Assembly (NCBI GenBank): GCA_015146655.1
Contig: VKHL01000123.1
Span: forward strand, 23,590-87,589
Length of the DNA: 64,000 nucleotides
From: Ochromonas danica
Taxonomy: Eukaryota; Sar; Chrysophyceae; Chromulinales; Chromulinaceae
Direction: 5' to 3'
A program made the position numbers and the translations under genes. Positions 1-64,000 of the stretch are shown piece after piece. How positions within the stretch are numbered: the first letter of the stretch is position 1; the number at the start of each line of letters is the position of its first letter. The notes below the pieces were generated by a model. The model saw nothing but the letters and a program-made list of their open reading frames with translations, had not been told where the DNA came from and did not search any database.

Positions 1-32
1 CTCACCATGACAAACAATGACTTGAACTCCAG

Positions 33-476
33 CAAGAGAAAGTGGATCTGATCGTGTTGGGCAAGCAGAGCATCGACAGTGACAATGGCCAAGTGGCTCA
101 GATGGTGGCGGGGCTGCTGGACTGGCCGCAGGCGACTTTCATCTCGAAGGTGACGCTGACTGTGCAGGACAACAACAAGCAGGCCCTCATTGAGAGAGAG
201 ACTGACTCGGGCGTTGAGACCGTCACCCTGTCCCTCCCCGCCGTCCTCTCTGTTGATCTGCGCCTCAACGAGCCTCGCTACCCCACACTGCCAAACATTC
301 AGAAGGCGAAGAAGAAGCCTTTGGATGTCGTCGCGGCCAGCACCCTCGCCATCGACTTCGCGCCTCAAAACAAGGTCTTGCAGGTCGAAGAGCCCCCCGC
401 TCGCAAGGCTGGTAGCTTTGTGGAGAATGTCGACGGCTTGCTGGACAAGCTGCGCAATGAGGCCAAGGTCATCTAG
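33..476 (+). CDS. ETFB: Electron transfer flavoprotein beta subunit, 3' part (partial)
   Basis: Last exon of the mitochondrial ETF beta subunit, which with ETF-alpha passes electrons from acyl-CoA and amino-acid dehydrogenases to ETF:ubiquinone oxidoreductase. The exon opens at 33, after an acceptor ending ..ctccag, and reads QEKVDLIVLGKQ. The segments DLxxLGKQ, GQxxxMxAGxLDWPQ, DLRLNEPRYxTLPNIxKAKKK and EDPP/EEPP are hallmarks of the family's C-terminal half, in the correct order to the stop at 474-476. There is no ATG at 42; the in-frame codon there is GTG inside the exon. Bases 1-32 look like the 3' end of an intron. The N-terminal half lies upstream of the window. Identification is confident; only the exact upstream splice is inferred. 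Confidence 0.93.
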   Translation, partial: QEKVDLIVLGKQSIDSDNGQVAQMVAGLLDWPQATFISKVTLTVQDNNKQALIERETDSGVETVTLSLPAVLSVDLRLNEPRYPTLPNIQKAKKKPLDVVAASTLAIDFAPQNKVLQVEEPPARKAGSFVENVDGLLDKLRNEAKVI

Positions 477-747
477 AGCACAGCACCACAGCCCTCTAGC
501 TCTCCCCCTCCTCCTCCTTCGTCCCTGTGCGACAGACAGAAAGACAGACAGCTGTATAGTGAATAGATAATAACGTTAAGTCAAGGCGAGGAAAAGGCTT
601 GTATCAGTGGATAGTAAATCTTAACAATCACATCAAGGAACTACAGTAGTTAGTCTAGATAGTCTAGTTAGCATCATACTGACTTGGCCAATGCTTGACA
701 TGTCGGAATGCTTGACGAATAGCAGTGGGGGGGGGCAATGGCAGTGT

Positions 748-3700
748 TTACGATTGAGTGCACTCGGGCGTCTCGGCGGGCGCAGCAGAGACTGCGTGGG
801 CCTTGACTCGGCGAGGCACGGCCTTGGCAACTCCTGCAACTGCGGCGGGGACGGCGTTCTCCTCGCCAGCAGCCGCGGCGGGCGTCGAAGAGAGTTTAGA
901 CATCTTGCTTGGGGCAGGAGAAGGCTGCGCTGGAGCGTTGGCGTCCAACTCGGTGCCAAATGCGCGCTTCTGCCCGACTTTGTGTGCGGATGGCGGCACC
1001 ACAGCAGAAGAGTTAGTGACGGAACCAGAGACAGAGACAGAGGTAGAAGTGTTAATCGCTGGTAGAGCAGCAGGAGCAGGGACGGAGGCGGCGGAGAGCT
1101 GCGAGCGGACTTTAGAAAGCTCCACTCGCAAGTCTTTGTTCTCTCTCATTAGCTCGAGGTTCTCTTCTTCCAGCACTTGCACCTCGGACGAAGTCGCCTC
1201 TCCATTCGTGAGAGCCTTGCGCTGCGCATCTACGAGTTGTTCAGAGAGAGTCTTCTTCTCTGTTAGCAAATGGTTCAGCTGCGCCGCTTGCTCGGCATTT
1301 TCCTCGCGCAGACTGCGAAGGTTCTGCTTCAGCGACTCGATGCGCTTCTCCAAAGCGGCCTTGGCAGCGGCGGTCTCGGCGCCTTCCAGCAAAAGAGTTT
1401 GTAACTGAGCTTGAGTGGCCGCTAACTCTTCAGAGAGAGCTTTGCTCTTGACAGCGGAGGAGGATTGGCGGTCAATGATGGTTTGGGCGAGCAAAGCCAC
1501 AGCCTCGCCCAAATCTTGCACCACCCCCGCCACACCAGCTGTAGAGGTGGCCGTGGAGAAGTCGTTGATCTGCAACCCGCGAGTGTCAATGCCGTGCTTC
1601 TCGAGGATGGCAAGCACAGCGTCGCGCTCCTTCTCGTAGTCTTCCAGCTGGGCGGAGCACTCTTTGAGCTTCTCCTTCAGCAAGGCAGTCACTTCACCCG
1701 ATCGCTCCAACTGGCCATTCAACTCGGCGATTTGGAACTTGAGGTCGGAGATGTGGAACTCTTGGGAAGGCCCAGCCGCCTGTGCCTCTGACGATTGCTT
1801 GAGCGAGTCGTAGGCTTGCTTGAGGGAGGCGAGCTGCTTCTTCATGCCCTTGTAGCCCTCCAAGTACTTGTTGCGCTCCTCTTTGATCGCCTTGATCTTC
1901 TCCATTTGATCCTTCGTCAGCTTGCTGGCATCCAAGTGGACGATACGGGCTTCCTTCTCACGAAGCGTGGCCTGCAGACTGAGCACTTCCTCGGTGGAGC
2001 TGTCCAGAGAGCGCTGCAGAGACAAAATCTCTTGTTCCTTCTGCAGCAACAGCTTCTGCACCTTCTCCACCTGCGCTGGGTCGATCTTAGGCCCAGCTTC
2101 ATGCTCTTTCTCTTGCAGCGCCTTCATGAGCTTGTCAACACGAATGAGAAGCTGTTCCTCTGCTTGTACCAACGCGGATTTCTCTTTTCGCTCGGCAGCT
2201 ACGACTTGCTCGAGGTGGGCGATCTGCGCTCTCAAGCCGTCCATCTGCATCTCAGCGGCTTCCATGATGGCTTCCTGCTCGCGGGAAGCCTCCTTGTCGT
2301 GGTAGAGCAGCTTGTCTTTTAGAGACGCCACCTCCTCGGAGGCTCGGAGCAGGAGCTTCTTGGCCTCTTCCCTCTCCTCCTCCGCGGCCAGCAGCGAGTG
2401 CTGGCAGTCTTCGTACAAGCGCTCGACTTCACTCACTTGGGCCTCCAAGGCAGACTTCTGTCCCTCCATCTCCTCCAGCTGGACCTCTGCCTCCTCTAAT
2501 GCTTGAGTCAGCTCCTGCAGGCGATCGGCGGTGCCTTCGATCTCCCGCATCGCCTCGTCACGTTCAGCAATAGTGCCTTCCAGCTCTTCTTGCAGCTTCG
2601 CATAATCGCTCTGAGTTTGAGCGTATCGCTGGCTGTATTCCTTCAGATCTTCCTTCAAAGCGGTCAGTTCTCCCTCCAGAGCAACCACTCGCTCAGGATC
2701 CACTCCCTCCAGACCATCCAAACGACTCTTCTGCTCTTCGTAGTTGTCTTGAAGGTCGTCAAACGACTGCAGCAGTCGGCCGTGCTCTTCTTTCAAGGAC
2801 TTCGCCTCGTCTCTCAGCATGGCGATCGTCTGCTCTGCGGCCTTCAAGCCGTCAGCCTGCAGCCGCATGGCACTCAACTCTTCTTGCAGAGTCTTCACTT
2901 TCTTCTCGCTCTCTTGCAGCTGTTGAGCAAGCTTCTCGAGCTGAGAGGACGCCTGATATTCGCTTCGAGCAAGAGATGTTTCGATGGCCTTGATCTTGGC
3001 AGAAAGCGAATCCTTCTCTCCGCGCAGCAAGTCATTCTCTGTCTGCAGCTGTGAGCAGCGCTTCTTCATCGCGCCTTCAGTATCTAACAGGCAGTTAGTC
3101 TGTTGGGTAAACTGGGCGAGGCCTTGCTCCGCGGCCACCAGGCGAGTCTTGAGGTCGTCGTTCTCGTTCATCGCCTTGCTGTAGTCGCTCTCGACTGCTC
3201 GCAGCTGGCCAACCATCGCCTCCAATTGAACTTGAAGCTCTCGGCGGGCTTGATCGAGCGTCTCCTGAGACAATTCCAGCTCTGCCAATCTGCCAAGAGA
3301 AGTGACTTGTTGGCATTGTTGAGACTGCAAGCCAGCCTTGAGATCGTCAGACTCTTGTTGGAGCTGAGACAACTGCTCTTGCAAGCTCTGCTCGCGCTCC
3401 TCAGCACCGCTCAACTGGCTCTGCAACATATTCACCTGCTCAGACAACTCAGACGCGGTCTTCTCCAGCTGCAATTTGCCTTCCTCCAACACCAGAAGCT
3501 GTTCCTGGAGACTCAACTCGCGCTCTGCTGCTTCCTCCACTTGCTGCTGCAACTGAACCAACTCGTCGCGAGCAGCTAACTTCTCTGCTTGCACCATCTC
3601 CAGTCCTTGCTCGGCCATGCGCGAAGACTCCTGGAGGGCGAGAACCTGTGCTTGCAGTTCTTGCATGCCAGCGTCGCCACTTTGCTGAAGCATCTGCACT

Positions 3701-6700
3701 TGGTCAGCCAGGCGACTACGCTCTTCCTCCATCTCATGCAACTGGCCCTGTAGCTGCTGCAGACTCTGTTGCGCCTCCTCCAACTGACCTTGCTGCTGAC
3801 TGAGTGTGAAGGTCAAGGATGTCTTTTCTTCCTCTGCAGCGGACAGTTGGCTCTGAGCGGATTCATTTCTGTCCTGAAGCGTTTGGACCTCCAACTGCAT
3901 TGCTTCGATGGCTTTGTTCATCTCTTGCACGCTATCCTCGGCCATGCGCAACGATGCTTCAAGAGAACGACAAGACTCTTCTCGCTCCTCCACTGTTCTC
4001 TCAAGCTGCATCTTGTTCTCCTCAAGAGCTAGCATCTGCTCCTGAAGACTCAACTCGCGCTCAGAGAAGCTTGCCTTGAGATCGTCAGACCCTTGTTGGA
4101 GCTGAGACAACTGCTCTTGCAAGCTCTGCTCGCGCTCCTCAGCACCGCTCAACTGGCTCTGCAACATATTCACCTGCTCAGACAACTCAGACGCGGTCTT
4201 CTCCAGCTGCAATTTGCCTTCCTCCAACACCAGAAGCTGTTCCTGGAGACTCAACTCGCGCTCTGCTGCTTCCTCCACTTGCTGCTGCAACTGAACCAAC
4301 TCGTCGCGAGCAGCTAACTTCTCTGCTTGCACCATCTCCAGTCCTTGCTCGGCCATGCGCGAAGACTCCTGGAGGGCGAGAACCTGTGCTTGCAGTTCTT
4401 GCATGCCAGCGTCGCCACTTTGCTGAAGCATCTGCACTTGGTCAGCCAGGCGACTACGCTCTTCCTCCATCTCATGCAACTGGCCCTGTAGCTGCTGCAG
4501 ACTCTGTTGCGCCTCCTCCAACTGACCTTGCTGCTGACTGAGTGTGAAGGTCAAGGATGTCTTTTCTTCCTCTGCAGCGGACAGTTGGCTCTGAGCGGAT
4601 TCATTTCTGTCCTGAAGCGTTTGGACCTCCAACTGCATTGCTTCGATGGCTTTGTTCATCTCTTGCACGCTATCCTCGGCCATGCGCAACGATGCTTCAA
4701 GAGAACGACAAGACTCTTCTCGCTCCTCCACTGTTCTCTCAAGCTGCATCTTGTTCTCCTCAAGAGCTAGCATCTGCTCCTGAAGACTCAACTCGCGCTC
4801 AGAGAAGCTTGCCTTGAGATCGTCAGACCCTTGTTGGAGCTGAGACAACTGCTCTTGCAAGCTCTGCTCGCGCTCCTCAGCACCGCTCAACTGGCTCTGC
4901 AACATATTCACCTGCTCAGACAACTCAGACGCGGTCTTCTCCAGCTGCAATTTGCCTTCCTCCAACACCAGAAGCTGTTCCTGGAGACTCAACTCGCGCT
5001 CTGCTGCTTCCTCCACTTGCTGCTGCAACTGAACCAACTCGTCGCGAGCAGCTAACTTCTCTGCTTGCACCATCTCCAGTCCTTGCTCGGCCATGCGCGA
5101 AGACTCCTGGAGGGCGAGAACCTGTGCTTGCAGTTCTTGCATGCCAGCGTCGCCACTTTGCTGAAGCATCTGCACTTGGTCAGCCAGGCGACTACGCTCT
5201 TCCTCCATCTCATGCAACTGGCCCTGTAGCTGCTGCAGACTCTGTTGCGCCTCCTCCAACTGACCTTGCTGCTGACTGAGTGTGAAGGTCAAGGATGTCT
5301 TTTCTTCCTCTGCAGCGGACAGTTGGCTCTGAGCGGATTCATTTCTGTCCTGAAGCGTTTGGACCTCCAACTGCATTGCTTCGATGGCTTTGTTCATCTC
5401 TTGCACGCTATCCTCGGCCATGCGCAACGATGCTTCAAGAGAACGACAAGACTCTTCTCGCTCCTCCACTGTTCTCTCAAGCTGCATCTTGTTCTCCTCA
5501 AGAGCTAGCATCTGCTCCTGAAGACTCAACTCGCGCTCAGAGAAGCTTGCCTTGAGATCGTCAGACCCTTGTTGGAGCTGAGACAACTGCTCTTGCAAGC
5601 TCTGCTCGCGCTCCTCAGCACCGCTCAACTGGCTCTGCAACATATTCACCTGCTCAGACAACTCAGACGCGGTCTTCTCCAGCTGCAATTTGCCTTCCTC
5701 CAACACCAGAAGCTGTTCCTGGAGACTCAACTCGCGCTCTGCTGCTTCCTCCACTTGCTGCTGCAACTGAACCAACTCGTCGCGAGCAGCTAACTTCTCT
5801 GCTTGCACCATCTCCAGTCCTTGCTCGGCCATGCGCGAAGACTCCTGGAGGGCGAGAACCTGTGCTTGCAGTTCTTGCATGCCAGCGTCGCCACTTTGCT
5901 GAAGCATCTGCACTTGGTCAGCCAGGCGACTACGCTCTTCCTCCATCTCATGCAACTGGCCCTGTAGCTGCTGCAGACTCTGTTGCGCCTCCTCCAACTG
6001 ACCTTGCTGCTGACTGAGTGTGAAGGTCAAGGATGTCTTTTCTTCCTCTACAGCAGATAATTGCATCTTGAGGCTTCTCACTTTCTCGTTCAGCTTCTCG
6101 GCGCAGCCTGCAAGCTCCTCGCCAGTGCGCTGGGAATCTTCCAGCTTCTCGGACAACAATTTCTCGCGTTCCTGTGCATTCTCCAGCAAGCCTTTGCTCT
6201 CGGAAAGCGCAACTTCAAGAGATGTCAAGCGGTCTTGCTGCTCCAGAGAGAGTCTAGAGAGTTCGTGGAGCTTGTCTTCACCGCTAACTCTCTCCAGCTC
6301 AACCTGCTCGCGCAACTCGTTCACCAAGCTTTGTGCCTCCAGATAAGCCTGTTTCGCTTGTTCTAACTCTTGCACAAGATCATTCTCTTTGCCTTGCCAA
6401 GCTTCATGGGCGAGATCTTGTTGAGTGACGACAGAGCGAGTTTGAAGAATCTCCTGCTGCAGGGCTTGCAAATGTGTTGTGAGCAGAGACACCTTTTGAG
6501 TCATAACATGCAAGTCATCTTCCGCCTTGTTACGCGCTACCTGAGAAGCCTGCAATGCCGCGTCAAGAATCGACTTGTTGTGGACATAAGAGGCCTTGAC
6601 ATCGGTCAACTCATTCTCCAGCTCGTTGGCCTTCTCCTTGTTGGCGACCATTTCGCTTTCTGCGTGAGTCAGTTGATCGTTTAGCCCGGTCATCTTCACT

Positions 6701-8628
6701 TCAAATTCCTCCATTTGCTGCTCCATCTTAGATCGTAAAGAGGAGATAATTTCATCCTTCTCTAGCAGACTCATCTGTGCGGCGGTGAGGTTCTCCTCCA
6801 TAGCGCCCATCTGCAGGACTAACTCAGTAAGCTGCGCCGCTTCCTGAGGCTCATTAGAAGCCTTGGCCTCCAACAGTTCATCCTTGAGCTTTTGTACCGT
6901 GGTCTGCAAGTCATTCACTTCCTCGCACAGTCGGTCTCTCTCTCCCTCCAGAGCAGATTTCTCCGCCATGAGGTCGAACTCGCGGTCCAGCATAACTGTC
7001 GTGCCCGATGATTCCAACTCTTCTTTAAGACTCTCGATTTCTTTGCGAGCTTGCGCCAGCTCGGAGGAAATGTTTTCAATCAGTTGGTTCTTGCGATCCA
7101 TTTCTTCCTGAAACATTGTCCGGCTCTCATTGGACGGCGGGATGTTCTCCTGATCCTCACTATACATAGAACTTGCTGAGGAACGCTTGCGCTTAGGTCG
7201 AGGAATGTCCAACTCTTCAGGAACTGTTTCAGCGTCAGAGTCGGAGGAGGTGGAGGAAGTGGAGGAGTTGAGCTCGCTGATGACAATTCGCTGCACCTCC
7301 ATTTGCTCCTTCAGTTGGGACACTTGAGCTTCAAGGTCTGCCTTTTCAGACTGCAACCTAGCTACCTCTTCTGGACTGAGGGAGGAGGCTTGCAAATAGG
7401 CTTCCTTCAATACTTCCAGCTCTTTCTTCAAGCGGCGGATCTGCGAAGACTCGTCGAGCACTTCGTTCACCTTGGCATGAGTCACCACAAGCTTTGCTCG
7501 AGAAGCAAAGGCCAAAGTGCTGCGTGTTTCTTCAAGATAGTTCTGTGCGGCAGTAATACAACAGACGATTGCCATTTTGGCATTGCCGCAGAGCGAGGGC
7601 TGCAACAAGCGAGTGAGCTTGCTGTCGCGGAAATTGACATGAGCTCCCGGCTGAGAGAGGGAGTGAATAACGCGGCTCAAAGACAACAAGGACTGATTGA
7701 TTTTGCCGCCTTCTTTCGCGCGCTGGCCCATGGCTCCTGTATGGCGAACAGACTCGGAGCCAGCGAGGTCGACCAAGTTTAGTGCCGATACGAGGACAGC
7801 GCCATCCGCCTCGACACCGGGACGAGCGCTCTCTCGGCTCTCCACCACCAATCTATGCAAGAGAGTCAAGTAACATGGCGGTTGTGCAGGGTGGGGACAG
7901 ATGTGAAGCGTACCTGAAGATGGTGTGGGAGCGACTGCTCGTATCGTTCATCGCCGTCGCCTCCACGACGCGGCGTGCAATACCTTTCTTCAATAATTTA
8001 AGAATCGAGTCAAAGTCAGTGATGACGAACTCGACTGCTTCGCAATAGACGCCCTTCCTTGGGTCCTCCCGAATAGATACAGTCGCATCGGGATTCTCAG
8101 AGAGAAGGTCGCGGATGTTCTCGTTGTAGATCTCCACGAAGGAGGCTCTCAAGAGGAAGTCTCGATTGGGGTGGTTGGCGATGTAGGCGAAGATGTCCTC
8201 GGCTGCCTGGTAGACCACGCCTTTCTCCTCTCCGCCGCCCAACATGGTGTGAGTCTTGCCGGAGCTCGTCTGGCCATCTAACCACAAGACATTCAACTTT
8301 GTTACAAGAGAGATTCTTCTAGGAAAGTGCTGATAGGCGGGTGCTTACAGGCAAAGACGGTTCCGTTGATGCCAGCCATGACTCCCTGCACGATCTCCTT
8401 GCCGATGTAGGAGTAGACGTCGGCATTGTGCGCAGACTCGTCAAAGACTTTGTCGAAGTAGGAGGTCAACCCTTCTAGGGGCTGTCCGTCCTTGATCTGG
8501 GACACAGCGTTGTACTGGGTGAGGCAGCGGAAGATCTTCTCTTGGCCACCGCTCGCCTCGCGTTCATTCAAGGGACGCATGCGGATGGCCACCTTGATTC
8601 CTTCCGTATTCTTGTTACTTCCTTCCAT
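748..8628 (-). CDS. Kinesin-7 / CENP-E-like plus-end motor with giant coiled-coil tail
   Basis: Three exons (8628-8349, 8277-7914, 7852-748) with introns of 71 and 61 nt give a 2582-residue protein. The N-terminal motor has the P-loop GQTSSGKTHT (about 95-104), switch I NDTSSRSHT (about 204-212) and switch II DLAGSES (about 243-249). Both introns fall inside the motor. The N-terminal motor followed by about 2000 residues of Glu/Gln/Leu-rich heptad coiled coil fits the kinesin-7/CENP-E class, which acts at kinetochores or in mitotic transport; the subfamily is inferred from architecture and motor wording. A Ser/Ala/Pro-rich non-coiled C-terminus with basic patches follows. Residues about 816-1721 are built from a 246-residue repeat (separate entry). 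Convergent with ETFB. Confidence 0.92.
3334..6048 (-). repeat. 738-bp tandem repeats inside the kinesin coiled coil
   Basis: About 3.7 copies of a 738-bp (246-codon) unit in direct tandem. The same text recurs at 3355, 4093, 4831 and 5569, almost without substitutions in the stretches compared. The period is a multiple of three, so the frame is kept, and it is close to 35 heptads (245 residues). Edges show a few substitutions, for example at the ends near 3345 and 6049, which suggests they are the oldest boundaries. DNA-level identity means recent expansion or continuing homogenisation rather than ancient coiled-coil repetition. Confidence 0.95.
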
Positions 8629-9083
8629 TCTTTATCAATCTCGACAGCTAAGATGTGTGAGATGGCTCAATAGGGACTGAGCGAGAGAAAGGATTTGGTT
8701 GTTGTTTGCAAAGGCCAACGACAACGACACTGTCACTGTTAGTGTTCGGGTTGAATGACTCGCTGGTTTGGTTAACGGTCACTCCCAAACCTCGACTTTC
8801 TCTTTCAAAATATCTCCAAAATATCGACTTTTTCTCACTCTAGTGTATTATGTCATCCCAAGACCAGTTAACACATTCCTGACAGATAATTGAACGCTTA
8901 CACTAGTATATCATCTAAAGAGAGTGTTTGAACAATACCAGCAATATTAGTACGACGAGCAGTCTTAGTCTTGCTTGGTCGCTGAAGAAATCGAAAATGT
9001 CAATCAAATCTTAGTTATAACTCAGAAAATGAGAGTTTCCCATGGCAGGCAAAGGCAAGTTGTTGTTGTTGACCAGAGGAATC
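8629..9083. promoter_or_regulatory. Divergent intergenic region (kinesin-7 / plastid-like protein)
   Basis: 455 bases between two divergently transcribed genes, AT-rich towards 8800-8990. I see no convincing ORF or RNA gene. It presumably holds both promoters and 5' UTRs. No sharp TATA element is evident. Confidence 0.4.
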
Positions 9084-9714
9084 ATGAAGATGAACATCCT
9101 AACCTTGCTCGCTCTGGCTATCTGCTTGCTTGCATGGCATCCCATTCAAGCTTTCCCTGCAAGTAGTGTCAAGAAACACTCCCTGGCGCAACCCCTCAAG
9201 GAGACTATCTCCTCGTCTTCCACCGCCTTGCACTTCAAGCGAGGCGAGGGAGACGAGTCCAAAGACGGGAAAAAGCCTTCCGATGGTGGCATGTGGCAGA
9301 AAATCAAGAGATTTCTACCTGGAGTCAAGCAAGCGAAGCTGGAGAAGAGCTTTGCAGCCCCTAAGGCTGACTCTGGCAATCGCTACCACATCCGCCTGGT
9401 GGACCCCGAGGTGCTCAACAAGCGACACATCACCACTCGTCTCCTGCGCTACTTCCCTGATCTTTCATGGGGGACAGCGTCAGAGATTGTAGAGAAAGGC
9501 TTGGAAAATGGCGTGGCGTTGGTGCGTGTTGTTGAAAGTCTGGTGAGCTAATAGACAAGTTGCCTTCTCTCGCTGACTGACTGACTCACTTATTCCTTTT
9601 CTCTGTTCTCTTTAGAATGAAGCTGAATATTTGGTTAATATGCTGCGTACTGCTGACCCGCCAGTCAAGGCGGAGATCTACGATTCCAAATTAGACGAGG
9701 TCTTGCCTTTCTAA
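9084..9714 (+). CDS. Small presequence-bearing protein with ClpS / L7-L12-like fold
   Basis: Two exons (9084-9542, 9616-9714; 73-nt intron) give 185 residues. The ATG at 9084 is preferred over in-frame 9042 because it directly precedes a hydrophobic signal sequence (ILTLLALAICLLAW) ending IQAFPAS. The A-F-P at the predicted cleavage point matches the pattern seen in plastid precursors of algae with secondary plastids. After a basic, Ser-rich linker, residues about 108-185 read as beta-alpha-alpha-beta-alpha-beta, from YHIRLVDPEV to VKAEIYD. That resembles the ClpS adaptor fold and the L7/L12 C-terminal domain, but I cannot choose between them, and the catalytic or N-degron contacts of ClpS are not obvious. 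Plastid location is inferred. Confidence 0.72.
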
Positions 9715-9927
9715 TCACAACCACAACAACAGCAAAAATAACAACTGCTGCCTCTTCTTCGGCCTCTAAAGTATGAGACATTGCTGCTCAGTGTCAAGTC
9801 ATTGCTACCTTATTCCCTTGTTGATGTAAATATTAATCACTGCAAGAATACAACCTAAAGGTTAACGTTACAATCATATCGAACCACTTGTGCTAATAGG
9901 CAACAGGTCGTTATGGCGAGCCGTAAT

Positions 9928-11831
9928 CTAGGCAATATCCCACAACAAGTTCTCCGCCTCAAGGTCGCGCTGTGAGCCCAAGCGCTTGATATAGACCTTT
10001 GAGTTACGAGCAGCGTTGTACTTGCGGTTGGGAGGCAGGCATGATGGATCAGCGCTGCAGAATCCGCGCTCTTCAAACCACTGCATGGTGCGAGTGCTGA
10101 GCACAAAGACTGTCGTAATGTTCTGTAGCACGGCTCGATGCTCCAGATAAGTGAGCATAGTCTCACCTCGTCCAGAACGGCGATAGGAGGGATGCACCGC
10201 CAGACAAGCAATTTCAGCATGTGTCTCACTGTATTGCTTGAGCATACCACACGCAATCGTGACGTTGTCGCGAACCATTAGGAATATGTTAGGGATGTCC
10301 TTCAAAAGTTCCTCTGGGGAACGTCGCACTAGAATTCCCTCCTCCTCCAATGGGCGAAGCATGTCTTGTAGAGTGTGCAGGTCAGTTTCCAATGCCGGGC
10401 GAATACCTTCGTACAAGTCTCTGCAAATCAGCATTCCAGAGCCATCCGTGGTATAGAGTTCTTGAAGTAAGGCTCCAGAATGGGCAGGTACGAAGTGCGC
10501 ACGACGTACACCACCCATTAAGGAATAAACTCCACGGGCGAGCATGCGCATATAAGCAGGCACGGACTCCAATCCACTGCTTTCGCCATGATGCACCGTC
10601 GATGGCAAATATCGATAGATGGGTCCTTGATTAGGCTGCATTAGTCCATCGGTAGAAGTATCGTTGGTGAATGCCCACGGTGAAGGCGTGGGGGCCTCAG
10701 ACTGGTGCAAATCGAGTGTGTTGTATAGGCGCGGATCGATGCCCCAGTCCAACAACAGCTTCGCGGCTTGGGATAAGCGAAGAGAAAGCACTGGCTTGTC
10801 GCTGCGTGTATCAACAAGTCCTTCTCCTTCAGTTAGGAACAGCAGCTTGGCTGCTTTAAGTCTGGCAGCAGTGTCTGCAGCGAGGGACTCTGAAGGCACA
10901 TTGTACACTTCACCAGAGCTGCTATAGCCCAACGAAGTGAGCAGCACAACATCGCCGCTATCCAAACGACGCATAAAGTTGTCCACTTCAACTTTGCGCA
11001 CTTCACCAGTTAGTCGAAAGTCTATGCCATCTCGCACGCCCAGAGGCTTGGCCGAGTAAAAGAGATTTCCGCTAACCACGTTGATTCCACCTTTGCCACG
11101 GAAGCCGCGAGTCAGAGCGCTCTCGATTTCATAGCGAGCAGATCCAGCTTCTTCCTATAGAACAACCGCCATCAGCAAAGAGTTAGCGGTGGATAGAAGG
11201 GGTAATATGGGGCAGAGGAGGGGGAGGGGGCAGGTGCTACCTTGAGATAGCGAAGCATGACCTCGTCTGTGATGCGCATGCCCCCGTGATAACGAGGAAC
11301 ATCCCCAGAGGCAATAATACGCTCGTCAATCTGGCTGCGCACCCCAATGATTAGAACAAGTTTGACGCCCAGCAGGTGCAGAATGGCGATGTCATCCATG
11401 ACGCCGTCGAACACTTTCTTGCAGCGCAGCACCGAGCCAGGAATGTGGATCACCATGGTGCTGCCACGGTGCATGGCAATATACGGCGCACTTTGGCGGA
11501 AGATAGAGGCGAAGCGGTCGTCAGGAGTGGGAGGAGAGGAAGTGGAAGTGGTGAAGGCCTTGGCGTCATGCGGGAAGCCAGTGGGGAAGACGTGAGGAGC
11601 GACCTTCACATAGGAAACATCATCCGAAGACAGGTCTTTGGATATGATGTCATCGGAAATGTCCGAACGCAAAGGAAGAAGACGGGCACGCCATGGCACT
11701 TCACCACTACTGGTTGGGAGGAGACGATGTTGATTCAAGGCCCAGCTTCGTCTCAACAACGAATGAACACAAGAGGGTAGAAAAGATAAGAGAATAAAAA
11801 TCACACCATGCTTGTAGAAACCAGCAACCAT
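9928..11831 (-). CDS. N-acetylglutamate synthase (amino-acid kinase fold + GNAT)
   Basis: First committed enzyme of arginine synthesis: acetyl-CoA + glutamate to N-acetylglutamate. Exons 11831-11241 and 11154-9928 (86-nt intron) give 605 residues. The amino-acid-kinase-like domain shows YIAMHRGSTMVIHIPG, HLLGVKLVLIIGVRSQID, RITDEVMLRYLKEEAG and LTSLGYSSSGEVYN, closely matching plant and bacterial ArgA-type enzymes. The C-terminal GNAT domain has the acetyl-CoA loop region HPSYRRSGRGETML and a WFEERGF strand. A leader with VIFILLSFLPSCVHS suggests a signal peptide and so perhaps plastid import. An upstream in-frame Met at 11948 would bury this leader and is less likely. Convergent with the small plastid-like gene. 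Confidence 0.9.
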
Positions 11832-12224
11832 CAAGCCCCTGTGGCGAAGAGACGAAGCAGAACAGAGCAAGAGAGAGAGCGAAGAATTGTCACAGAGGCT
11901 GCAGTGTTGAGTGTTGAGTGAGGCTGCTGGCTGGGCTGACAGAGGCACACTGCTGTGTGTTGCACAGGCCAGAGCCAGGGGGCTAGACTAAATCTGGACT
12001 TAGAGTTTTGGCGGGCTTCTTCAAGAAGGAAAACGCGTTTGTTGATGGCAGGTGGCCAGCACAGAGGGGCATCATCATCAAGAAGGACAAGGAAGGAAGA
12101 GGACGAGGACGAGGACGAGGAACCCATCTGCTTGTCTGCTTGTCTTTCTCCCCGCCTTTGTTGAGGACTTGGGACTGTCTTTTCTGTTTTGTTTCGTGGA
12201 GAAGAGAGTCCTTGTGATTGAATT
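11832..12224. promoter_or_regulatory. Shared 5' region between NAGS and OTU genes
   Basis: 393 bases between divergent starts. GA/CT-rich tracts (12060-12120) create spurious reading frames on both strands but no recognisable protein. Likely holds both promoters and leaders. Confidence 0.4.
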
Positions 12225-13097
12225 ATGGTTCGCTTGGATAGCGTGAGCCATGTCTTGAAAGTGCTGCTCAGCAGTCTGCTCGCCTTGGGCATTTCCATTT
12301 CCTCCTCCTCCCCTGCCACCAGCCCTTTCTTCTTGAAGTCCACCTACCAGGTCAAAGGTGAAGACCACTCGCACTTCTTTGTCAGACAAGTTCCTGGAGA
12401 CGGAGGCTGTCTCTTCCACTCCATTGCCACGTGGCTGTCCTACGCCACCTTTAATAAGCACCTGGACTTCGACTGGCGCATGCGCTACCTCTCCATTCGA
12501 CTGAGAGAGCTCTCAGTGGACATCCTCCAGAAGAACCAGACGCTCTACGTGGAAGACAACGAGTGCATCGACACGTGCAGCTTGCTGGAGGCCGTGGGCG
12601 AGCACTACAACCTCTCAGCGCTCGACTACTGCCAGCGCATGCTCGACCCCAAGACATGGGGCGGAGGACCGGAAATCGTGGCGCTGAGCAATCACTTCCA
12701 GTGTCCTATTCATGTCTACAATCTCTGCACAGTCGGCAACTTCCTCAAACGATCATTCCGCCTCGAACTCTGCGCGAAGTTTGGCTCTCCCTTGTTTGAT
12801 GCGAGGGCGCCTATTCAGCTTCTTTGTGCTGATGGGCGATTTCCCAATGTTCGTCCCGGCAGGCAGAAGGACGTTGGAGATCACTTCCTCGCGCTCTTCC
12901 CCTGCAGCTCAGAGGAAATGCAAAGTCCTCGATGCAGCCTCTACGATTGCCCTGAATTCACAGAGCAGGTAGTGTTCTTCGACAAGAGGCAAGGACAGCT
13001 CCTATCACGACTGCCTGTGTGGATAACTGATTTCTGGGATCAGCATCACCCCCTCGCACACCATCACACTGACCCTCGCTCTTCTCAGGTGCAGTGA
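12225..13097 (+). CDS. OTU-family cysteine protease (putative deubiquitinase) with N-terminal hydrophobic leader
   Basis: Single-exon, 290 residues. The OTU signature is complete: PGDGGCLFHSIA with catalytic Cys62 and nearby Asp59, the central WGGGPEIVALSNHFQCPIHVY strand (about 145-165), and GDHFLALFP supplying the catalytic His (about 220). The family cleaves ubiquitin-type linkages. The first 27 residues contain LKVLLSSLLALGISIS, which looks like a signal peptide or anchor. That is unusual for an enzyme with a cytosolic substrate and could indicate ER-membrane, plastid-periplastid or secreted location. Cys residues are scattered through the protein (C62, C114, C118, C136, C160, C168). Convergent with the RNA acetyltransferase gene. 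Confidence 0.88.
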   Translation: MVRLDSVSHVLKVLLSSLLALGISISSSSPATSPFFLKSTYQVKGEDHSHFFVRQVPGDGGCLFHSIATWLSYATFNKHLDFDWRMRYLSIRLRELSVDILQKNQTLYVEDNECIDTCSLLEAVGEHYNLSALDYCQRMLDPKTWGGGPEIVALSNHFQCPIHVYNLCTVGNFLKRSFRLELCAKFGSPLFDARAPIQLLCADGRFPNVRPGRQKDVGDHFLALFPCSSEEMQSPRCSLYDCPEFTEQVVFFDKRQGQLLSRLPVWITDFWDQHHPLAHHHTDPRSSQVQ

Positions 13098-13319
13098 ATT
13101 AGATCTTCTTCTGTAAATAGCTCTCGCCCCACTACTGTGCTTTCCTACTGGTTAAGTTGAATATAGATTATTTGTGTGCTATTTGTGTGGTAAATGTAAC
13201 GAGTCGCTCGGTAGCGATGAAGGTGACTGACTCGATAATGTTAACTTCTCTTCTTACACTGCATTACACTGCACCAACTCATTTAAATTGACTAGTGTTA
13301 GTGTTACAGTAGACTAGTC

Positions 13320-16300
13320 CTAATGCTGCTTTTTCTGCTTTTTGTCTTTCTTCTCCTTGCGCTTCTTACCTCCCCCTTCCTCCGCCGATTCCTCCTCCGC
13401 ACTGGCTTTTCGCTTCTTGCCTCCAGCAGCATCTTCCTCGGCGATGGCTGCCTTGGGCACTGAGATCACCTTGGGCGTCTGCGCTTGCTTTGCAAGACCT
13501 GTATGAAGAGCCTTTTGTAAAGCCTGCTCGTCGGCGTGAACGGAATGTTTGGATAGGTCGTGGTGGTCCATCAGAAGGGATCGCTGAAGAGCGAATGCCT
13601 CGGCATCTTGTGCTTGTGCCTCTTCCAGCGATTCCTTCAAGGCGGTTCGCTCTGCGCCGCGCTTCTCGATGCGTGCAATCGCTTCAGAAGGTGCCAAATC
13701 ACGCGCAGCATCTTGCTCCACGAGAGAGCGCAGGTAGGTGCAGATCTTGCGCACAGTTTTGTTGAAGAAGGCGAGCACCTGGTTGGCGGGTAGATCTAAT
13801 TCCATACAAAGTCCATCTACATCCCGATGTTGCAATCCCACCGCCAACAAAACTGCTGCTTGCAATGGAGAAACGCGTACGTTACCCAGACGACGGGAAA
13901 ACAGGAACCGCGCCAAGGCAGGCAGCAGATCCAGCACCATGTGATGGTCAGCCATGTTGCGAGCATACATTTCCAGACGCTTGAGGTCATGATAAGTCAT
14001 GTGCACTTGAAGCAACTCGGAGGCTGTGAGAGCTCCCTCTATCTTCTCTTTGGGCAAGCCAGAGGGCACTGCCTCTCCTTCGATCTCTTGCACTGCAGAC
14101 TCCTGCGCCGCAGCCGTGAGCCTCTTCTCAGGATCCACGAGAGTGAGTGCAAGAGCAGTGGGCAGGTCTCTTAAGGCATAGCTCAGCAAGTTCAGCAAGC
14201 GATTGCGATAATCCTCCACAAAAGCATTCAACCAGCCAGCGCGAGGAGTTCCTTCTTCTTGCAAACTGGACACGTCCAACTCTCGCAAGACAATCGTAGA
14301 GTGTTCGCCAGTCAAATCGTTGGCGGTCTGACGCACGTAGCACACCTTGAAACCTTTGCGCGTCCAAAAGTTGAGTAGAGAGCCAGTAAGTCCAAACGAG
14401 ACGCCAATATAGTGCAAGCGCTCAGCCGGTCGCGAGTCGAGCGGGGAGAGCAGAGGAGGAAGAGTCGCCCGAGGCTGCACGTCCTCTCGCAGCAAATCGC
14501 CATCTCCATTCTCACCGTCACGACTGAGAGAGGACTTGTTGCCACTTTCACCGCCATAGACACCGAGGCCAGGAGAGAGTGTTTGTGCAGTCATTTCTCC
14601 CTGGAAATAGGAAATCAACAAGTCCATCGCTCTGGAACCATATCCCATAGACTGGGCATCTGGATGAGTTGCAATGCGCACAATACGAGCACCAGAAAGA
14701 GCTGCGAAGTCTGAGTCATTGAACTGCTGGGCAATAGTCCAGGGCAACAAGTCGCCTGCAGCCTTATTACCCTTGCCCAGTTCCGCCGCTACGGTGCGTG
14801 CAGAGATGCGTCCTTCGAAGGCTAGTTGAACCACGCAAAGGATATCGGGTAGCTCGCCAGCCTTGGCCTTGCGCTGAGGGCCCAGCAGGACGAAGAGACG
14901 ATGCGCAGGAGCATCTGACAGCATCTGCAGATCATTCGGAGTGTTCTTGTAATGAGCGGAAGTATACAGCGACCAGATCCGCTGCAGTAATGACTCAGAG
15001 AGGGAGTGGTAAGAGAAGAGAGCATCGCGATCCACCACATAGAGGTCGCAGTCCTTCGGGGCGGGAAGAACTCCCACCAGACGATTCATCTCATTACTGG
15101 ACTCCAGACACAGCAGACGATTCAGCCAGTTCTCAACGGGATCATTCAGGGAATAACGAATAGGGACTTTGAGCTCCATCTCCACGAGTCTTCTGCCTCC
15201 AGGAGCTCCACTGCCAGCCGCCTGCGCAGCCACAGCCCAGCGCTCTTCGTGCACTCGGCGCTCGCCTTTGCGCTGCTTGCTGCCAGCCACTGCAGCTCCA
15301 GCCTGTTGAGCTTGAGCAGCTGCAGCTGCGCCTTGCTGTACTCTCAGCTGCTGCAGTAGCTTCAGGGATAAAGAACGACCTGTGCCTTCGTAACCTTGAA
15401 TGGTGGAGGACAAGAAGACTAAGTAAGGTCCAAGCAAGCGCTTGACAACGGGCAAGGGAATAGCGGCAGCTTCATCGATAGCCACTAACTCTGCTTGGGC
15501 CAGCTTGACGTGGTCGTGTGGGGCGATATACTGCACAGTCTGGCGGTGCTGGCGGAAGATGTTCACTCGCACCACAACCTTCCCCACATCCGCCACGTGC
15601 TCCTGCAGTACCTCGAAGTCGAGATGTTCGACATACTTTAGCGCCTTGAGGCCTGCAATGAGGAACTCGAAGCAGGTCTTGAGGTTCTCAGGGGAGGGCG
15701 CAGTGACGAAGATGTTGCTGTAGCCTTGAGCCACACTGCCCGCCAGACACAATCCAATGGCAGCAGACTTTCCACGACCACGACCAGCCGTGAGCGAGAC
15801 CGTTGATCGAAGAGTCTTCTCAGAGACTGCATCCAAAAAGGTCATGACGGCTCGCGCCTGGTCCACCGTTTTGGTCAACTCGACCAGCTGCCCCACCTGC
15901 GGGGTCTGACTCAATGACAGCTTCAGCTCTCTGAGTTCAGGTGGTTCTGAGACAGTGAGATCTTCTTCCTCGACGTTCTCTGTGTCATGTCTGGGCAGGA
16001 AGTTGACTCGCGAGGAGATGGGCAGCACGTTGAGCTCGTCGTCCAGCACGAGGCAGTTCGCGCAGTCCGTGAGAGAGAGAATGAAGCGCTCGTTGAATCG
16101 AGGAACGACTTCATGGTGCGCCTCCGTGCGGAAGCGGTTGTGCACATCCATAGTCATGGTGTAGAGCTGCTTGAGGCTCTTGACGGTCTTGAGCAGCAGC
16201 ACCACGATGCCTCCACCCTCCACAGTCTCCACCGTGCGGGCCAGCAGGTTGGGAGTGATGGCCTCGAAGTCCTGCAAGACGCACATGCCGAAGGTCTGTC

Positions 16301-16643
16301 CGAGGATCTTGTCGGTCTCCTTGTAGTAGGTCCAGCGGATGTTGGTGGAGGAGATGAACAGGTCGAAGGGGTCGTCTCTGTCGGCGTCGTACAGCCCTCG
16401 CGCCTGCTGCTTCTTGATCTCCTTCATGCGCTTCTGTCGATGAGTGCTGAAGCCGAGCTCCTTCTTGTAGCACCACAGCACGGAGGGCCGAGACTTGACG
16501 CGTGTCTTCGAGAGGATGCGGTGAATGTTCTCCACCTGGTCCTTGCCGTGGTCGCCCACCAAGATAAACAAACTGCGGTGATTCTTGCGAACACCATGCT
16601 CAATTAATCCTCTCACGCGGGGATCGACCTTCTTCTTCACCAT
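13320..16643 (-). CDS. NAT10: RNA cytidine acetyltransferase (NAT10/Kre33/TmcA type)
   Basis: Single exon, 1107 residues, close to the eukaryotic family length (about 1000-1060). Makes N4-acetylcytidine in 18S rRNA and tRNA in the nucleolus and also acts as a helicase in small-subunit assembly. Seen in order: N-terminal RHRSLF-like segment (NHRSLFILVGDHGKDQV) with KSRPSVLWCYKKELGFSTHRQKR, Walker A AGRGRGKS (286-293), DEAAAIPLP (Walker B-like), FLSSTIQGYEGTGRSLSLKLL, the GNAT acetyl-CoA loop RIATHPDAQSMGYGSRA, and a Lys-rich nucleolar-type tail. The segment around 15220-15340 encodes an Ala/Gln-rich insertion. Identity is secure. Confidence 0.97.
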   Translation of the reverse strand: MVKKKVDPRVRGLIEHGVRKNHRSLFILVGDHGKDQVENIHRILSKTRVKSRPSVLWCYKKELGFSTHRQKRMKEIKKQQARGLYDADRDDPFDLFISSTNIRWTYYKETDKILGQTFGMCVLQDFEAITPNLLARTVETVEGGGIVVLLLKTVKSLKQLYTMTMDVHNRFRTEAHHEVVPRFNERFILSLTDCANCLVLDDELNVLPISSRVNFLPRHDTENVEEEDLTVSEPPELRELKLSLSQTPQVGQLVELTKTVDQARAVMTFLDAVSEKTLRSTVSLTAGRGRGKSAAIGLCLAGSVAQGYSNIFVTAPSPENLKTCFEFLIAGLKALKYVEHLDFEVLQEHVADVGKVVVRVNIFRQHRQTVQYIAPHDHVKLAQAELVAIDEAAAIPLPVVKRLLGPYLVFLSSTIQGYEGTGRSLSLKLLQQLRVQQGAAAAAQAQQAGAAVAGSKQRKGERRVHEERWAVAAQAAGSGAPGGRRLVEMELKVPIRYSLNDPVENWLNRLLCLESSNEMNRLVGVLPAPKDCDLYVVDRDALFSYHSLSESLLQRIWSLYTSAHYKNTPNDLQMLSDAPAHRLFVLLGPQRKAKAGELPDILCVVQLAFEGRISARTVAAELGKGNKAAGDLLPWTIAQQFNDSDFAALSGARIVRIATHPDAQSMGYGSRAMDLLISYFQGEMTAQTLSPGLGVYGGESGNKSSLSRDGENGDGDLLREDVQPRATLPPLLSPLDSRPAERLHYIGVSFGLTGSLLNFWTRKGFKVCYVRQTANDLTGEHSTIVLRELDVSSLQEEGTPRAGWLNAFVEDYRNRLLNLLSYALRDLPTALALTLVDPEKRLTAAAQESAVQEIEGEAVPSGLPKEKIEGALTASELLQVHMTYHDLKRLEMYARNMADHHMVLDLLPALARFLFSRRLGNVRVSPLQAAVLLAVGLQHRDVDGLCMELDLPANQVLAFFNKTVRKICTYLRSLVEQDAARDLAPSEAIARIEKRGAERTALKESLEEAQAQDAEAFALQRSLLMDHHDLSKHSVHADEQALQKALHTGLAKQAQTPKVISVPKAAIAEEDAAGGKKRKASAEEESAEEGGGKKRKEKKDKKQKKQH

Positions 16644-17761
16644 GGTTCGTTGTCAAAGCAATCCTTGTCACTTCTGCTTCAGGCGATTCAATGGCTTGGG
16701 CTCATTTGGAGATTTGGAGATTTGGAAGCTGGTCTGGGAATCTGGACGATTGGCCAGCCTAGGATGTCCAAATTTCTAGATTCCCAGATTGTGCTATTAT
16801 TATTGAATTGTTGATTGTTATTGAATGAATGATAACTTGGCTAGCTAACTAGTAACTAGACTGTTAGACTATAACATCGACATCTGAACTTATCCACGCC
16901 ATTGGAGCCGAGCGTTCAGTGTCCCTAAGTAACCATCGCCTTACACCCACTACCCCTTGTCCACTACAACAATGTGAGATCTTATACAGCTCAAGTTGAG
17001 GGTAAGGCTTTGACATTGTCAGAATTCTCCAGCAGCAGCACTAGTAGTAGCAGCAGGAGGAGGAGTCTACAGGAGTTAATGTAATTCGTTTAATTCATAT
17101 GCAATGAAGTGATCGTCTGTCTGCTAGTTATAGTTAAGAAATACTAACAATAGAATTCCTCAACAGTCAGTCATATAATACAACATCTCCCCACCTATTC
17201 TGTTAGTACTATTTCACATTAGCTATGTGAAGTTAACACTATGTGAAGTTAACACTACTGGGGTAGTATTACTTGATACCCTCTGTGTTAACATCACTAG
17301 TGAGCCCTCTATCCAACCATGTCGAGAACCTCCTGCACTGTCTCTCCTTCACTAACTAGTCCCTCCCAATGTCTGTCTGTGTCTCTCCTTCACTAACTAG
17401 TCCCTCCCAATGTCTGTCTGTGTCTGTCCTTCACTGACTAGTCCCTCCCAATGTCTGTCTGTGTCTGTCCTTCACTGACTAGTCCCTCCCAATGTCTGTC
17501 TGTGTCTGTCCTTCACTGACTAGTCCCTCCCAATGTCTGTCTGTGTCTGTCCTTCACTAACTAGTCTGTAGTCTACAGTACCTCTCAGACTGCGAGTGAC
17601 GTCACACTTGATAGTAAGAGACAGCAGAGAGGTCAGACAAGAAGCCCTTCGTGACATAGATTGATCAACGCACGAAGAGACCTTTCCCTCGCGCCAAGGG
17701 AAGTGTGCACTGCATTGCACTCTACAGTACAGGGTCGAGGGAGAGGAGGAGGAGGGAAGCC
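16644..17761. other. Long intergenic region with minisatellite
   Basis: 1118 bases upstream of NAT10 and downstream of the YnfA-like gene. AT-rich around 16790-17280, with short direct repeats (ctatgtgaagttaacact twice near 17225). The 41-bp minisatellite occupies 17341-17566. I find no supported gene. Confidence 0.6.
17341..17566. repeat. 41-bp minisatellite, about 5.5 copies
   Basis: Direct tandem repeats of ccttcactRactagtccctcccaatgtctgtctgtgtctSt, period 41 bp (matching text at 17346, 17387, 17428, 17469 and 17510). Copies differ at one or two positions (taa/tga, tct/tgt). The unit length is not a multiple of three and no gene spans it. Confidence 0.93.
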
Positions 17762-18202
17762 TCAGCGAGGCCAAAACCAGGCGATACTCACACCTGCCAA
17801 GGCCACAGCACAGCCGATAGCGTCACCAGCGTCCATCTTGAGTCCGTCGAAGAGCGCCGCCCAAGCGTAGCTCAACACGATGAAGAATCCTCCGTAGACT
17901 GCGAAGACTCGGCCGAAGGAATCCACGGGCTGGAAGGTTGGCACCACGCCGTAGACGACCAAGACCAAGGCGCCAAGGGGGATGAACAGATAGGGAAGCT
18001 TCTTTTCTCTCAAGCCCAGCCAGACCAGGTAGCCGCCGCCGACCTCCAACAGCCCCGCCACCACAAAGAGTGCGATGGATATGAGAATGTTCTTCGCGTC
18101 CCAGACGACTCCACTGTCATCATCGCCATTGTCAAAAGAGGTTTGGTTGGCTGGGGCGCCTTTCTCCAGGTTTAATGCAGCATATTCTGATCCATCACTC
18201 AT
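17762..18202 (-). CDS. YnfA / UPF0060-family four-TM membrane protein
   Basis: 146 residues, single exon. After a hydrophilic acidic N-terminus of about 36 residues come four membrane segments carrying family signatures: ALFVVAGLLEVGGGYLVWL, ALVLVVYGVVPTFQP, FGRVFAVYGGFFIVLSYAWA and a C-terminal GCAVALAGVSIAWFWPR. UPF0060 proteins are small SMR-like proteins best known from bacteria; some are linked to small-molecule efflux, and substrate here is unknown. The N-terminal extension is longer than in bacterial members. Divergent with the potassium-channel-like gene 325 bp away. Family assignment is strong; function is not established. Confidence 0.9.
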   Translation of the reverse strand: MSDGSEYAALNLEKGAPANQTSFDNGDDDSGVVWDAKNILISIALFVVAGLLEVGGGYLVWLGLREKKLPYLFIPLGALVLVVYGVVPTFQPVDSFGRVFAVYGGFFIVLSYAWAALFDGLKMDAGDAIGCAVALAGVSIAWFWPR

Positions 18203-18527
18203 AACAGTCTGACAATGTCACTCGGTTTTACCACTTTAGCCACTTGTCCATTTATCCAGTTTCGCCTCTTTTAGCCAGGTTTTGCCCCTCCTGAAAAGTG
18301 GCACAGCCGAGAGCGAGTACAGTGGCTGTAGTGCTGTATGGTGTACCAGCCAAAGCTTGTCTTGCCTCTCTCATTGTTTGACAAGCACAGAGACCGTCAC
18401 CATCAACAGCTGGCCATCCATGACACAGACAACAGCTCCAGCTCAAGGAATAGCTGACTAAATCATACCACTTCTCCTTACCATTCTTCCATGCCAGACG
18501 TGCCATCTCAGAAGTCAAAGCAGGAAA
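18203..18527. promoter_or_regulatory. Divergent promoter region, YnfA-like / channel gene
   Basis: 325 bases between the two start codons. No supported ORF or RNA; it presumably holds both promoters. Confidence 0.35.
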
Positions 18528-19838
18528 ATGAATAAAAGACTTGCAGATGAAGATGAAGTTGAAGAGCAAGCACTCTGTCAACCACCTCTTCTCAACGACC
18601 ATCCTGACCGAACTCCCTCATCATCTTCTACATCATCAAGTTCCAAAGGAAGCAAATTCGCTACAGCCTTTGCGGAGAATGTGCAGGGCAGGAGGAAAGA
18701 GTTCGTCAAGTTCATGCGCAAAGCTCGCAAGCGCACGAGTCAAGAGCTACACCACGGAATCGAGATAGCTAAGACATACCAACAGCTCTTCTTCGAATGG
18801 AATGACGGAGTGCTGCCACTCTTCGCTGCGTGGATACTCTGGATGGCTGTGGGCACGCTGTTCTATGGTTTGGTGGATTTTGACGGCAGCTTCTGCAAAG
18901 GCTTTTACTTCTCAATCAACGTCGGTTACTCGATAGGATGGGGTGTACTCCATGAGTGGACCCCTTGGTCCAAGCTCTTTTCTGTGGGATATTTGCTGGT
19001 CGGGGCGATCTTCGTCTCCCGATGGCTCGCTCACCTCATAGAGCATGCCCTGCAGGAGTCAGACGATGCTTACGATCAGTTGCTCATTCAACAACATTTA
19101 CGGAGCTCCCTTAGAGCAAAAGGATTTTGGGCTGAGGTTTACATCTTCTTTGTGATGAATAACTCGCGTCTGTTCACCATCTATATGTGGATTGTTTACA
19201 TCTTCTTTGGTGTGGCTTGGTCGATTGGGGCAGTGGGGTGGAGCACGATCGACGCTCTCTACTTCTCCTTATCATCAATGAGCACAGGTGGGCTACAAGG
19301 TGTGCCTGCAGACTCTCCTGATTGGGTCTTTCTGATAGTTGGTCTCTTCGCAGCTACGGGAGTGCCTCTAATGGCCATGGCCGTAGCCAATATCGCCTAT
19401 TTTATCTTGCTAGCTAGACGTAGAAGCCAGATGAATGAGGTGCAGTCGTTAGAAATCAGCCAAGATGATTATGATTTATTGCAGGTAGTCACTGGTAGTG
19501 GTGAGGAGGAGGGACATCGGCATGCTTTGAATCGCACAGAGTTTATTGTGTTGTGCTTGGCTGATCGAGGCCTGCTCGCTTGGAAGGATTTGCAGTCCAT
19601 TCTAAGGGAGTATGATAATTTAGACCATGCACAGACAGGTGTGATAACATTCAGTGTCAAGCCTCGTGTGCGACTGTCCGATGTCTTGAACCCTATCCTG
19701 TCTCCTTTGAAGATCAAAGAGGAAACACCAGAGATTTCGCACGATCTGCACACCATCGCTGTTGCTTGTCTGCCTAGCAGTGAGAAGAAGGTTGTTCAAG
19801 ATAAGCGAGAAGATGGTGTTGTTTGCGATGCAGTCTAG
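18528..19838 (+). CDS. Two-pore-domain potassium-channel-like protein with non-canonical filters
   Basis: 436 residues, single exon. The topology is TM1 (about 96-116), pore loop 1, TM2 (about 150-172), TM3 (about 202-235), pore loop 2 and TM4 (about 265-292), as in two-pore K+ channels (TPK/K2P). Pore 1 reads FSINVGYSIGW (128-138), so the usual T-x-G-Y-G is NVGYS. Pore 2 reads FSLSSMSTGGL (246-256), lacking the GYG/GFG triplet. Selectivity may therefore differ from potassium. A Ser-rich N-terminus and a soluble C-terminus of about 130 residues (no clear EF hand) flank the core. The fold is confident; the transported ion is open. Confidence 0.8.
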   Translation: MNKRLADEDEVEEQALCQPPLLNDHPDRTPSSSSTSSSSKGSKFATAFAENVQGRRKEFVKFMRKARKRTSQELHHGIEIAKTYQQLFFEWNDGVLPLFAAWILWMAVGTLFYGLVDFDGSFCKGFYFSINVGYSIGWGVLHEWTPWSKLFSVGYLLVGAIFVSRWLAHLIEHALQESDDAYDQLLIQQHLRSSLRAKGFWAEVYIFFVMNNSRLFTIYMWIVYIFFGVAWSIGAVGWSTIDALYFSLSSMSTGGLQGVPADSPDWVFLIVGLFAATGVPLMAMAVANIAYFILLARRRSQMNEVQSLEISQDDYDLLQVVTGSGEEEGHRHALNRTEFIVLCLADRGLLAWKDLQSILREYDNLDHAQTGVITFSVKPRVRLSDVLNPILSPLKIKEETPEISHDLHTIAVACLPSSEKKVVQDKREDGVVCDAV

Positions 19839-20059
19839 TTCATCAAATATAGTTAGTGCAGGTATAAGTACAGTAGGTCCAGGTCATCATTTTTGCTTCT
19901 GTTTATAAGTTATAAGTTATGGTGTATTTATTTTCATAGTTGGTTTAGCTCACAGTGATTGAATACTTGCAGAAATTCTTAATACCATTATACTACACAA
20001 ACTACACAATTTAAATACATAGAGTTAGTATCCGTTCGTTGATACAGTAGCTACATCGT
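19839..20059. other. Convergent intergenic region
   Basis: 221 AT-rich bases between two convergent stop codons; only 3' UTR sequence is expected. Confidence 0.4.
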
Positions 20060-21520
20060 TCACAATGGATGAAAGTCTATATCGGGAGGGAATACGTGAT
20101 GATGACAAAACACTGCCCAGAATATCCCCAATAAGACCAAGACCAACCAAACCATTAGCAAGCGAAGAGTGCTCATCTGTGCAACATTTGCTGGGGAGAC
20201 ATCACCATCACTCCTCTGCTTAGCTTGTCCTGCGCCCCACGGCCTCAAGACTTGCTCTGAAGGTCGAAAGAAGTCTCCGTCTTCTGAAGAAGTGCCTAAT
20301 CTGTGGAACAATAAGGAAGCGAATGTTTAGAAGCTATCTTGATCAATATTACATGGCCAGTACTGCCATTGTGTTCACCTGCTCGCATTAAGCTCTGGGG
20401 AAGGCTCTTCAAGCTCTTCTCCATCCTCATCATCCAGCGGTAAGTCATCGCCAGTGTCCACATCTACACTCTTTCTTGTTGCTTGAAGCTGTGCCTGTTG
20501 TTGCATGGCATTATCGACCCACTTGGCAACTTCTTTTGCAAGGCGGCGATCTGAAGCCTGTTTGCGCTGCTTGAAGGAAGTCACTAACTTGAGAATCTCC
20601 TCGGAGCGGTTGGGACGAACACCACAACTACGATCCAAGCTATCCAGATCCCTTGCATCCTATGCAACACAATGAACACATTACATGGTGAGAGAAGAAA
20701 GAACTTCTCTTTGGAGTGTTTTCACCTGTGCAGCATGTGCTGGTCGACAACACTGTATTAACACTTTGGCGCGGAGATGTAGACAGTCTCCTAACATCTT
20801 AGCACCTTGTTCTGATGTCTCCAATGACCGTGCAGTAGCTACCGCCATGGAAATATAGCGCAGTGCCCATCCTTTTCGTTGAAGTTTGAGCGAGGATCGA
20901 GAGAGATTCTTGTATAGAGCGATCTGTTGTTGGCGATCGACCTCACCGTCTGATATCTGCACCACACGCTCCATGGAGCACTCGTAGTCTTCACCAGTAG
21001 ACAGCATGACTTCACAGTCACTGCCTTCGATGCAAGCCACGATTCCCACAGGGAAGTTGATGTCTTTCTCAGAAGGAATGACCATGACGGTGGCTCCCAC
21101 TGTGATGCGAGTTGACAGGCAGAGCAGAGCCTTTTGATAGCACTTGGAAGCCTCTGAGAAGTCTTTCTGAGAGAAAAGGAGATTTCCGCGATCCTTCCAG
21201 ACATCCGCTCGATCACACTGCTGCACGTCTTGTCCTCCTTCCTCTTCGAAATCAGCAACCTTCATGATTCTGAACTCCGGCACGTTGACCTCTTCATCAC
21301 CTTCTTTTCCGTCATAGATCACGTCATAGAGATTGACATTCCTAGCGCGGAAGATGCCCACGAGCTTGACGGTGTCGACGTTGCCATGGGCGAAGGCGAT
21401 GACTGCCCGCCTCGCGACTTCTCCGCCTTCCCGCAACACTCGCACTCGCTGGCCAACAGAGAAGCTGCTGGGACGTGGTGCATCCACCACCCCCTCCTCC
21501 TCCTCAGACTTCTGCATCAT
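20060..21520 (-). CDS. TPR-containing protein with C-terminal membrane anchor
   Basis: Exons 21520-20726, 20659-20379 and 20300-20060 (introns 66 and 78 nt) give 438 residues. An N-terminal small beta-type module (VGQRVRVLREGGEVARRAVIAF, about 23-44) is followed by a TPR-like repeat (DVWKDRGNLLFSQKDFSEASKCYQKALLCL), a second beta module (ITVGATVMVIPSEKDINFPVGIV) and another helical pair. Exon 3 ends with a single membrane helix, LLMVWLVLVLLGIFWAVF, about 10 residues from the C-terminus, as in tail-anchored proteins of ER or mitochondrial outer membrane. TPRs in such proteins often bind Hsp90/Hsp70 tails, but no specific homologue is recognised. Divergent with the next gene over 151 bp. Confidence 0.75.
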
Positions 21521-21671
21521 ATCTTGTCCAAATGAAATGAAATGGCAGCGCCAATCTGCTCAGACGGATCGTTTTTCGATGAAAAACAGTTTTTGAGTCC
21601 AACAGCAGAGCAGCACAGCAGCATTCAATCCGTTATCTATCAGTTCAAAGGGCAAAACGGTAGAGCAGGCA

Positions 21672-22880
21672 ATGGCATCGTCGTCGACATGCTCGCGAAT
21701 AGAGGATGTTTCTCGAGATGGATATGAGCTGTTGATGAAGCTCACTCGAGTCAGTCGACCGTCTGTCAACAATCACTCCATCCAGGAGGTCTACCTGTCC
21801 AACCTGCTGCCTCAGTGCAGCCTCTTCATCGAGACCGCCTTCTCCTCTGACCTAACCAGCGACCTGACACAGCCCAACAACCATGTCTACTACGCCGAGT
21901 ACATCCTCCGAGCAGCTGTCAGTCACATCAACAACCTCATGAATGTCTTGTGGCAGGTGAAGAACAAAACCACGCGGCTGCACATGATCGTCACCATGTA
22001 CCTCTTCCTCAAGGCTCTCAAGGCAAGGCTGGACCTTATCTTGTCCTCCTGTACTCATCTCGCTGCCATGAAATCCGTGCAGTCCTACCTGTCATTCTGC
22101 TCGGCCACCTCCCTGCCAGCGTTTCTCCTTCGCCTCGACGCCCTCGTCATCGCCACTGTGCAGACAGCCGTGCGCACCTCTCTAGAAGGCCATTTCGATC
22201 TTTACAAGGACGAGTTCCTGCTAGTCATGCATGAGCGCTGTCAGTGCTTGGGTGTGTCTGAAATGGCTGTGCCCAGCAGAGACGACAAGGCGCTTTACAC
22301 ATTAATCAAGACCTCCGGCATCGACCCGGTGCTGCAGGCAGTGGATTCAGTAGAAGGGAGGAGGAGGTTAAAAGATGATTGCCATGTGCTGTCTGTGGCG
22401 ATAAACGCCTCTGTGACTGCCTTGATGGAGACCCTGCTGGCGCGGCGAATCCGCTTCGATGAGGCGGGAGTCTACAAGTTCTACCGGCTGCTGCTGCAGT
22501 TGATCGGGCTTGTCAGTCAGCTCAAGAAGACACTGCAGCTTCCTGAAGACCAGCATCTGGTGGAGGAGGGGGTGGTGTGGCAAGTGGCGGAGGAGGCGCT
22601 GCAGACTCTTCACGAAGAAGTCTTTGCGCTGCAGACAGTCGCGGCCTCGCATATTCACCGCAAAAACAGTCACGACACTCCACTATCACAAGCAGTCTCC
22701 AATGGCATCCTCGCTACTCCGGTCCTGTCCTCACAGCAGCGCACGCAATGGCGGCAGTTGGTGTTCGACTATCGCAGCACGTGGTTGGTAGTGAGGATGT
22801 GGGACGGCCTGCGTCGATGGAGAGCCAGGCATCGCGGGACAGTCTTCGTAGCCCTCACTGTGGACCTTCACGACCTATGA
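21672..22880 (+). CDS. Uncharacterised helical protein (402 aa)
   Basis: Single exon, 402 residues, mostly alpha-helical with Leu-rich amphipathic stretches (HMIVTMYLFLKALKARLDLIL; VYKFYRLLLQLIGLVSQLKK). There is no signal peptide, membrane helix or catalytic motif. The wording faintly recalls the CCDC142 C-terminal domain but I cannot support that by eye. Shares a 151-bp divergent promoter with the tail-anchored TPR gene. Codon use resembles its neighbours, so it is likely a genuine gene. Confidence 0.6.
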   Translation: MASSSTCSRIEDVSRDGYELLMKLTRVSRPSVNNHSIQEVYLSNLLPQCSLFIETAFSSDLTSDLTQPNNHVYYAEYILRAAVSHINNLMNVLWQVKNKTTRLHMIVTMYLFLKALKARLDLILSSCTHLAAMKSVQSYLSFCSATSLPAFLLRLDALVIATVQTAVRTSLEGHFDLYKDEFLLVMHERCQCLGVSEMAVPSRDDKALYTLIKTSGIDPVLQAVDSVEGRRRLKDDCHVLSVAINASVTALMETLLARRIRFDEAGVYKFYRLLLQLIGLVSQLKKTLQLPEDQHLVEEGVVWQVAEEALQTLHEEVFALQTVAASHIHRKNSHDTPLSQAVSNGILATPVLSSQQRTQWRQLVFDYRSTWLVVRMWDGLRRWRARHRGTVFVALTVDLHDL

Positions 22881-23090
22881 CATCCTTCACATGACAGCAG
22901 CATATGTAGATCTATTGTATTAAATTGTACGTTTGAACATCATCAACAGTTGAGAAGCAAGGATGAAAAGTGACATGGAGCGAGGGACACCACTAGTTAG
23001 AGTTTATGCAGAGAAGTGGGTAGTAGTCAGTCAGCTGTACAGGGCGAGGGAGTGTTAGAATGCAGAGAGAGAGAGTGATAGACGTGCTGC

Positions 23091-24095
23091 TTAGACGATC
23101 TGAGCGAGAACACACACTGCGCCAGAGAGGATGATAAAGAAGAAGAGCAGGAAGCGAATATAGGTATCCACATCCGCTCCATCGTCAAAGAAAGACGACT
23201 TCACAATCTTGCCGACAAGCACAAAGGGCACGATGGCCACGGCATAGGAAGACATGATCAAGAGGAGGAGGAGAAGGTAAGTGAGAGCAAGGGCGGCAGT
23301 AGCCTGCGATTTAGTCAGTAGCCCCGCCACTGACGACGCAACAATTGCCACAGCGAATACCGGGCCAATGGTGCCAACGCAAATCGAGAGAGCACGCACG
23401 CATTGCTTCCAGATGATAACCAGCTCGTCTTCCTTGACTTTGTCACAAGGAGCGGAATAGATGGAAGAGGAGGCTGGACTGGCAGCTGGATAGATGATGG
23501 GTGTGGCTTTGGCTGCCTTGTCCTCCACTCTTCCCACAGGCAGCGGCTGGAAAGCAACTGGCGCAGGGGCAGGGATGGACACAGGTGCGCTCACTGCTGG
23601 AACATTGTGAACCGCAGGGAGTGGAGCGGGCAGCTTCTTAGGAGTGGGGGAGGAGGGGGCGGGCAGGGCAGGAGGTTGGGGTTGTTGAGTCAGAGGCAAG
23701 GCAACAGATTCCTCTTCCTCGTAGATCACCTCCCCCAACTTTGTACGTCTGCCTCGACTCCGAGAGACCTCAGAAGTGACACTCTCCACTACGGATGCTA
23801 CGCTTGCATCATCTTCGCCCTCCTTTCTTGTCCGGGACCGACGCGTCTTGCTCGCGGTTGCAGCTCCTTCCTCCACTGGCGCAAGGCGAGATCGGCTCTT
23901 CTTCACAGTGGAAGGAGGAGCCTCGTCATCAGACGCCGCAGAGACTCTCTTCTTGCGAGCTGATCGAGTGGCACTTGCAACGGAGGCCTCATCGTCCGTT
24001 GGTGCCGTTGCGATGCTCCGGCGACTGACTCTCTTGGGATTTTCCGGTTCAAGCAATGCTGCTTCATCAGCCGCTCCAATCTTCCTCTTGCTCAT
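23091..24095 (-). CDS. Basic/Ser-rich protein with C-terminal membrane bundle
   Basis: From the ATG at 24095 (MSKRKIGAADE) the product has 334 residues. The N-terminal about 210 residues are low-complexity and charged, with repeated S/T-R-R/K motifs such as KRVSRRS, KKSRSR and SRSRGRR (possible nuclear localisation or phosphorylation sites), then a Pro/Ala-rich linker. The last about 110 residues hold three hydrophobic helices (VGTIGPVFAVAIVASSVAGLL, ALALTYLLLLLLIMSSYAVAIVPFVLVG, FLLFFFIILSGAVCVLAQIV). A basic tail plus membrane bundle suggests an inner-nuclear-membrane or ER protein; this is inference. An in-frame Met at 24308 would add 71 residues but crowds the divergent Sec23-like start at 24334. 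Confidence 0.6.
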   Translation of the reverse strand: MSKRKIGAADEAALLEPENPKRVSRRSIATAPTDDEASVASATRSARKKRVSAASDDEAPPSTVKKSRSRLAPVEEGAATASKTRRSRTRKEGEDDASVASVVESVTSEVSRSRGRRTKLGEVIYEEEESVALPLTQQPQPPALPAPSSPTPKKLPAPLPAVHNVPAVSAPVSIPAPAPVAFQPLPVGRVEDKAAKATPIIYPAASPASSSIYSAPCDKVKEDELVIIWKQCVRALSICVGTIGPVFAVAIVASSVAGLLTKSQATAALALTYLLLLLLIMSSYAVAIVPFVLVGKIVKSSFFDDGADVDTYIRFLLFFFIILSGAVCVLAQIV

Positions 24096-24333
24096 CGTTC
24101 TCGGAAAAGTTAATTGCACAGTGTCGTTCTCTTCGGGGATGGTTGAGGAGGGGAAAACCAGCGAGCCTCGACCTGCCCGGCGCCGTTGCCGCGCAACGAA
24201 AGCACCACAACCGCCAAACCTGCTGTTAACTTCACAAAACGGTCGAAGAAACCACTGCCTTCCAAAACTCGCGTTTCTGAATTTCATTAACTTATGAGGA
24301 TTGGACATCGTAAAGCGAGCGCCTTGATCGGAG

Positions 24334-27300
24334 ATGCCCAGACTAGTAGTGACTGTTCCTCCTGCACTGGAGGGAGCAGCACGTACAGGTGTAGATAGTT
24401 GCTCAGACCTAGCTTGTGCGTTGTATCCTTTTGGAGAGTCTGCGGATGGTCTACAACCACCAACTGCCTTTCCCTCTCCCTGCCCTGCTTGTGGCTCCTA
24501 CCCAGTGCTTGTCAGAGGTGATCTTGTCTGTCCAATTTGCTCACAAGCCAAGGCTGACCAAGAGATTTCGTTCGCGGAGTATCGAGATAGCGCCCCCCTT
24601 GTAGGCTCGACTCTACAGAGCGTGACTGATTACCGCGAAGTGGTGCTGGCTGTGGACTCGACCTTCCTGCACCCCGAGGGAAAGGTTGGCGACACGCGAG
24701 AAGCTGTCGAGGTAATCCTGGAGCTGATCGCCGCCGTGCCAGACAGCACGCAGGTGTCTCTGGTCTTCTTCGACCACGTGCTGCGCGCGCTGAGACTGAA
24801 CGCTGACTTCGCCACGCAGCCACTGCAGGTCGACATCCTGCCCGGTGGCTCATCCCTTCTCTCTTCTTCCACTCTCTTGCCTGAGCGGTATACTGTTTCA
24901 GCCTCTGAGCTGCGCGGCCATCGCGATCGCTTGGAGCAGCTGCTGGCCAAGGCCTCGCTCACCTCTCACAAGGCAGTGCATGCCTCGCATTACCCTGCGC
25001 TGGGAGATCTCCTCGATTTCGCTGTTTTCCTCAAAGGTCGAAGGCTATCTAATCTGCAGCTGCAGATGATCGTTCTGACCTCCAAATCGCTCAGCATTCC
25101 CAAGAAGGATCAATCTGTTTTCTCATCACAAGGAGAGGTTGATGTCTACGATCAAATGGGATTTCGCTATCGGTTAGAGGGTGTTCAACTTCATATTGCA
25201 CATATTGGCCATCGCCTCTCTGCCTTTCCTCAGCTGTGGCATGTTTGCGTGGCTTCTGGGGGATCGCTGTTGAAGGCAGAGGATCTGACTGAGAGACATT
25301 TCCGCGACTGCTTGATCACCCACTTGACGAACTTCTGCTGTTCAGCAGCAGTGGAAGATGAAAGCAAGAGCTTCGAAGAGTCCATCATATTGGATGAAAT
25401 TGTTTCCAGCCTGGAGGTGCGCAGCGACGCATTCGAATTGGATCGCATTACTGGACCCGTGGTTGAGGATGAAACTCTTTTAGCCTTGCGAAACAGAAGC
25501 ATTTCCGGGGTTAATCTGTCTGGATCCAATATTCTATTGGCTGCTTCGGTTGCCACTGTGGGTCACCTTACCTTGGAAGCCTCTGATGTCACCGACTCCT
25601 TGTTGCAGTACGGCAGGGAGAAAGTCACTGTTTGTGGGCTTCTTGGCGGTGCTAATAGTAATCGAAGTCTGGGCGAGCATGGGTGCATGGTAACGCTGCA
25701 ATTGCGTCCCGCGAATGACAGAGTGGGGAGAAATCAAGGAAGCGAAGAAGAGAAAGCTGGTAAATCAGCTAAAGATGGTGTCTGGAAGTCGTTATTGCCT
25801 TGGATGAGATCTCGCACTTCCTCCTCTACGATTGCTATGTCTTCTTCTTCTTCACTGTCTCTGTCAGAGGCCTCCTTGAATAGAGCGAGCAATTTCCAGA
25901 TTGTTGTGCGTGGCAAGTATTTGAAGGGCCGCAAGTCTTCTGGCAGCATGACTCTCGCTGACGTGCAAATAGTGCGTTTTGCTCGTGTGTGGACTGTCTC
26001 TGTCCATCCTACAGCCACACAGTATACTCTTGACACTGCCTCGAGTTTGACTCATGCAAGCTTCGACAGCTCACTGTGGGGACTTGTGCTGCTGAGAGGA
26101 GTGGTGGCAGACTATCATCTGTCCATGGCGAAACTACTGCCCACCTCTTCGATGCTTCTCCAGTCCTCTCAAGCTGGAAAACGAGGGGATGGCAATGAGG
26201 ATGGTATGCGTGATGAGGAACATCGGCTGCGCTCTGAATGTGTCAAACAAGTGCAACACTGGCTACGTAGCGCTCTGCAAGCATGGGGTGGTTTGGAATT
26301 TGACAGGTAGACTATTAGCCCTCTCAGCTGAGACTTGGATGACCTCCTTACTAATGGGTTGTGATGGTAGGGTCAAGTTGGTGTTGGCGCGGATGGCATA
26401 CCATTTGACTGAAGGACCTCTACTTAATGGACCCTCAATGGTTAGTTAACTTTTTCCCTTGATCTGTAGCCTCCTTGATGTTCATCCTTTGACCTATTTG
26501 CCCTCTCTAACTAGTCTTCCTCGGAAGCGTATCTTTTGCGCGGAGATTTTCTTCATGCCGATATGACTACTGCGTTGCGTATTCTTGTTCCTGGAGTGTG
26601 GTTGGATCTGTCGTTTGTATCTCCAACAAACTTGCGTGATGCTGTGCTCCCTTCGTCTACCTATTCTGGAGCCGCCCTAACCAACCCTCTATGCGTCATT
26701 GGCCGCGACGACTTCCAGCTTTATCGTCCATGTACGCCCGAGGAAGAAGCTGAAGGACTGCCTGCACTCTATCCCATGCCGCCAGACTGTACCTCTTTAC
26801 TGCCTGGGAGTGTCGCGCTGGTTGATCTGGGCAATGCTTTGGTCGTTCTGCAGTGTGATCGAATCGCTGCTGGCTCAGACAGCTCGGGTGATTCCTCCTG
26901 GAAAGATGCGGATCGATGTCTGTCAAGACTAGCATCTCGAGCACAGACTATTGCGAAACAGCGTCATCCGCGCCCTCTCTGCTACCTGCTCGGTGGCACT
27001 GATGCAACATCCCCTCACAAGCGAGTCTACAAGCGGGTGGCGTTGTCTCGATTGTCTCCCACGCATTGCGCCCCACAGGATGTGGTTCGAGCCATGGTAG
27101 CCTCTGTGAGTCCTGTTCGTTACAGCGGCGAAGAGTTGGATGCTTTGAGATTATCAGCACCTTACAGTGACAGCCCGTGCTTCCTCCGCTATTTGCTTCA
27201 AGCTGCGCCAGCCCTCTATTCTTCTCTCACTGTAACCACCTCGTGGGGCACTGCATCAAAGGCAGCGGGTGTTCCTCTCCCCTCTGATCAGACAGATATA

Positions 27301-27429
27301 AAGCCTGTGGTCATGCAACGCACTTCTTTCCCTCCACCATTACCCCTCAGTGAGAATCAGCCCGTTCAATCACAGGCAACAGTTAAAGCAGTTAGAGTGA
27401 GCGGTGATGTTGAACAACTGGCTGTTTAA
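24334..27429 (+). CDS. Sec23-family COPII coat-like protein
   Basis: Exons 24334-26306, 26371-26440 and 26515-27429 (introns 64 and 74 nt) give 985 residues. A C4 zinc finger (C50, C53, C66, C69) is followed by a vWA-like trunk (REVVLAVDSTFL... TQVSLVFFDHV), beta-sandwich regions, a helical domain and a C-terminal gelsolin-like domain. The small middle exon completes the block MAYHLTEGPLLNGPS followed by SEAYLLRGDFLHADMTTALRILVP, which aligns with the conserved Sec23 block RRSPFLQVFNNSPDE..YYRHMLMREDLTQSLIMIQPIL. Sec23 activates Sar1 and forms the inner COPII coat on ER exit sites. At 985 residues against about 765 it is long and divergent, with a Ser-rich insertion near 25730-25870, so it may be a paralogue with a specialised role. 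Confidence 0.8.
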
Positions 27430-27689
27430 ACCTGTTGTATAAATTGTTCTCGTCAAGCTGTTGTATCTTTTGTAAAGAACCACCAGTCTAATTCTTGTTC
27501 TACAGTAGTTCTATGACTGCTGTGGTCTGTGTTGTAAGTCTTTCCTCTTTGTCTTGGCATCAATACATACTCCACAGTATGCAGTCCACTCTAATCAATT
27601 CTCGCAATTCATTCCCACGCAAAACAACACAAACAAACAAACAACAGACCAGACCAGCCTAGATAGTCGAACAACAAAACAAAGGGAGA

Positions 27690-29505
27690 ATGGCCTCGAC
27701 GATCCATCCTCAACCTGAATTTGGTCCACCAGATGCTACAAAGAAGCGTGTCTTTTGGGAGATTATCGATCGCATAGATCATTTGGACGAGTGGTTGGAC
27801 AGCAAGATCGAAAACACTGTGCGCGATGTCACTCTGCAGAAGTCTGACTTCCAACTGCGCACCAAGACACTTCGCCTCTTCTTCCGATACCAGTTCATAC
27901 CAGCCACAGAGGAGACGCGAAGTCATTTCCTCATTATCATAGATGGAATGATTCTTGATGGCAAGCGCAAACCTGCCCCCTTTGCCAAATACCTCCAGTC
28001 CCTGCGCCTGCAACTCAACGACAGGAAACCTGGCGCTGAGCCACAAATCGTTGAATGGCATGAAGGAACCTTCCCTGAGGGTTCCAGTGCTTCCTGTATC
28101 ATCTCTCGTATTTACTTTGAGAAGGCTTGTACTGTGAGAGTAAGTCAATCACTCGCAGCCTAGACTAGACTCTCCTCTCTCTCATGATAGACTGTATATA
28201 ATCCAGGTGACCATGGCATTGAATGATGACTATCAAGCTCTGCGCTATGAGGTCCCCGAGGCTATTCGGCGAGGACTTGGAGTGGGACCTGCTCAGTCCT
28301 TGGACGAGTTGTGCTTGGCAACGTTGAGTTACGCCCACTTGCGTCACCTCTTCACCGAGAAGGTGATGTTGGCTTCTTCTCCTCTCCTCATCCTACTACT
28401 TTAGTTGATCTTCATGGTGTGTTCTCTGACTCAGGATCGCCGCTATATTCGATGCGACGAGGCGCTGCGCGAGGTCTTCAGCGGGATTGAGATGCTTCCT
28501 GTCTGGACCCTCCGCCAGCGACTCGCTGCTGCACTGACAGCGTCACAGTGTCTTCCTTGCCCTCTCATGTTCGATCTCTCTTTGAATACAGCCAGCTCGG
28601 AAGAAATAACCAGTCTTCAGACCCTGTACAACGCCCACGTGTTGTCAGCCATTGGCTCGCCAGGAGAAGTTGTCAAGAGTTCGTTAGAGGAAGCTCTACT
28701 ACCGCGCAGCGTGTCAACGCTTTATAGCAAGCTGAATGGGAAAGTGTTTGATGTATCCTTGACTGAGCGAGATGAAAGCGAAATAGCGCAGGCGCTGCAG
28801 GAGGTTCAGGCAATTAATGTGGATAGCTATGAGGTGAACAAACGACGGCGACTAGCCTCGCTCTGGTCGCAGCAGGCAGGACAGCGAGCAACGCAATGTT
28901 GGACTTCGGCTGAGCGACTGGGCCGGCTAGCAGCGCGGCTCGCTTCTTCTTCTTCCTCACAGAAGCCCTTGCGAGCAACAGGAAGTATCGAGGAAGAGAG
29001 TGGTCGTTGCGATGTCGTGCAGGGTATCACATTGTTGCCTGGAGGCTCTCAAGGACGTGATTGCTTGCCACTGTTCCCACCCTTTGTGGCAGAGTAAGTT
29101 TCTTTCTTTCCCATTTTCATTTCCATCACACAGAATACTCAAGAGATTGGTTGCTGATTTCTTAGTTTAATTAGTCAGCGAGCGGGAGGCGATGACTTGT
29201 TCAATTCTGGTTGGGCAATACGTCCTTGGCCTTCTGCCCTGCATGGCCTCGGAGCTTTTCGGTCTGCCAATTGTCATGGCCTCTCGACATCTGGCAATGC
29301 CGCTGTTTGGTCAATGATCCAGTCTGGCAACAACCTCGAAGAGTTGCTGACGATGGCGACTAAAATCGGAGCGCAGGTCTTCCCCAAGCCTAAGGAGGAG
29401 GAGGAGAGCAAACAGGAGGAAGAGAGGACTGCGATGCAAGCAGAAGAGCCAAGCAGCGAGAAAGTCTCTGAGGAAGTCGCAGAGGCAAAGGAGCAGTCAG
29501 TCTGA
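27690..29505 (+). CDS. SWI/SNF complex subunit, SMARCD/BAF60/Swp73 family
   Basis: Exons 27690-28139, 28207-28362, 28435-29093 and 29166-29505 give 534 residues. The family's upstream block (LRTKTLRLFFRYQF, IIIDGMILDGKRK, SLRLQLNDRKPGAEPQIVEWHEG) is followed by the SWIB-like region: VPEAIRRGLGVGPAQSLDELCLATLSYAHLRHL with DRRYIRCDEALREVF and LRQRLAAAL. These align in order with BAF60 (LARLLGIHTQT..., YVICDKYLQQIF, IPQRLHALL). BAF60 is a core subunit of ATP-dependent chromatin remodellers. The C-terminal part has the late helices and ends in an acidic Glu-rich tail. Introns of 67-72 nt restore frame exactly, supporting the model. Confidence 0.87.
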
Positions 29506-29781
29506 TAGTCTGTCCAGTGCAGTACTAAGCCATCCATACCATACCATACCATATCTACCATACTGCAGTAGAGCCTCGGGCCTCTCCTCTTGTCTAAGAT
29601 ATAGTGTCTTAACCTCTGACATTTACCTGAGCTTCACACTTCAGACTAATGGAGACATCTGATAGGGTAGATATCTGTGAGCATCTTCAATACTTTCACT
29701 TCAAGTGAATCTAATCGAAGCAATCAATCACTCTAGTAATTCATTTTCTTTCTATTTAGCCTTGCAGATCGCGACTCCACC

Positions 29782-29853
29782 GCCTCAATCGTATAACGGT
29801 TAGTACAGAACCTTCACACGGTTCAGACCTGGGTTCGACTCCCAGTTGGGGTA
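29782..29853 (+). tRNA. tRNA-Val(CAC), copy 1
   Basis: 72-nt cloverleaf. Acceptor stem GCCTCAA/TTGGGGT (with G-T and T-G wobbles) and discriminator A; D stem GTAT/GTAC with loop AACGGTTA; anticodon stem GAACC/GGTTC with loop TTCACAC giving anticodon CAC (reads GUG, valine); T stem CTGGG/CCCAG with loop TTCGACT. No intron. A T-run (29866-29870) just downstream can serve as a Pol III terminator. Confidence 0.93.
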
Positions 29854-31081
29854 GTGACACAACCTTTTTGTCTTTTACCGTAGACCAACACTTGACTTGA
29901 GTTCTTTTTATGTATTCTATTGGATTTTGATAGTTTACTCCTAATGGGTACGGCCAATAGTTCAGTTGTCCTTTTGTGAAGTCAAACTGTCTATCTGGTG
30001 TATGTGGTCTAGAGTGTAAGCTTGTTAAGCAATGACAATGGCTTTAACAGTTTGGAAGTGAAGCGAATGTTTGGTGGATGTGGACTCTTAAGCATTAATC
30101 TTGGAGACCGCACGACCTCTTGCAGCACCTTGACAATATGCTTTTCTGATTGAATCTAATCGCGTCGAATATCAACACCGTAAGAATCACAGGATCTGTC
30201 GACTGCCTGACCTGTGTAGACAAGCTTGCTGCCTCCCCTCACAGCTACCAAAGATGCTAACCCTAACACTAATACCAATGAAAATACTAATGATAATACT
30301 AATCTTGCTACCACACAGTGGGCTGGCAACAGTGAGGTCCACCAGGTGAGTGAGTGCAGGTGTCGATCAGCTATGCAATGCTCCAGAAGGGATTAGCAGC
30401 GATTGAACAGAAGTCCAAGGAATCCACAAGGAGATCATCACAGAGAGAATACCACAACTATTCCATAACTCTGTCATTACTAACACTAACACAAGCACCA
30501 CCAGGCAGATGAGCTTCTTCACAATACAAGCAATGAATACGAAGGATGAATGGCGACCTTTGTTCATCCTCTTTAAGACTTTCATTTGCAATGTAGTGTC
30601 ATTGAAGTTATTCTCTAATAGTTGATTCATCATTTGGGCAATCAGCATCTTTCTTGCACTTCTCTCTTTGTTTCTCTTCAGGATCGTTGATGACATGATC
30701 TCCTTGTTGTGGTGGGGTTGGATGGTCAGAGCTGTGGTGGAGCCACTGTGGTCAGTGTTTCAGTATAGTTACTGCCATTAACATCATTGCGCACCAAGTT
30801 AATGCCACCAGTATGCCAAGAATAATCCCTCCATCAACAGTATTTACTGATTCATCCTGCTGGTCTACTTGATCAACCAATCGTTAAGATTTAGGATTAC
30901 TACCACATCAACCAAACGATTATCAAGAAAGATCATCAATTATCGCTACCCAAGTTTTCCGCAGTACTGCAATGTCTGACTTAGTGGTGTTTGAGAATTA
31001 ATGGGAGATGAAGACCGAACGACGACAGGCTTCGAGGCTATCTCCAATTCTATATTTTCATGATGCATAGTCTTTTCAACC
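29854..31081. other. Inter-tRNA region without supported protein gene
   Basis: About 1.2 kb of AT-rich sequence. It contains a short imperfect array of ctaat-type repeats (30250-30310). A 109-residue reading frame on the minus strand (30696-30367) has one hydrophobic stretch but no family resemblance or clear codon bias; I do not call it a gene. Confidence 0.5.
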
Positions 31082-31153
31082 GCCTCAATCGTATAACGGT
31101 TAGTACAGAACCTTCACACGGTTCAGACCTGGGTTCGACTCCCAGTTGGGGTA
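31082..31153 (+). tRNA. tRNA-Val(CAC), copy 2
   Basis: Identical over all 72 nt to the copy 1300 bp upstream, and the match extends into the 3' flank (gtagtgacayaac... and tagaccaacacttga), showing a duplication that included flanking DNA. Same cloverleaf and anticodon CAC. The downstream Pol III terminator is weaker here (a short T tract, cttttacc). Confidence 0.93.
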
Positions 31154-31391
31154 GTGACATAACTTTTACCATATGGTAGGTAGACCAACACTTGAGTTTA
31201 ATTGTCTTCTCTATTCTGTATTTGCTTTTAATACTGGTGTGTTATGATGATACCTTCTCTGTAAGAAAGTTGGTAGCCTTGATTCAAGGTTTGTTACAAA
31301 AGAGCACGACTGACGAAGAGTTATTTGTTACACATCGAAATGAGAATCAAGCGGTCGGCCTGTCCCTCTGACTTGAAGCTGTGCAGGCCTT

Positions 31392-32649
<1,258 letters not shown>

Positions 32650-32822
32650 CTATCGATATCCAGTATCTCCAGATAGTCAACAGAGACAGCTCAGCTGCCC
32701 GCCAGGAAGACAACAGCCAGATATTATTACTGAACCACGCAAAAGCATGGATGTTTCATTCCATTTGCATTGTTTGCCAACAACAAGTAGATTTTCCGCT
32801 AGTTGTATAGAGAAAATTGATT

Positions 32823-34145
32823 ATGATTTCTAGTAGATCTGAGGAGAATGTTGCTCCCGTGGGATTCTCCCTTTCGCCTTCAATCTGCACTACTCAAGTT
32901 ACTGGCGAATCTGCATCCCCTGTCCCTCCCTTACCCACCATTCGCAACAGACAAGCTGCTCGTGACCTATGTGCTGAATTGAGCTGGCCAATCTCCTTGG
33001 TTGATTCTTTCTTGGAAAATATTGAGAGAACTCCTCTGCGGTACTACCTCGTCGACGACTCCACCAGCATGCAGGCTCTTAATGGTCAGCGGGTCGTCGA
33101 AAAGGATGGAGTCAAGCGGTGTGTGTATCTTCTTCACTAGTGTGTATCAATTTAACGTGGTGCGTATTGTGTAATTTCTCAGACTGGTGACCTGCTCGCG
33201 CTGGGAAGAACTCGTTGACTCCCTGCGATTCCATGTCATCTTCGCGCAGGTGAGACAAGCACATGCCTGCCTCATGTGTGGATTTATTAACTCCTGGTGC
33301 TTATTGCGAATGTCAGGCTGCTCTGGCTCCCACTCAGTTCCACCTTCTCAATGCCCAGCAGGCTGTCCGGGTTGGCTTCTCAGAGGAAGACGATGAGAAC
33401 GTCTCGATGCTGTTGAAAGCATTTGATCAAACGCCAGAGGGAGAGACTCCTCTTTGTCATCATATTCGTATTATTGCTGATGACATTCGCCGCCAAGCTG
33501 TCGCGATGAGGTGAGCAGATCCTTTGCTGTCTCTCCTTCACATGGTGTGCGATTGATTATCAATTGATTATTAGGACACACGGTCAAATGGCCTGCGTAG
33601 TTATTGCTACGGATGGAGAGTGCAGTGACGGGGATCTAGCACAAGAGCTTCGTAATTTTCGTGGCCTGCCTTGTTGGATCATGGTGCGTTTGTGCACGGA
33701 CGATCTGAAAGTGGTGGACTATTGGAATGATATTGATCGAGAGATTGGCATGACTGTCGATGTGCTGGATGATCTCGCCTGTGAGGCGAGAGAAGTTCGT
33801 AGATACAATCCTTGGCTAGCCTATTGCGAACCACTTCATCACATGAGAGAGTTTGGCGCGTCATTCCCTGAGTTTGACCTCCTTGACGAAAAGCTTTTGG
33901 ATATGGAGACACTGCTTAAGGTTGTGGGAGTCATCTTTGGTCACGCGGTGGTGAAATCTTTCTCTAACCCGGAGAAGGACTGGAAGGGATTTCTTGCGGA
34001 TATCGCCCAGGGAAACAATTCAATAGCAAAGGTCTGGTGTCCCGGGGACGAGAAGTTCCACGATTGGGTGGATATTCGTGTCTTGCATCGTTGCTACAAG
34101 GCTCCTAAAAAGAAGAAAGATAGCCATAAGTGTGCTATCATGTGA
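32823..34145 (+). CDS. vWA-domain protein with C-terminal CaaX prenylation box (paralogue 1)
   Basis: Exons 32823-33118, 33183-33249, 33317-33510 and 33575-34145 give 375 residues. The vWA fold has a MIDAS DxSxS (D78, S80, S82 in VDDSTSM), a later Thr region (EGETPLCHHI) and the ACVVIATDGE strand. It is therefore a probable divalent-metal-dependent adhesion or scaffold module, here cytosolic because there is no signal peptide. The C-terminus is a polybasic stretch KKKK followed by C-A-I-M, a good CaaX box (Met favours farnesyl), predicting membrane anchoring. A paralogue lies at 43644-44924. Role unknown; copine-like Ca2+/membrane signalling is only an analogy. Confidence 0.82.
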
Positions 34146-34688
34146 ATGGGTTCCGGCGTTTCTCATGGCCGGGTTGTTTGTATTGTCGTCTTTGTATCGT
34201 CTTTGCTCTCTCTCTCAAGTTCGTCGATTCTTTCCTTCTATAGATCGTTATACTTACGTGTTTGTTAGTATATCTTATCAACTGTATTTTACATGCTTGG
34301 CTGCGGAGAATATGACTTGAGCTATCTAATAATATGTACTACAATCTCGGTGCAGTAGATTGACGTTTGTGATGTGATAATAGTTATTTAACTATTGTTT
34401 CCTGCTTAGTTTCTTCTCTCCTTTAGCTATAGTAGTAGTACTAACATGCTACTTAGGTCTACACTTACATTGATTACTGGTACTCCGAGTACCTGCACTG
34501 TACTGTACTGTAATGTAATGTAGTCTCCCACTGTTGTAAAGCTGTTGCCTGGCTTGAGGGGGAAGCTTAACATTCCGACCAGGATCAGTGGCTTATAACT
34601 CTGAATATATGACTTCGCTGAGTGAGATATAGAGTTTTGAAGGGTCAACGTGCTGTGCTGGCAAAAGTCAATTTGCAATGAGAAGAAA
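34146..34688. other. Intergenic region before glycosidase-like gene
   Basis: 543 AT-rich bases with a short tgtactgtactgtaatgtaatg repeat near 34498-34520. No gene supported. Confidence 0.4.
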
Positions 34689-37262
34689 ATGCTCTTATTA
34701 GGCATCCTTTGTCTATTGGCTGGATTACGGACCAATGAAGGTCGACAAGATCTGTTCACTCTTCAGAACGACTTCGTCAAGGTCGAGATCAGTCAGGCAG
34801 AGGCGGCCATTGTTGCTCTTTACGGCGACTTCCAGGGCAAAGGAAACTTCAAGAAAAATGTGCTTTCCAGACCTTTCCAGCTCGAGTCCGTCGACACGTC
34901 AGGAAATTTCTTCCCTGTAGACTCTGAGGCGAAGAGAGTGAAGGTGAAATGTTGGGAAGATCCTGCCACGAAAGAACAGTTCCTTCGCCTCGAGGCTGCG
35001 GGCGTCTACCAGCAAGCGACGATCAAAGAGGAGTGGGTGCTCTCTCTTGGTCAGCATGCTCGATATCTCAACCTCACCATCACCGGAGGGCTTTCTGATG
35101 GGGTGGTTGACATGCAGGCCATGGTCTACGGGATCTATTCCAATAACCCTTCCCTCACTGCCTTGACCGCTGAAGGAGTGGTACAAATGACGGGGAAGAA
35201 CTACTCTTGTCTCGGGTTAGAAAAGAAGTTAGAGCGCTACTACGTATTGGGTGCTGGCTCATCACTTGAAGTGACTGCCCGAGGCGGACGCTCTGCCGTG
35301 CTGCTCTCCTCCGCCGCTCTGCCAACCTTCCGCTCAGCCCTGCAGGAGGTGGTCTGGGGAAGCTACGAGTCCTCGTCAAGAGAGATTGATTCAGCTTGGT
35401 CTGCGCAATGCTGGCAGAGAGTTGCTGCTGGCGAATCATCTTCCAGCAAAGCTGGCGCTTCTTGGCAGTTGGCACTGAGTCTGCTGCCCAACGATTTCAA
35501 CTTCCCCGCTCACGCCTTTGCTAAGGCAGCTTCTGCTGTTTCCTCTAGAGAAGTTCCATCTCTGAGAGATATTGAGGCATATAATTTGGCCGTCTACGGT
35601 AGCGTGGTGGGTTGTCTGCAGAGCTACTACAAGGGCCAGAAAGGCATTATCGCGCCCACGATATCCTCACCGGATGTGGGCTACAGTCCCGATACCAACT
35701 TCTTCGACCCGGATAATTTCCTCTCCCTCTCTGCGCTGCTCTACTCTGACGACAGTTATCTGCTGGACCAAGTGCAGGAAGTCTTGTGGCGGACCGCACA
35801 GACAATGTGTGGCTTGGGCAGCGAAGCCAACACAACCTACTGCAATGAACCACGGACTAGACTGCGATCTCTCGTGGGAACCAGACCTCTTCCTGAGGAA
35901 AGAAGAGCGATGGCTCTGAATGCGCTGTTGGACCCACTGGGCGATTCGAAGGAAGAGAAGTTAGCTGATAGCGGCAATCTCAGTAGATGGGGACAGATCA
36001 TGCACCACTTCATTGCCCTTCAACCTACTTACTCCTCCATTGCTGGTTCAGAGCAACTTGGACCAAACATCTTCTGGTCTCTGACTGTGCTGCGCTATTT
36101 GCAACACCCTCTGGTTAGCAGGCAAGGACAGGGCGAGGAGTCCTTCCTTCGCCGCATTTTGCCTTACCTCAACCTTTCTTTACAATATGTGCTCTCCTTT
36201 CTACACGTCATTCCTCATACGTCTGTGGAAAGAATGGGTGTCCCCAAGGCGATGTACCAGCAGGACTTGACAGTGGCATTGGCTCCGGGACCGCTCTGGA
36301 TAGACGTCTTGGTGCGAGAGTTTGTAGCCAGCGATAGTCAAGCCATGGTGATCTACTATTTGGATACTTTGGCGTCGTTTTACCGCTCTTTGGACGGGCA
36401 ACGCTATGGTTCTTCTTGTCAAGAGCTGGAGAACTTGGCGGCTGACCTGCGCCACTCCATGAATGCGCTGCTCTGGCGAGAAGATCATTATGTGACGCAA
36501 TATAACCCAAGCGATGGAAGTGTTCGAGACTTTGTGGACTATGACAGCAATTTGATTGCCATTACAGCGGGAGTTCCGCAGACTTCTGCTCAGGCAGAAT
36601 CCATTCTGGAACGCATCGATCGCAACTCAAAGGCACATGTGCGTGCCACATGGTGCAGCGAGCTGCCCTATAGTGGCGATGCCTGCGACTGCTACATTGT
36701 GGGTGGATCAGTTTGTGGCGATAGTGTCGTCACATTGGCTCGCATTGGCTATATGGATGCCTTGGCACGCAAGAAACTCGGAGGATACGACTCCTTCATC
36801 CAGGATACCTTGTTGCAGCCTCTACAAGATGATCTCCTGCAGTACGTGTGGCTCTACGAACGATACAATGAGACTGGCCAGCAGGTTCGGACTCCCTTCT
36901 ACTTCGAGTATCCTTCCCTCGTGGTCATGTTGTTGAGGGAAGTAGTCTATGGGATCCATGTGAACTGGACTGACTTCAGCATCGATCCTCTCCTCGCTCA
37001 CTATCATTTGCGTACGTCAGGAATGGAAGTAGTCTATGGTGTGGAGGAGGTGTCTGTCTCCCTCTTCTCTCCGCATGGGTACGACCCTGTGAAGGAAGAG
37101 CTGATGAGTAGGAACTGCTTGATCCACAGCCTCCTGCCGCAGTTACCGTATGATGTGACTAATGGGGAGCATAAGCTAGTAGTAGCAACAGATGAGAGGG
37201 GCACACTGGCTTTTCCTTGCTTCCTTTCCTCCTCAATCCTGGCCAAGCTTCATAAGGAGTAG
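34689..37262 (+). CDS. Secreted six-hairpin (alpha/alpha-barrel) glycosidase-like protein
   Basis: 857 residues from the ATG at 34689, chosen because it begins a signal peptide (MLLLGILCLLAGL). An N-terminal beta-rich domain (about 20-300) precedes a helical-barrel region (about 310-760) with aromatic/acidic motifs typical of six-hairpin glycosidases: SPDTNFFDPDNFL, DYDSNLIAITAGVP, the ATWCSELPYSGDACDCYIVGGSVCGDS segment, and YERYNETGQQVRTPFYFEYPS. Several N-glycosylation sequons (NLT, NYS, NTT, NLS, NET, NWT) support passage through the secretory path. The exact GH family and catalytic acids cannot be assigned by eye. Its last 398 bp plus downstream DNA are duplicated at 40292. Confidence 0.6.
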   Translation: MLLLGILCLLAGLRTNEGRQDLFTLQNDFVKVEISQAEAAIVALYGDFQGKGNFKKNVLSRPFQLESVDTSGNFFPVDSEAKRVKVKCWEDPATKEQFLRLEAAGVYQQATIKEEWVLSLGQHARYLNLTITGGLSDGVVDMQAMVYGIYSNNPSLTALTAEGVVQMTGKNYSCLGLEKKLERYYVLGAGSSLEVTARGGRSAVLLSSAALPTFRSALQEVVWGSYESSSREIDSAWSAQCWQRVAAGESSSSKAGASWQLALSLLPNDFNFPAHAFAKAASAVSSREVPSLRDIEAYNLAVYGSVVGCLQSYYKGQKGIIAPTISSPDVGYSPDTNFFDPDNFLSLSALLYSDDSYLLDQVQEVLWRTAQTMCGLGSEANTTYCNEPRTRLRSLVGTRPLPEERRAMALNALLDPLGDSKEEKLADSGNLSRWGQIMHHFIALQPTYSSIAGSEQLGPNIFWSLTVLRYLQHPLVSRQGQGEESFLRRILPYLNLSLQYVLSFLHVIPHTSVERMGVPKAMYQQDLTVALAPGPLWIDVLVREFVASDSQAMVIYYLDTLASFYRSLDGQRYGSSCQELENLAADLRHSMNALLWREDHYVTQYNPSDGSVRDFVDYDSNLIAITAGVPQTSAQAESILERIDRNSKAHVRATWCSELPYSGDACDCYIVGGSVCGDSVVTLARIGYMDALARKKLGGYDSFIQDTLLQPLQDDLLQYVWLYERYNETGQQVRTPFYFEYPSLVVMLLREVVYGIHVNWTDFSIDPLLAHYHLRTSGMEVVYGVEEVSVSLFSPHGYDPVKEELMSRNCLIHSLLPQLPYDVTNGEHKLVVATDERGTLAFPCFLSSSILAKLHKE

Positions 37263-37653
37263 TTCTGAGCATGTACTCCTTGTATTATTGCTTGGCTCAA
37301 TACTAACCCCACTACAAGTTATTCTTCCACTACAGCTCGTATTTCTTTGTTAGAACTAGACTAGAGCTATGGTGGTTTGGTCATTGTGATTGTTTGTCCA
37401 TGTTCACATGGTGAAACTACTGTAGATCCACTCTACTCCATCTTTAATAATTTCCTTCTTTCTGCTTCATGCACAGTAATGAAATCAAATCAAACATCGT
37501 TAGAAACCTCTACCCAGTTTGAAACAAAGAGATTGCAGTCAAAGATCAGAGATGATTAAATTGTTAATTTTCATTCACCCTCCATCTGAAGTTAGTTATC
37601 GATAAGAAGCAATCGAATAGAAGGAGAAGGTGGAGGTGTTATTTGCATGCATG
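37263..37653. other. Convergent 3' region, copy 1
   Basis: 391 bases between the stop codons of the glycosidase-like and GTPase genes; 3' UTRs only. It is repeated in copy 2 at 40690-41080. Confidence 0.5.
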
Positions 37654-38631
37654 TTATAATAGCACCCTGGTAAGTACAGGAACGACAACGCTCAATAAAC
37701 CGCTCCAAAAGCCTCCTCCACGACGAGCTCTCTCGATCGCATCACTGAGTTTCTTTGCGTGCCTCTCCTCCATCTCCACAATCTGTCTTGTAGTTTCGTC
37801 TTGTTTCTTCTGAAATTCCTCCTGCGCTACTCGAAGACGTTCGTAAGCCACTTCTCTCTCTTTCTCCAGCTTGACAACTTCTTCCTTAGCTTCTTGGATG
37901 CGTATATGGATTTCATATTCCGAAGGAAATGCCTTCGTTACATCCACTGGATGGTTGGTACTGGCCCAACGACGAATCTCTTGCACCGTGCGCTCATTGC
38001 GTGCCACAGTAGAAGAGAGCCTGTCTGGGTAATCGGACCAAAGTTCCTCGGGATGAGAGTCCACCTGCCAGAACGGCATCGTAGACACATCCACCCCTGT
38101 CACATTGGTGATGATAGGGCTCAGCTCTTCAGTCATGTACTGCTGTGCATCCGCAGCAGATACGCTGTAGGAGCGGGTGAAGACTACTCCCGTGACAGAC
38201 AAGATCTCTGGTCCGAAGGAATCCACCATGAGCTTCAGCGCACTCTGACAAGCTGAGTCGAAGCGTGGAGACTGCTCATTGATGACCAGAAGGAAGGCAT
38301 GCACAAGTTTGTCTTCCTTCATATTGTTCACAATCAACGCGATGTTCTTCTCGTCCTGGAAGGTGCCTGCAGAATCCACTAGTCCAGGATGATCCGTGAT
38401 CTTTAAGTCTTGAATCAGGACAGACTGGGGTTGGTGTGTATGAGAGTTCACTGATGAGCTCTCAGAGAATGGAGCTTTGTTGGGGTCTCCACCAAGTAGG
38501 CGATAGAGCAGGTTGGCGAAGGTTGATTTGCCATCACCTGTTCTCCCCACCAGCGACACGTTAATGGTGGCCTGGTATAGCTTGAAGAAGCAAGTGAGGA
38601 ATAGGAGGAAGTGGAGAGTATTCATCAACAT
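37654..38631 (-). CDS. AIG1/GIMAP-type GTPase with N-terminal signal anchor (copy 1)
   Basis: 325 residues, single exon. N-terminal hydrophobic segment (TLHFLLFLTCFF, about 5-16) followed by Lys17, then directly the first strand and P-loop of the G domain: NVSLVGRTGDGKST (G1, 29-37 for GRTGDGKST), a Thr-rich G2 region, G3 D80-HPG, and VVFTRSY in the G4 place, the AIG1 pattern rather than NKxD. A charged coiled coil (about 237-305) and a terminal hydrophobic helix (about 308-325) follow. AIG1/GIMAP GTPases oligomerise on membranes. Lys after the hydrophobic segment and none before it favours N-out/C-cytosol orientation; this is inference. Divergent with the small Cys-rich gene. Confidence 0.88.
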   Translation of the reverse strand: MLMNTLHFLLFLTCFFKLYQATINVSLVGRTGDGKSTFANLLYRLLGGDPNKAPFSESSSVNSHTHQPQSVLIQDLKITDHPGLVDSAGTFQDEKNIALIVNNMKEDKLVHAFLLVINEQSPRFDSACQSALKLMVDSFGPEILSVTGVVFTRSYSVSAADAQQYMTEELSPIITNVTGVDVSTMPFWQVDSHPEELWSDYPDRLSSTVARNERTVQEIRRWASTNHPVDVTKAFPSEYEIHIRIQEAKEEVVKLEKEREVAYERLRVAQEEFQKKQDETTRQIVEMEERHAKKLSDAIERARRGGGFWSGLLSVVVPVLTRVLL

Positions 38632-38935
38632 TATATGGTACTAGTATGATATGTATAGTGTAGATATGATAGAATATGATTGTGACTGGCTGATGTCTTC
38701 TTCTTCTTCTCTCCACAGTGTGTGTCCGACAGTGTTGCTGTTGTTGCTGTTCTCTCTCAAGAGTGGAGCTGTGTGAGAGAGAAGTCCCGGTTCCGGGGCC
38801 AACTGCTGCTCTGATTGAGAGAGAAAAGCAACAAGAGGTGGTGATTGAGAGAGAAGACATCCGACTGCCCTGACTTCACAATCATATTCTATCTATTGCC
38901 ACAATACATCATACCATATAATATCATACCACATA
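38632..38935. promoter_or_regulatory. 304-bp bidirectional promoter spacer, orientation A
   Basis: Separates the GTPase and small Cys-rich start codons. Contains GA/CT repeats (tctctctcaa), a tttctatcata-type AT motif near each end, and an internal inverted pair (atagaatatgattgtga at 38669-38685, complement at 38876-38892). Its reverse complement is the spacer of copy 2 (42059-42362), with the same length and no mismatch seen. Confidence 0.9.
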
Positions 38936-39244
38936 ATGTTGATGAATACTCTCCACTTCCTCCTATTCATCGCTTGCTTCTTCAAGCTATACCAGGCCAC
39001 CATTGCAGACACTGTGGATCCCTCCAAGACGCAGCAAGAATGTCGTGAAAGAGAAGTGAAAAGGGTCGCTCAGCATTCTAAGCGCTATGGTGGCCATTGC
39101 TACGGATTGTTTGGCCCGCGTAAGTACCGAGATTACTGGACCGATGTGACCTATCTCAGAGAATGCAGATCTGCTGACAAATCGGCAAGCAGTGAATGCT
39201 TCACCAAACAAGTGGGGAGATACAAGGAAAACGTTTGCCCCTGA
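38936..39244 (+). CDS. Small Cys-rich secreted-type protein
   Basis: 102 residues. Residues 1-23 are almost the same signal segment as the neighbouring GTPase (LHFLLFIACFFKLYQATI), with two differences. The mature part of about 79 residues is basic with five Cys (in QEC, GHC, REC, SEC and VCP contexts) and reads like a compact disulfide-bonded domain. It matches the C-terminal 90 residues of the chimeric gene at 42363, lacking an 11-residue-longer loop (with NIT sequon) found there. No known family recognised. Whether it is secreted depends on the orientation of the shared leader. Confidence 0.75.
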   Translation: MLMNTLHFLLFIACFFKLYQATIADTVDPSKTQQECREREVKRVAQHSKRYGGHCYGLFGPRKYRDYWTDVTYLRECRSADKSASSECFTKQVGRYKENVCP

Positions 39245-39484
39245 TCATCTAGTTTAAAGAAATATTGTTTTGCCGCACTGAATGAGAAAAAGAATCTGAC
39301 GATTGAAATAACTTTGAGAATCTAAAGCGCTACAAAAATTACGTACGGAAATAAGTTGATTGTAATGACAAGATTAACAACAGAGATGTGTTCGATGGTT
39401 CTTCATACTTACCGTCCACTAAACGAGTCCGAGGCTCTAGTAGATGACATCTAGACTATGCAGTATCTCTGTGGACTAGAGCTG

Positions 39485-39830
39485 CTACATGACCACACAA
39501 GCTCCCGTGGCAAAGCTGCGCTACCTCGGAGGGAGGAGGGAGGAGGGAGGAGAGGGTTGGTTACTTGGTGGCGCCGTTGGCTTGGGCCAGCATCTGGCCG
39601 TCACTCGACTGCATGCTACCGCTGTCATCACAGATGAAGAAGCGCAGGGGAGTCCGCGAGACATTCTGGATGAAGGCGTCCTGCAGGCTGTCTGGCCAGC
39701 GCCTGGCAGAGAGAAACTCTTTTGCTCCGCCCTCATTCTGCAGAGTTGGCAAGGCGGCTGCGGAAGAAGGAGTTGGGGCCGAAGGGGAACCTCCAACCGA
39801 CACCACTTGTGCGATAGGAATTTTCTCCAT
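39485..39830 (-). pseudogene. Truncated vWA/CaaX gene, copy 1
   Basis: Exon 1 (39830-39565) and the start of intron 1 are intact, but a deletion joins intron 1 to the last 37 nt of exon 4 (junction at 39521/39522). Relative to 43644-44924, 935 bp (43681-44615) are missing, including exons 2 and 3 and most of exon 4. The remaining reading frame stops after 89 residues at 39561 and keeps only the first vWA strand with the DxSxS motif. Confidence 0.88.
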
Positions 39831-40036
39831 GTTAAATCAATCTGCAGAAAGATCCACAGCTGCACTTTGTTTCACTCAACCTTGTCAACCTTAACTTAAG
39901 ACAATGCATGCATTAACTTAATACGAGAAGAGGAAAGAGGAAAGAGAAACGGTCGAGTAGTTTCTACGCAAGACAATAATAGTTAACTCTCTCTGTCAGT
40001 GTGGCTGTTTCTGCATTTGGTCTGTTTCAAATAGTC

Positions 40037-40363
40037 ATGGGCAATGAAATTGGTCTACCACCAAGCCAGCTGGGCATAACTTCCTTGGGAGTAACGACCC
40101 CCAATATCGAGCTGAAGGAGATGGAGAAGCTGCTGCAGGCGATGAGGAAGAGCGAGAAAGACCAGGTGGACAAGAATGACTTCCAGGCAGCGCTCAAGCA
40201 GGTCGACAAATTCCAACCACCAGATGTGGAGCTCTTTAACCAGCTCTTCATCCTGTTCGACGAGCAGGGCCACGAAGTGGTTGACAGGGCCACAATGAGA
40301 CTGGCCAGCAGGTTCGGACTCCCTTCTACTTCGAGTATCCTTCCCTCGTGGTCATGTTGTTGA
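40037..40363 (+). pseudogene. EF-hand-like gene truncated by the duplication junction
   Basis: Starts like the intact gene at 45131 (MGNEIG..., 83 residues to EVVD) and then crosses the duplication junction at 40285-40292 into glycosidase 3' sequence in a different frame, ending after 25 unrelated residues. It still has the promoter and the N-terminal myristoylation motif, so a 108-residue product might be made, but the second half of the domain is lost. Confidence 0.85.
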
Positions 40364-40689
40364 GGGAAGTAGTCTATGGGATCCATGTGAACTGGACTGA
40401 CTTCAGCATCGATCCTCTCCTCGCTCACTATCATTTGCGTACGTCAGGAATGGAAGTAGTCTATGGTGTGGAGGAGGTGTCTGTCTCCCTCTTCTCTCCG
40501 CATGGGTACGACCCTGTGAAGGAAGAGCTGATGAGTAGGAACTGCTTGATCCACAGCCTCCTGCCGCAGTTACCGTATGATGTGACTAATGGGGAGCATA
40601 AGCTAGTAGTAGCAACAGATGAGAGGGGCACACTGGCTTTTCCTTGCTTCCTTTCCTCCTCAATCCTGGCCAAGCTTCATAAGGAGTAG
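40292..40689 (+). pseudogene. 3' fragment of the glycosidase-like gene (copy 2)
   Basis: Exact-looking copy of 36865-37262, the last 132 codons and stop of the glycosidase-like gene, without a 5' part or promoter. It can only be transcribed by read-through from the truncated EF-hand gene, and not in its own frame. Confidence 0.92.
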
Positions 40690-41080
40690 TTCTGAGCATG
40701 TACTCCTTGTATTATTGCTTGGCTCAATACTAACCCCACTACAAGTTATTCTTCCACTACAGCTCGTATTTCTTTGTTAGAACTAGACTAGAGCTATGGT
40801 GGTTTGGTCATTGTGATTGTTTGTCCATGTTCACATGGTGAAACTACTGTAGATCCACTCTACTCCATCTTTAATAATTTCCTTCTTTCTGCTTCATGCA
40901 CAGTAATGAAATCAAATCAAACATCGTTAGAAACCTCTACCCAGTTTGAAACAAAGAGATTGCAGTCAAAGATCAGAGATGATTAAATTGTTAATTTTCA
41001 TTCACCCTCCATCTGAAGTTAGTTATCGATAAGAAGCAATCGAATAGAAGGAGAAGGTGGAGGTGTTATTTGCATGCATG
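40690..41080. other. Convergent 3' region, copy 2
   Basis: 391 bases identical to 37263-37653 as far as read; no gene. Confidence 0.5.
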
Positions 41081-42058
41081 TTATAATAGCACCCTGGTAA
41101 GTACAGGAACGACAACGCTCAATAAACCGCTCCAAAAGCCTCCTCCACGACGAGCTCTCTCGATCGCATCACTGAGTTTCTTTGCGTGCCTCTCCTCCAT
41201 CTCCACAATCTGTCTTGTAGTTTCGTCTTGTTTCTTCTGAAATTCCTCCTGCGCTACTCGAAGACGTTCGTAAGCCACTTCTCTCTCTTTCTCCAGCTTG
41301 ACAACTTCTTCCTTAGCTTCTTGGATGCGTATATGGATTTCATATTCCGAAGGAAATGCCTTCGTTACATCCACTGGATGGTTGGTACTGGCCCAACGAC
41401 GAATCTCTTGCACCGTGCGCTCATTGCGTGCCACAGTAGAAGAGAGCCTGTCTGGGTAATCGGACCAAAGTTCCTCGGGATGAGAGTCCACCTGCCAGAA
41501 CGGCATCGTAGACACATCCACCCCTGTCACATTGGTGATGATAGGGCTCAGCTCTTCAGTCATGTACTGCTGTGCATCCGCAGCAGATACGCTGTAGGAG
41601 CGGGTGAAGACTACTCCCGTGACAGACAAGATCTCTGGTCCGAAGGAATCCACCATGAGCTTCAGCGCACTCTGACAAGCTGAGTCGAAGCGTGGAGACT
41701 GCTCATTGATGACCAGAAGGAAGGCATGCACAAGTTTGTCTTCCTTCATATTGTTCACAATCAACGCGATGTTCTTCTCGTCCTGGAAGGTGCCTGCAGA
41801 ATCCACTAGTCCAGGATGATCCGTGATCTTTAAGTCTTGAATCAGGACAGACTGGGGTTGGTGTGTATGAGAGTTCACTGATGAGCTCTCAGAGAATGGA
41901 GCTTTGTTGGGGTCTCCACCAAGTAGGCGATAGAGCAGGTTGGCGAAGGTTGATTTGCCATCACCTGTTCTCCCCACCAGCGACACGTTAATGGTGGCCT
42001 GGTATAGCTTGAAGAAGCAAGTGAGGAATAGGAGGAAGTGGAGAGTATTCATCAACAT
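41081..42058 (-). CDS. AIG1/GIMAP-type GTPase with N-terminal signal anchor (copy 2)
   Basis: Protein identical to the copy at 37654-38631 (325 residues): signal anchor, G1 GRTGDGKST, G3 DHPG, AIG1-type VVFTRSY, coiled coil and terminal hydrophobic helix. The only difference is upstream: because the spacer is reversed, this copy is driven by the half of the spacer that in copy 1 faces the small Cys-rich gene. Its first 702 coding bases form the minus arm of the 704-bp inverted repeat. Confidence 0.88.
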   Translation of the reverse strand: MLMNTLHFLLFLTCFFKLYQATINVSLVGRTGDGKSTFANLLYRLLGGDPNKAPFSESSSVNSHTHQPQSVLIQDLKITDHPGLVDSAGTFQDEKNIALIVNNMKEDKLVHAFLLVINEQSPRFDSACQSALKLMVDSFGPEILSVTGVVFTRSYSVSAADAQQYMTEELSPIITNVTGVDVSTMPFWQVDSHPEELWSDYPDRLSSTVARNERTVQEIRRWASTNHPVDVTKAFPSEYEIHIRIQEAKEEVVKLEKEREVAYERLRVAQEEFQKKQDETTRQIVEMEERHAKKLSDAIERARRGGGFWSGLLSVVVPVLTRVLL

Positions 42059-43064
42059 TATGTGGTATGATATTATATGGTATGATGTATTGTGGCAATA
42101 GATAGAATATGATTGTGAAGTCAGGGCAGTCGGATGTCTTCTCTCTCAATCACCACCTCTTGTTGCTTTTCTCTCTCAATCAGAGCAGCAGTTGGCCCCG
42201 GAACCGGGACTTCTCTCTCACACAGCTCCACTCTTGAGAGAGAACAGCAACAACAGCAACACTGTCGGACACACACTGTGGAGAGAAGAAGAAGAAGACA
42301 TCAGCCAGTCACAATCATATTCTATCATATCTACACTATACATATCATACTAGTACCATATAATGTTGATGAATACTCTCCACTTCCTCCTATTCCTCAC
42401 TTGCTTCTTCAAGCTATACCAGGCCACCATTAACGTGTCGCTGGTGGGGAGAACAGGTGATGGCAAATCAACCTTCGCCAACCTGCTCTATCGCCTACTT
42501 GGTGGAGACCCCAACAAAGCTCCATTCTCTGAGAGCTCATCAGTGAACTCTCATACACACCAACCCCAGTCTGTCCTGATTCAAGACTTAAAGATCACGG
42601 ATCATCCTGGACTAGTGGATTCTGCAGGCACCTTCCAGGACGAGAAGAACATCGCGTTGATTGTGAACAATATGAAGGAAGACAAACTTGTGCATGCCTT
42701 CCTTCTGGTCATCAATGAGCAGTCTCCACGCTTCGACTCAGCTTGTCAGAGTGCGCTGAAGCTCATGGTGGATTCCTTCGGACCAGAGATCTTGTCTGTC
42801 ACGGGAGTAGTCTTCACCCGCTCCTACAGCGTATCTGCTGCGGATGCACAGCAGTACATGACTGAAGAGCTGAGCCCTATCATCACCAATGTGACAGGGG
42901 TGGATGTGTCTACGATGCCGTTCTGGCAGGTGGACTCTCATCCCGAGGAACTTTGGTCCGATTACCCAGACAGGCTCTCTTCTACTGTGGCACGCAATGA
43001 GCGCACAGTGCAAGAGATTCGTCGTTGGGCCAGTACCAACCATCCAGTGGATGTAACGAAGGCA
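41357..43064. repeat. 704-bp inverted repeat around the spacer
   Basis: Arms 41357-42060 and 42361-43064 are reverse complements with no mismatch found in the stretches compared, separated by 300 bp. The arms end in coding sequence at ...GATGTAACGAAGGCA, after which one gene reads FPSEY and the other APERY. Confidence 0.93.
42059..42362. promoter_or_regulatory. 304-bp bidirectional promoter spacer, orientation B (inverted)
   Basis: Reverse complement of 38632-38935, base for base in the lines compared. Lies between two identical GTPase 5' ends. The internal GA-rich tracts and AT motifs are the same but point the other way. Confidence 0.92.
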
Positions 43065-43403
43065 GCTCCAGAGCGTTACATCGATAATGTATTGTTGGAC
43101 CAATTGGGAGAGAAGAAGGAAAAGACTATTGCAGATACTGTGGATCCCTCCAAGACTCGGCAAGAATGTCGTGATGTTGAATCGAAAAGGGTCGCTCAGC
43201 ATTCTAAGCGCTATGGTGGCCATTGCTTCGTATTGTTTGGCCCGCGTAAGTACCGAGATTACTGGACCGATGTGACCTATTGCAGAGAATGCAGATCTCA
43301 CAACTACAACCAAGCTGGTGAATTGTTGAACATCACTGACTGGATAAGCAGTGGATGCTTCACCAAACAAGTGGGGAGATACAAGGAAAACGTTTGCCCC
43401 TGA
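42363..43403 (+). CDS. Chimeric AIG1-type GTPase fused to Cys-rich domain
   Basis: 346 residues. Residues 1-234 equal the neighbouring GTPase (signal anchor and whole G domain). A unique linker of about 21 residues (APERYIDNVLLDQLGEKKEK) follows, and then the Cys-rich domain of the small protein at 38936, in a slightly longer form with two extra Cys-adjacent features (YCRECRS; ELLNITDWISSG). It lacks the coiled coil and terminal hydrophobic helix of the standard GTPase. If both halves are used, a membrane-anchored GTPase bears a disulfide-type domain, which is topologically awkward, since one half prefers cytosol and the other the secretory lumen. Confidence 0.82.
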   Translation: MLMNTLHFLLFLTCFFKLYQATINVSLVGRTGDGKSTFANLLYRLLGGDPNKAPFSESSSVNSHTHQPQSVLIQDLKITDHPGLVDSAGTFQDEKNIALIVNNMKEDKLVHAFLLVINEQSPRFDSACQSALKLMVDSFGPEILSVTGVVFTRSYSVSAADAQQYMTEELSPIITNVTGVDVSTMPFWQVDSHPEELWSDYPDRLSSTVARNERTVQEIRRWASTNHPVDVTKAAPERYIDNVLLDQLGEKKEKTIADTVDPSKTRQECRDVESKRVAQHSKRYGGHCFVLFGPRKYRDYWTDVTYCRECRSHNYNQAGELLNITDWISSGCFTKQVGRYKENVCP

Positions 43404-43643
43404 TCATCTAGTTTAAAGAAATATTGTTTTGCCGCACTGAATGAGAAAAAGAATCTGACGATTGAAATAACTTTGAGAATCTAAAGCGCTACAAAAATTA
43501 CGTACGGAAATAAGTTGATTGTAATGACAAGATTAACAACAGAGATGTGTTCGATGGTTCTTCATACTTACCGTCCACTAAACGAGTCCGAGGCTCTAGT
43601 AGATGACATCTAGACTATGCAGTATCTCTGTGGACTAGAGCTG

Positions 43644-44924
43644 CTACATGACCACACAAGCTCCCGTGGCAAAGCTGCGCTTGAGAGTGGCCACGTCCAC
43701 CCAGTCGCGTACTTTGCGATCCCCTGGGCTGAAGACTTTGAAGCCGCTGCGATTCAGCACCTCAATTCCATTAACAAAACCCTTCCAATCAGCTTCTGGA
43801 TGTGGCAAATTGTCCACCTTGCTGCCATAGCTAACAGTCCATCACAGCCACTTGTCAAGTTCCCACAAGTAGAGCAGGTTACAGGTGAAAATGTGCTTAC
43901 ATGAACCTACAGATCTTCTTGAGATGTTCTTTGGATAGACGTGCTTCATCCAACAGATCGATTTCTTTCAAGGAAACTCCGAACTCTCGCATGCGATGCA
44001 GAGGCTCGGCATAGGAAAGCCAGGGATTGAACTTGCGGATCTCCATCGCCTCACTGCAGAGATCATCTAAAACGTCCATGTTGAGCTCTAACTCCGCGTC
44101 AATGTTGTTCCAATACTGCACTATCTTGTCTTCATCAGTGCAGAGTCGCAGAATGACCCAGCAGGGCAAGTTCTTGAGAGGACGCAAAGCGTCGGCTACG
44201 TTGCCGTCACTTGATTCTCCATCCGTGGCGATGACGACACAGGCCTTTTGCCCTGCTGCTCGAAGTGAGTGCTCCACTTCTTGGATTTCGCGCGTGACCT
44301 CTCGGATGTGCTGGCAGAGAGGAGTGCCTCCAGAGGGACCCTGCGCGAAGGCCTGCATGAGCAACTCCACTGACTGGGTTTCGTTTGGCTGAAATCCAAC
44401 GCGCACTGGAAGCACAGCATTGAGCAATCTGAACTCAGAGGGCGCCAAGGCAGCCTATCGTGTGGTGGTCTTAGAGGGTGTGGCAGAGGGAAGAGAGAGA
44501 AGGCTGACCTGAGCGAAGCCCACGTGGAACTTCAACGCTTCTGTTAGCTCGGCCCATCTCGAGCAACTAACCAACCTAAACACGAAGAGAGAGCGGGTTA
44601 TTCCACCACTGCCACTACCTCGGAGGGAGGAGGGAGGAGGGAGGAGAGGGTTGGTTACTTGGTGGCGCCGTTGGCTTGGGCCAGCATCTGGCCGTCACTC
44701 GACTGCATGCTACCGCTGTCATCACAGATGAAGAAGCGCAGGGGAGTCCGCGAGACATTCTGGATGAAGGCGTCCTGCAGGCTGTCTGGCCAGCGCCTGG
44801 CAGAGAGAAACTCTTTTGCTCCGCCCTCATTCTGCAGAGTTGGCAAGGCGGCTGCGGAAGAAGGAGTTGGGGCCGAAGGGGAACCTCCAACCGACACCAC
44901 TTGTGCGATAGGAATTTTCTCCAT
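43644..44924 (-). CDS. vWA-domain protein with CaaX box (paralogue 2, intact)
   Basis: Exons 44924-44659, 44575-44509, 44454-43901 and 43830-43644 give 357 residues. MIDAS DxSxS at D68-S70-S72 (CDDSGSM), GGTPLCQHI, KACVVIATDGESSDG, LPCWVILRLCTD and FNPWLSYAEPLHRMREFG align with the 32823 paralogue throughout. The last exon was found by homology: after acceptor ..ctgttag it reads YGSKVDNLPHPEADWKGF and ends G-A-C-V-V-M, a CaaX box. Introns 1 and 2 sit at the same sites in both paralogues (exon 2 is 67 nt in both). Paralogue 1's third intron is absent here, and this gene's third intron is absent there. Divergent with the EF-hand-like gene over 206 bp. Confidence 0.85.
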
Positions 44925-45130
44925 GTTAAATCAATCTGCAGAAAGATCCACAGCTGCACTTTGTTTCACTCAACCTTGTCAACCTTAACTTAAGACAATG
45001 CATGCATTAACTTAATACGAGAAGAGGAAAGAGGAAAGAGAAACGGTCGAGTAGTTTCTACGCAAGACAATAATAGTTAACTCTCTCTGTCAGTGTGGCT
45101 GTTTCTGCATTTGGTCTGTTTCAAATAGTC

Positions 45131-45739
45131 ATGGGCAATGAAATTGGTCTACCACCAAGCCAGCTGGGCATAACTTCCTTGGGAGTAACGACCCCCAATA
45201 TCGAGCTGAAGGAGATGGAGAAGCTGCTGCAGGCGATGAGGAAGAGCGAGAAAGACCAGGTGGACAAGAATGACTTCCAGGCAGCGCTCAAGCAGGTCGA
45301 CAAATTCCAACCACCAGATGTGGAGCTCTTTAACCAGCTCTTCATCCTGTTCGACGAGCAGGGCCACGAGGTGGTTGACTTCCGCTCCATCGTGGCTGGC
45401 TGTGCGGTCTGTCTCGCCACTGCGCCAATGGCCGAGCGGTTGCGATTCGCGCTGTCTGTCTACGACAGCGAAGGCGGTGGGCGATGTCTGAGAGGAGATC
45501 TTAAGAGAATGCTTCTCTCTGTGAACAGCACGGCTGCTTTCTTCGGCGACCCCGTGTTGACTCCCGCAGAGGTTGACAACATTTCCCTCGAGGCCTTCAA
45601 GGCCGTGCCTGCTGTGGTGGGGAAGGGAATCGCCCACGAGGATTGTGTGGCCTACCTATTGAAGGACGAAACTGTTAAGCGGTTTCTCCAGGGAGAGGGA
45701 CAGGTGCGCTTCGGCTCTCCCGACCTCGTCACCAGCTGA
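45131..45739 (+). CDS. EF-hand-like (calcineurin B/recoverin-type) protein with myristoylation motif
   Basis: 202 residues from the ATG at 45131; the upstream frame from 45095 has no ATG. MGNEIG at the N-terminus fits N-myristoylation (Gly2), as in calcineurin B and neuronal calcium sensors. The helical arrangement, including FNQLFILFDEQGHEVVDFRSIVAG (calcineurin B-like 'lFD..g...DF..f..g') and LRFALSVYDSEGGGRCLRGDLKRML, follows this family. However, the loops (DEQGHEVVD; DSEGGGRCL) lack several Ca-coordinating acids, so Ca2+ binding may be weak or lost. It is co-oriented from a shared promoter with a prenylated vWA protein, suggesting joint membrane function. Confidence 0.75.
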   Translation: MGNEIGLPPSQLGITSLGVTTPNIELKEMEKLLQAMRKSEKDQVDKNDFQAALKQVDKFQPPDVELFNQLFILFDEQGHEVVDFRSIVAGCAVCLATAPMAERLRFALSVYDSEGGGRCLRGDLKRMLLSVNSTAAFFGDPVLTPAEVDNISLEAFKAVPAVVGKGIAHEDCVAYLLKDETVKRFLQGEGQVRFGSPDLVTS

Positions 45740-46336
45740 GCAGCGCAGCGCCCGACGAACTGAACCAACGGCATCTTGTAAATAAGAAATAAACAATTAA
45801 TATAAATAAGAAAGAAATAGCCACAGAGTATTGTGAGTATACTAGCATACCGTTGCGATAGAGAAAGGTCACACTCCATTTGAAAAGAAGACGTTACAGC
45901 CACTCGAATGAGATTTGAATTTGTCCATCACAGACAACAATGAGATCGATATTCAATCACTCCATAGCATTCCTGGTGAATGATAGGAAAGAGAAGAGAG
46001 CAGATTCGGACGAGGATTGTGTCACATCATCGAAGGTGATAGCCATGTTGAGTCTGGGCATCTTCTGCACAACAAACAACTACGGTACCTCCTTCCTGCA
46101 CTCTTACCTAACACAACAGAAGCTACCATCACCAGGGAAATGACAACCCAGCTTATTGTGATGCACAATAGGAGCACTCTTAACATGAACAACAAGCAAT
46201 TGCAGGAGTTGCTGTCCAGTTATTAGTTAAGACATCTTCCAAAACAAAGCTAATCCACATTGTAATTCAAACTATTGCTAAAGCGTTGAGTTAAGTGAAT
46301 CTGTCAATAAATAGCCGCTGAAGAGGTTACTGTAGG
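45740..46336. other. Intergenic region between convergent genes
   Basis: 597 AT-rich bases; a tgtaaataag candidate poly(A) element lies at about 45776. Short reading frames (for example 45940-46143) show no family features and are not called. Confidence 0.45.
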
Positions 46337-48299
46337 TCAGTCGAGCTCTTCATATTCCGAGACAGAAGGAAAGCTGACGGGCGCTTTCAGATAAGCGGGG
46401 CGCTGGCTTGCTGCCATGGCTTGCAAGGCCTCGAACGTGGGCTGCGCTCCTTTAGTGTGTTGAAGCAGTCCTTCTGTGATGTGGTTGCGGAAGATGGTGT
46501 GCTGGGCAGTGACGCCTGGGGCTGGTTGACTCCATTGGCTTGCGTCCAGCTCCCCCCAGCGGAGTCGACAAACCTCGTTGGTCAAGAGAGAGGGCTTGCT
46601 GTGCACCGCATGATTAGCCAATCGACCTTGCTGAGCTGCTTGTTGCATCTCGATGGCGATTGCGTCAAAGTCGAAAACACATGATTGCACAGCTTTGGCC
46701 AGCGAGAGATCCATCGCCTCGGACCAATAGAGCGGCCGATTCTCCTCGCTGTGCACAGGGACTGCAGAGGAAACATTGTCCCAAGTGGAGGAGTGGGTGG
46801 AGACCGAAGGAGCTCCTCCCTTCAGCTGGCGAAGGTAGAGCTGCAGACTATCCGCCACGCGCTGCTGCCTTTCCGCCTCCTCGGCCGCCTCTCTCGCCAA
46901 TTCTTGCTGCTTCACCTTCTCTGAAGAGAGGACTGCTGCATCAATAGCCTCGGTGATGATCTGGGTGGAAGCTTGTGTTCCCTCATTTACCTCATGAGGT
47001 ATTGACTTCGTTGAGATTTCCTTCGAGTGCTCTTCTTCTTCTTCCTCACCCTTCTCCATCTCTTTCTCTACTGCTTCCATCTCCTTTGTAGACGGTGGCA
47101 ATGGAGGAAGCAGAGGAGCTACAGAGATTTCGACAGGCGGAGGAGTAGGAGGTTGTTGGTAGTCCATCTCCAACTGCTCGGCAGCGCGGTCGAGAAGATC
47201 TCCAAGCTCTCCCCTTCCTTCCAGCTGCCAGTATCTACGAGCAAGCTCATCCACGCCATGACTAAGCATGCGTCTCTCCGCCTCTGCAGCAGCCTCAGCT
47301 TCGCGTTGCCGCTGCTCCTGTTCCTCCTGAGTGAAGGGCGTGATGAGCGGCCGTCCCGCTGCCCGAGCCTCTTCACGCAGTTTGCGTTGATCAGCCTGCC
47401 AAGCACGATACGCTTCCTGCTCTTGTTGGCGCTTCAAATCTTGCTCTGCCTTCCAAGCGATACGAGCTTCCTCTTCTGCAGCCGCACCGCCGCGCACGAA
47501 GGCCTCGGCACAAACTCTCTCGCGCTCATCCACTGGCCGATCCAAGTAACCCAAATTTGGTAACAGACTTATCAGGCGCTTTCTGAAAGCAGGCAGGCGA
47601 GTAACCTCATTTCCATTGATGGAGAGAGTGACCATTTTGGGCACAGCTCGCAACGTCTGCATGACTTCCTCCTCTGCGGGCAGCAGGTTTTGGGTCAAGT
47701 CCAGCGTGGTCAATGCTTCGCACTCACGAAGGTGTCCAATAGCCTCCGCTGATGCAAGAGAATTGTGGGCTATATTGAGTGTTTGTAAGGCCGGGCAGCA
47801 GGCGAGGTTCTCGAGGCGAGTGAGGCGGTTGTTCGAGAGGTCCAGGATGGTCAGCTGCTGCAACGTCTCCAGCCCTTCAACACGAGAGATGAGGTTCTTG
47901 GAAAGGTAGAGACATCTCAGTTCTACAAGAGCGGAGAGGTTCTCAATTCGATCGAAGCCGTTGCTGTCCAGCCACAGCGACTTGCAGCCCGTGTACTTCT
48001 GCAGATTTTCGATGCGCTTGAACCCGCGAAAGTGAAGGTAGAGCTTGTCATTTAGCTCGGGGGTTTCGTATCCATTGTTTTCAAGACAGCTTAGGCGGAT
48101 TTCGTCCTCCTGGCGAGACACAGTAACAGCAGGCAGGAAGGTGATGGTTTAAGATGTAACAGGAACAGGTGCGATAGAGACTAGACGAGGAACTAACCGA
48201 CATCTCGGGAAATCCACAGCCACTATCCTTGACCTTTGCTAGAAGACGCCTTCTCTCTTTCTCATTAAAATAGGCTGAAATACGATCTAATTGCTCCAT
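46337..48299 (-). CDS. DNAAF1: Dynein axonemal assembly factor 1 (LRRC50/ODA7)
   Basis: Exons 48299-48198 and 48109-46337 (88-nt intron) give 624 residues. Cytosolic factor needed to preassemble outer and inner dynein arms; present only in lineages with motile cilia. Block [21 protein letters not shown], then six leucine-rich repeats (about 55-200; [48 protein letters not shown]) and the capping [23 protein letters not shown] match the family almost word for word. The C-terminal about 400 residues are charged coiled coil with Glu-rich tracts. The short first exon ([18 protein letters not shown]) is inferred from splice sites. Divergent with the ankyrin gene over 146 bp. Confidence 0.94.
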
Positions 48300-48445
48300 T
48301 TCGTTCCTTTCCGTCAATCTCAATCAAAACAATGGCAAAAGCAACGGACGACAGTTTTTTGTTTCATCGGAAAGTCACAAATATGGAGTTATAACCCGTA
48401 TTGTGGGAGTTGTTGGTGGCATTTCTTGTCGTGGGCATGGCATGA

Positions 48446-51400
48446 ATGAGTTTGTCCTCCTTGCCCGCGATCGATCCACGATACTTGGCCACTCGATCTT
48501 CGAGTCGGTCATTGGAGGAGGGTTCTCCACGCCATGCTATGTTAAGCAGCCAGCGCTGGCAGGTTGTGAAGCAGCGAGAGAGTTGGGAGGGCAAGCTGGC
48601 GGTGCTTTACGACCAACAGGCCCAATCCGCGAGACGAATTGATCGAGACGTCACAGAGAAAGCCGACAAGTTGTTCAATGCAATTATTGTAGAGATGAAG
48701 GTCTCCAATCCGCCTCTCCCGCAGCCGCAGAGGAACCTCATCAAGCAGTACTGCCAGCACCTGCTGCAGAGAGGATCCACAGAGCCCTTCCCCAACGAAT
48801 CTGATCTACGCGCTTGGCAGGCGAAGAATAAAGGGACGCGCCATGAGAAGTGGACGAACAAGATCCACAAGATGTGCAAGCGGCTCTTCGATCTCTTGGC
48901 ACAGCGCGACGAGCGCCTCGTCACTCTGCAGAACGACTTGCTGCTGGGCACGGAAGAGTTGACGATCAAGAGAGACGCCTCCTTGCGGTGGACGATGGAG
49001 AAGCTGTCTGGGCAGAGAGACGTCTTCTTCTCCTTGTGGCAGCTGGCTCGAAGAAATGCCGCGCGGCAACTGGCCGTGCTGATCGCCTCCGAGGCCTTCC
49101 AGCAGCGCTACCCGGCGGGGCTGGACGAACCTGACCCTGACTACGGCCTCACTGCTCTGCACTATGCTTGCCGCGGAGGCCATGCGGACACTGTGAACTT
49201 CCTCCTGCAGCGCGGGGCTCTAGTGGATGTGCGGGGCCCTGACGGCCGCACGGCTTTGCACTTCGCCGCGGCGTACGCCTCGAGAGAAATCGTCATCTCA
49301 CTGCTTGCCGCTGGTGCACAAGTGGACTCCGAGGATATCTACCACTGCCGCCCTCTGGACCTCGCGCAGCAGAACAACAACGAGGCCACGGCAGTCGCTC
49401 TGCGGCGCTGGGCACTGCCACTGCGCGGCCCAGAGGAGGAGAAGGAGGTCGAAGAGAAGGAGGAGCAGGAGAGGCCAGCAGGACTAGGAGAGGTTCCCTC
49501 CGAGTTCCTGCCTCTGTCTCGCGAAGACTTCCAGGCCATGAGTCCCGCGCTGCAGCTGCTGGCCCACCGCCTCAACGCCTTCAACCCGCACCTCCTCCTC
49601 CTGCAACCCTCCGCTCTCTCGGCACAGGCGATGCTCTCTTCCACGTTCGCTCTGCGAGCTGAACCACAGCAAGGGACGCAGCAGCAGGAGGAGGAGGAGG
49701 GGCTGTATGGTCATGTGCGGCTGCTGACCAGGTTCTACCTGCTCTGCCTAGAGGAAGGCTTTCTCTCTCTCGCCATGCAGGCGCTGCGAAGGCGTTGGCT
49801 TGTTGCTCAGATCCTTCTATCTCGCCTTGCTACCAAGAAGCAGGAGCAGCAGGAGGAGCAGCAGCAGGAGGTGGAGGAGGAGGAGTCATTGGCCAGCGAA
49901 GAGCCTCCTCCTCCTCCTACCACCACCACGAAGCAGGAGGAGGCGGTGGTGGAGAGTGCAGTGAGTTTGGAGCGCCTAGCAGCTCGCTTGGCTTCAGTGC
50001 AGCACATCACCTACCTGCCCCCCAGCCCTCGACTACCCGACGACTGCTACCCCTCGCCCTCGCCCTCTCCCTCGGCTACCCTGCAGAGATGGTCCCAGAC
50101 AATCTTCGCCGAGGAGCAGCAAGAGCAGCAGCAGGTTAGCGGTAATACAGAGGGAAGCATAGGAGGAGGAGGCGGTGGAGTAGTTGTAGGTGAAGGAGGA
50201 GGAGGAGGTGATGGTAGCGGTAGTCACGCTGCAGAGGCTATCGAAGACTTCTTGAATCTCGAGCGAGTGCGTCGCCTGCAGGCCTACCCCTGGCAGCACG
50301 AGAGCACCTCCTTGCTAGACCACTACACGGTCTTCTCGCAGACCGCCGCGCACAGCCACGGCCACAGCCTGGCAGGCGCAGACGAGAACAGCAGCCTTCG
50401 CTCCGAGCTCTACTCGCTGCTCTCCTCCCTGCCTCCTCCTCGCGCTGCCCAGAGCCTCTTCTGCCTCGTCAAGCTGGGCCTGGAGCTCGCGCAAGTTGCG
50501 CTAGTTCGCCGCGAGGTGAAGCTGTGCTGGCAGACGCTCGAAGACTGCCTGGGGCATTACGCCGTGCCCGCTGCAGAGAATGAGGGAGAGAAGGTCGCTG
50601 GCAGCAGGCGCTTGATCAGTCCGCTAGTTCGTGCAGAGCTGCTCTTCTTGAAGTGCGAGCTGCTGTTGCACTTCTTCGACAATTGGCAGCAGCACGGCGA
50701 GACGATGGCCGCGCTGATCATGCAAGCCGTTACCACTGCCTCTTCCTCCGCCTTTCCTCTCTCCTCTCCACTCGAGGCAGCCTCTAGCTTGTGGTCCTCG
50801 GACACGGACAGTTCCATTCAATTCGCCTGTCTGACTCTGGCGCTTGCCGTGGCGCAGGAGGCGCTGGACCTCTCCTACCTCTCCTCCACACACCTCCTGG
50901 TCGAACCCTTCAGCTCCTCTATTGCTCTTGAACAAATCGCACGCATTCACGAGCGACAGGGCCAGGGTTATCGCGCCTCCATCGCTATGGAACAAGCTCT
51001 GGTAATGGCGCTGCGGGCCGATCGAACGAGACCTGAGACTGTGCGAATCGCCGTGGAAGTGAGTTGATGCTTCTGTGACATACGCTTGTGCCTCTGCTGA
51101 CGTCTTTCTTCTTTCTTTGTGATAGTCTCTGCGACTCTTCGTCAAGTACGGACTGTGCAGCAGTGAAGAGATCGGCGCGGTGGCGGCCAAGAGTCGCGAG
51201 GTCTTTGCAGTCATCGAGGCTTGCCATGCCGCGCACAGCGCCGCCTTCGATGTGGCGCAGAAGGTCGAGGCTGAGAGACGTTGCTCGGAGCTTCTGGCGC
51301 TGGCTACTGTGATGCACAGTGACTATGTCGAAGGGCTGCACTGCACGTCAACGAGTGTGCAGGTGACGGGAAGCATCGCGGCCAGCGTCATCTTGGCCAG

Positions 51401-51509
51401 CAGCACGTCTTTGGGCGATGCTGACCAACCGCCTTCTTTCATCCTCGGCAAATTCAAAAGCAATCTCAAAACAAAAGACAAAACCAGGCGAACTCCCATT
51501 CACTTTTGA
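48446..51509 (+). CDS. Ankyrin-repeat protein with low-complexity middle
   Basis: Exons 48446-51058 and 51126-51509 (67-nt intron) give 998 residues. A basic helical N-terminus (about 1-220) is followed by two or three ankyrin repeats (YGLTALHYACRGGHADTVNFLLQRGA, DGRTALHFAAAYASREIVISLLAAGA, then YHCRPLDLAQQNNNEATAVAL), then Glu/Gln-, Pro/Thr- and Gly-rich low-complexity stretches (about 325-610). A C-terminal helical, TPR-like region (about 640-960) with paired helices such as LVKLGLELAQVALVRREVKLCWQTLEDCLGHY follows. No specific homologue recognised; scaffold role inferred. Divergent with DNAAF1, so a flagellar link is possible but unproven. Confidence 0.8.
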
Positions 51510-51858
51510 ACATATTGTACATACTAGACTAGACTAGCAGGAAGAGAAGCACTGATCCAGTGGAGGAGTGAATGTTAAATGGCCTTTCTTTTAATCTTTA
51601 CGGTTATATTCAATTTCAATAAGAAGGGAAATAAGCATTAAGCTGGCAGCATTTCGAAACAAATAAATACAATAACTAGCAAAACTGGAGATGACCAAAT
51701 CTTACGGTTCGCCGCAACATGGTAAGCAGATTACAAGATCATATCCTTAACAAGAAGTGTTGGCTGGGACATTATCCCCTCATAATGCACCCTTTGAACA
51801 ACAACTCGACGTCCCCTCTAACGAAAAACTAATAGGTGCACGCAAATAATAGTTGTAT
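51510..51858. other. Convergent intergenic region
   Basis: 349 AT-rich bases between two 3' ends. No gene seen. Confidence 0.4.
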
Positions 51859-53815
51859 CTAAACATACAAGCGAGCAACGCCCTTCGGCGTCCCCACAAT
51901 GACGTCATCATGTGCCCCAGGCACGATGAGCGAAGGGTTGACACCCTCGGAGAACTCCTTGCGCACGATCTCCCGCCCAGTATCGCCGTCCACAATGAGG
52001 AATGCTTTCCCAGCTTTGCGGAAAACCGTATCATCCATTGACGCTGCAATCCAATGATTCGTTTCCTCGGGAGCATAGCTGTAGTCAGAAAGGTACATAT
52101 GTCCTTTGAGTGGCAGTGAGGTGATGCAGTCCGATTGCTTTACACCTTTGATTTCCCAGTGCAACTCACTGATGTTCGACAAAGCACGTGCCTGCACGGA
52201 CCCTCCAGCCGTGTCCCAGACCATCGCATGGCCTGGACTTCCATTGCGCAATTCTGGATGGATAGTGACAGACCAAAACATGAATCCTGCTTGGTCGCTG
52301 TGTGGAGAGATTAAGGATAGGCCATTCAAAGACTCCAAAGACAGCTTGGGCATGGACAGATAGTGATCAAGCGTAGAGGACGGTGGGAAATACACCTTTT
52401 CTGCTGGAACATAGTGCTTGGAAACGTCGACAATCTCGTCTCTTCTCTGATTGATTTTGTTGATTGACATGGAAAACATCGAATATGATCGATTGGACAA
52501 GTAGACGGGGAAAGTGTTATCGGTGAAGTAGACAAGGTCGTTGTAGATCGAAGGCCCTGTGCCCGGAAACGAACCTTCCCAATCCCTTCGATAGTTGCGA
52601 GACCACTCTTTGATCTATTCATTGATACCAACAATCAGTATCATGTATTACATCAAGCTAATCAGTCATAATCAAAGACCTACCCAATAGAGTTTCTGCG
52701 TGCTTGGTCGCCATCGCAGCTGGTGCACGTTGTAGTCCCCAACCAAGATGATAGCATCCTCGATCCCTCCTTCCGAATTCATCACATGAGACAGTGCCAT
52801 TCGAGCATAGGAACACCGCTCTGGTAAGTCAATAGCCGCTCTTACGGTCAATGTGAGTGGGTCGACCAGCTTCAGCTCTCCGCCTCCAACATTGGGACTG
52901 GCAAAGCCATCCAGGAGACATCGCAAGAGATCAAAATGCCCCATATTACGATATGTTATAGCCATTAGTAGGGATATCCAAAATATCCCGCCCAGAAAAG
53001 GAGCGAAGGTTGCCGCGCAGAACAGTCTCACAGCAATCCATTTGGTCGGCGACAGACAGTAAATCACAAGCACGGCAGCCACGGCCATCACAACCAAAAG
53101 AATCCGACCAGAGCGGATCAAGGTAGCAAAGAGTAGATCCAATGCAGTGTAAGACCATTGCTTGATCACGAGTAGACCATCCTGTGTGACGAGCATGCCG
53201 TTTGTCATAATCAGGTTGCCATTCAAACGACTGGGCAGTGTCACAGCCGTAGCATTCTGCAGATCGCCATTCCAGAAGGCGTAGAGAATGTTGGAATAGA
53301 CGCAATAGACATGGCCATTGCGATGCATGAGCATTCCTCCCGTATAGATCGCCCGTTGGAGTTTGTACGTTTGCAGTACTTCCAGGGTGAGTCCGTGGAG
53401 CTTATTCACGAAGAATCCAGTGGAAGGAATGCCATTGATCACGTAGATATACCGAGAATTCTCGCCTATACAACAAAACGAGTCGATCATGGAGGTTCGC
53501 GTTAGGATAAGAGAAAGCGGAGGACTAGTCTGACTCACCGCCTGTATAGATCCACTGCGCTCCCAACAACTCCTTGTTCTCGATAATTTTGATTTGATCT
53601 GTGGTCACATTCTCAGGGAGACCTCCATTCAGAGCAAACTTGGATCGCGCGGTGTCGGCATGATCGACTGGCCAAGTGGAAGGAAAGAGAGCAGCTCGAC
53701 TGTGTTGGAGAAAAGCAGCCGGGCCATTCGTTAGCCCCTCCACTCTGAAGAATATGAGGAGAATTGTCTGGAGGCAGTAGAGCAGGGGTAAGAGAGTGGT
53801 GGTCTTCATCGCCAC
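51859..53815 (-). CDS. Signal-anchored protein with beta-rich arms around a central membrane bundle
   Basis: Exons 53815-53539, 53465-52684 and 52614-51859 (introns 73 and 69 nt) give 604 residues. An N-terminal signal sequence (TLLPLLYCLQTILLIFF) precedes a beta-rich region with propeller-like strands (SRYIYVINGIPSTGFFVNKL, AIYTGGMLMHRNGHVYCVYSN). Three hydrophobic helices lie at about 230-300 (ILLVVMAVAAVLVIYCL; LFCAATFAPFLGGIFWISLLMAI). The C-terminal half is again beta-rich (IYNDLVYFTDNTFPVYLSN, GKAFLIVDGDTGREIV, DDVIVGTPKGVARLYV), resembling PQQ/propeller blades. N-glycosylation sequons are present. No family recognised. The blades may form one propeller interrupted by the membrane part. 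Confidence 0.7.
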
Positions 53816-54445
53816 TGTCTCTATTGTCTCTTAAGACTACCTGTTGTTTCGATTGTATCCTGTGGACTGTTTGATTGTTTGACAAATCTCTTGGTGAGGA
53901 GCTGTTCTGAGTGGCGGTGTAGACTGTTACAGTACAAATCTCTTAGTGAGGAGGAGTTCTAAGTGAAGGTCCAGACTGTTTGATTGTTTGACAAATCTCT
54001 TAGTGAGGAGGAGTTCTAAGTGAAGGTCCAGACTGTTTGATTGTTTGACAAATCTCTTAGTGAGGAGGAGTTATGAGTGGAGCGAGGTCTAGTGCCCCAG
54101 ATCCGGGAGATCCCAACAGTTGCTGCTGTACAGAGTGCTGTATGGTGGGTGCTGTACGGTCGTACTGTACGGCGCAGCCAAACGGCCGTACACCCTGCTG
54201 GGTCTCAACAAGTTCAGACCAGAACTCGGAACCCAGCAGGGCCGGAGACTCGTCGACATTGAACTAACTTCAATAGAAGCGACGTGAACAGAAACAAGCC
54301 TGAAGTATGAACAACCCTTCATGGACTTCCATCACGCAGTTTAGGATGAATGGCGGCCGATCAAAACACGAGCCTTGTTCGGTTGCTGGAGGGAATAAAA
54401 ATAGACCATTCGGAGCTTATTTGGTGCAACTCATATTTAAATTAT
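53816..54445. other. Intergenic region with 57-bp repeats
   Basis: 630 bases between the starts/ends of two minus-strand genes. Holds the 57-bp repeats (53935-54062) and a GC-richer block (54100-54250) containing ccctgctgggt at about 54191 and its complement acccagcaggg at about 54231, an 11-bp perfect stem with a loop of about 29 nt. No gene supported. Confidence 0.5.
53935..54073. repeat. 57-bp direct repeats, about 2.4 copies plus a diverged copy
   Basis: caaatctcttagtgaggagg... recurs at 53935, 53992 and 54049 (period 57) with a diverged unit at 53883. The unit spans agtgaaggtccagactgtttgattgtttga. Confidence 0.88.
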
Positions 54446-57400
54446 CTATCGCTTAGAAGAAGGAGTGGCGAGTGCAATGTTGCTCATCGACATACTGGGA
54501 TGCAAGCTGGCTCCGCCAATTCCACTTGCAGTGCCTATGGTCGCGGTTCGAGGAGCCTTTGTACTTGTTCCCTTCGCGGCACTGGCAAGCAAGCTACTAT
54601 CCCCAGGAGCTGAGGAATCTCCTCCCGTGGTTTGGCGCTTAGCCTGGCCCAGTTCGGTCGCACGGCAACGAGAAGCAAAGTTCAACGAACAGATAGTCTC
54701 ACCCAAGTTATAACTGGCGGGTGAAATATTGACAAAGGTGAGCACTTTCGAATTGCCTCCAAGAGAGTCTTGCAAAAGGAAGGTAAGCTTGGAATTGCGG
54801 TATGGCACATGCAGAGCCTTCTTGTTGCCCAAGGCATTAATCACATCTCCCAGTGCCAACAATGATTTGTTGATGTTTTGCGCTTCCTTCAATCTCTCAC
54901 CAGTGGCATCAGTCTTGGAGACACGTTCTGATCCAGCCAAGTCGATCAGGTGCAGTTTGCCGAAAGTAGTGGATCCATCGATCAGATTACGGCCTCTGAC
55001 AGACAAGGTGATGATGGAATGAGATCTGGAGGAGTGCTCGTTCATGTCATGCGAACCAACAGCGCGATTCTCTTTTCCCAAGCTCATGAGCTGGGAGACT
55101 TGTTCCATGTTGGTAATCTGCAAACAGCCAGACGTGAGACAGTCAGTCATTTTGAGAGCTCATTGATAAATTGTCTCACCGTTACTTCTGTCAAACCCGG
55201 TACTGTGTTACCTTCAGGTGTTTGACGGATCTCGAGCTTATCTTTTACACCAGATTTGCCAGTATCGAGGAGGTCGCGAATGGTTTCGTTATAAATTTCC
55301 AACATGCTCAAGGTGAGAGTATAGGTCCAGCTCTCTGCCAATTCGTTAACCTGGCGGAAAAGCTCCGCCAAAGCTCTTGGAGAGACTCCTACTTGATCTC
55401 CATAGCCTTCCATTGTGTAGGTCTTACCCGATCCAGTCTGACCATAAGCAAAAATACACACGTTGAAACCATCCAACACACTGACACACAGAGGTTGAAC
55501 GACTTCGAAAACCTCATCCTGAGAGGAAGCTTGACCCAACACACGATCATACTCATATTTGGCTTTCGTTTGGCTGTCACGATGGATAACAAGTTCTTCA
55601 TCATTCATTATTTCTGTGACATCAACCGACTCACCAGAGCGCCGCTCCACTTCTAATACCGGACGAACACGGCAAATGACACGAATATTGCCCTGCAACT
55701 CAAGCAATTTATTGTGAATAGTCTTGCGCATTCGTCTCTCCTGTATTTCATTCCCCCCACAATCAATACAATCACCAATTAGGCCAGAAAGAACGGATCA
55801 CATTACCTTTGTATAATTTGCAAGGTGCTCGTCTCGCTCAGCATAAGCTTTGGCAATGCTATCTTCCAATTCTTTGCGCAAAGCCGCCAATGCTGTTTCT
55901 CGCTCGACGTCCTTCTGCTTGGACAAAGCTTCTAAAGCGGCTGCCCTCTCCGCTTCCTGACGAGCCACAATTCCTGACAACTCTCCTTCAAGTTTCGTAA
56001 TTTGTTCCGAGTGGCGAGAAATGACTGCATCTTTCTCTTCACAAAGTCGCTTCGAGTCTTCCTCGTGACGCTGCTGCATAGCAAGTCGCTCACTCTGCCA
56101 TTGAGCCGTTAACTCTTGTTCCCGAGCGACGAGGATACGCTCATGGACAGACTTGAGCTCTTCCCGAACGGAACCAATCTCTGTCATCTTTTGCTCGTTC
56201 AATTGAGACGACAAGGAAGCAAGAGCATGCTCCTTTTCCTCCGAAAGTGTCTTCTGAAGCTCGGCTTGTTTGGTAGCCAAAGTTTGCGCGTGCTGATCCT
56301 CTAAAGCCTTCGTTTGAGAGAAGAAGTCATTCTGCAATCGTTCGCCTTGCTCAGCCAAAGCAGCTGAAAGCCTCGCTTCTGCTTCTTCACGTGCCTGCGA
56401 CAAGCTACTCTGGAAAGCATCTTCCAACTCTTTAACTTTGCTCCGCAGAGACTCTTCTTGATGCACACGTTGCGCTTCTTTCTCTTTCGTCAACGTCGTG
56501 ATGTCCGCTTCATATGTAGATTTGAGTCTCTCCATTTCAGCTTTGCGTTCGGCAAAGTCAGATTGATGTTGATTGGTCAGGGATTCAAGAGCAATAGCAT
56601 GCTCAGCCAGCATCTTCCTTTGTGTCTCAGCGAGTTGCTCAGCATGCTGAGCTCGCAAGGTCTCCAAGTCCATGCGAGCCTTAGACAGCTGCTCTTCAAG
56701 CGCACGGATTTGAGACAGATAGTCTTCCACCATACCCGCGGCATCACTGTCGCGACTCTGTGCGTCAACCAAAGCCTTCTCATAGCGATTTCTCTCAACT
56801 TGTAACTGACTCTCTGCTGAAGCCAGTAATGCTTTCACCTTACCCACCTCTGCTTCTAACAAAGAGATCTTCTCCGCTGATTGCCCCCATTGTTGCTGCT
56901 GTTCTTCCCGAGATGAGGTCAAGACAGTCAATTGCTCTTTCAGCTCTTTCTCAGCAGACAGAGTGGTATCCAAACGATGCTGCAAAGCGGATAGTGCATT
57001 GGTTTGTTCATCAACTTTTTTCTGAGAGTCTATTAACCGTTGATTAGCGTCGGCTAACTGAGCGCTTTGATTATCCAGCTCTGTTTGCGTTTTAGCAAGG
57101 TGACCTTGAACAGCAATTAATTCTCTCTCTTTCTCTGAAAGCTTGACGCTAATTTCTTCCTCAAGGTTTGACGTCTTGCTTGGAGGCTCGCATGTTGTTG
57201 CCGCATTATTGGAGGAAGAGCGAAGGCTTTCTAACTCGAGCTGAAGGCTTCGAAGTTCCTGTAAATGAATCTCCTCTTTCGCCTTTAAATCTCCTTTTTC
57301 GCGCTCTAGAGTAGCAACTCGCTCCTCAAGCGCTTGCAAAGCAGCGGTATTGGGTGCTGACTGACGTTGAGGTGACGATGGCGCCGATGAAATCTTCGTA

Positions 57401-58251
57401 TTTTTGAAAGCCTTAAGCTCATCCTCTCGCTCTTTCAAGTCAAACTGCAAGGTCACAATTTTGTTCTTGGCTTCTTTAAGTTCTTTCTGTAAAACCGCGA
57501 GGTCAGCATCTGACGTGTTCACAGTGTTCGTGGATTGTTGACTACTCGCAGCACGATCAGCAAGCTCTGAGATGCTGTGCTCCAATGCCTCCAACCGAGT
57601 GACCAAGATCTCATTCTCTTTTGTTACTTCCGCAATGCGATGATGACTCTTCTGCTGCATCAACTCTGTCTCGGCTGCAAGTTTACTGTACTCAGCAACC
57701 AGGTTTTCCACAGTCTCATTGCGCTCCTTGTCGCGCACTTCAAAATCCGCCTTCATAGCCACTAGATCATTCTTAACATTTTCAAAGCGATGGGATAGGT
57801 CTTCATAGCTTTTCTTGAGGATCTGCAAGTTATTCTTCTCTTGGAGGGATTGCCGAAGTTGGGTTTCCACTTCATACAGGCTGTCTTCGAGCACTTTCTT
57901 CTCAGACATCAACTTTTGAACTTGCAAGGAATCTGCTGATAGAGGAGTGTTGGGAAGAGCAGCACTCCCCTCAGCGGTAGACTGTAACTGACTCTGCAGT
58001 TGCCGGATCTCCACGTCCTTCTCTGCCATAACGATGCGCGACTGCTTGGACAGCTCAAAATGCTGCATTTGTGCGTCCTCCAAAAGCTTCTTATACGACT
58101 CTAATTCATTTTCAATTTTTTTGATCCGACCCAGTTCCGTCTCGTCTTCTTCGCTCTGGTCAGTCGGTCGCATTTCAGCATCCAGGTTCTCAAGCGCTTG
58201 GCTGAGCACACTACCAGCAGCTCGCCAAAGACTTCGGGCATCAGACAGCAT
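54446..58251 (-). CDS. Kinesin-14-type C-terminal motor
   Basis: Exons 58251-55807, 55740-55180 and 55117-54446 (introns 66 and 62 nt) give 1225 residues. About 800 residues of coiled coil lead into the kinesin-14 neck (RRMRKTIHNKLLELQGNIRVICRVRPV), then the motor: P-loop AYGQTGSGKTYTMEG, switch I NEHSSRSHS, switch II DLAGSERVSKT, and NKSLLALGDVINAL. C-terminal placement and the neck wording identify a minus-end-directed kinesin-14 (Ncd/KIFC type) used in spindle or vesicle traffic. A Ser/Thr-rich tail follows the motor. The first exon is uncertain: another frame from an ATG at 58418 reads a protein-like GEERAIWLAVCVGDACWDE segment and overlaps this start; an unseen intron may join them. Confidence 0.92.
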
Positions 58252-58873
58252 TGCCAATGGCTTTTTTCAAGCTCTTTATCACAGAGTGCGAATTCTTCGG
58301 GAGGCTTCCCAACAAATTTATCTGGCAGTGCCTCGTCCCAGCAGGCATCACCCACACAAACAGCGAGCCAGATAGCGCGTTCTTCACCAACACTAAGTGT
58401 TTTTCCCCGAAGTCGCATTGTTAGATAGTTATATTTAAAGTATTTAAAGTATGATCGTCACTCGAAGCCCACCATACCTAATTTTCTCTGACTCAAAGAG
58501 TTCGTCCCCTTTTGGACATGTCTGAGTGCAGTAGCTTTGTCTTTTGCGACGAGAAACAGAAAATGATGTGGAACTCGCAATCGCAAACCTCCCGATAGTT
58601 CTCAATGGCATCTACGACAACTTTCCAGAGGTTTGCGATGGCGAGTTCCGCGTCATTCTTTTGATTCTCGTCGCTAACATCAAAGCTACTGTACTCAGAT
58701 ATGTGCAACACACAAAGGAAACATTGCAACACTAAGTCTGAGTGAGTATACTGAATTACAGTTACACATAATCATTCCATTCAACTGCATAACATTCGAA
58801 GATATTACATTCGACGACTTATAGACCGATATTGCCATATATGGACCGATATAAAGGATATTGTTACTACAAA
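58252..58873. other. Region with uncertain kinesin 5' exon and a palindrome
   Basis: Bases 58252-58418 carry an alternative minus frame that could be the true kinesin N-terminus. The imperfect palindrome lies at 58517-58704, and from about 58713 the sequence is homologous to the 3' flank of the downstream GH172 copy (60977 onward). Confidence 0.5.
58517..58704. repeat. Imperfect 190-bp palindrome
   Basis: Left arm (tctgagtgcagtagctttg... gcgacgagaa... gaactcgcaatcgcaaacctc) and the reverse complement of the right arm (atctgagtacagtagctttg... gcgacgagaat... gaactcgccatcgcaaacctc) match over about 75 bp with roughly 15 differences. About 40 bp lie between the arms, centred near 58610. Both strands encode a short D/E-E-L-A-I-A-N-L peptide. 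Confidence 0.85.
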
Positions 58874-60684
58874 CTACTCGCAAGTATCACCCATGGCATT
58901 TTTTCCAGAAGCTTGCTGGAGAACATTATCCCCGAAATACACAATATTCGGCAGTCGAAAATTGGGGTGAGCATGGTGATGCTGCATATGCAGTCCAAAG
59001 AGGAAAGCTCGACTATTGGTGTTATCTGTGTTGGAAAACTGAACCAAAAACTCATTCTGTCCCACAACCATCGCACTACTATTCACACGGAAAGTATGAT
59101 AGCCACCGAGCGCTTCAAGTCCCGAATACGCCTGTTTACCATTGATATACAACACCAAAGGGTCGTCATGAGACACAAAGAGATTCAAGGTACTCAACTG
59201 GTCAGCTTGCTTGACAATATAATGACCTCTGGCCCAGACAAAGCAATCTTTGGGATAGCCTTCATTGGTTGCAAATCTGAAGAAATACTCTCCAACGCTG
59301 AGAAAACCAAATGTTGGAGCCAGTCGACGATAAGAAGTGTCAACGTTTTGAATATTACCAATCGCTGCAGCAAACCCACTGGAAGGAATGGTATACGATA
59401 TATTCCACTCCGTCACGAAGCCTGTAGGAGGCGGGACTGCGAAATCTTCACTGACAGCTTCGCCTAAGCGCTGCGCCAATGGAGGAAGTCGCTTAGTGTT
59501 TGCCAGAGCTGGTCCATGTTGATACCAATACATCACAGACTGTGTGAAATCCTGCAACGCACCATATTCAAAGCTGAAGTCGGATGCGAAGGGCAACTGA
59601 AACTCTTCGGTGAAAAAACGGTAAGCCGAGAAGTGGTTTTGATTGTCTCCGTACATGAAACCCCAGTCAGGGAAGTTATGGAACTTCTCGAACCAGCAGG
59701 AAGTTCCGAAGAAATCTTCACCTCCTGTGCCCTTCAAAACACGAGCATTTGTGGAAGGATCCAACAAAATCAGTTCAGCACCATTATGAAACCACTGATC
59801 GTGTCTATCAAGAATAGTGAGACCGAAAGTGACGCCTAGTAGATAGCCACTGCCACGAGCATGACCGACATGATAGGATCGTTTGAACTCATGTGGAAAA
59901 CCATGGGGCCTCAACTGGCGACGGTCTTCCATTCGATAGCTTGCGTGAAAACGAAGTGGCTCTGGGAAAGGACAACGCGGATCATACATGTCATAGCTGA
60001 TCTGAGACCACACACGCATCTTGATATCTCTGGGATCCTCGTTGATCAAGGTGAACTTGATTCTCTTCGCAAAAGGAAGCGGCGCCACCAAAGTGAATGC
60101 ACCGTTCTCCGAGATTTTGAACAAGTTGTTGTCTGCGCCATAACCAGACAAGGTGTTGCCCCACGAATCATCGTGATCATGATAGATCCCGAAGAAGGCA
60201 CCCAGCGGAGCTTCCACGGCAGGAGTAGGCGAGTCATCATAGTAGATGCGCAACACCATCATCATGGCATCCTTCGTGCGAACACAGCGCTTAGGACGAC
60301 TTGGTGATGCACCCATGCCCGTTACCAACCAAAACAGCCTGTTTACAAACAAACAGAGAGGTAACCATCGTGAGTAAGGACATAAACTAGGATGAGGACT
60401 GAGAAGCGAGAGAAGACGTACTTTACGCATCCCGGCCCTTCTATATCAGCCAACACTGTCTCCTGGGTTCTGGAAATGCATGATCGAAAGGCGATCTTAT
60501 TGGGGACGCGAAGTTTAGGCAAGGTCAGCATGCCATGGAAGGAGGCCACAGTCTCTGTGCTGGGGCAGGTGGTGGAGTTCCTCAAGCTGTTGTGGTCCAG
60601 ATTGGAATAGACAGCAAGTGGAAGAAGGGCGAGAAGGAGGCCAAATAATGCCAATCTGCCACCGAAAGTTACGGAGAACATCAT
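58874..60684 (-). CDS. GH172-family (DUF2961) glycoside hydrolase, copy 1
   Basis: Exons 60684-60422 and 60338-58874 (83-nt intron) give 575 residues. The start ATG-ATG precedes a signal peptide (LALFGLLLALLPLAVYS), so the protein is likely secreted or vacuolar. Conserved DUF2961 blocks: IEGPGCVK with VLRIYYDDSPTPAVEAPLGAFFG (joined by the splice), ISENGAFTLVAPLPFAKRIKFTL, TGGEDFFGTSCWF and FSAYRFF, which belong to the double-jelly-roll catalytic region. Known GH172 enzymes act on fructofuranosyl or arabinofuranosyl linkages; the substrate here is unknown. A C-terminal beta-sandwich domain with NVDTSYRRL and LFVSHDDPLVLYINGK resembles PA14/galactose-binding modules. Confidence 0.88.
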
Positions 60685-61154
60685 GTCAGGCAATGAGATA
60701 ATTTTGGATCAGATGATTGGATTTGGTTTTGTTCAGTTACTGTCGCTTCACAACGCGCTACCCGCGGAAACCCGAAACCCAAAACTGCCAAACTGCCAAT
60801 TTCCTCAACTGAACCTTAACTTTACATATTCGTTGTTGTACAGTTTGCACAAGGAAGAGGAAGAAACTGAGGCGAGCCTTGGGTTTCTTCGCACTGCTCT
60901 GACTCTTCTCATTCTTCACACTTATTGAACACGTTCAAACCCTGACGCCTATCAGCGGATCAGCCATCAGCAACCACCCAAAGGAAACATTGCAACACTA
61001 AGTCTGTGTGAGTATACTGAATTAGAGTTAATCATGATCATTTCATTCAACTGCATAAAATATGGCGACAAATGTGAGCGCAATATAATCGAAGACCTAG
61101 AGACCGATATTTCCATATAAGGATCGACATGACGAAACACCTATGTAGTACAAA
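60685..61154. other. Spacer between GH172 copies
   Basis: 470 bases: 5' flank of copy 1, which diverges from copy 2 beyond about 60731, and the 3' flank of copy 2, which resembles 58713-58873 at lower identity than the coding parts. No gene. Confidence 0.5.
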
Positions 61155-62965
61155 CTACTCGCAAGTATCACCCATAGGATTTATTCTAGAAGCTTGCTGG
61201 AGAACATTATCCCCGAAATACACAATATTCGGCAGTCGAAAATTGGGGTGAGCATGGTGATGCTGCATATGCAGTCCAAAGAGGAAAGCTCGACTATTGG
61301 TGTTATCTGTGTTGGAAAACTGAACCAAAAACTCATTCTGTCCCACAACCATCGCACTACTATTCACACGGAAAGTATGATAGCCACCGAGCGCTTCAAG
61401 TCCCGAATACGCCTGTTTACCATTGATATACAACACCAAAGGGTCGTCATGAGACACAAAGAGATTCAAGGTACTCAACTGGTCAGCTTGCTTGACAATA
61501 TAATGACCTCTGGCCCAGACAAAGCAATCTTTGGGATAGCCTTCATTGGTTGCAAATCTGAAGAAATACTCTCCAACGCTGAGAAAACCAAATGTTGGAG
61601 CCAGTCGACGATAAGAAGTGTCAACGTTTTGAATATTACCAATCGCTGCAGCAAACCCACTGGAAGGAATGGTATACGATATATTCCACTCCGTCACGAA
61701 GCCTGTAGGAGGCGGGACTGCGAAATCTTCACTGACAGCTTCGCCTAAGCGCTGCGCCAATGGAGGAAGTCGCTTAGTGTTTGCCAGAGCTGGTCCATGT
61801 TGATACCAATACATCACAGACTGTGTGAAATCCTGCAACGCACCATATTCAAAGCTGAAGTCGGATGCGAAGGGCAACTGAAACTCTTCGGTGAAAAAAC
61901 GGTAAGCCGAGAAGTGGTTTTGATTGTCTCCGTACATGAAACCCCAGTCAGGGAAGTTATGGAACTTCTCGAACCAGCAGGAAGTTCCGAAGAAATCTTC
62001 ACCTCCTGTGCCCTTCAAAACACGAGCATTTGTGGAAGGATCCAACAAAATCAGTTCAGCACCATTATGAAACCACTGATCGTGTCTATCAAGAATAGTG
62101 AGACCGAAAGTGACGCCTAGTAGATAGCCACTGCCACGAGCATGACCGACATGATAGGATCGTTTGAACTCATGTGGAAAACCATGGGGCCTCAACTGGC
62201 GACGGTCTTCCATTCGATAGCTTGCGTGAAAACGAAGTGGCTCTGGGAAAGGACAACGCGGATCATACATGTCATAGCTGATCTGAGACCACACACGCAT
62301 CTTGATATCTCTGGGATCCTCGTTGATCAAGGTGAACTTGATTCTCTTCGCAAAAGGAAGCGGCGCCACCAAAGTGAATGCACCGTTCTCCGAGATTTTG
62401 AACAAGTTGTTGTCTGCGCCATAACCAGACAAGGTGTTGCCCCACGAATCATCGTGATCATGATAGATCCCGAAGAAGGCACCCAGCGGAGCTTCCACGG
62501 CAGGAGTAGGCGAGTCATCATAGTAGATGCGCAACACCATCATCATGGCATCCTTCGTGCGAACACAGCGCTTAGGACGACTTGGTGATGCACCCATGCC
62601 CGTTACCAACCAAAACAGCCTGTTTACAAACAAACAGAGAGGTAACCATCGTGAGTAAGGACATAAACTAGGATGAGGACTGAGAAGCGAGAGAAGACGT
62701 ACTTTACGCATCCCGGCCCTTCTATATCAGCCAACACTGTCTCCTGGGTTCTGGAAATGCATGATCGAAAGGCGATCTTATTGGGGACGCGAAGTTTAGG
62801 CAAGGTCAGCATGCCATGGAAGGAGGCCACAGTCTCTGTGCTGGGGCAGGTGGTGGAGTTCCTCAAGCTGTTGTGGTCCAGATTGGAATAGACAGCAAGT
62901 GGAAGAAGGGCGAGAAGGAGGCCAAATAATGCCAATCTGCCACCGAAAGTTACGGAGAACATCAT
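61155..62965 (-). CDS. GH172-family (DUF2961) glycoside hydrolase, copy 2
   Basis: Exons 62965-62703 and 62619-61155 mirror copy 1 at an offset of 2281 bp, including an apparently identical intron. 575 residues. The only protein differences noticed are near the C-terminus (QASRINPMG against QASGKNAMG). In this copy the frame stays open upstream of the ATG to 63133, but the ATG-ATG before the signal peptide, shared with copy 1, is the sensible start. Domain content and likely role are as for copy 1. Confidence 0.88.
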
Positions 62966-64000
62966 GTCAGGCAATGAGATAATTTTGGACCAGATGATTG
63001 GATTTGGTTCTGTTGAGCAATGGATCGGGGATGTGGGAGATCTGAGATCGCGGCTGTCGATGGACTGTTGGCTACTATTACGTTTTATTGTTCCGCTTGG
63101 GCTGCCTCGAGTTTTCTTGCTGTAAAAACTCAAACATTGTGACTTTCCCCAATCCGCTCTTCCTCTTAAAATACCAACAAAAAGTCTTTCACCTTAAAGA
63201 GAAGACCCCTAACATAATATATCATTAGAATGGGCAGATCAAGAGGAATATGATGGAATTGGTCTTTTCCTCAGAGGACTGTTAAAAGCGACAGTTCAGC
63301 ATATAAAATAACGGCCATTTTGGTGCGGTGTCTTCGGAATTTTGTCTAAAACGGGATTTTGTCCACCTGTGGCCAACGGTGGATGACAATCAAATCCTGC
63401 AAAGAAGAACATTCTCATATTAAAACCTTTCTCTCACTCTGTTAAAATGTCCTCTGCTGCTGTTGAACCTTCTACTTGACCTTTCTACTTTCGGCAAGAT
63501 CGTTGTAATGGCATGTTGGCCTTCCCTTGGCGGTGAATCTGTCCATTGCTGGATTTCATGTGGCGGCGGTGGACATCAGTGAGAAAGTAGTGGAAGAAGT
63601 GATGGCTGGCGTCTTTACGTTTGTGGAGAATGGAGACGATCGCTATCTTCGCGCAGCATTGGCGAATCGAACGGTGGCGATGATGCCAAAGAGGTGGTGA
63701 TCATCGCGGGATTTTGGACGAGCAATTCCCTTGGATCAAGCAGCAGATCGAGTTTGGCAACCTTTAGAGTTAACAATTGGTTGATTGGATTAGAAAGTAG
63801 TTATTGATCGCCTGTGATGATTATGATCACTGAGCATACTGTGGATGGGAGTGCTAACTGTTCCATCTGTATTGATTTGCAATTATATTATGCTGTTACA
63901 GCCTCTGAACCATCTATTATTCTATATCTGCAGTTATTCTTTGACTTGGTTATCAAGTACTGTAATAAGTATAATGTTAAGTGAAACTTGGTGGCGGGTG
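62966..64000. other. Terminal region with a decayed gene fragment
   Basis: About 1 kb, AT-rich. Apart from the dehydrogenase-like fragment at 63515-63700 I see no gene. Confidence 0.5.
63515..63700 (+). pseudogene. Nucleotide-sugar dehydrogenase-like N-terminal fragment
   Basis: One frame reads VGLPLAVNLSIAGFHVAAVDISEKVVEEVMAG and on to AMMPKRW then stop. This matches the Rossmann beta-alpha-beta of UDP-glucose/UDP-ManNAc-type dehydrogenases (GLPLAxxLAxAGFxVxGxDI). The expected preceding strand (KIVVMA) is present but out of frame by one base, and the following DAKEVVIIAG-like text is in a third frame, so the gene looks frameshifted and truncated. The fragment is short; an undetected splice is possible. 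Confidence 0.45.

What the first reader, a model, noticed from the sequence alone, without database searches (positions are those of the whole stretch)
38632..42362. A 304-bp bidirectional promoter is present in opposite orientations in two copies of the same gene pair
Spacer 38632-38935 and spacer 42059-42362 are the same length and are reverse complements of each other in every line compared, while the minus-strand GTPase genes on their left are direct copies. Only the promoter block has flipped. Each spacer is bounded by inverted repeats that include the signal-peptide codons of both flanking genes, the geometry needed for inversion by recombination. The flip would swap which half-promoter drives the GTPase and which drives its partner, a possible eukaryotic analogue of an invertible promoter switch. 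I cannot tell from one sequence whether it is reversible.
Basis: partly seen in the sequence, partly recalled or inferred. Interest (0 to 1): 0.87.

Follow-up and report, generated by a model that had tools for sequence, protein, structure and literature searches.

The report
Flipped promoter inside recombining gene palindrome
In a golden-alga-like protist, a 304-base stretch between two back-to-back genes appears in opposite directions in two neighbouring copies, most likely because the nearly identical mirror-image gene halves around it recombine, a known kind of event rather than a proven genetic switch.

Summary
The core observation holds: spacer 38632-38935 equals the reverse complement of 42059-42362 at 304 of 304 bases. 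But "only the promoter block has flipped" is wrong. The inverted match runs 37930-39004 against 43064-41990, because the copy-2 partner is a different gene: a third GTPase (42363-43403, 346 aa). Its first 702 nt match both minus-strand GTPases except for one silent base; its tail resembles that of the short copy-1 partner. Copy 2 is therefore a palindrome: 702-bp arms around a 304-bp spacer. Eight proteins from public contigs share the GTPase-plus-tail build, so this gene is genuine and the short partner probably derived. Its GTPase half was probably overwritten by its neighbour through conversion; the tract stops at nt 702. Arm recombination with the spacer flipped as a by-product explains the anatomy best; nematode and yeast precedents exist. 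A regulatory switch is not supported: the promoter halves are diverged mirror images with a shared motif. Copy-1 orientation can be told by 101-base words; copy-2 orientation cannot below about 650 bases. Assembly error, polymorphism and active flipping remain open until long reads are checked.

The parts
37654..38631 (-). G1: AIG1-family GTPase, 325 aa; signal peptide and coiled-coil/hydrophobic tail by eye
   Evidence: ORF; Pfam AIG1 2.1e-13; identical to G2 over 978 nt
38632..38935 (.). Spacer 1, divergent intergenic region (putative bidirectional promoter), 304 bp
   Evidence: 304/304 reverse complement of 42059-42362; two places found in own genome
38563..38685 (.). Left arm of copy-1 imperfect inverted repeat (69 nt of GTPase start + 54 bp of spacer)
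   Evidence: 87% to reverse complement of 38876-39004
38876..39004 (.). Right arm of copy-1 imperfect inverted repeat (60 bp of spacer + 69 nt of partner start)
38936..39244 (+). PA: copy-1 partner, 102 aa, GTPase-type signal peptide joined straight to the Cys-rich tail (tail from 39002); GTPase domain absent, probably lost
   Evidence: one stand-alone relative found, P0024, with one residue changed
40286..40291 (.). Junction of the tandem duplication: 6 bp between a truncated copy of the EF-hand-like gene and the 3' end of the gene upstream of G1
41081..42058 (-). G2: second copy of the GTPase
41357..42058 (-). Left 702-bp palindrome arm (5' part of G2)
   Evidence: one mismatch to the right arm (nt 645)
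42059..42362 (.). Spacer 2: spacer 1 in opposite orientation
42363..43064 (+). Right 702-bp palindrome arm (converted 5' part of CH)
42363..43403 (+). CH: 346-aa signal peptide (by eye) + AIG1 GTPase + Cys-rich tail, divergent partner of G2
   Evidence: Pfam AIG1 4e-13; relatives with the same architecture
43065..43127 (+). 21 codons just after the conversion boundary, read as the unconverted remnant of CH's own GTPase C-terminal end
   Evidence: APERYIDNV... against FPSEYEIHI... in G
43128..43403 (+). Cys-rich tail of CH; counterpart in PA at 39002-39244
43682..44614 (.). 933-bp stretch present in copy 2 and missing in copy 1

Best explanation
The locus is a divergent (head-to-head) pair of AIG1-family GTPase paralogues that forms an inverted repeat, present as two tandem units. 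In unit 2 the 5' 702 nt of the plus-strand gene were overwritten by the minus-strand gene through inverted-repeat gene conversion, giving near-perfect arms around the shared 304-bp intergenic region. Recombination between those inverted arms, either as a crossover or as one template-switch/conversion tract running from the GTPase through the spacer, inverted the spacer. In unit 1 the partner lost its GTPase domain, leaving only short diverged arms. Shown: the repeat anatomy, the exact inversion in the assembly, the sharp boundary at nt 702, the recurrence of the GTPase-plus-tail architecture. Inferred: the recombination mechanism, the order of events, that the spacer is the promoter. A consequence, not a demonstrated function, is that which half-promoter faces which gene is exchanged.
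For: Arms 41357-42058 / 42363-43064 differ at 1 of 702 nt, and identity stops abruptly at nt 702. After it CH keeps a diverged GTPase end (APERYIDNV against FPSEYEIHI) and then a tail that matches tail-bearing relatives P0006-P0008 at 33-41% and gave no BLAST hit to G's tail at E 10. In the GTPase-domain tree CH is identical to G and next to own-genome paralogue C155a, far from those tail-bearing relatives: domain and tail have different histories, as conversion predicts. Other AIG1 paralogues of the genome match at 71-81% in DNA, and another inverted AIG1 pair on contig 122 has arms at 88%, so 99.9% is not the family norm. Copy-1 PA keeps two signal-peptide differences (nt 34, 37) that CH lacks, as expected if only CH's arm was overwritten. 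Tail HMM: 8 proteins from public contigs hold a GTPase part + tail, E 2e-12 or better. Precedents: C. briggsae tandem copies of a divergent pair with identical 5' 297 nt and diverged C-termini (PMC1803023, Results and Discussion); yeast arm homogenisation together with spacer inversion (PMC8604942, passages); Saccharomyces flip/flop region re-inverted by homogenised repeats (PMC9731477, abstract and one section).
Against: No reads or second strain with the other orientation was seen. The PA and CH tails differ at 23 aligned sites plus a 33-bp gap within 39010-39195, while the duplicated DNA around them differs at 0 or 1 site per stretch. A simple recent tandem duplication followed by inversion does not explain that. 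P0006 and other long branches in the tree are of unsure place (warning). Orientation in copy 2 rests on the assembly alone.
Confidence: 0.7

Rival explanations
1. Assembly orientation artefact: the real spacer 2 has the copy-1 orientation, or both orientations occur among the chromosome copies, and the assembler picked one at the palindrome.
For: Reversing spacer 2 in place changes 0 canonical k-mers at k = 31, 101, 151, 500, 600 and 640; 8 differ at 650 and 208 at 700. Sequences shorter than the arms therefore cannot orient it. Several chrysophytes are polyploid (PMC7954800, passages and one section).
Against: 337 contigs for 31 Mb suggests long reads, which would span the 1.7-kb palindrome (inference; the sequencing method is unknown). 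Copy-1 orientation is determinable from short words (256 differing 101-mers). The palindrome itself is unlikely to be an artefact: CH's architecture recurs in 8 other proteins.
Confidence: 0.18
2. A functional, reversible promoter switch: inversion in copy 2 alternates which half-promoter drives G2 and which drives CH, with selection for the alternation.
For: Geometry is right: 702-bp near-identical arms, short spacer, divergent genes with different tails. Eukaryotic inversion switches exist (H. polymorpha mating type, PMC4238957, abstract).
Against: The halves are partly mirror images and share the gene-proximal 18-bp motif. No recombinase was sought and no expression data exist here. Copy 1, with arms of about 125 bp at 87%, is a poor substrate.
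Confidence: 0.07
3. One inverted segmental duplication: a block holding G1's 5' half and the spacer was pasted in inverted orientation in front of a PA-like gene, newly creating CH.
For: The inverted match is collinear across spacer and GTPase half (1075 bp), so one event could carry both.
Against: CH has 21 residues that look like its own diverged GTPase end between boundary and tail, and GTPase + tail recurs in other proteins, so CH was probably a GTPase-tail gene before; the event replaced sequence rather than created the gene.
Confidence: 0.05

Closest known systems
Divergent paralogous gene pairs in inverted repeats kept alike in Caenorhabditis (F44E5.4/F44E5.5 and orthologues; PMC1803023; outline, Results and Discussion read)
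   Same: Head-to-head paralogues, short non-palindromic spacer (126 bp there), arms that run into coding sequence, 5' ends identical while C-termini diverged, tandem duplication of the whole pair in C. briggsae; gene conversion proposed as one mechanism
   Different: No inversion of the spacer between tandem copies is described in the sections read; inversion is mentioned only in general terms, for unstable palindromes
Inverted-repeat spacer inversion with arm homogenisation by template switching in yeast (PMC8604942; passages seen)
   Same: Arm homogenisation and spacer inversion, in one case (REG2) together; spacer inversions reversible over short evolutionary time
   Different: Very short: inversions seen on arms longer than 9 bp (16 bp in REG2) and changing 2-5 bp; here 702-bp arms and a 304-bp spacer
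Saccharomyces chromosome XIV flip/flop region (PMC9731477; abstract, headings and one section seen)
   Same: Homogenised inverted gene repeats cause recurrent re-inversion of what lies between
   Different: 4-kb repeats around 24 kb with 15 genes; orientation stable on laboratory timescales (section heading)
Mating-type switching by inversion in Hansenula/Ogataea polymorpha (PMC4238957; abstract and headings seen)
   Same: Eukaryotic inversion that changes gene expression
   Different: Induced by nutrient limitation; swaps the chromosomal places of two loci, one active and one repressed, about 18 kb apart; shown to be a switch

Membership tests
Inverted-repeat paralogue pair under gene conversion | Divergent paralogues with near-identical inverted arms | tested here: met
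   701 of 702 nt
Inverted-repeat paralogue pair under gene conversion | Identity confined to a tract, with older divergence outside it | tested here: met
   boundary at nt 702; tail relationships and domain tree disagree
Inverted-repeat paralogue pair under gene conversion | Structure conserved while sequence diverges between species | not testable with these tools
   no orthologous locus with flanking DNA was available (metagenome scans capped at 0; the tail-bearing relatives are protein records)
Inverted-repeat spacer inversion | Spacer present in both orientations between the same kind of arms | tested here: met
   304/304 reverse complement, (two tandem units of one assembly, not two strains; copy 1 now has only short arms)
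Invertible promoter switch | Both orientations found at one locus in one strain | not testable with these tools
   no reads; searches show that words of 640 bases or less cannot tell for copy 2
Invertible promoter switch | Dedicated recombinase or regulated inversion | not tested
   none sought
Invertible promoter switch | Flip changes expression of the flanking genes | not testable with these tools
   no expression data
AIG1/GIMAP GTPase family (PF04548) | Profile match above curated cut-off | tested here: met
   G1 50.6 bits and CH 49.6 bits against cut-off 27

The most novel reading that the evidence does not exclude
Unit 2 is a live flip-flop promoter module in a protist nucleus: arm recombination keeps inverting the shared 304-bp promoter, so a culture is a mixture of cells in which the coiled-coil-tailed and the Cys-tailed secretory GTPases have exchanged half-promoters, without a dedicated recombinase.
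Probability: 0.1. Interest if true: 0.8.

Novelty: new variant of a known kind. Interest (0 to 1): 0.42.

Why it matters
It links two known effects of inverted paralogue pairs, arm conversion and spacer inversion, at the scale of a whole shared intergenic region, with the flipped and unflipped forms side by side. It gives a compact, PCR-testable site for asking whether concerted evolution of head-to-head genes also reassigns their promoters. It also warns that the orientation of such a region cannot be read from short-read assemblies.

Tried and rejected
Viral origin: the scan of viral contigs with G1 matched 13 stretches, none of which encodes a relative. Solved-structure match by sequence with G1: none at E 0.001. 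New fusion gene or assembly chimaera for CH: thought unlikely, since 8 other proteins have GTPase + tail. PA as an independent small gene family: one protein found, P0024, 102 aa, from an Ochromonas danica-labelled EukProt set. Spacer as a dispersed element: two places found, both here. Shared promoter motif as a genome-wide element: the 18-bp motif has 4 exact places, all in these two spacers; with up to 2 mismatches 21 places against 7 for the reversed control, too few to call. Ancestral promoter orientation from the upstream DNA of C155a and a contig-122 pseudogene: local scores in the four comparisons (C155a with the G half, C155a with the partner half, pseudogene with each) were reached by 11, 0, 1 and 1 of 300 plain shuffles. 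Three of the four best matches lie in GAGA-rich stretches; the fourth (C155a with the G half) covers part of the 18-bp motif close to C155a's ATG. This gave no polarity. Naming the organism: C155a contains P0002 letter for letter, labelled Ochromonas danica, but GC and assembly size of C. danica 933-7 in PMC7954800 (45.4%, 44 Mbp) do not fit (window GC 50.6%; assembly 31.2 Mb), so I leave it at chrysophyte. Papers: PMC6738136 was seen in passages and not used further; the other papers were seen as search listings only.

It confirmed that copy 1 can be oriented by 101-base words and sharpened the copy-2 limit to about 650 bases.
Full report
Setting. The window is C123:23590-87589 of a 31.19-Mb, 337-contig genome. 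The EukProt protein P0002, labelled Ochromonas danica, lies letter for letter in own-genome locus C155a, so this is a chrysophyte or a very close relative; the strain is not known. Three further EukProt gene models (P0001, P0004, P0023) are pieced together from this very locus; they may come from the same assembly and are not independent support.

Observation. Spacer 38632-38935 is the exact reverse complement of 42059-42362: 304/304, against 116/304 in direct orientation. The GTPase genes to the left are identical over 978 nt. In copy 1 the start of the GTPase and the start of its partner, with 54-60 bp of spacer each, form an 87% inverted repeat.

The inverted match does not stop at the spacer: 37930-39004 matches 43064-41990 at 99.7% over 1075 bp. 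The plus-strand gene of copy 2, CH (42363-43403), is a GTPase as well. Its first 702 nt equal G1 and G2 except for a silent change at nt 645 (ACG/ACA). Then come 21 residues of a different GTPase end and a Cys-rich tail like that of PA, the copy-1 partner (74% identical residues). So copy 2 is a palindrome with 702-bp arms and the 304-bp spacer in the middle. PA (102 aa) is nearly the same signal peptide joined directly to the tail.

CH has the older architecture. A search with CH gave 23 proteins, one with a four-row alignment gave 58. An HMM of the tail, built from CH, P0006, P0007 and P0008 and run on all 60 proteins held, found it at E 2e-12 or better in 10 of 60. Eight of these come from public contigs without a named organism, probably metagenomes, and carry a GTPase part as well: P0006, P0007, P0008, P0025, P0026, P0028, P0029, P0034. 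Limits: P0006-P0008 trained the HMM; P0026 is a near copy of P0006 that lacks the middle of the domain; P0028 and P0029 are close to each other; P0034's tail lacks the cysteines (by eye). That leaves about three lines independent of the training set. The other two hits are P0004, a gene model of this locus, and P0024, PA's counterpart with one residue changed (V to E). The search with PA found only P0024 (candidates limited to 0.55-1.75 times its length). PA therefore most likely lost the GTPase domain. P0024 comes from a differently named EukProt set, which supports PA being real.

Conversion. The GTPase-domain tree used 18 rows: 2 of the window, 5 of the same genome and 11 of the 23 proteins. 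CH and G are identical there and sit with C155a, while the tail-bearing P0006-P0008 lie far off. The tails group the other way: CH with P0006-P0008 (33-41% identity), G with C155a (42%). Long branches make the exact place of P0006 unsure, but not the contrast of 211/211 against 85-92 of 209-210 identical residues. AIG1 paralogues elsewhere in the genome match at 71-81% in DNA, and an inverted AIG1 pair on contig 122 has arms at 88%. An abrupt fall from 99.9% to diverged sequence at nt 702 is the mark of a conversion tract from G into CH. PA's two signal-peptide differences at nt 34 and 37 are absent in CH, which agrees.

The flip. With inverted arms on either side, a crossover inverts what lies between; a conversion or template-switch tract that enters near the ATGs and runs through the spacer would flip the spacer and overwrite the arm at once. 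The data do not separate these, since the arms are identical around the spacer. Passages of PMC8604942 describe a yeast case with both effects in one event, and reversibility of spacer inversions, at the scale of a few bases. PMC1803023 (outline, Results and Discussion) describes divergent pairs of the same build, including tandem copies in C. briggsae with identical first 297 nt and diverged C-termini. PMC9731477 (abstract, headings and one section) shows recurrent re-inversion driven by homogenised repeats. The kind of process is therefore known. A promoter-sized spacer flipped between two tandem units may be a new twist: two searches for promoter inversion in eukaryotes showed no such case in their listings (20 of 53 listed, 12 of 2176 listed), which is a thin check.

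Is it a switch? The two halves of the spacer are diverged mirror images: no dinucleotide shuffle out of 1000 reached the local or the global alignment score; for the inner 184 bp, 0 of 1000 (local) and 14 of 1000 (global) did. An 18-bp motif starts 54 bp from the G-side ATG and 60 bp from the other. Gene-proximal parts match at 45 of 54 aligned bases (60 columns with gaps), distal parts at 60 of 80 (110 columns with gaps). A flip thus exchanges related halves. That weakens, but does not exclude, an effect on expression.

Can the orientation be trusted? Reversing spacer 1 in place changes 256 canonical 101-mers, so short reads fix copy 1 (0 at k = 31). Reversing spacer 2 changes none at 31, 101, 151, 500, 600 or 640 bases, 8 at 650 and 208 at 700: copy 2 can be oriented only by reads about as long as the arms or longer. 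The tandem duplication is plausible as real: its junction has 6 bp (40286-40291) between the two parental stretches, copy 1 lacks 933 bp that copy 2 has, and copy 1 holds a truncated copy of an EF-hand-like gene (the EF-hand match is below Pfam's cut-off).

Left unexplained. The tandem units differ at 0 of 1767 sites (end of the upstream gene through G), 0 of 304 (spacer, inverted), 0 of 327 (39196-39522) and 1 of 765 (right end), but the PA and CH tails differ at 23 aligned sites and by a 33-bp gap between 39010 and 39195. That patch is too diverged for the same recent duplication. Two old alleles joined by unequal exchange, followed by homogenisation, would fit; I did not test it.

Baseline. 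Inverted repeats of at least 100 bp occur in 0 of 5 sampled 10-kb pieces, in 3 of 6 window pieces covering 1-60000 (two of them this locus, the third a 201-bp hairpin), and in 2 of the 5 fetched AIG1 pieces L011-L015. Pieces of 10 kb miss wider repeats, and the sample is small.

Verdict. An exact inversion, in the assembly, of a shared intergenic region, embedded in a palindrome of GTPase genes that bears the marks of gene conversion. Ordinary recombination explains it; reversibility and function are open and cheaply testable.

Noticed in passing
39010-39195 against 43136-43354: Tails of PA and CH differ at 23 aligned sites plus a 33-bp gap, while the duplicated DNA around them is nearly identical; looks like two old alleles or a mutation cluster.
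   Followed up: partly
L011:3834-4066 and 5825-6057; 3073-3220 and 7623-7770: Nested, 100% identical inverted repeats (233 and 148 bp; the inner pair holds tRNA-Met genes) flank the single AIG1 gene C155a in the same genome.
   Followed up: partly
L013:1403-2314 and 6076-6987: A second divergent AIG1 pair in inverted orientation on contig 122, arms 88% identical, reaching about 230 bp upstream of both starts; a useful less-converted comparison.
   Followed up: partly
3329-6054: A tandem repeat with a unit of 738 bp (246 codons), 99.2-99.8% alike, inside a 2327-aa open frame.
   Followed up: no
58705-60733 and 60970-63014: Tandem duplication (97.7%) of a 518-aa DUF2961 gene, with a 201-bp imperfect hairpin at 58512-58708 just beside it (the Pfam match was tested for the left copy only).
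   Followed up: no
40037-40363: Truncated copy of the EF-hand-like gene running across the duplication junction into the 3' end of another gene; a EukProt gene model (P0004) reads through it and is then joined to the CH tail.
   Followed up: partly
P0006-P0008, P0025, P0026, P0028, P0029, P0034: A protein architecture for which I saw no name: AIG1 GTPase, often with a signal peptide (by eye), followed by a conserved C-terminal domain with Cys, Tyr and Trp; PA, essentially that domain alone, has no Pfam match at E 0.01.
   Followed up: partly
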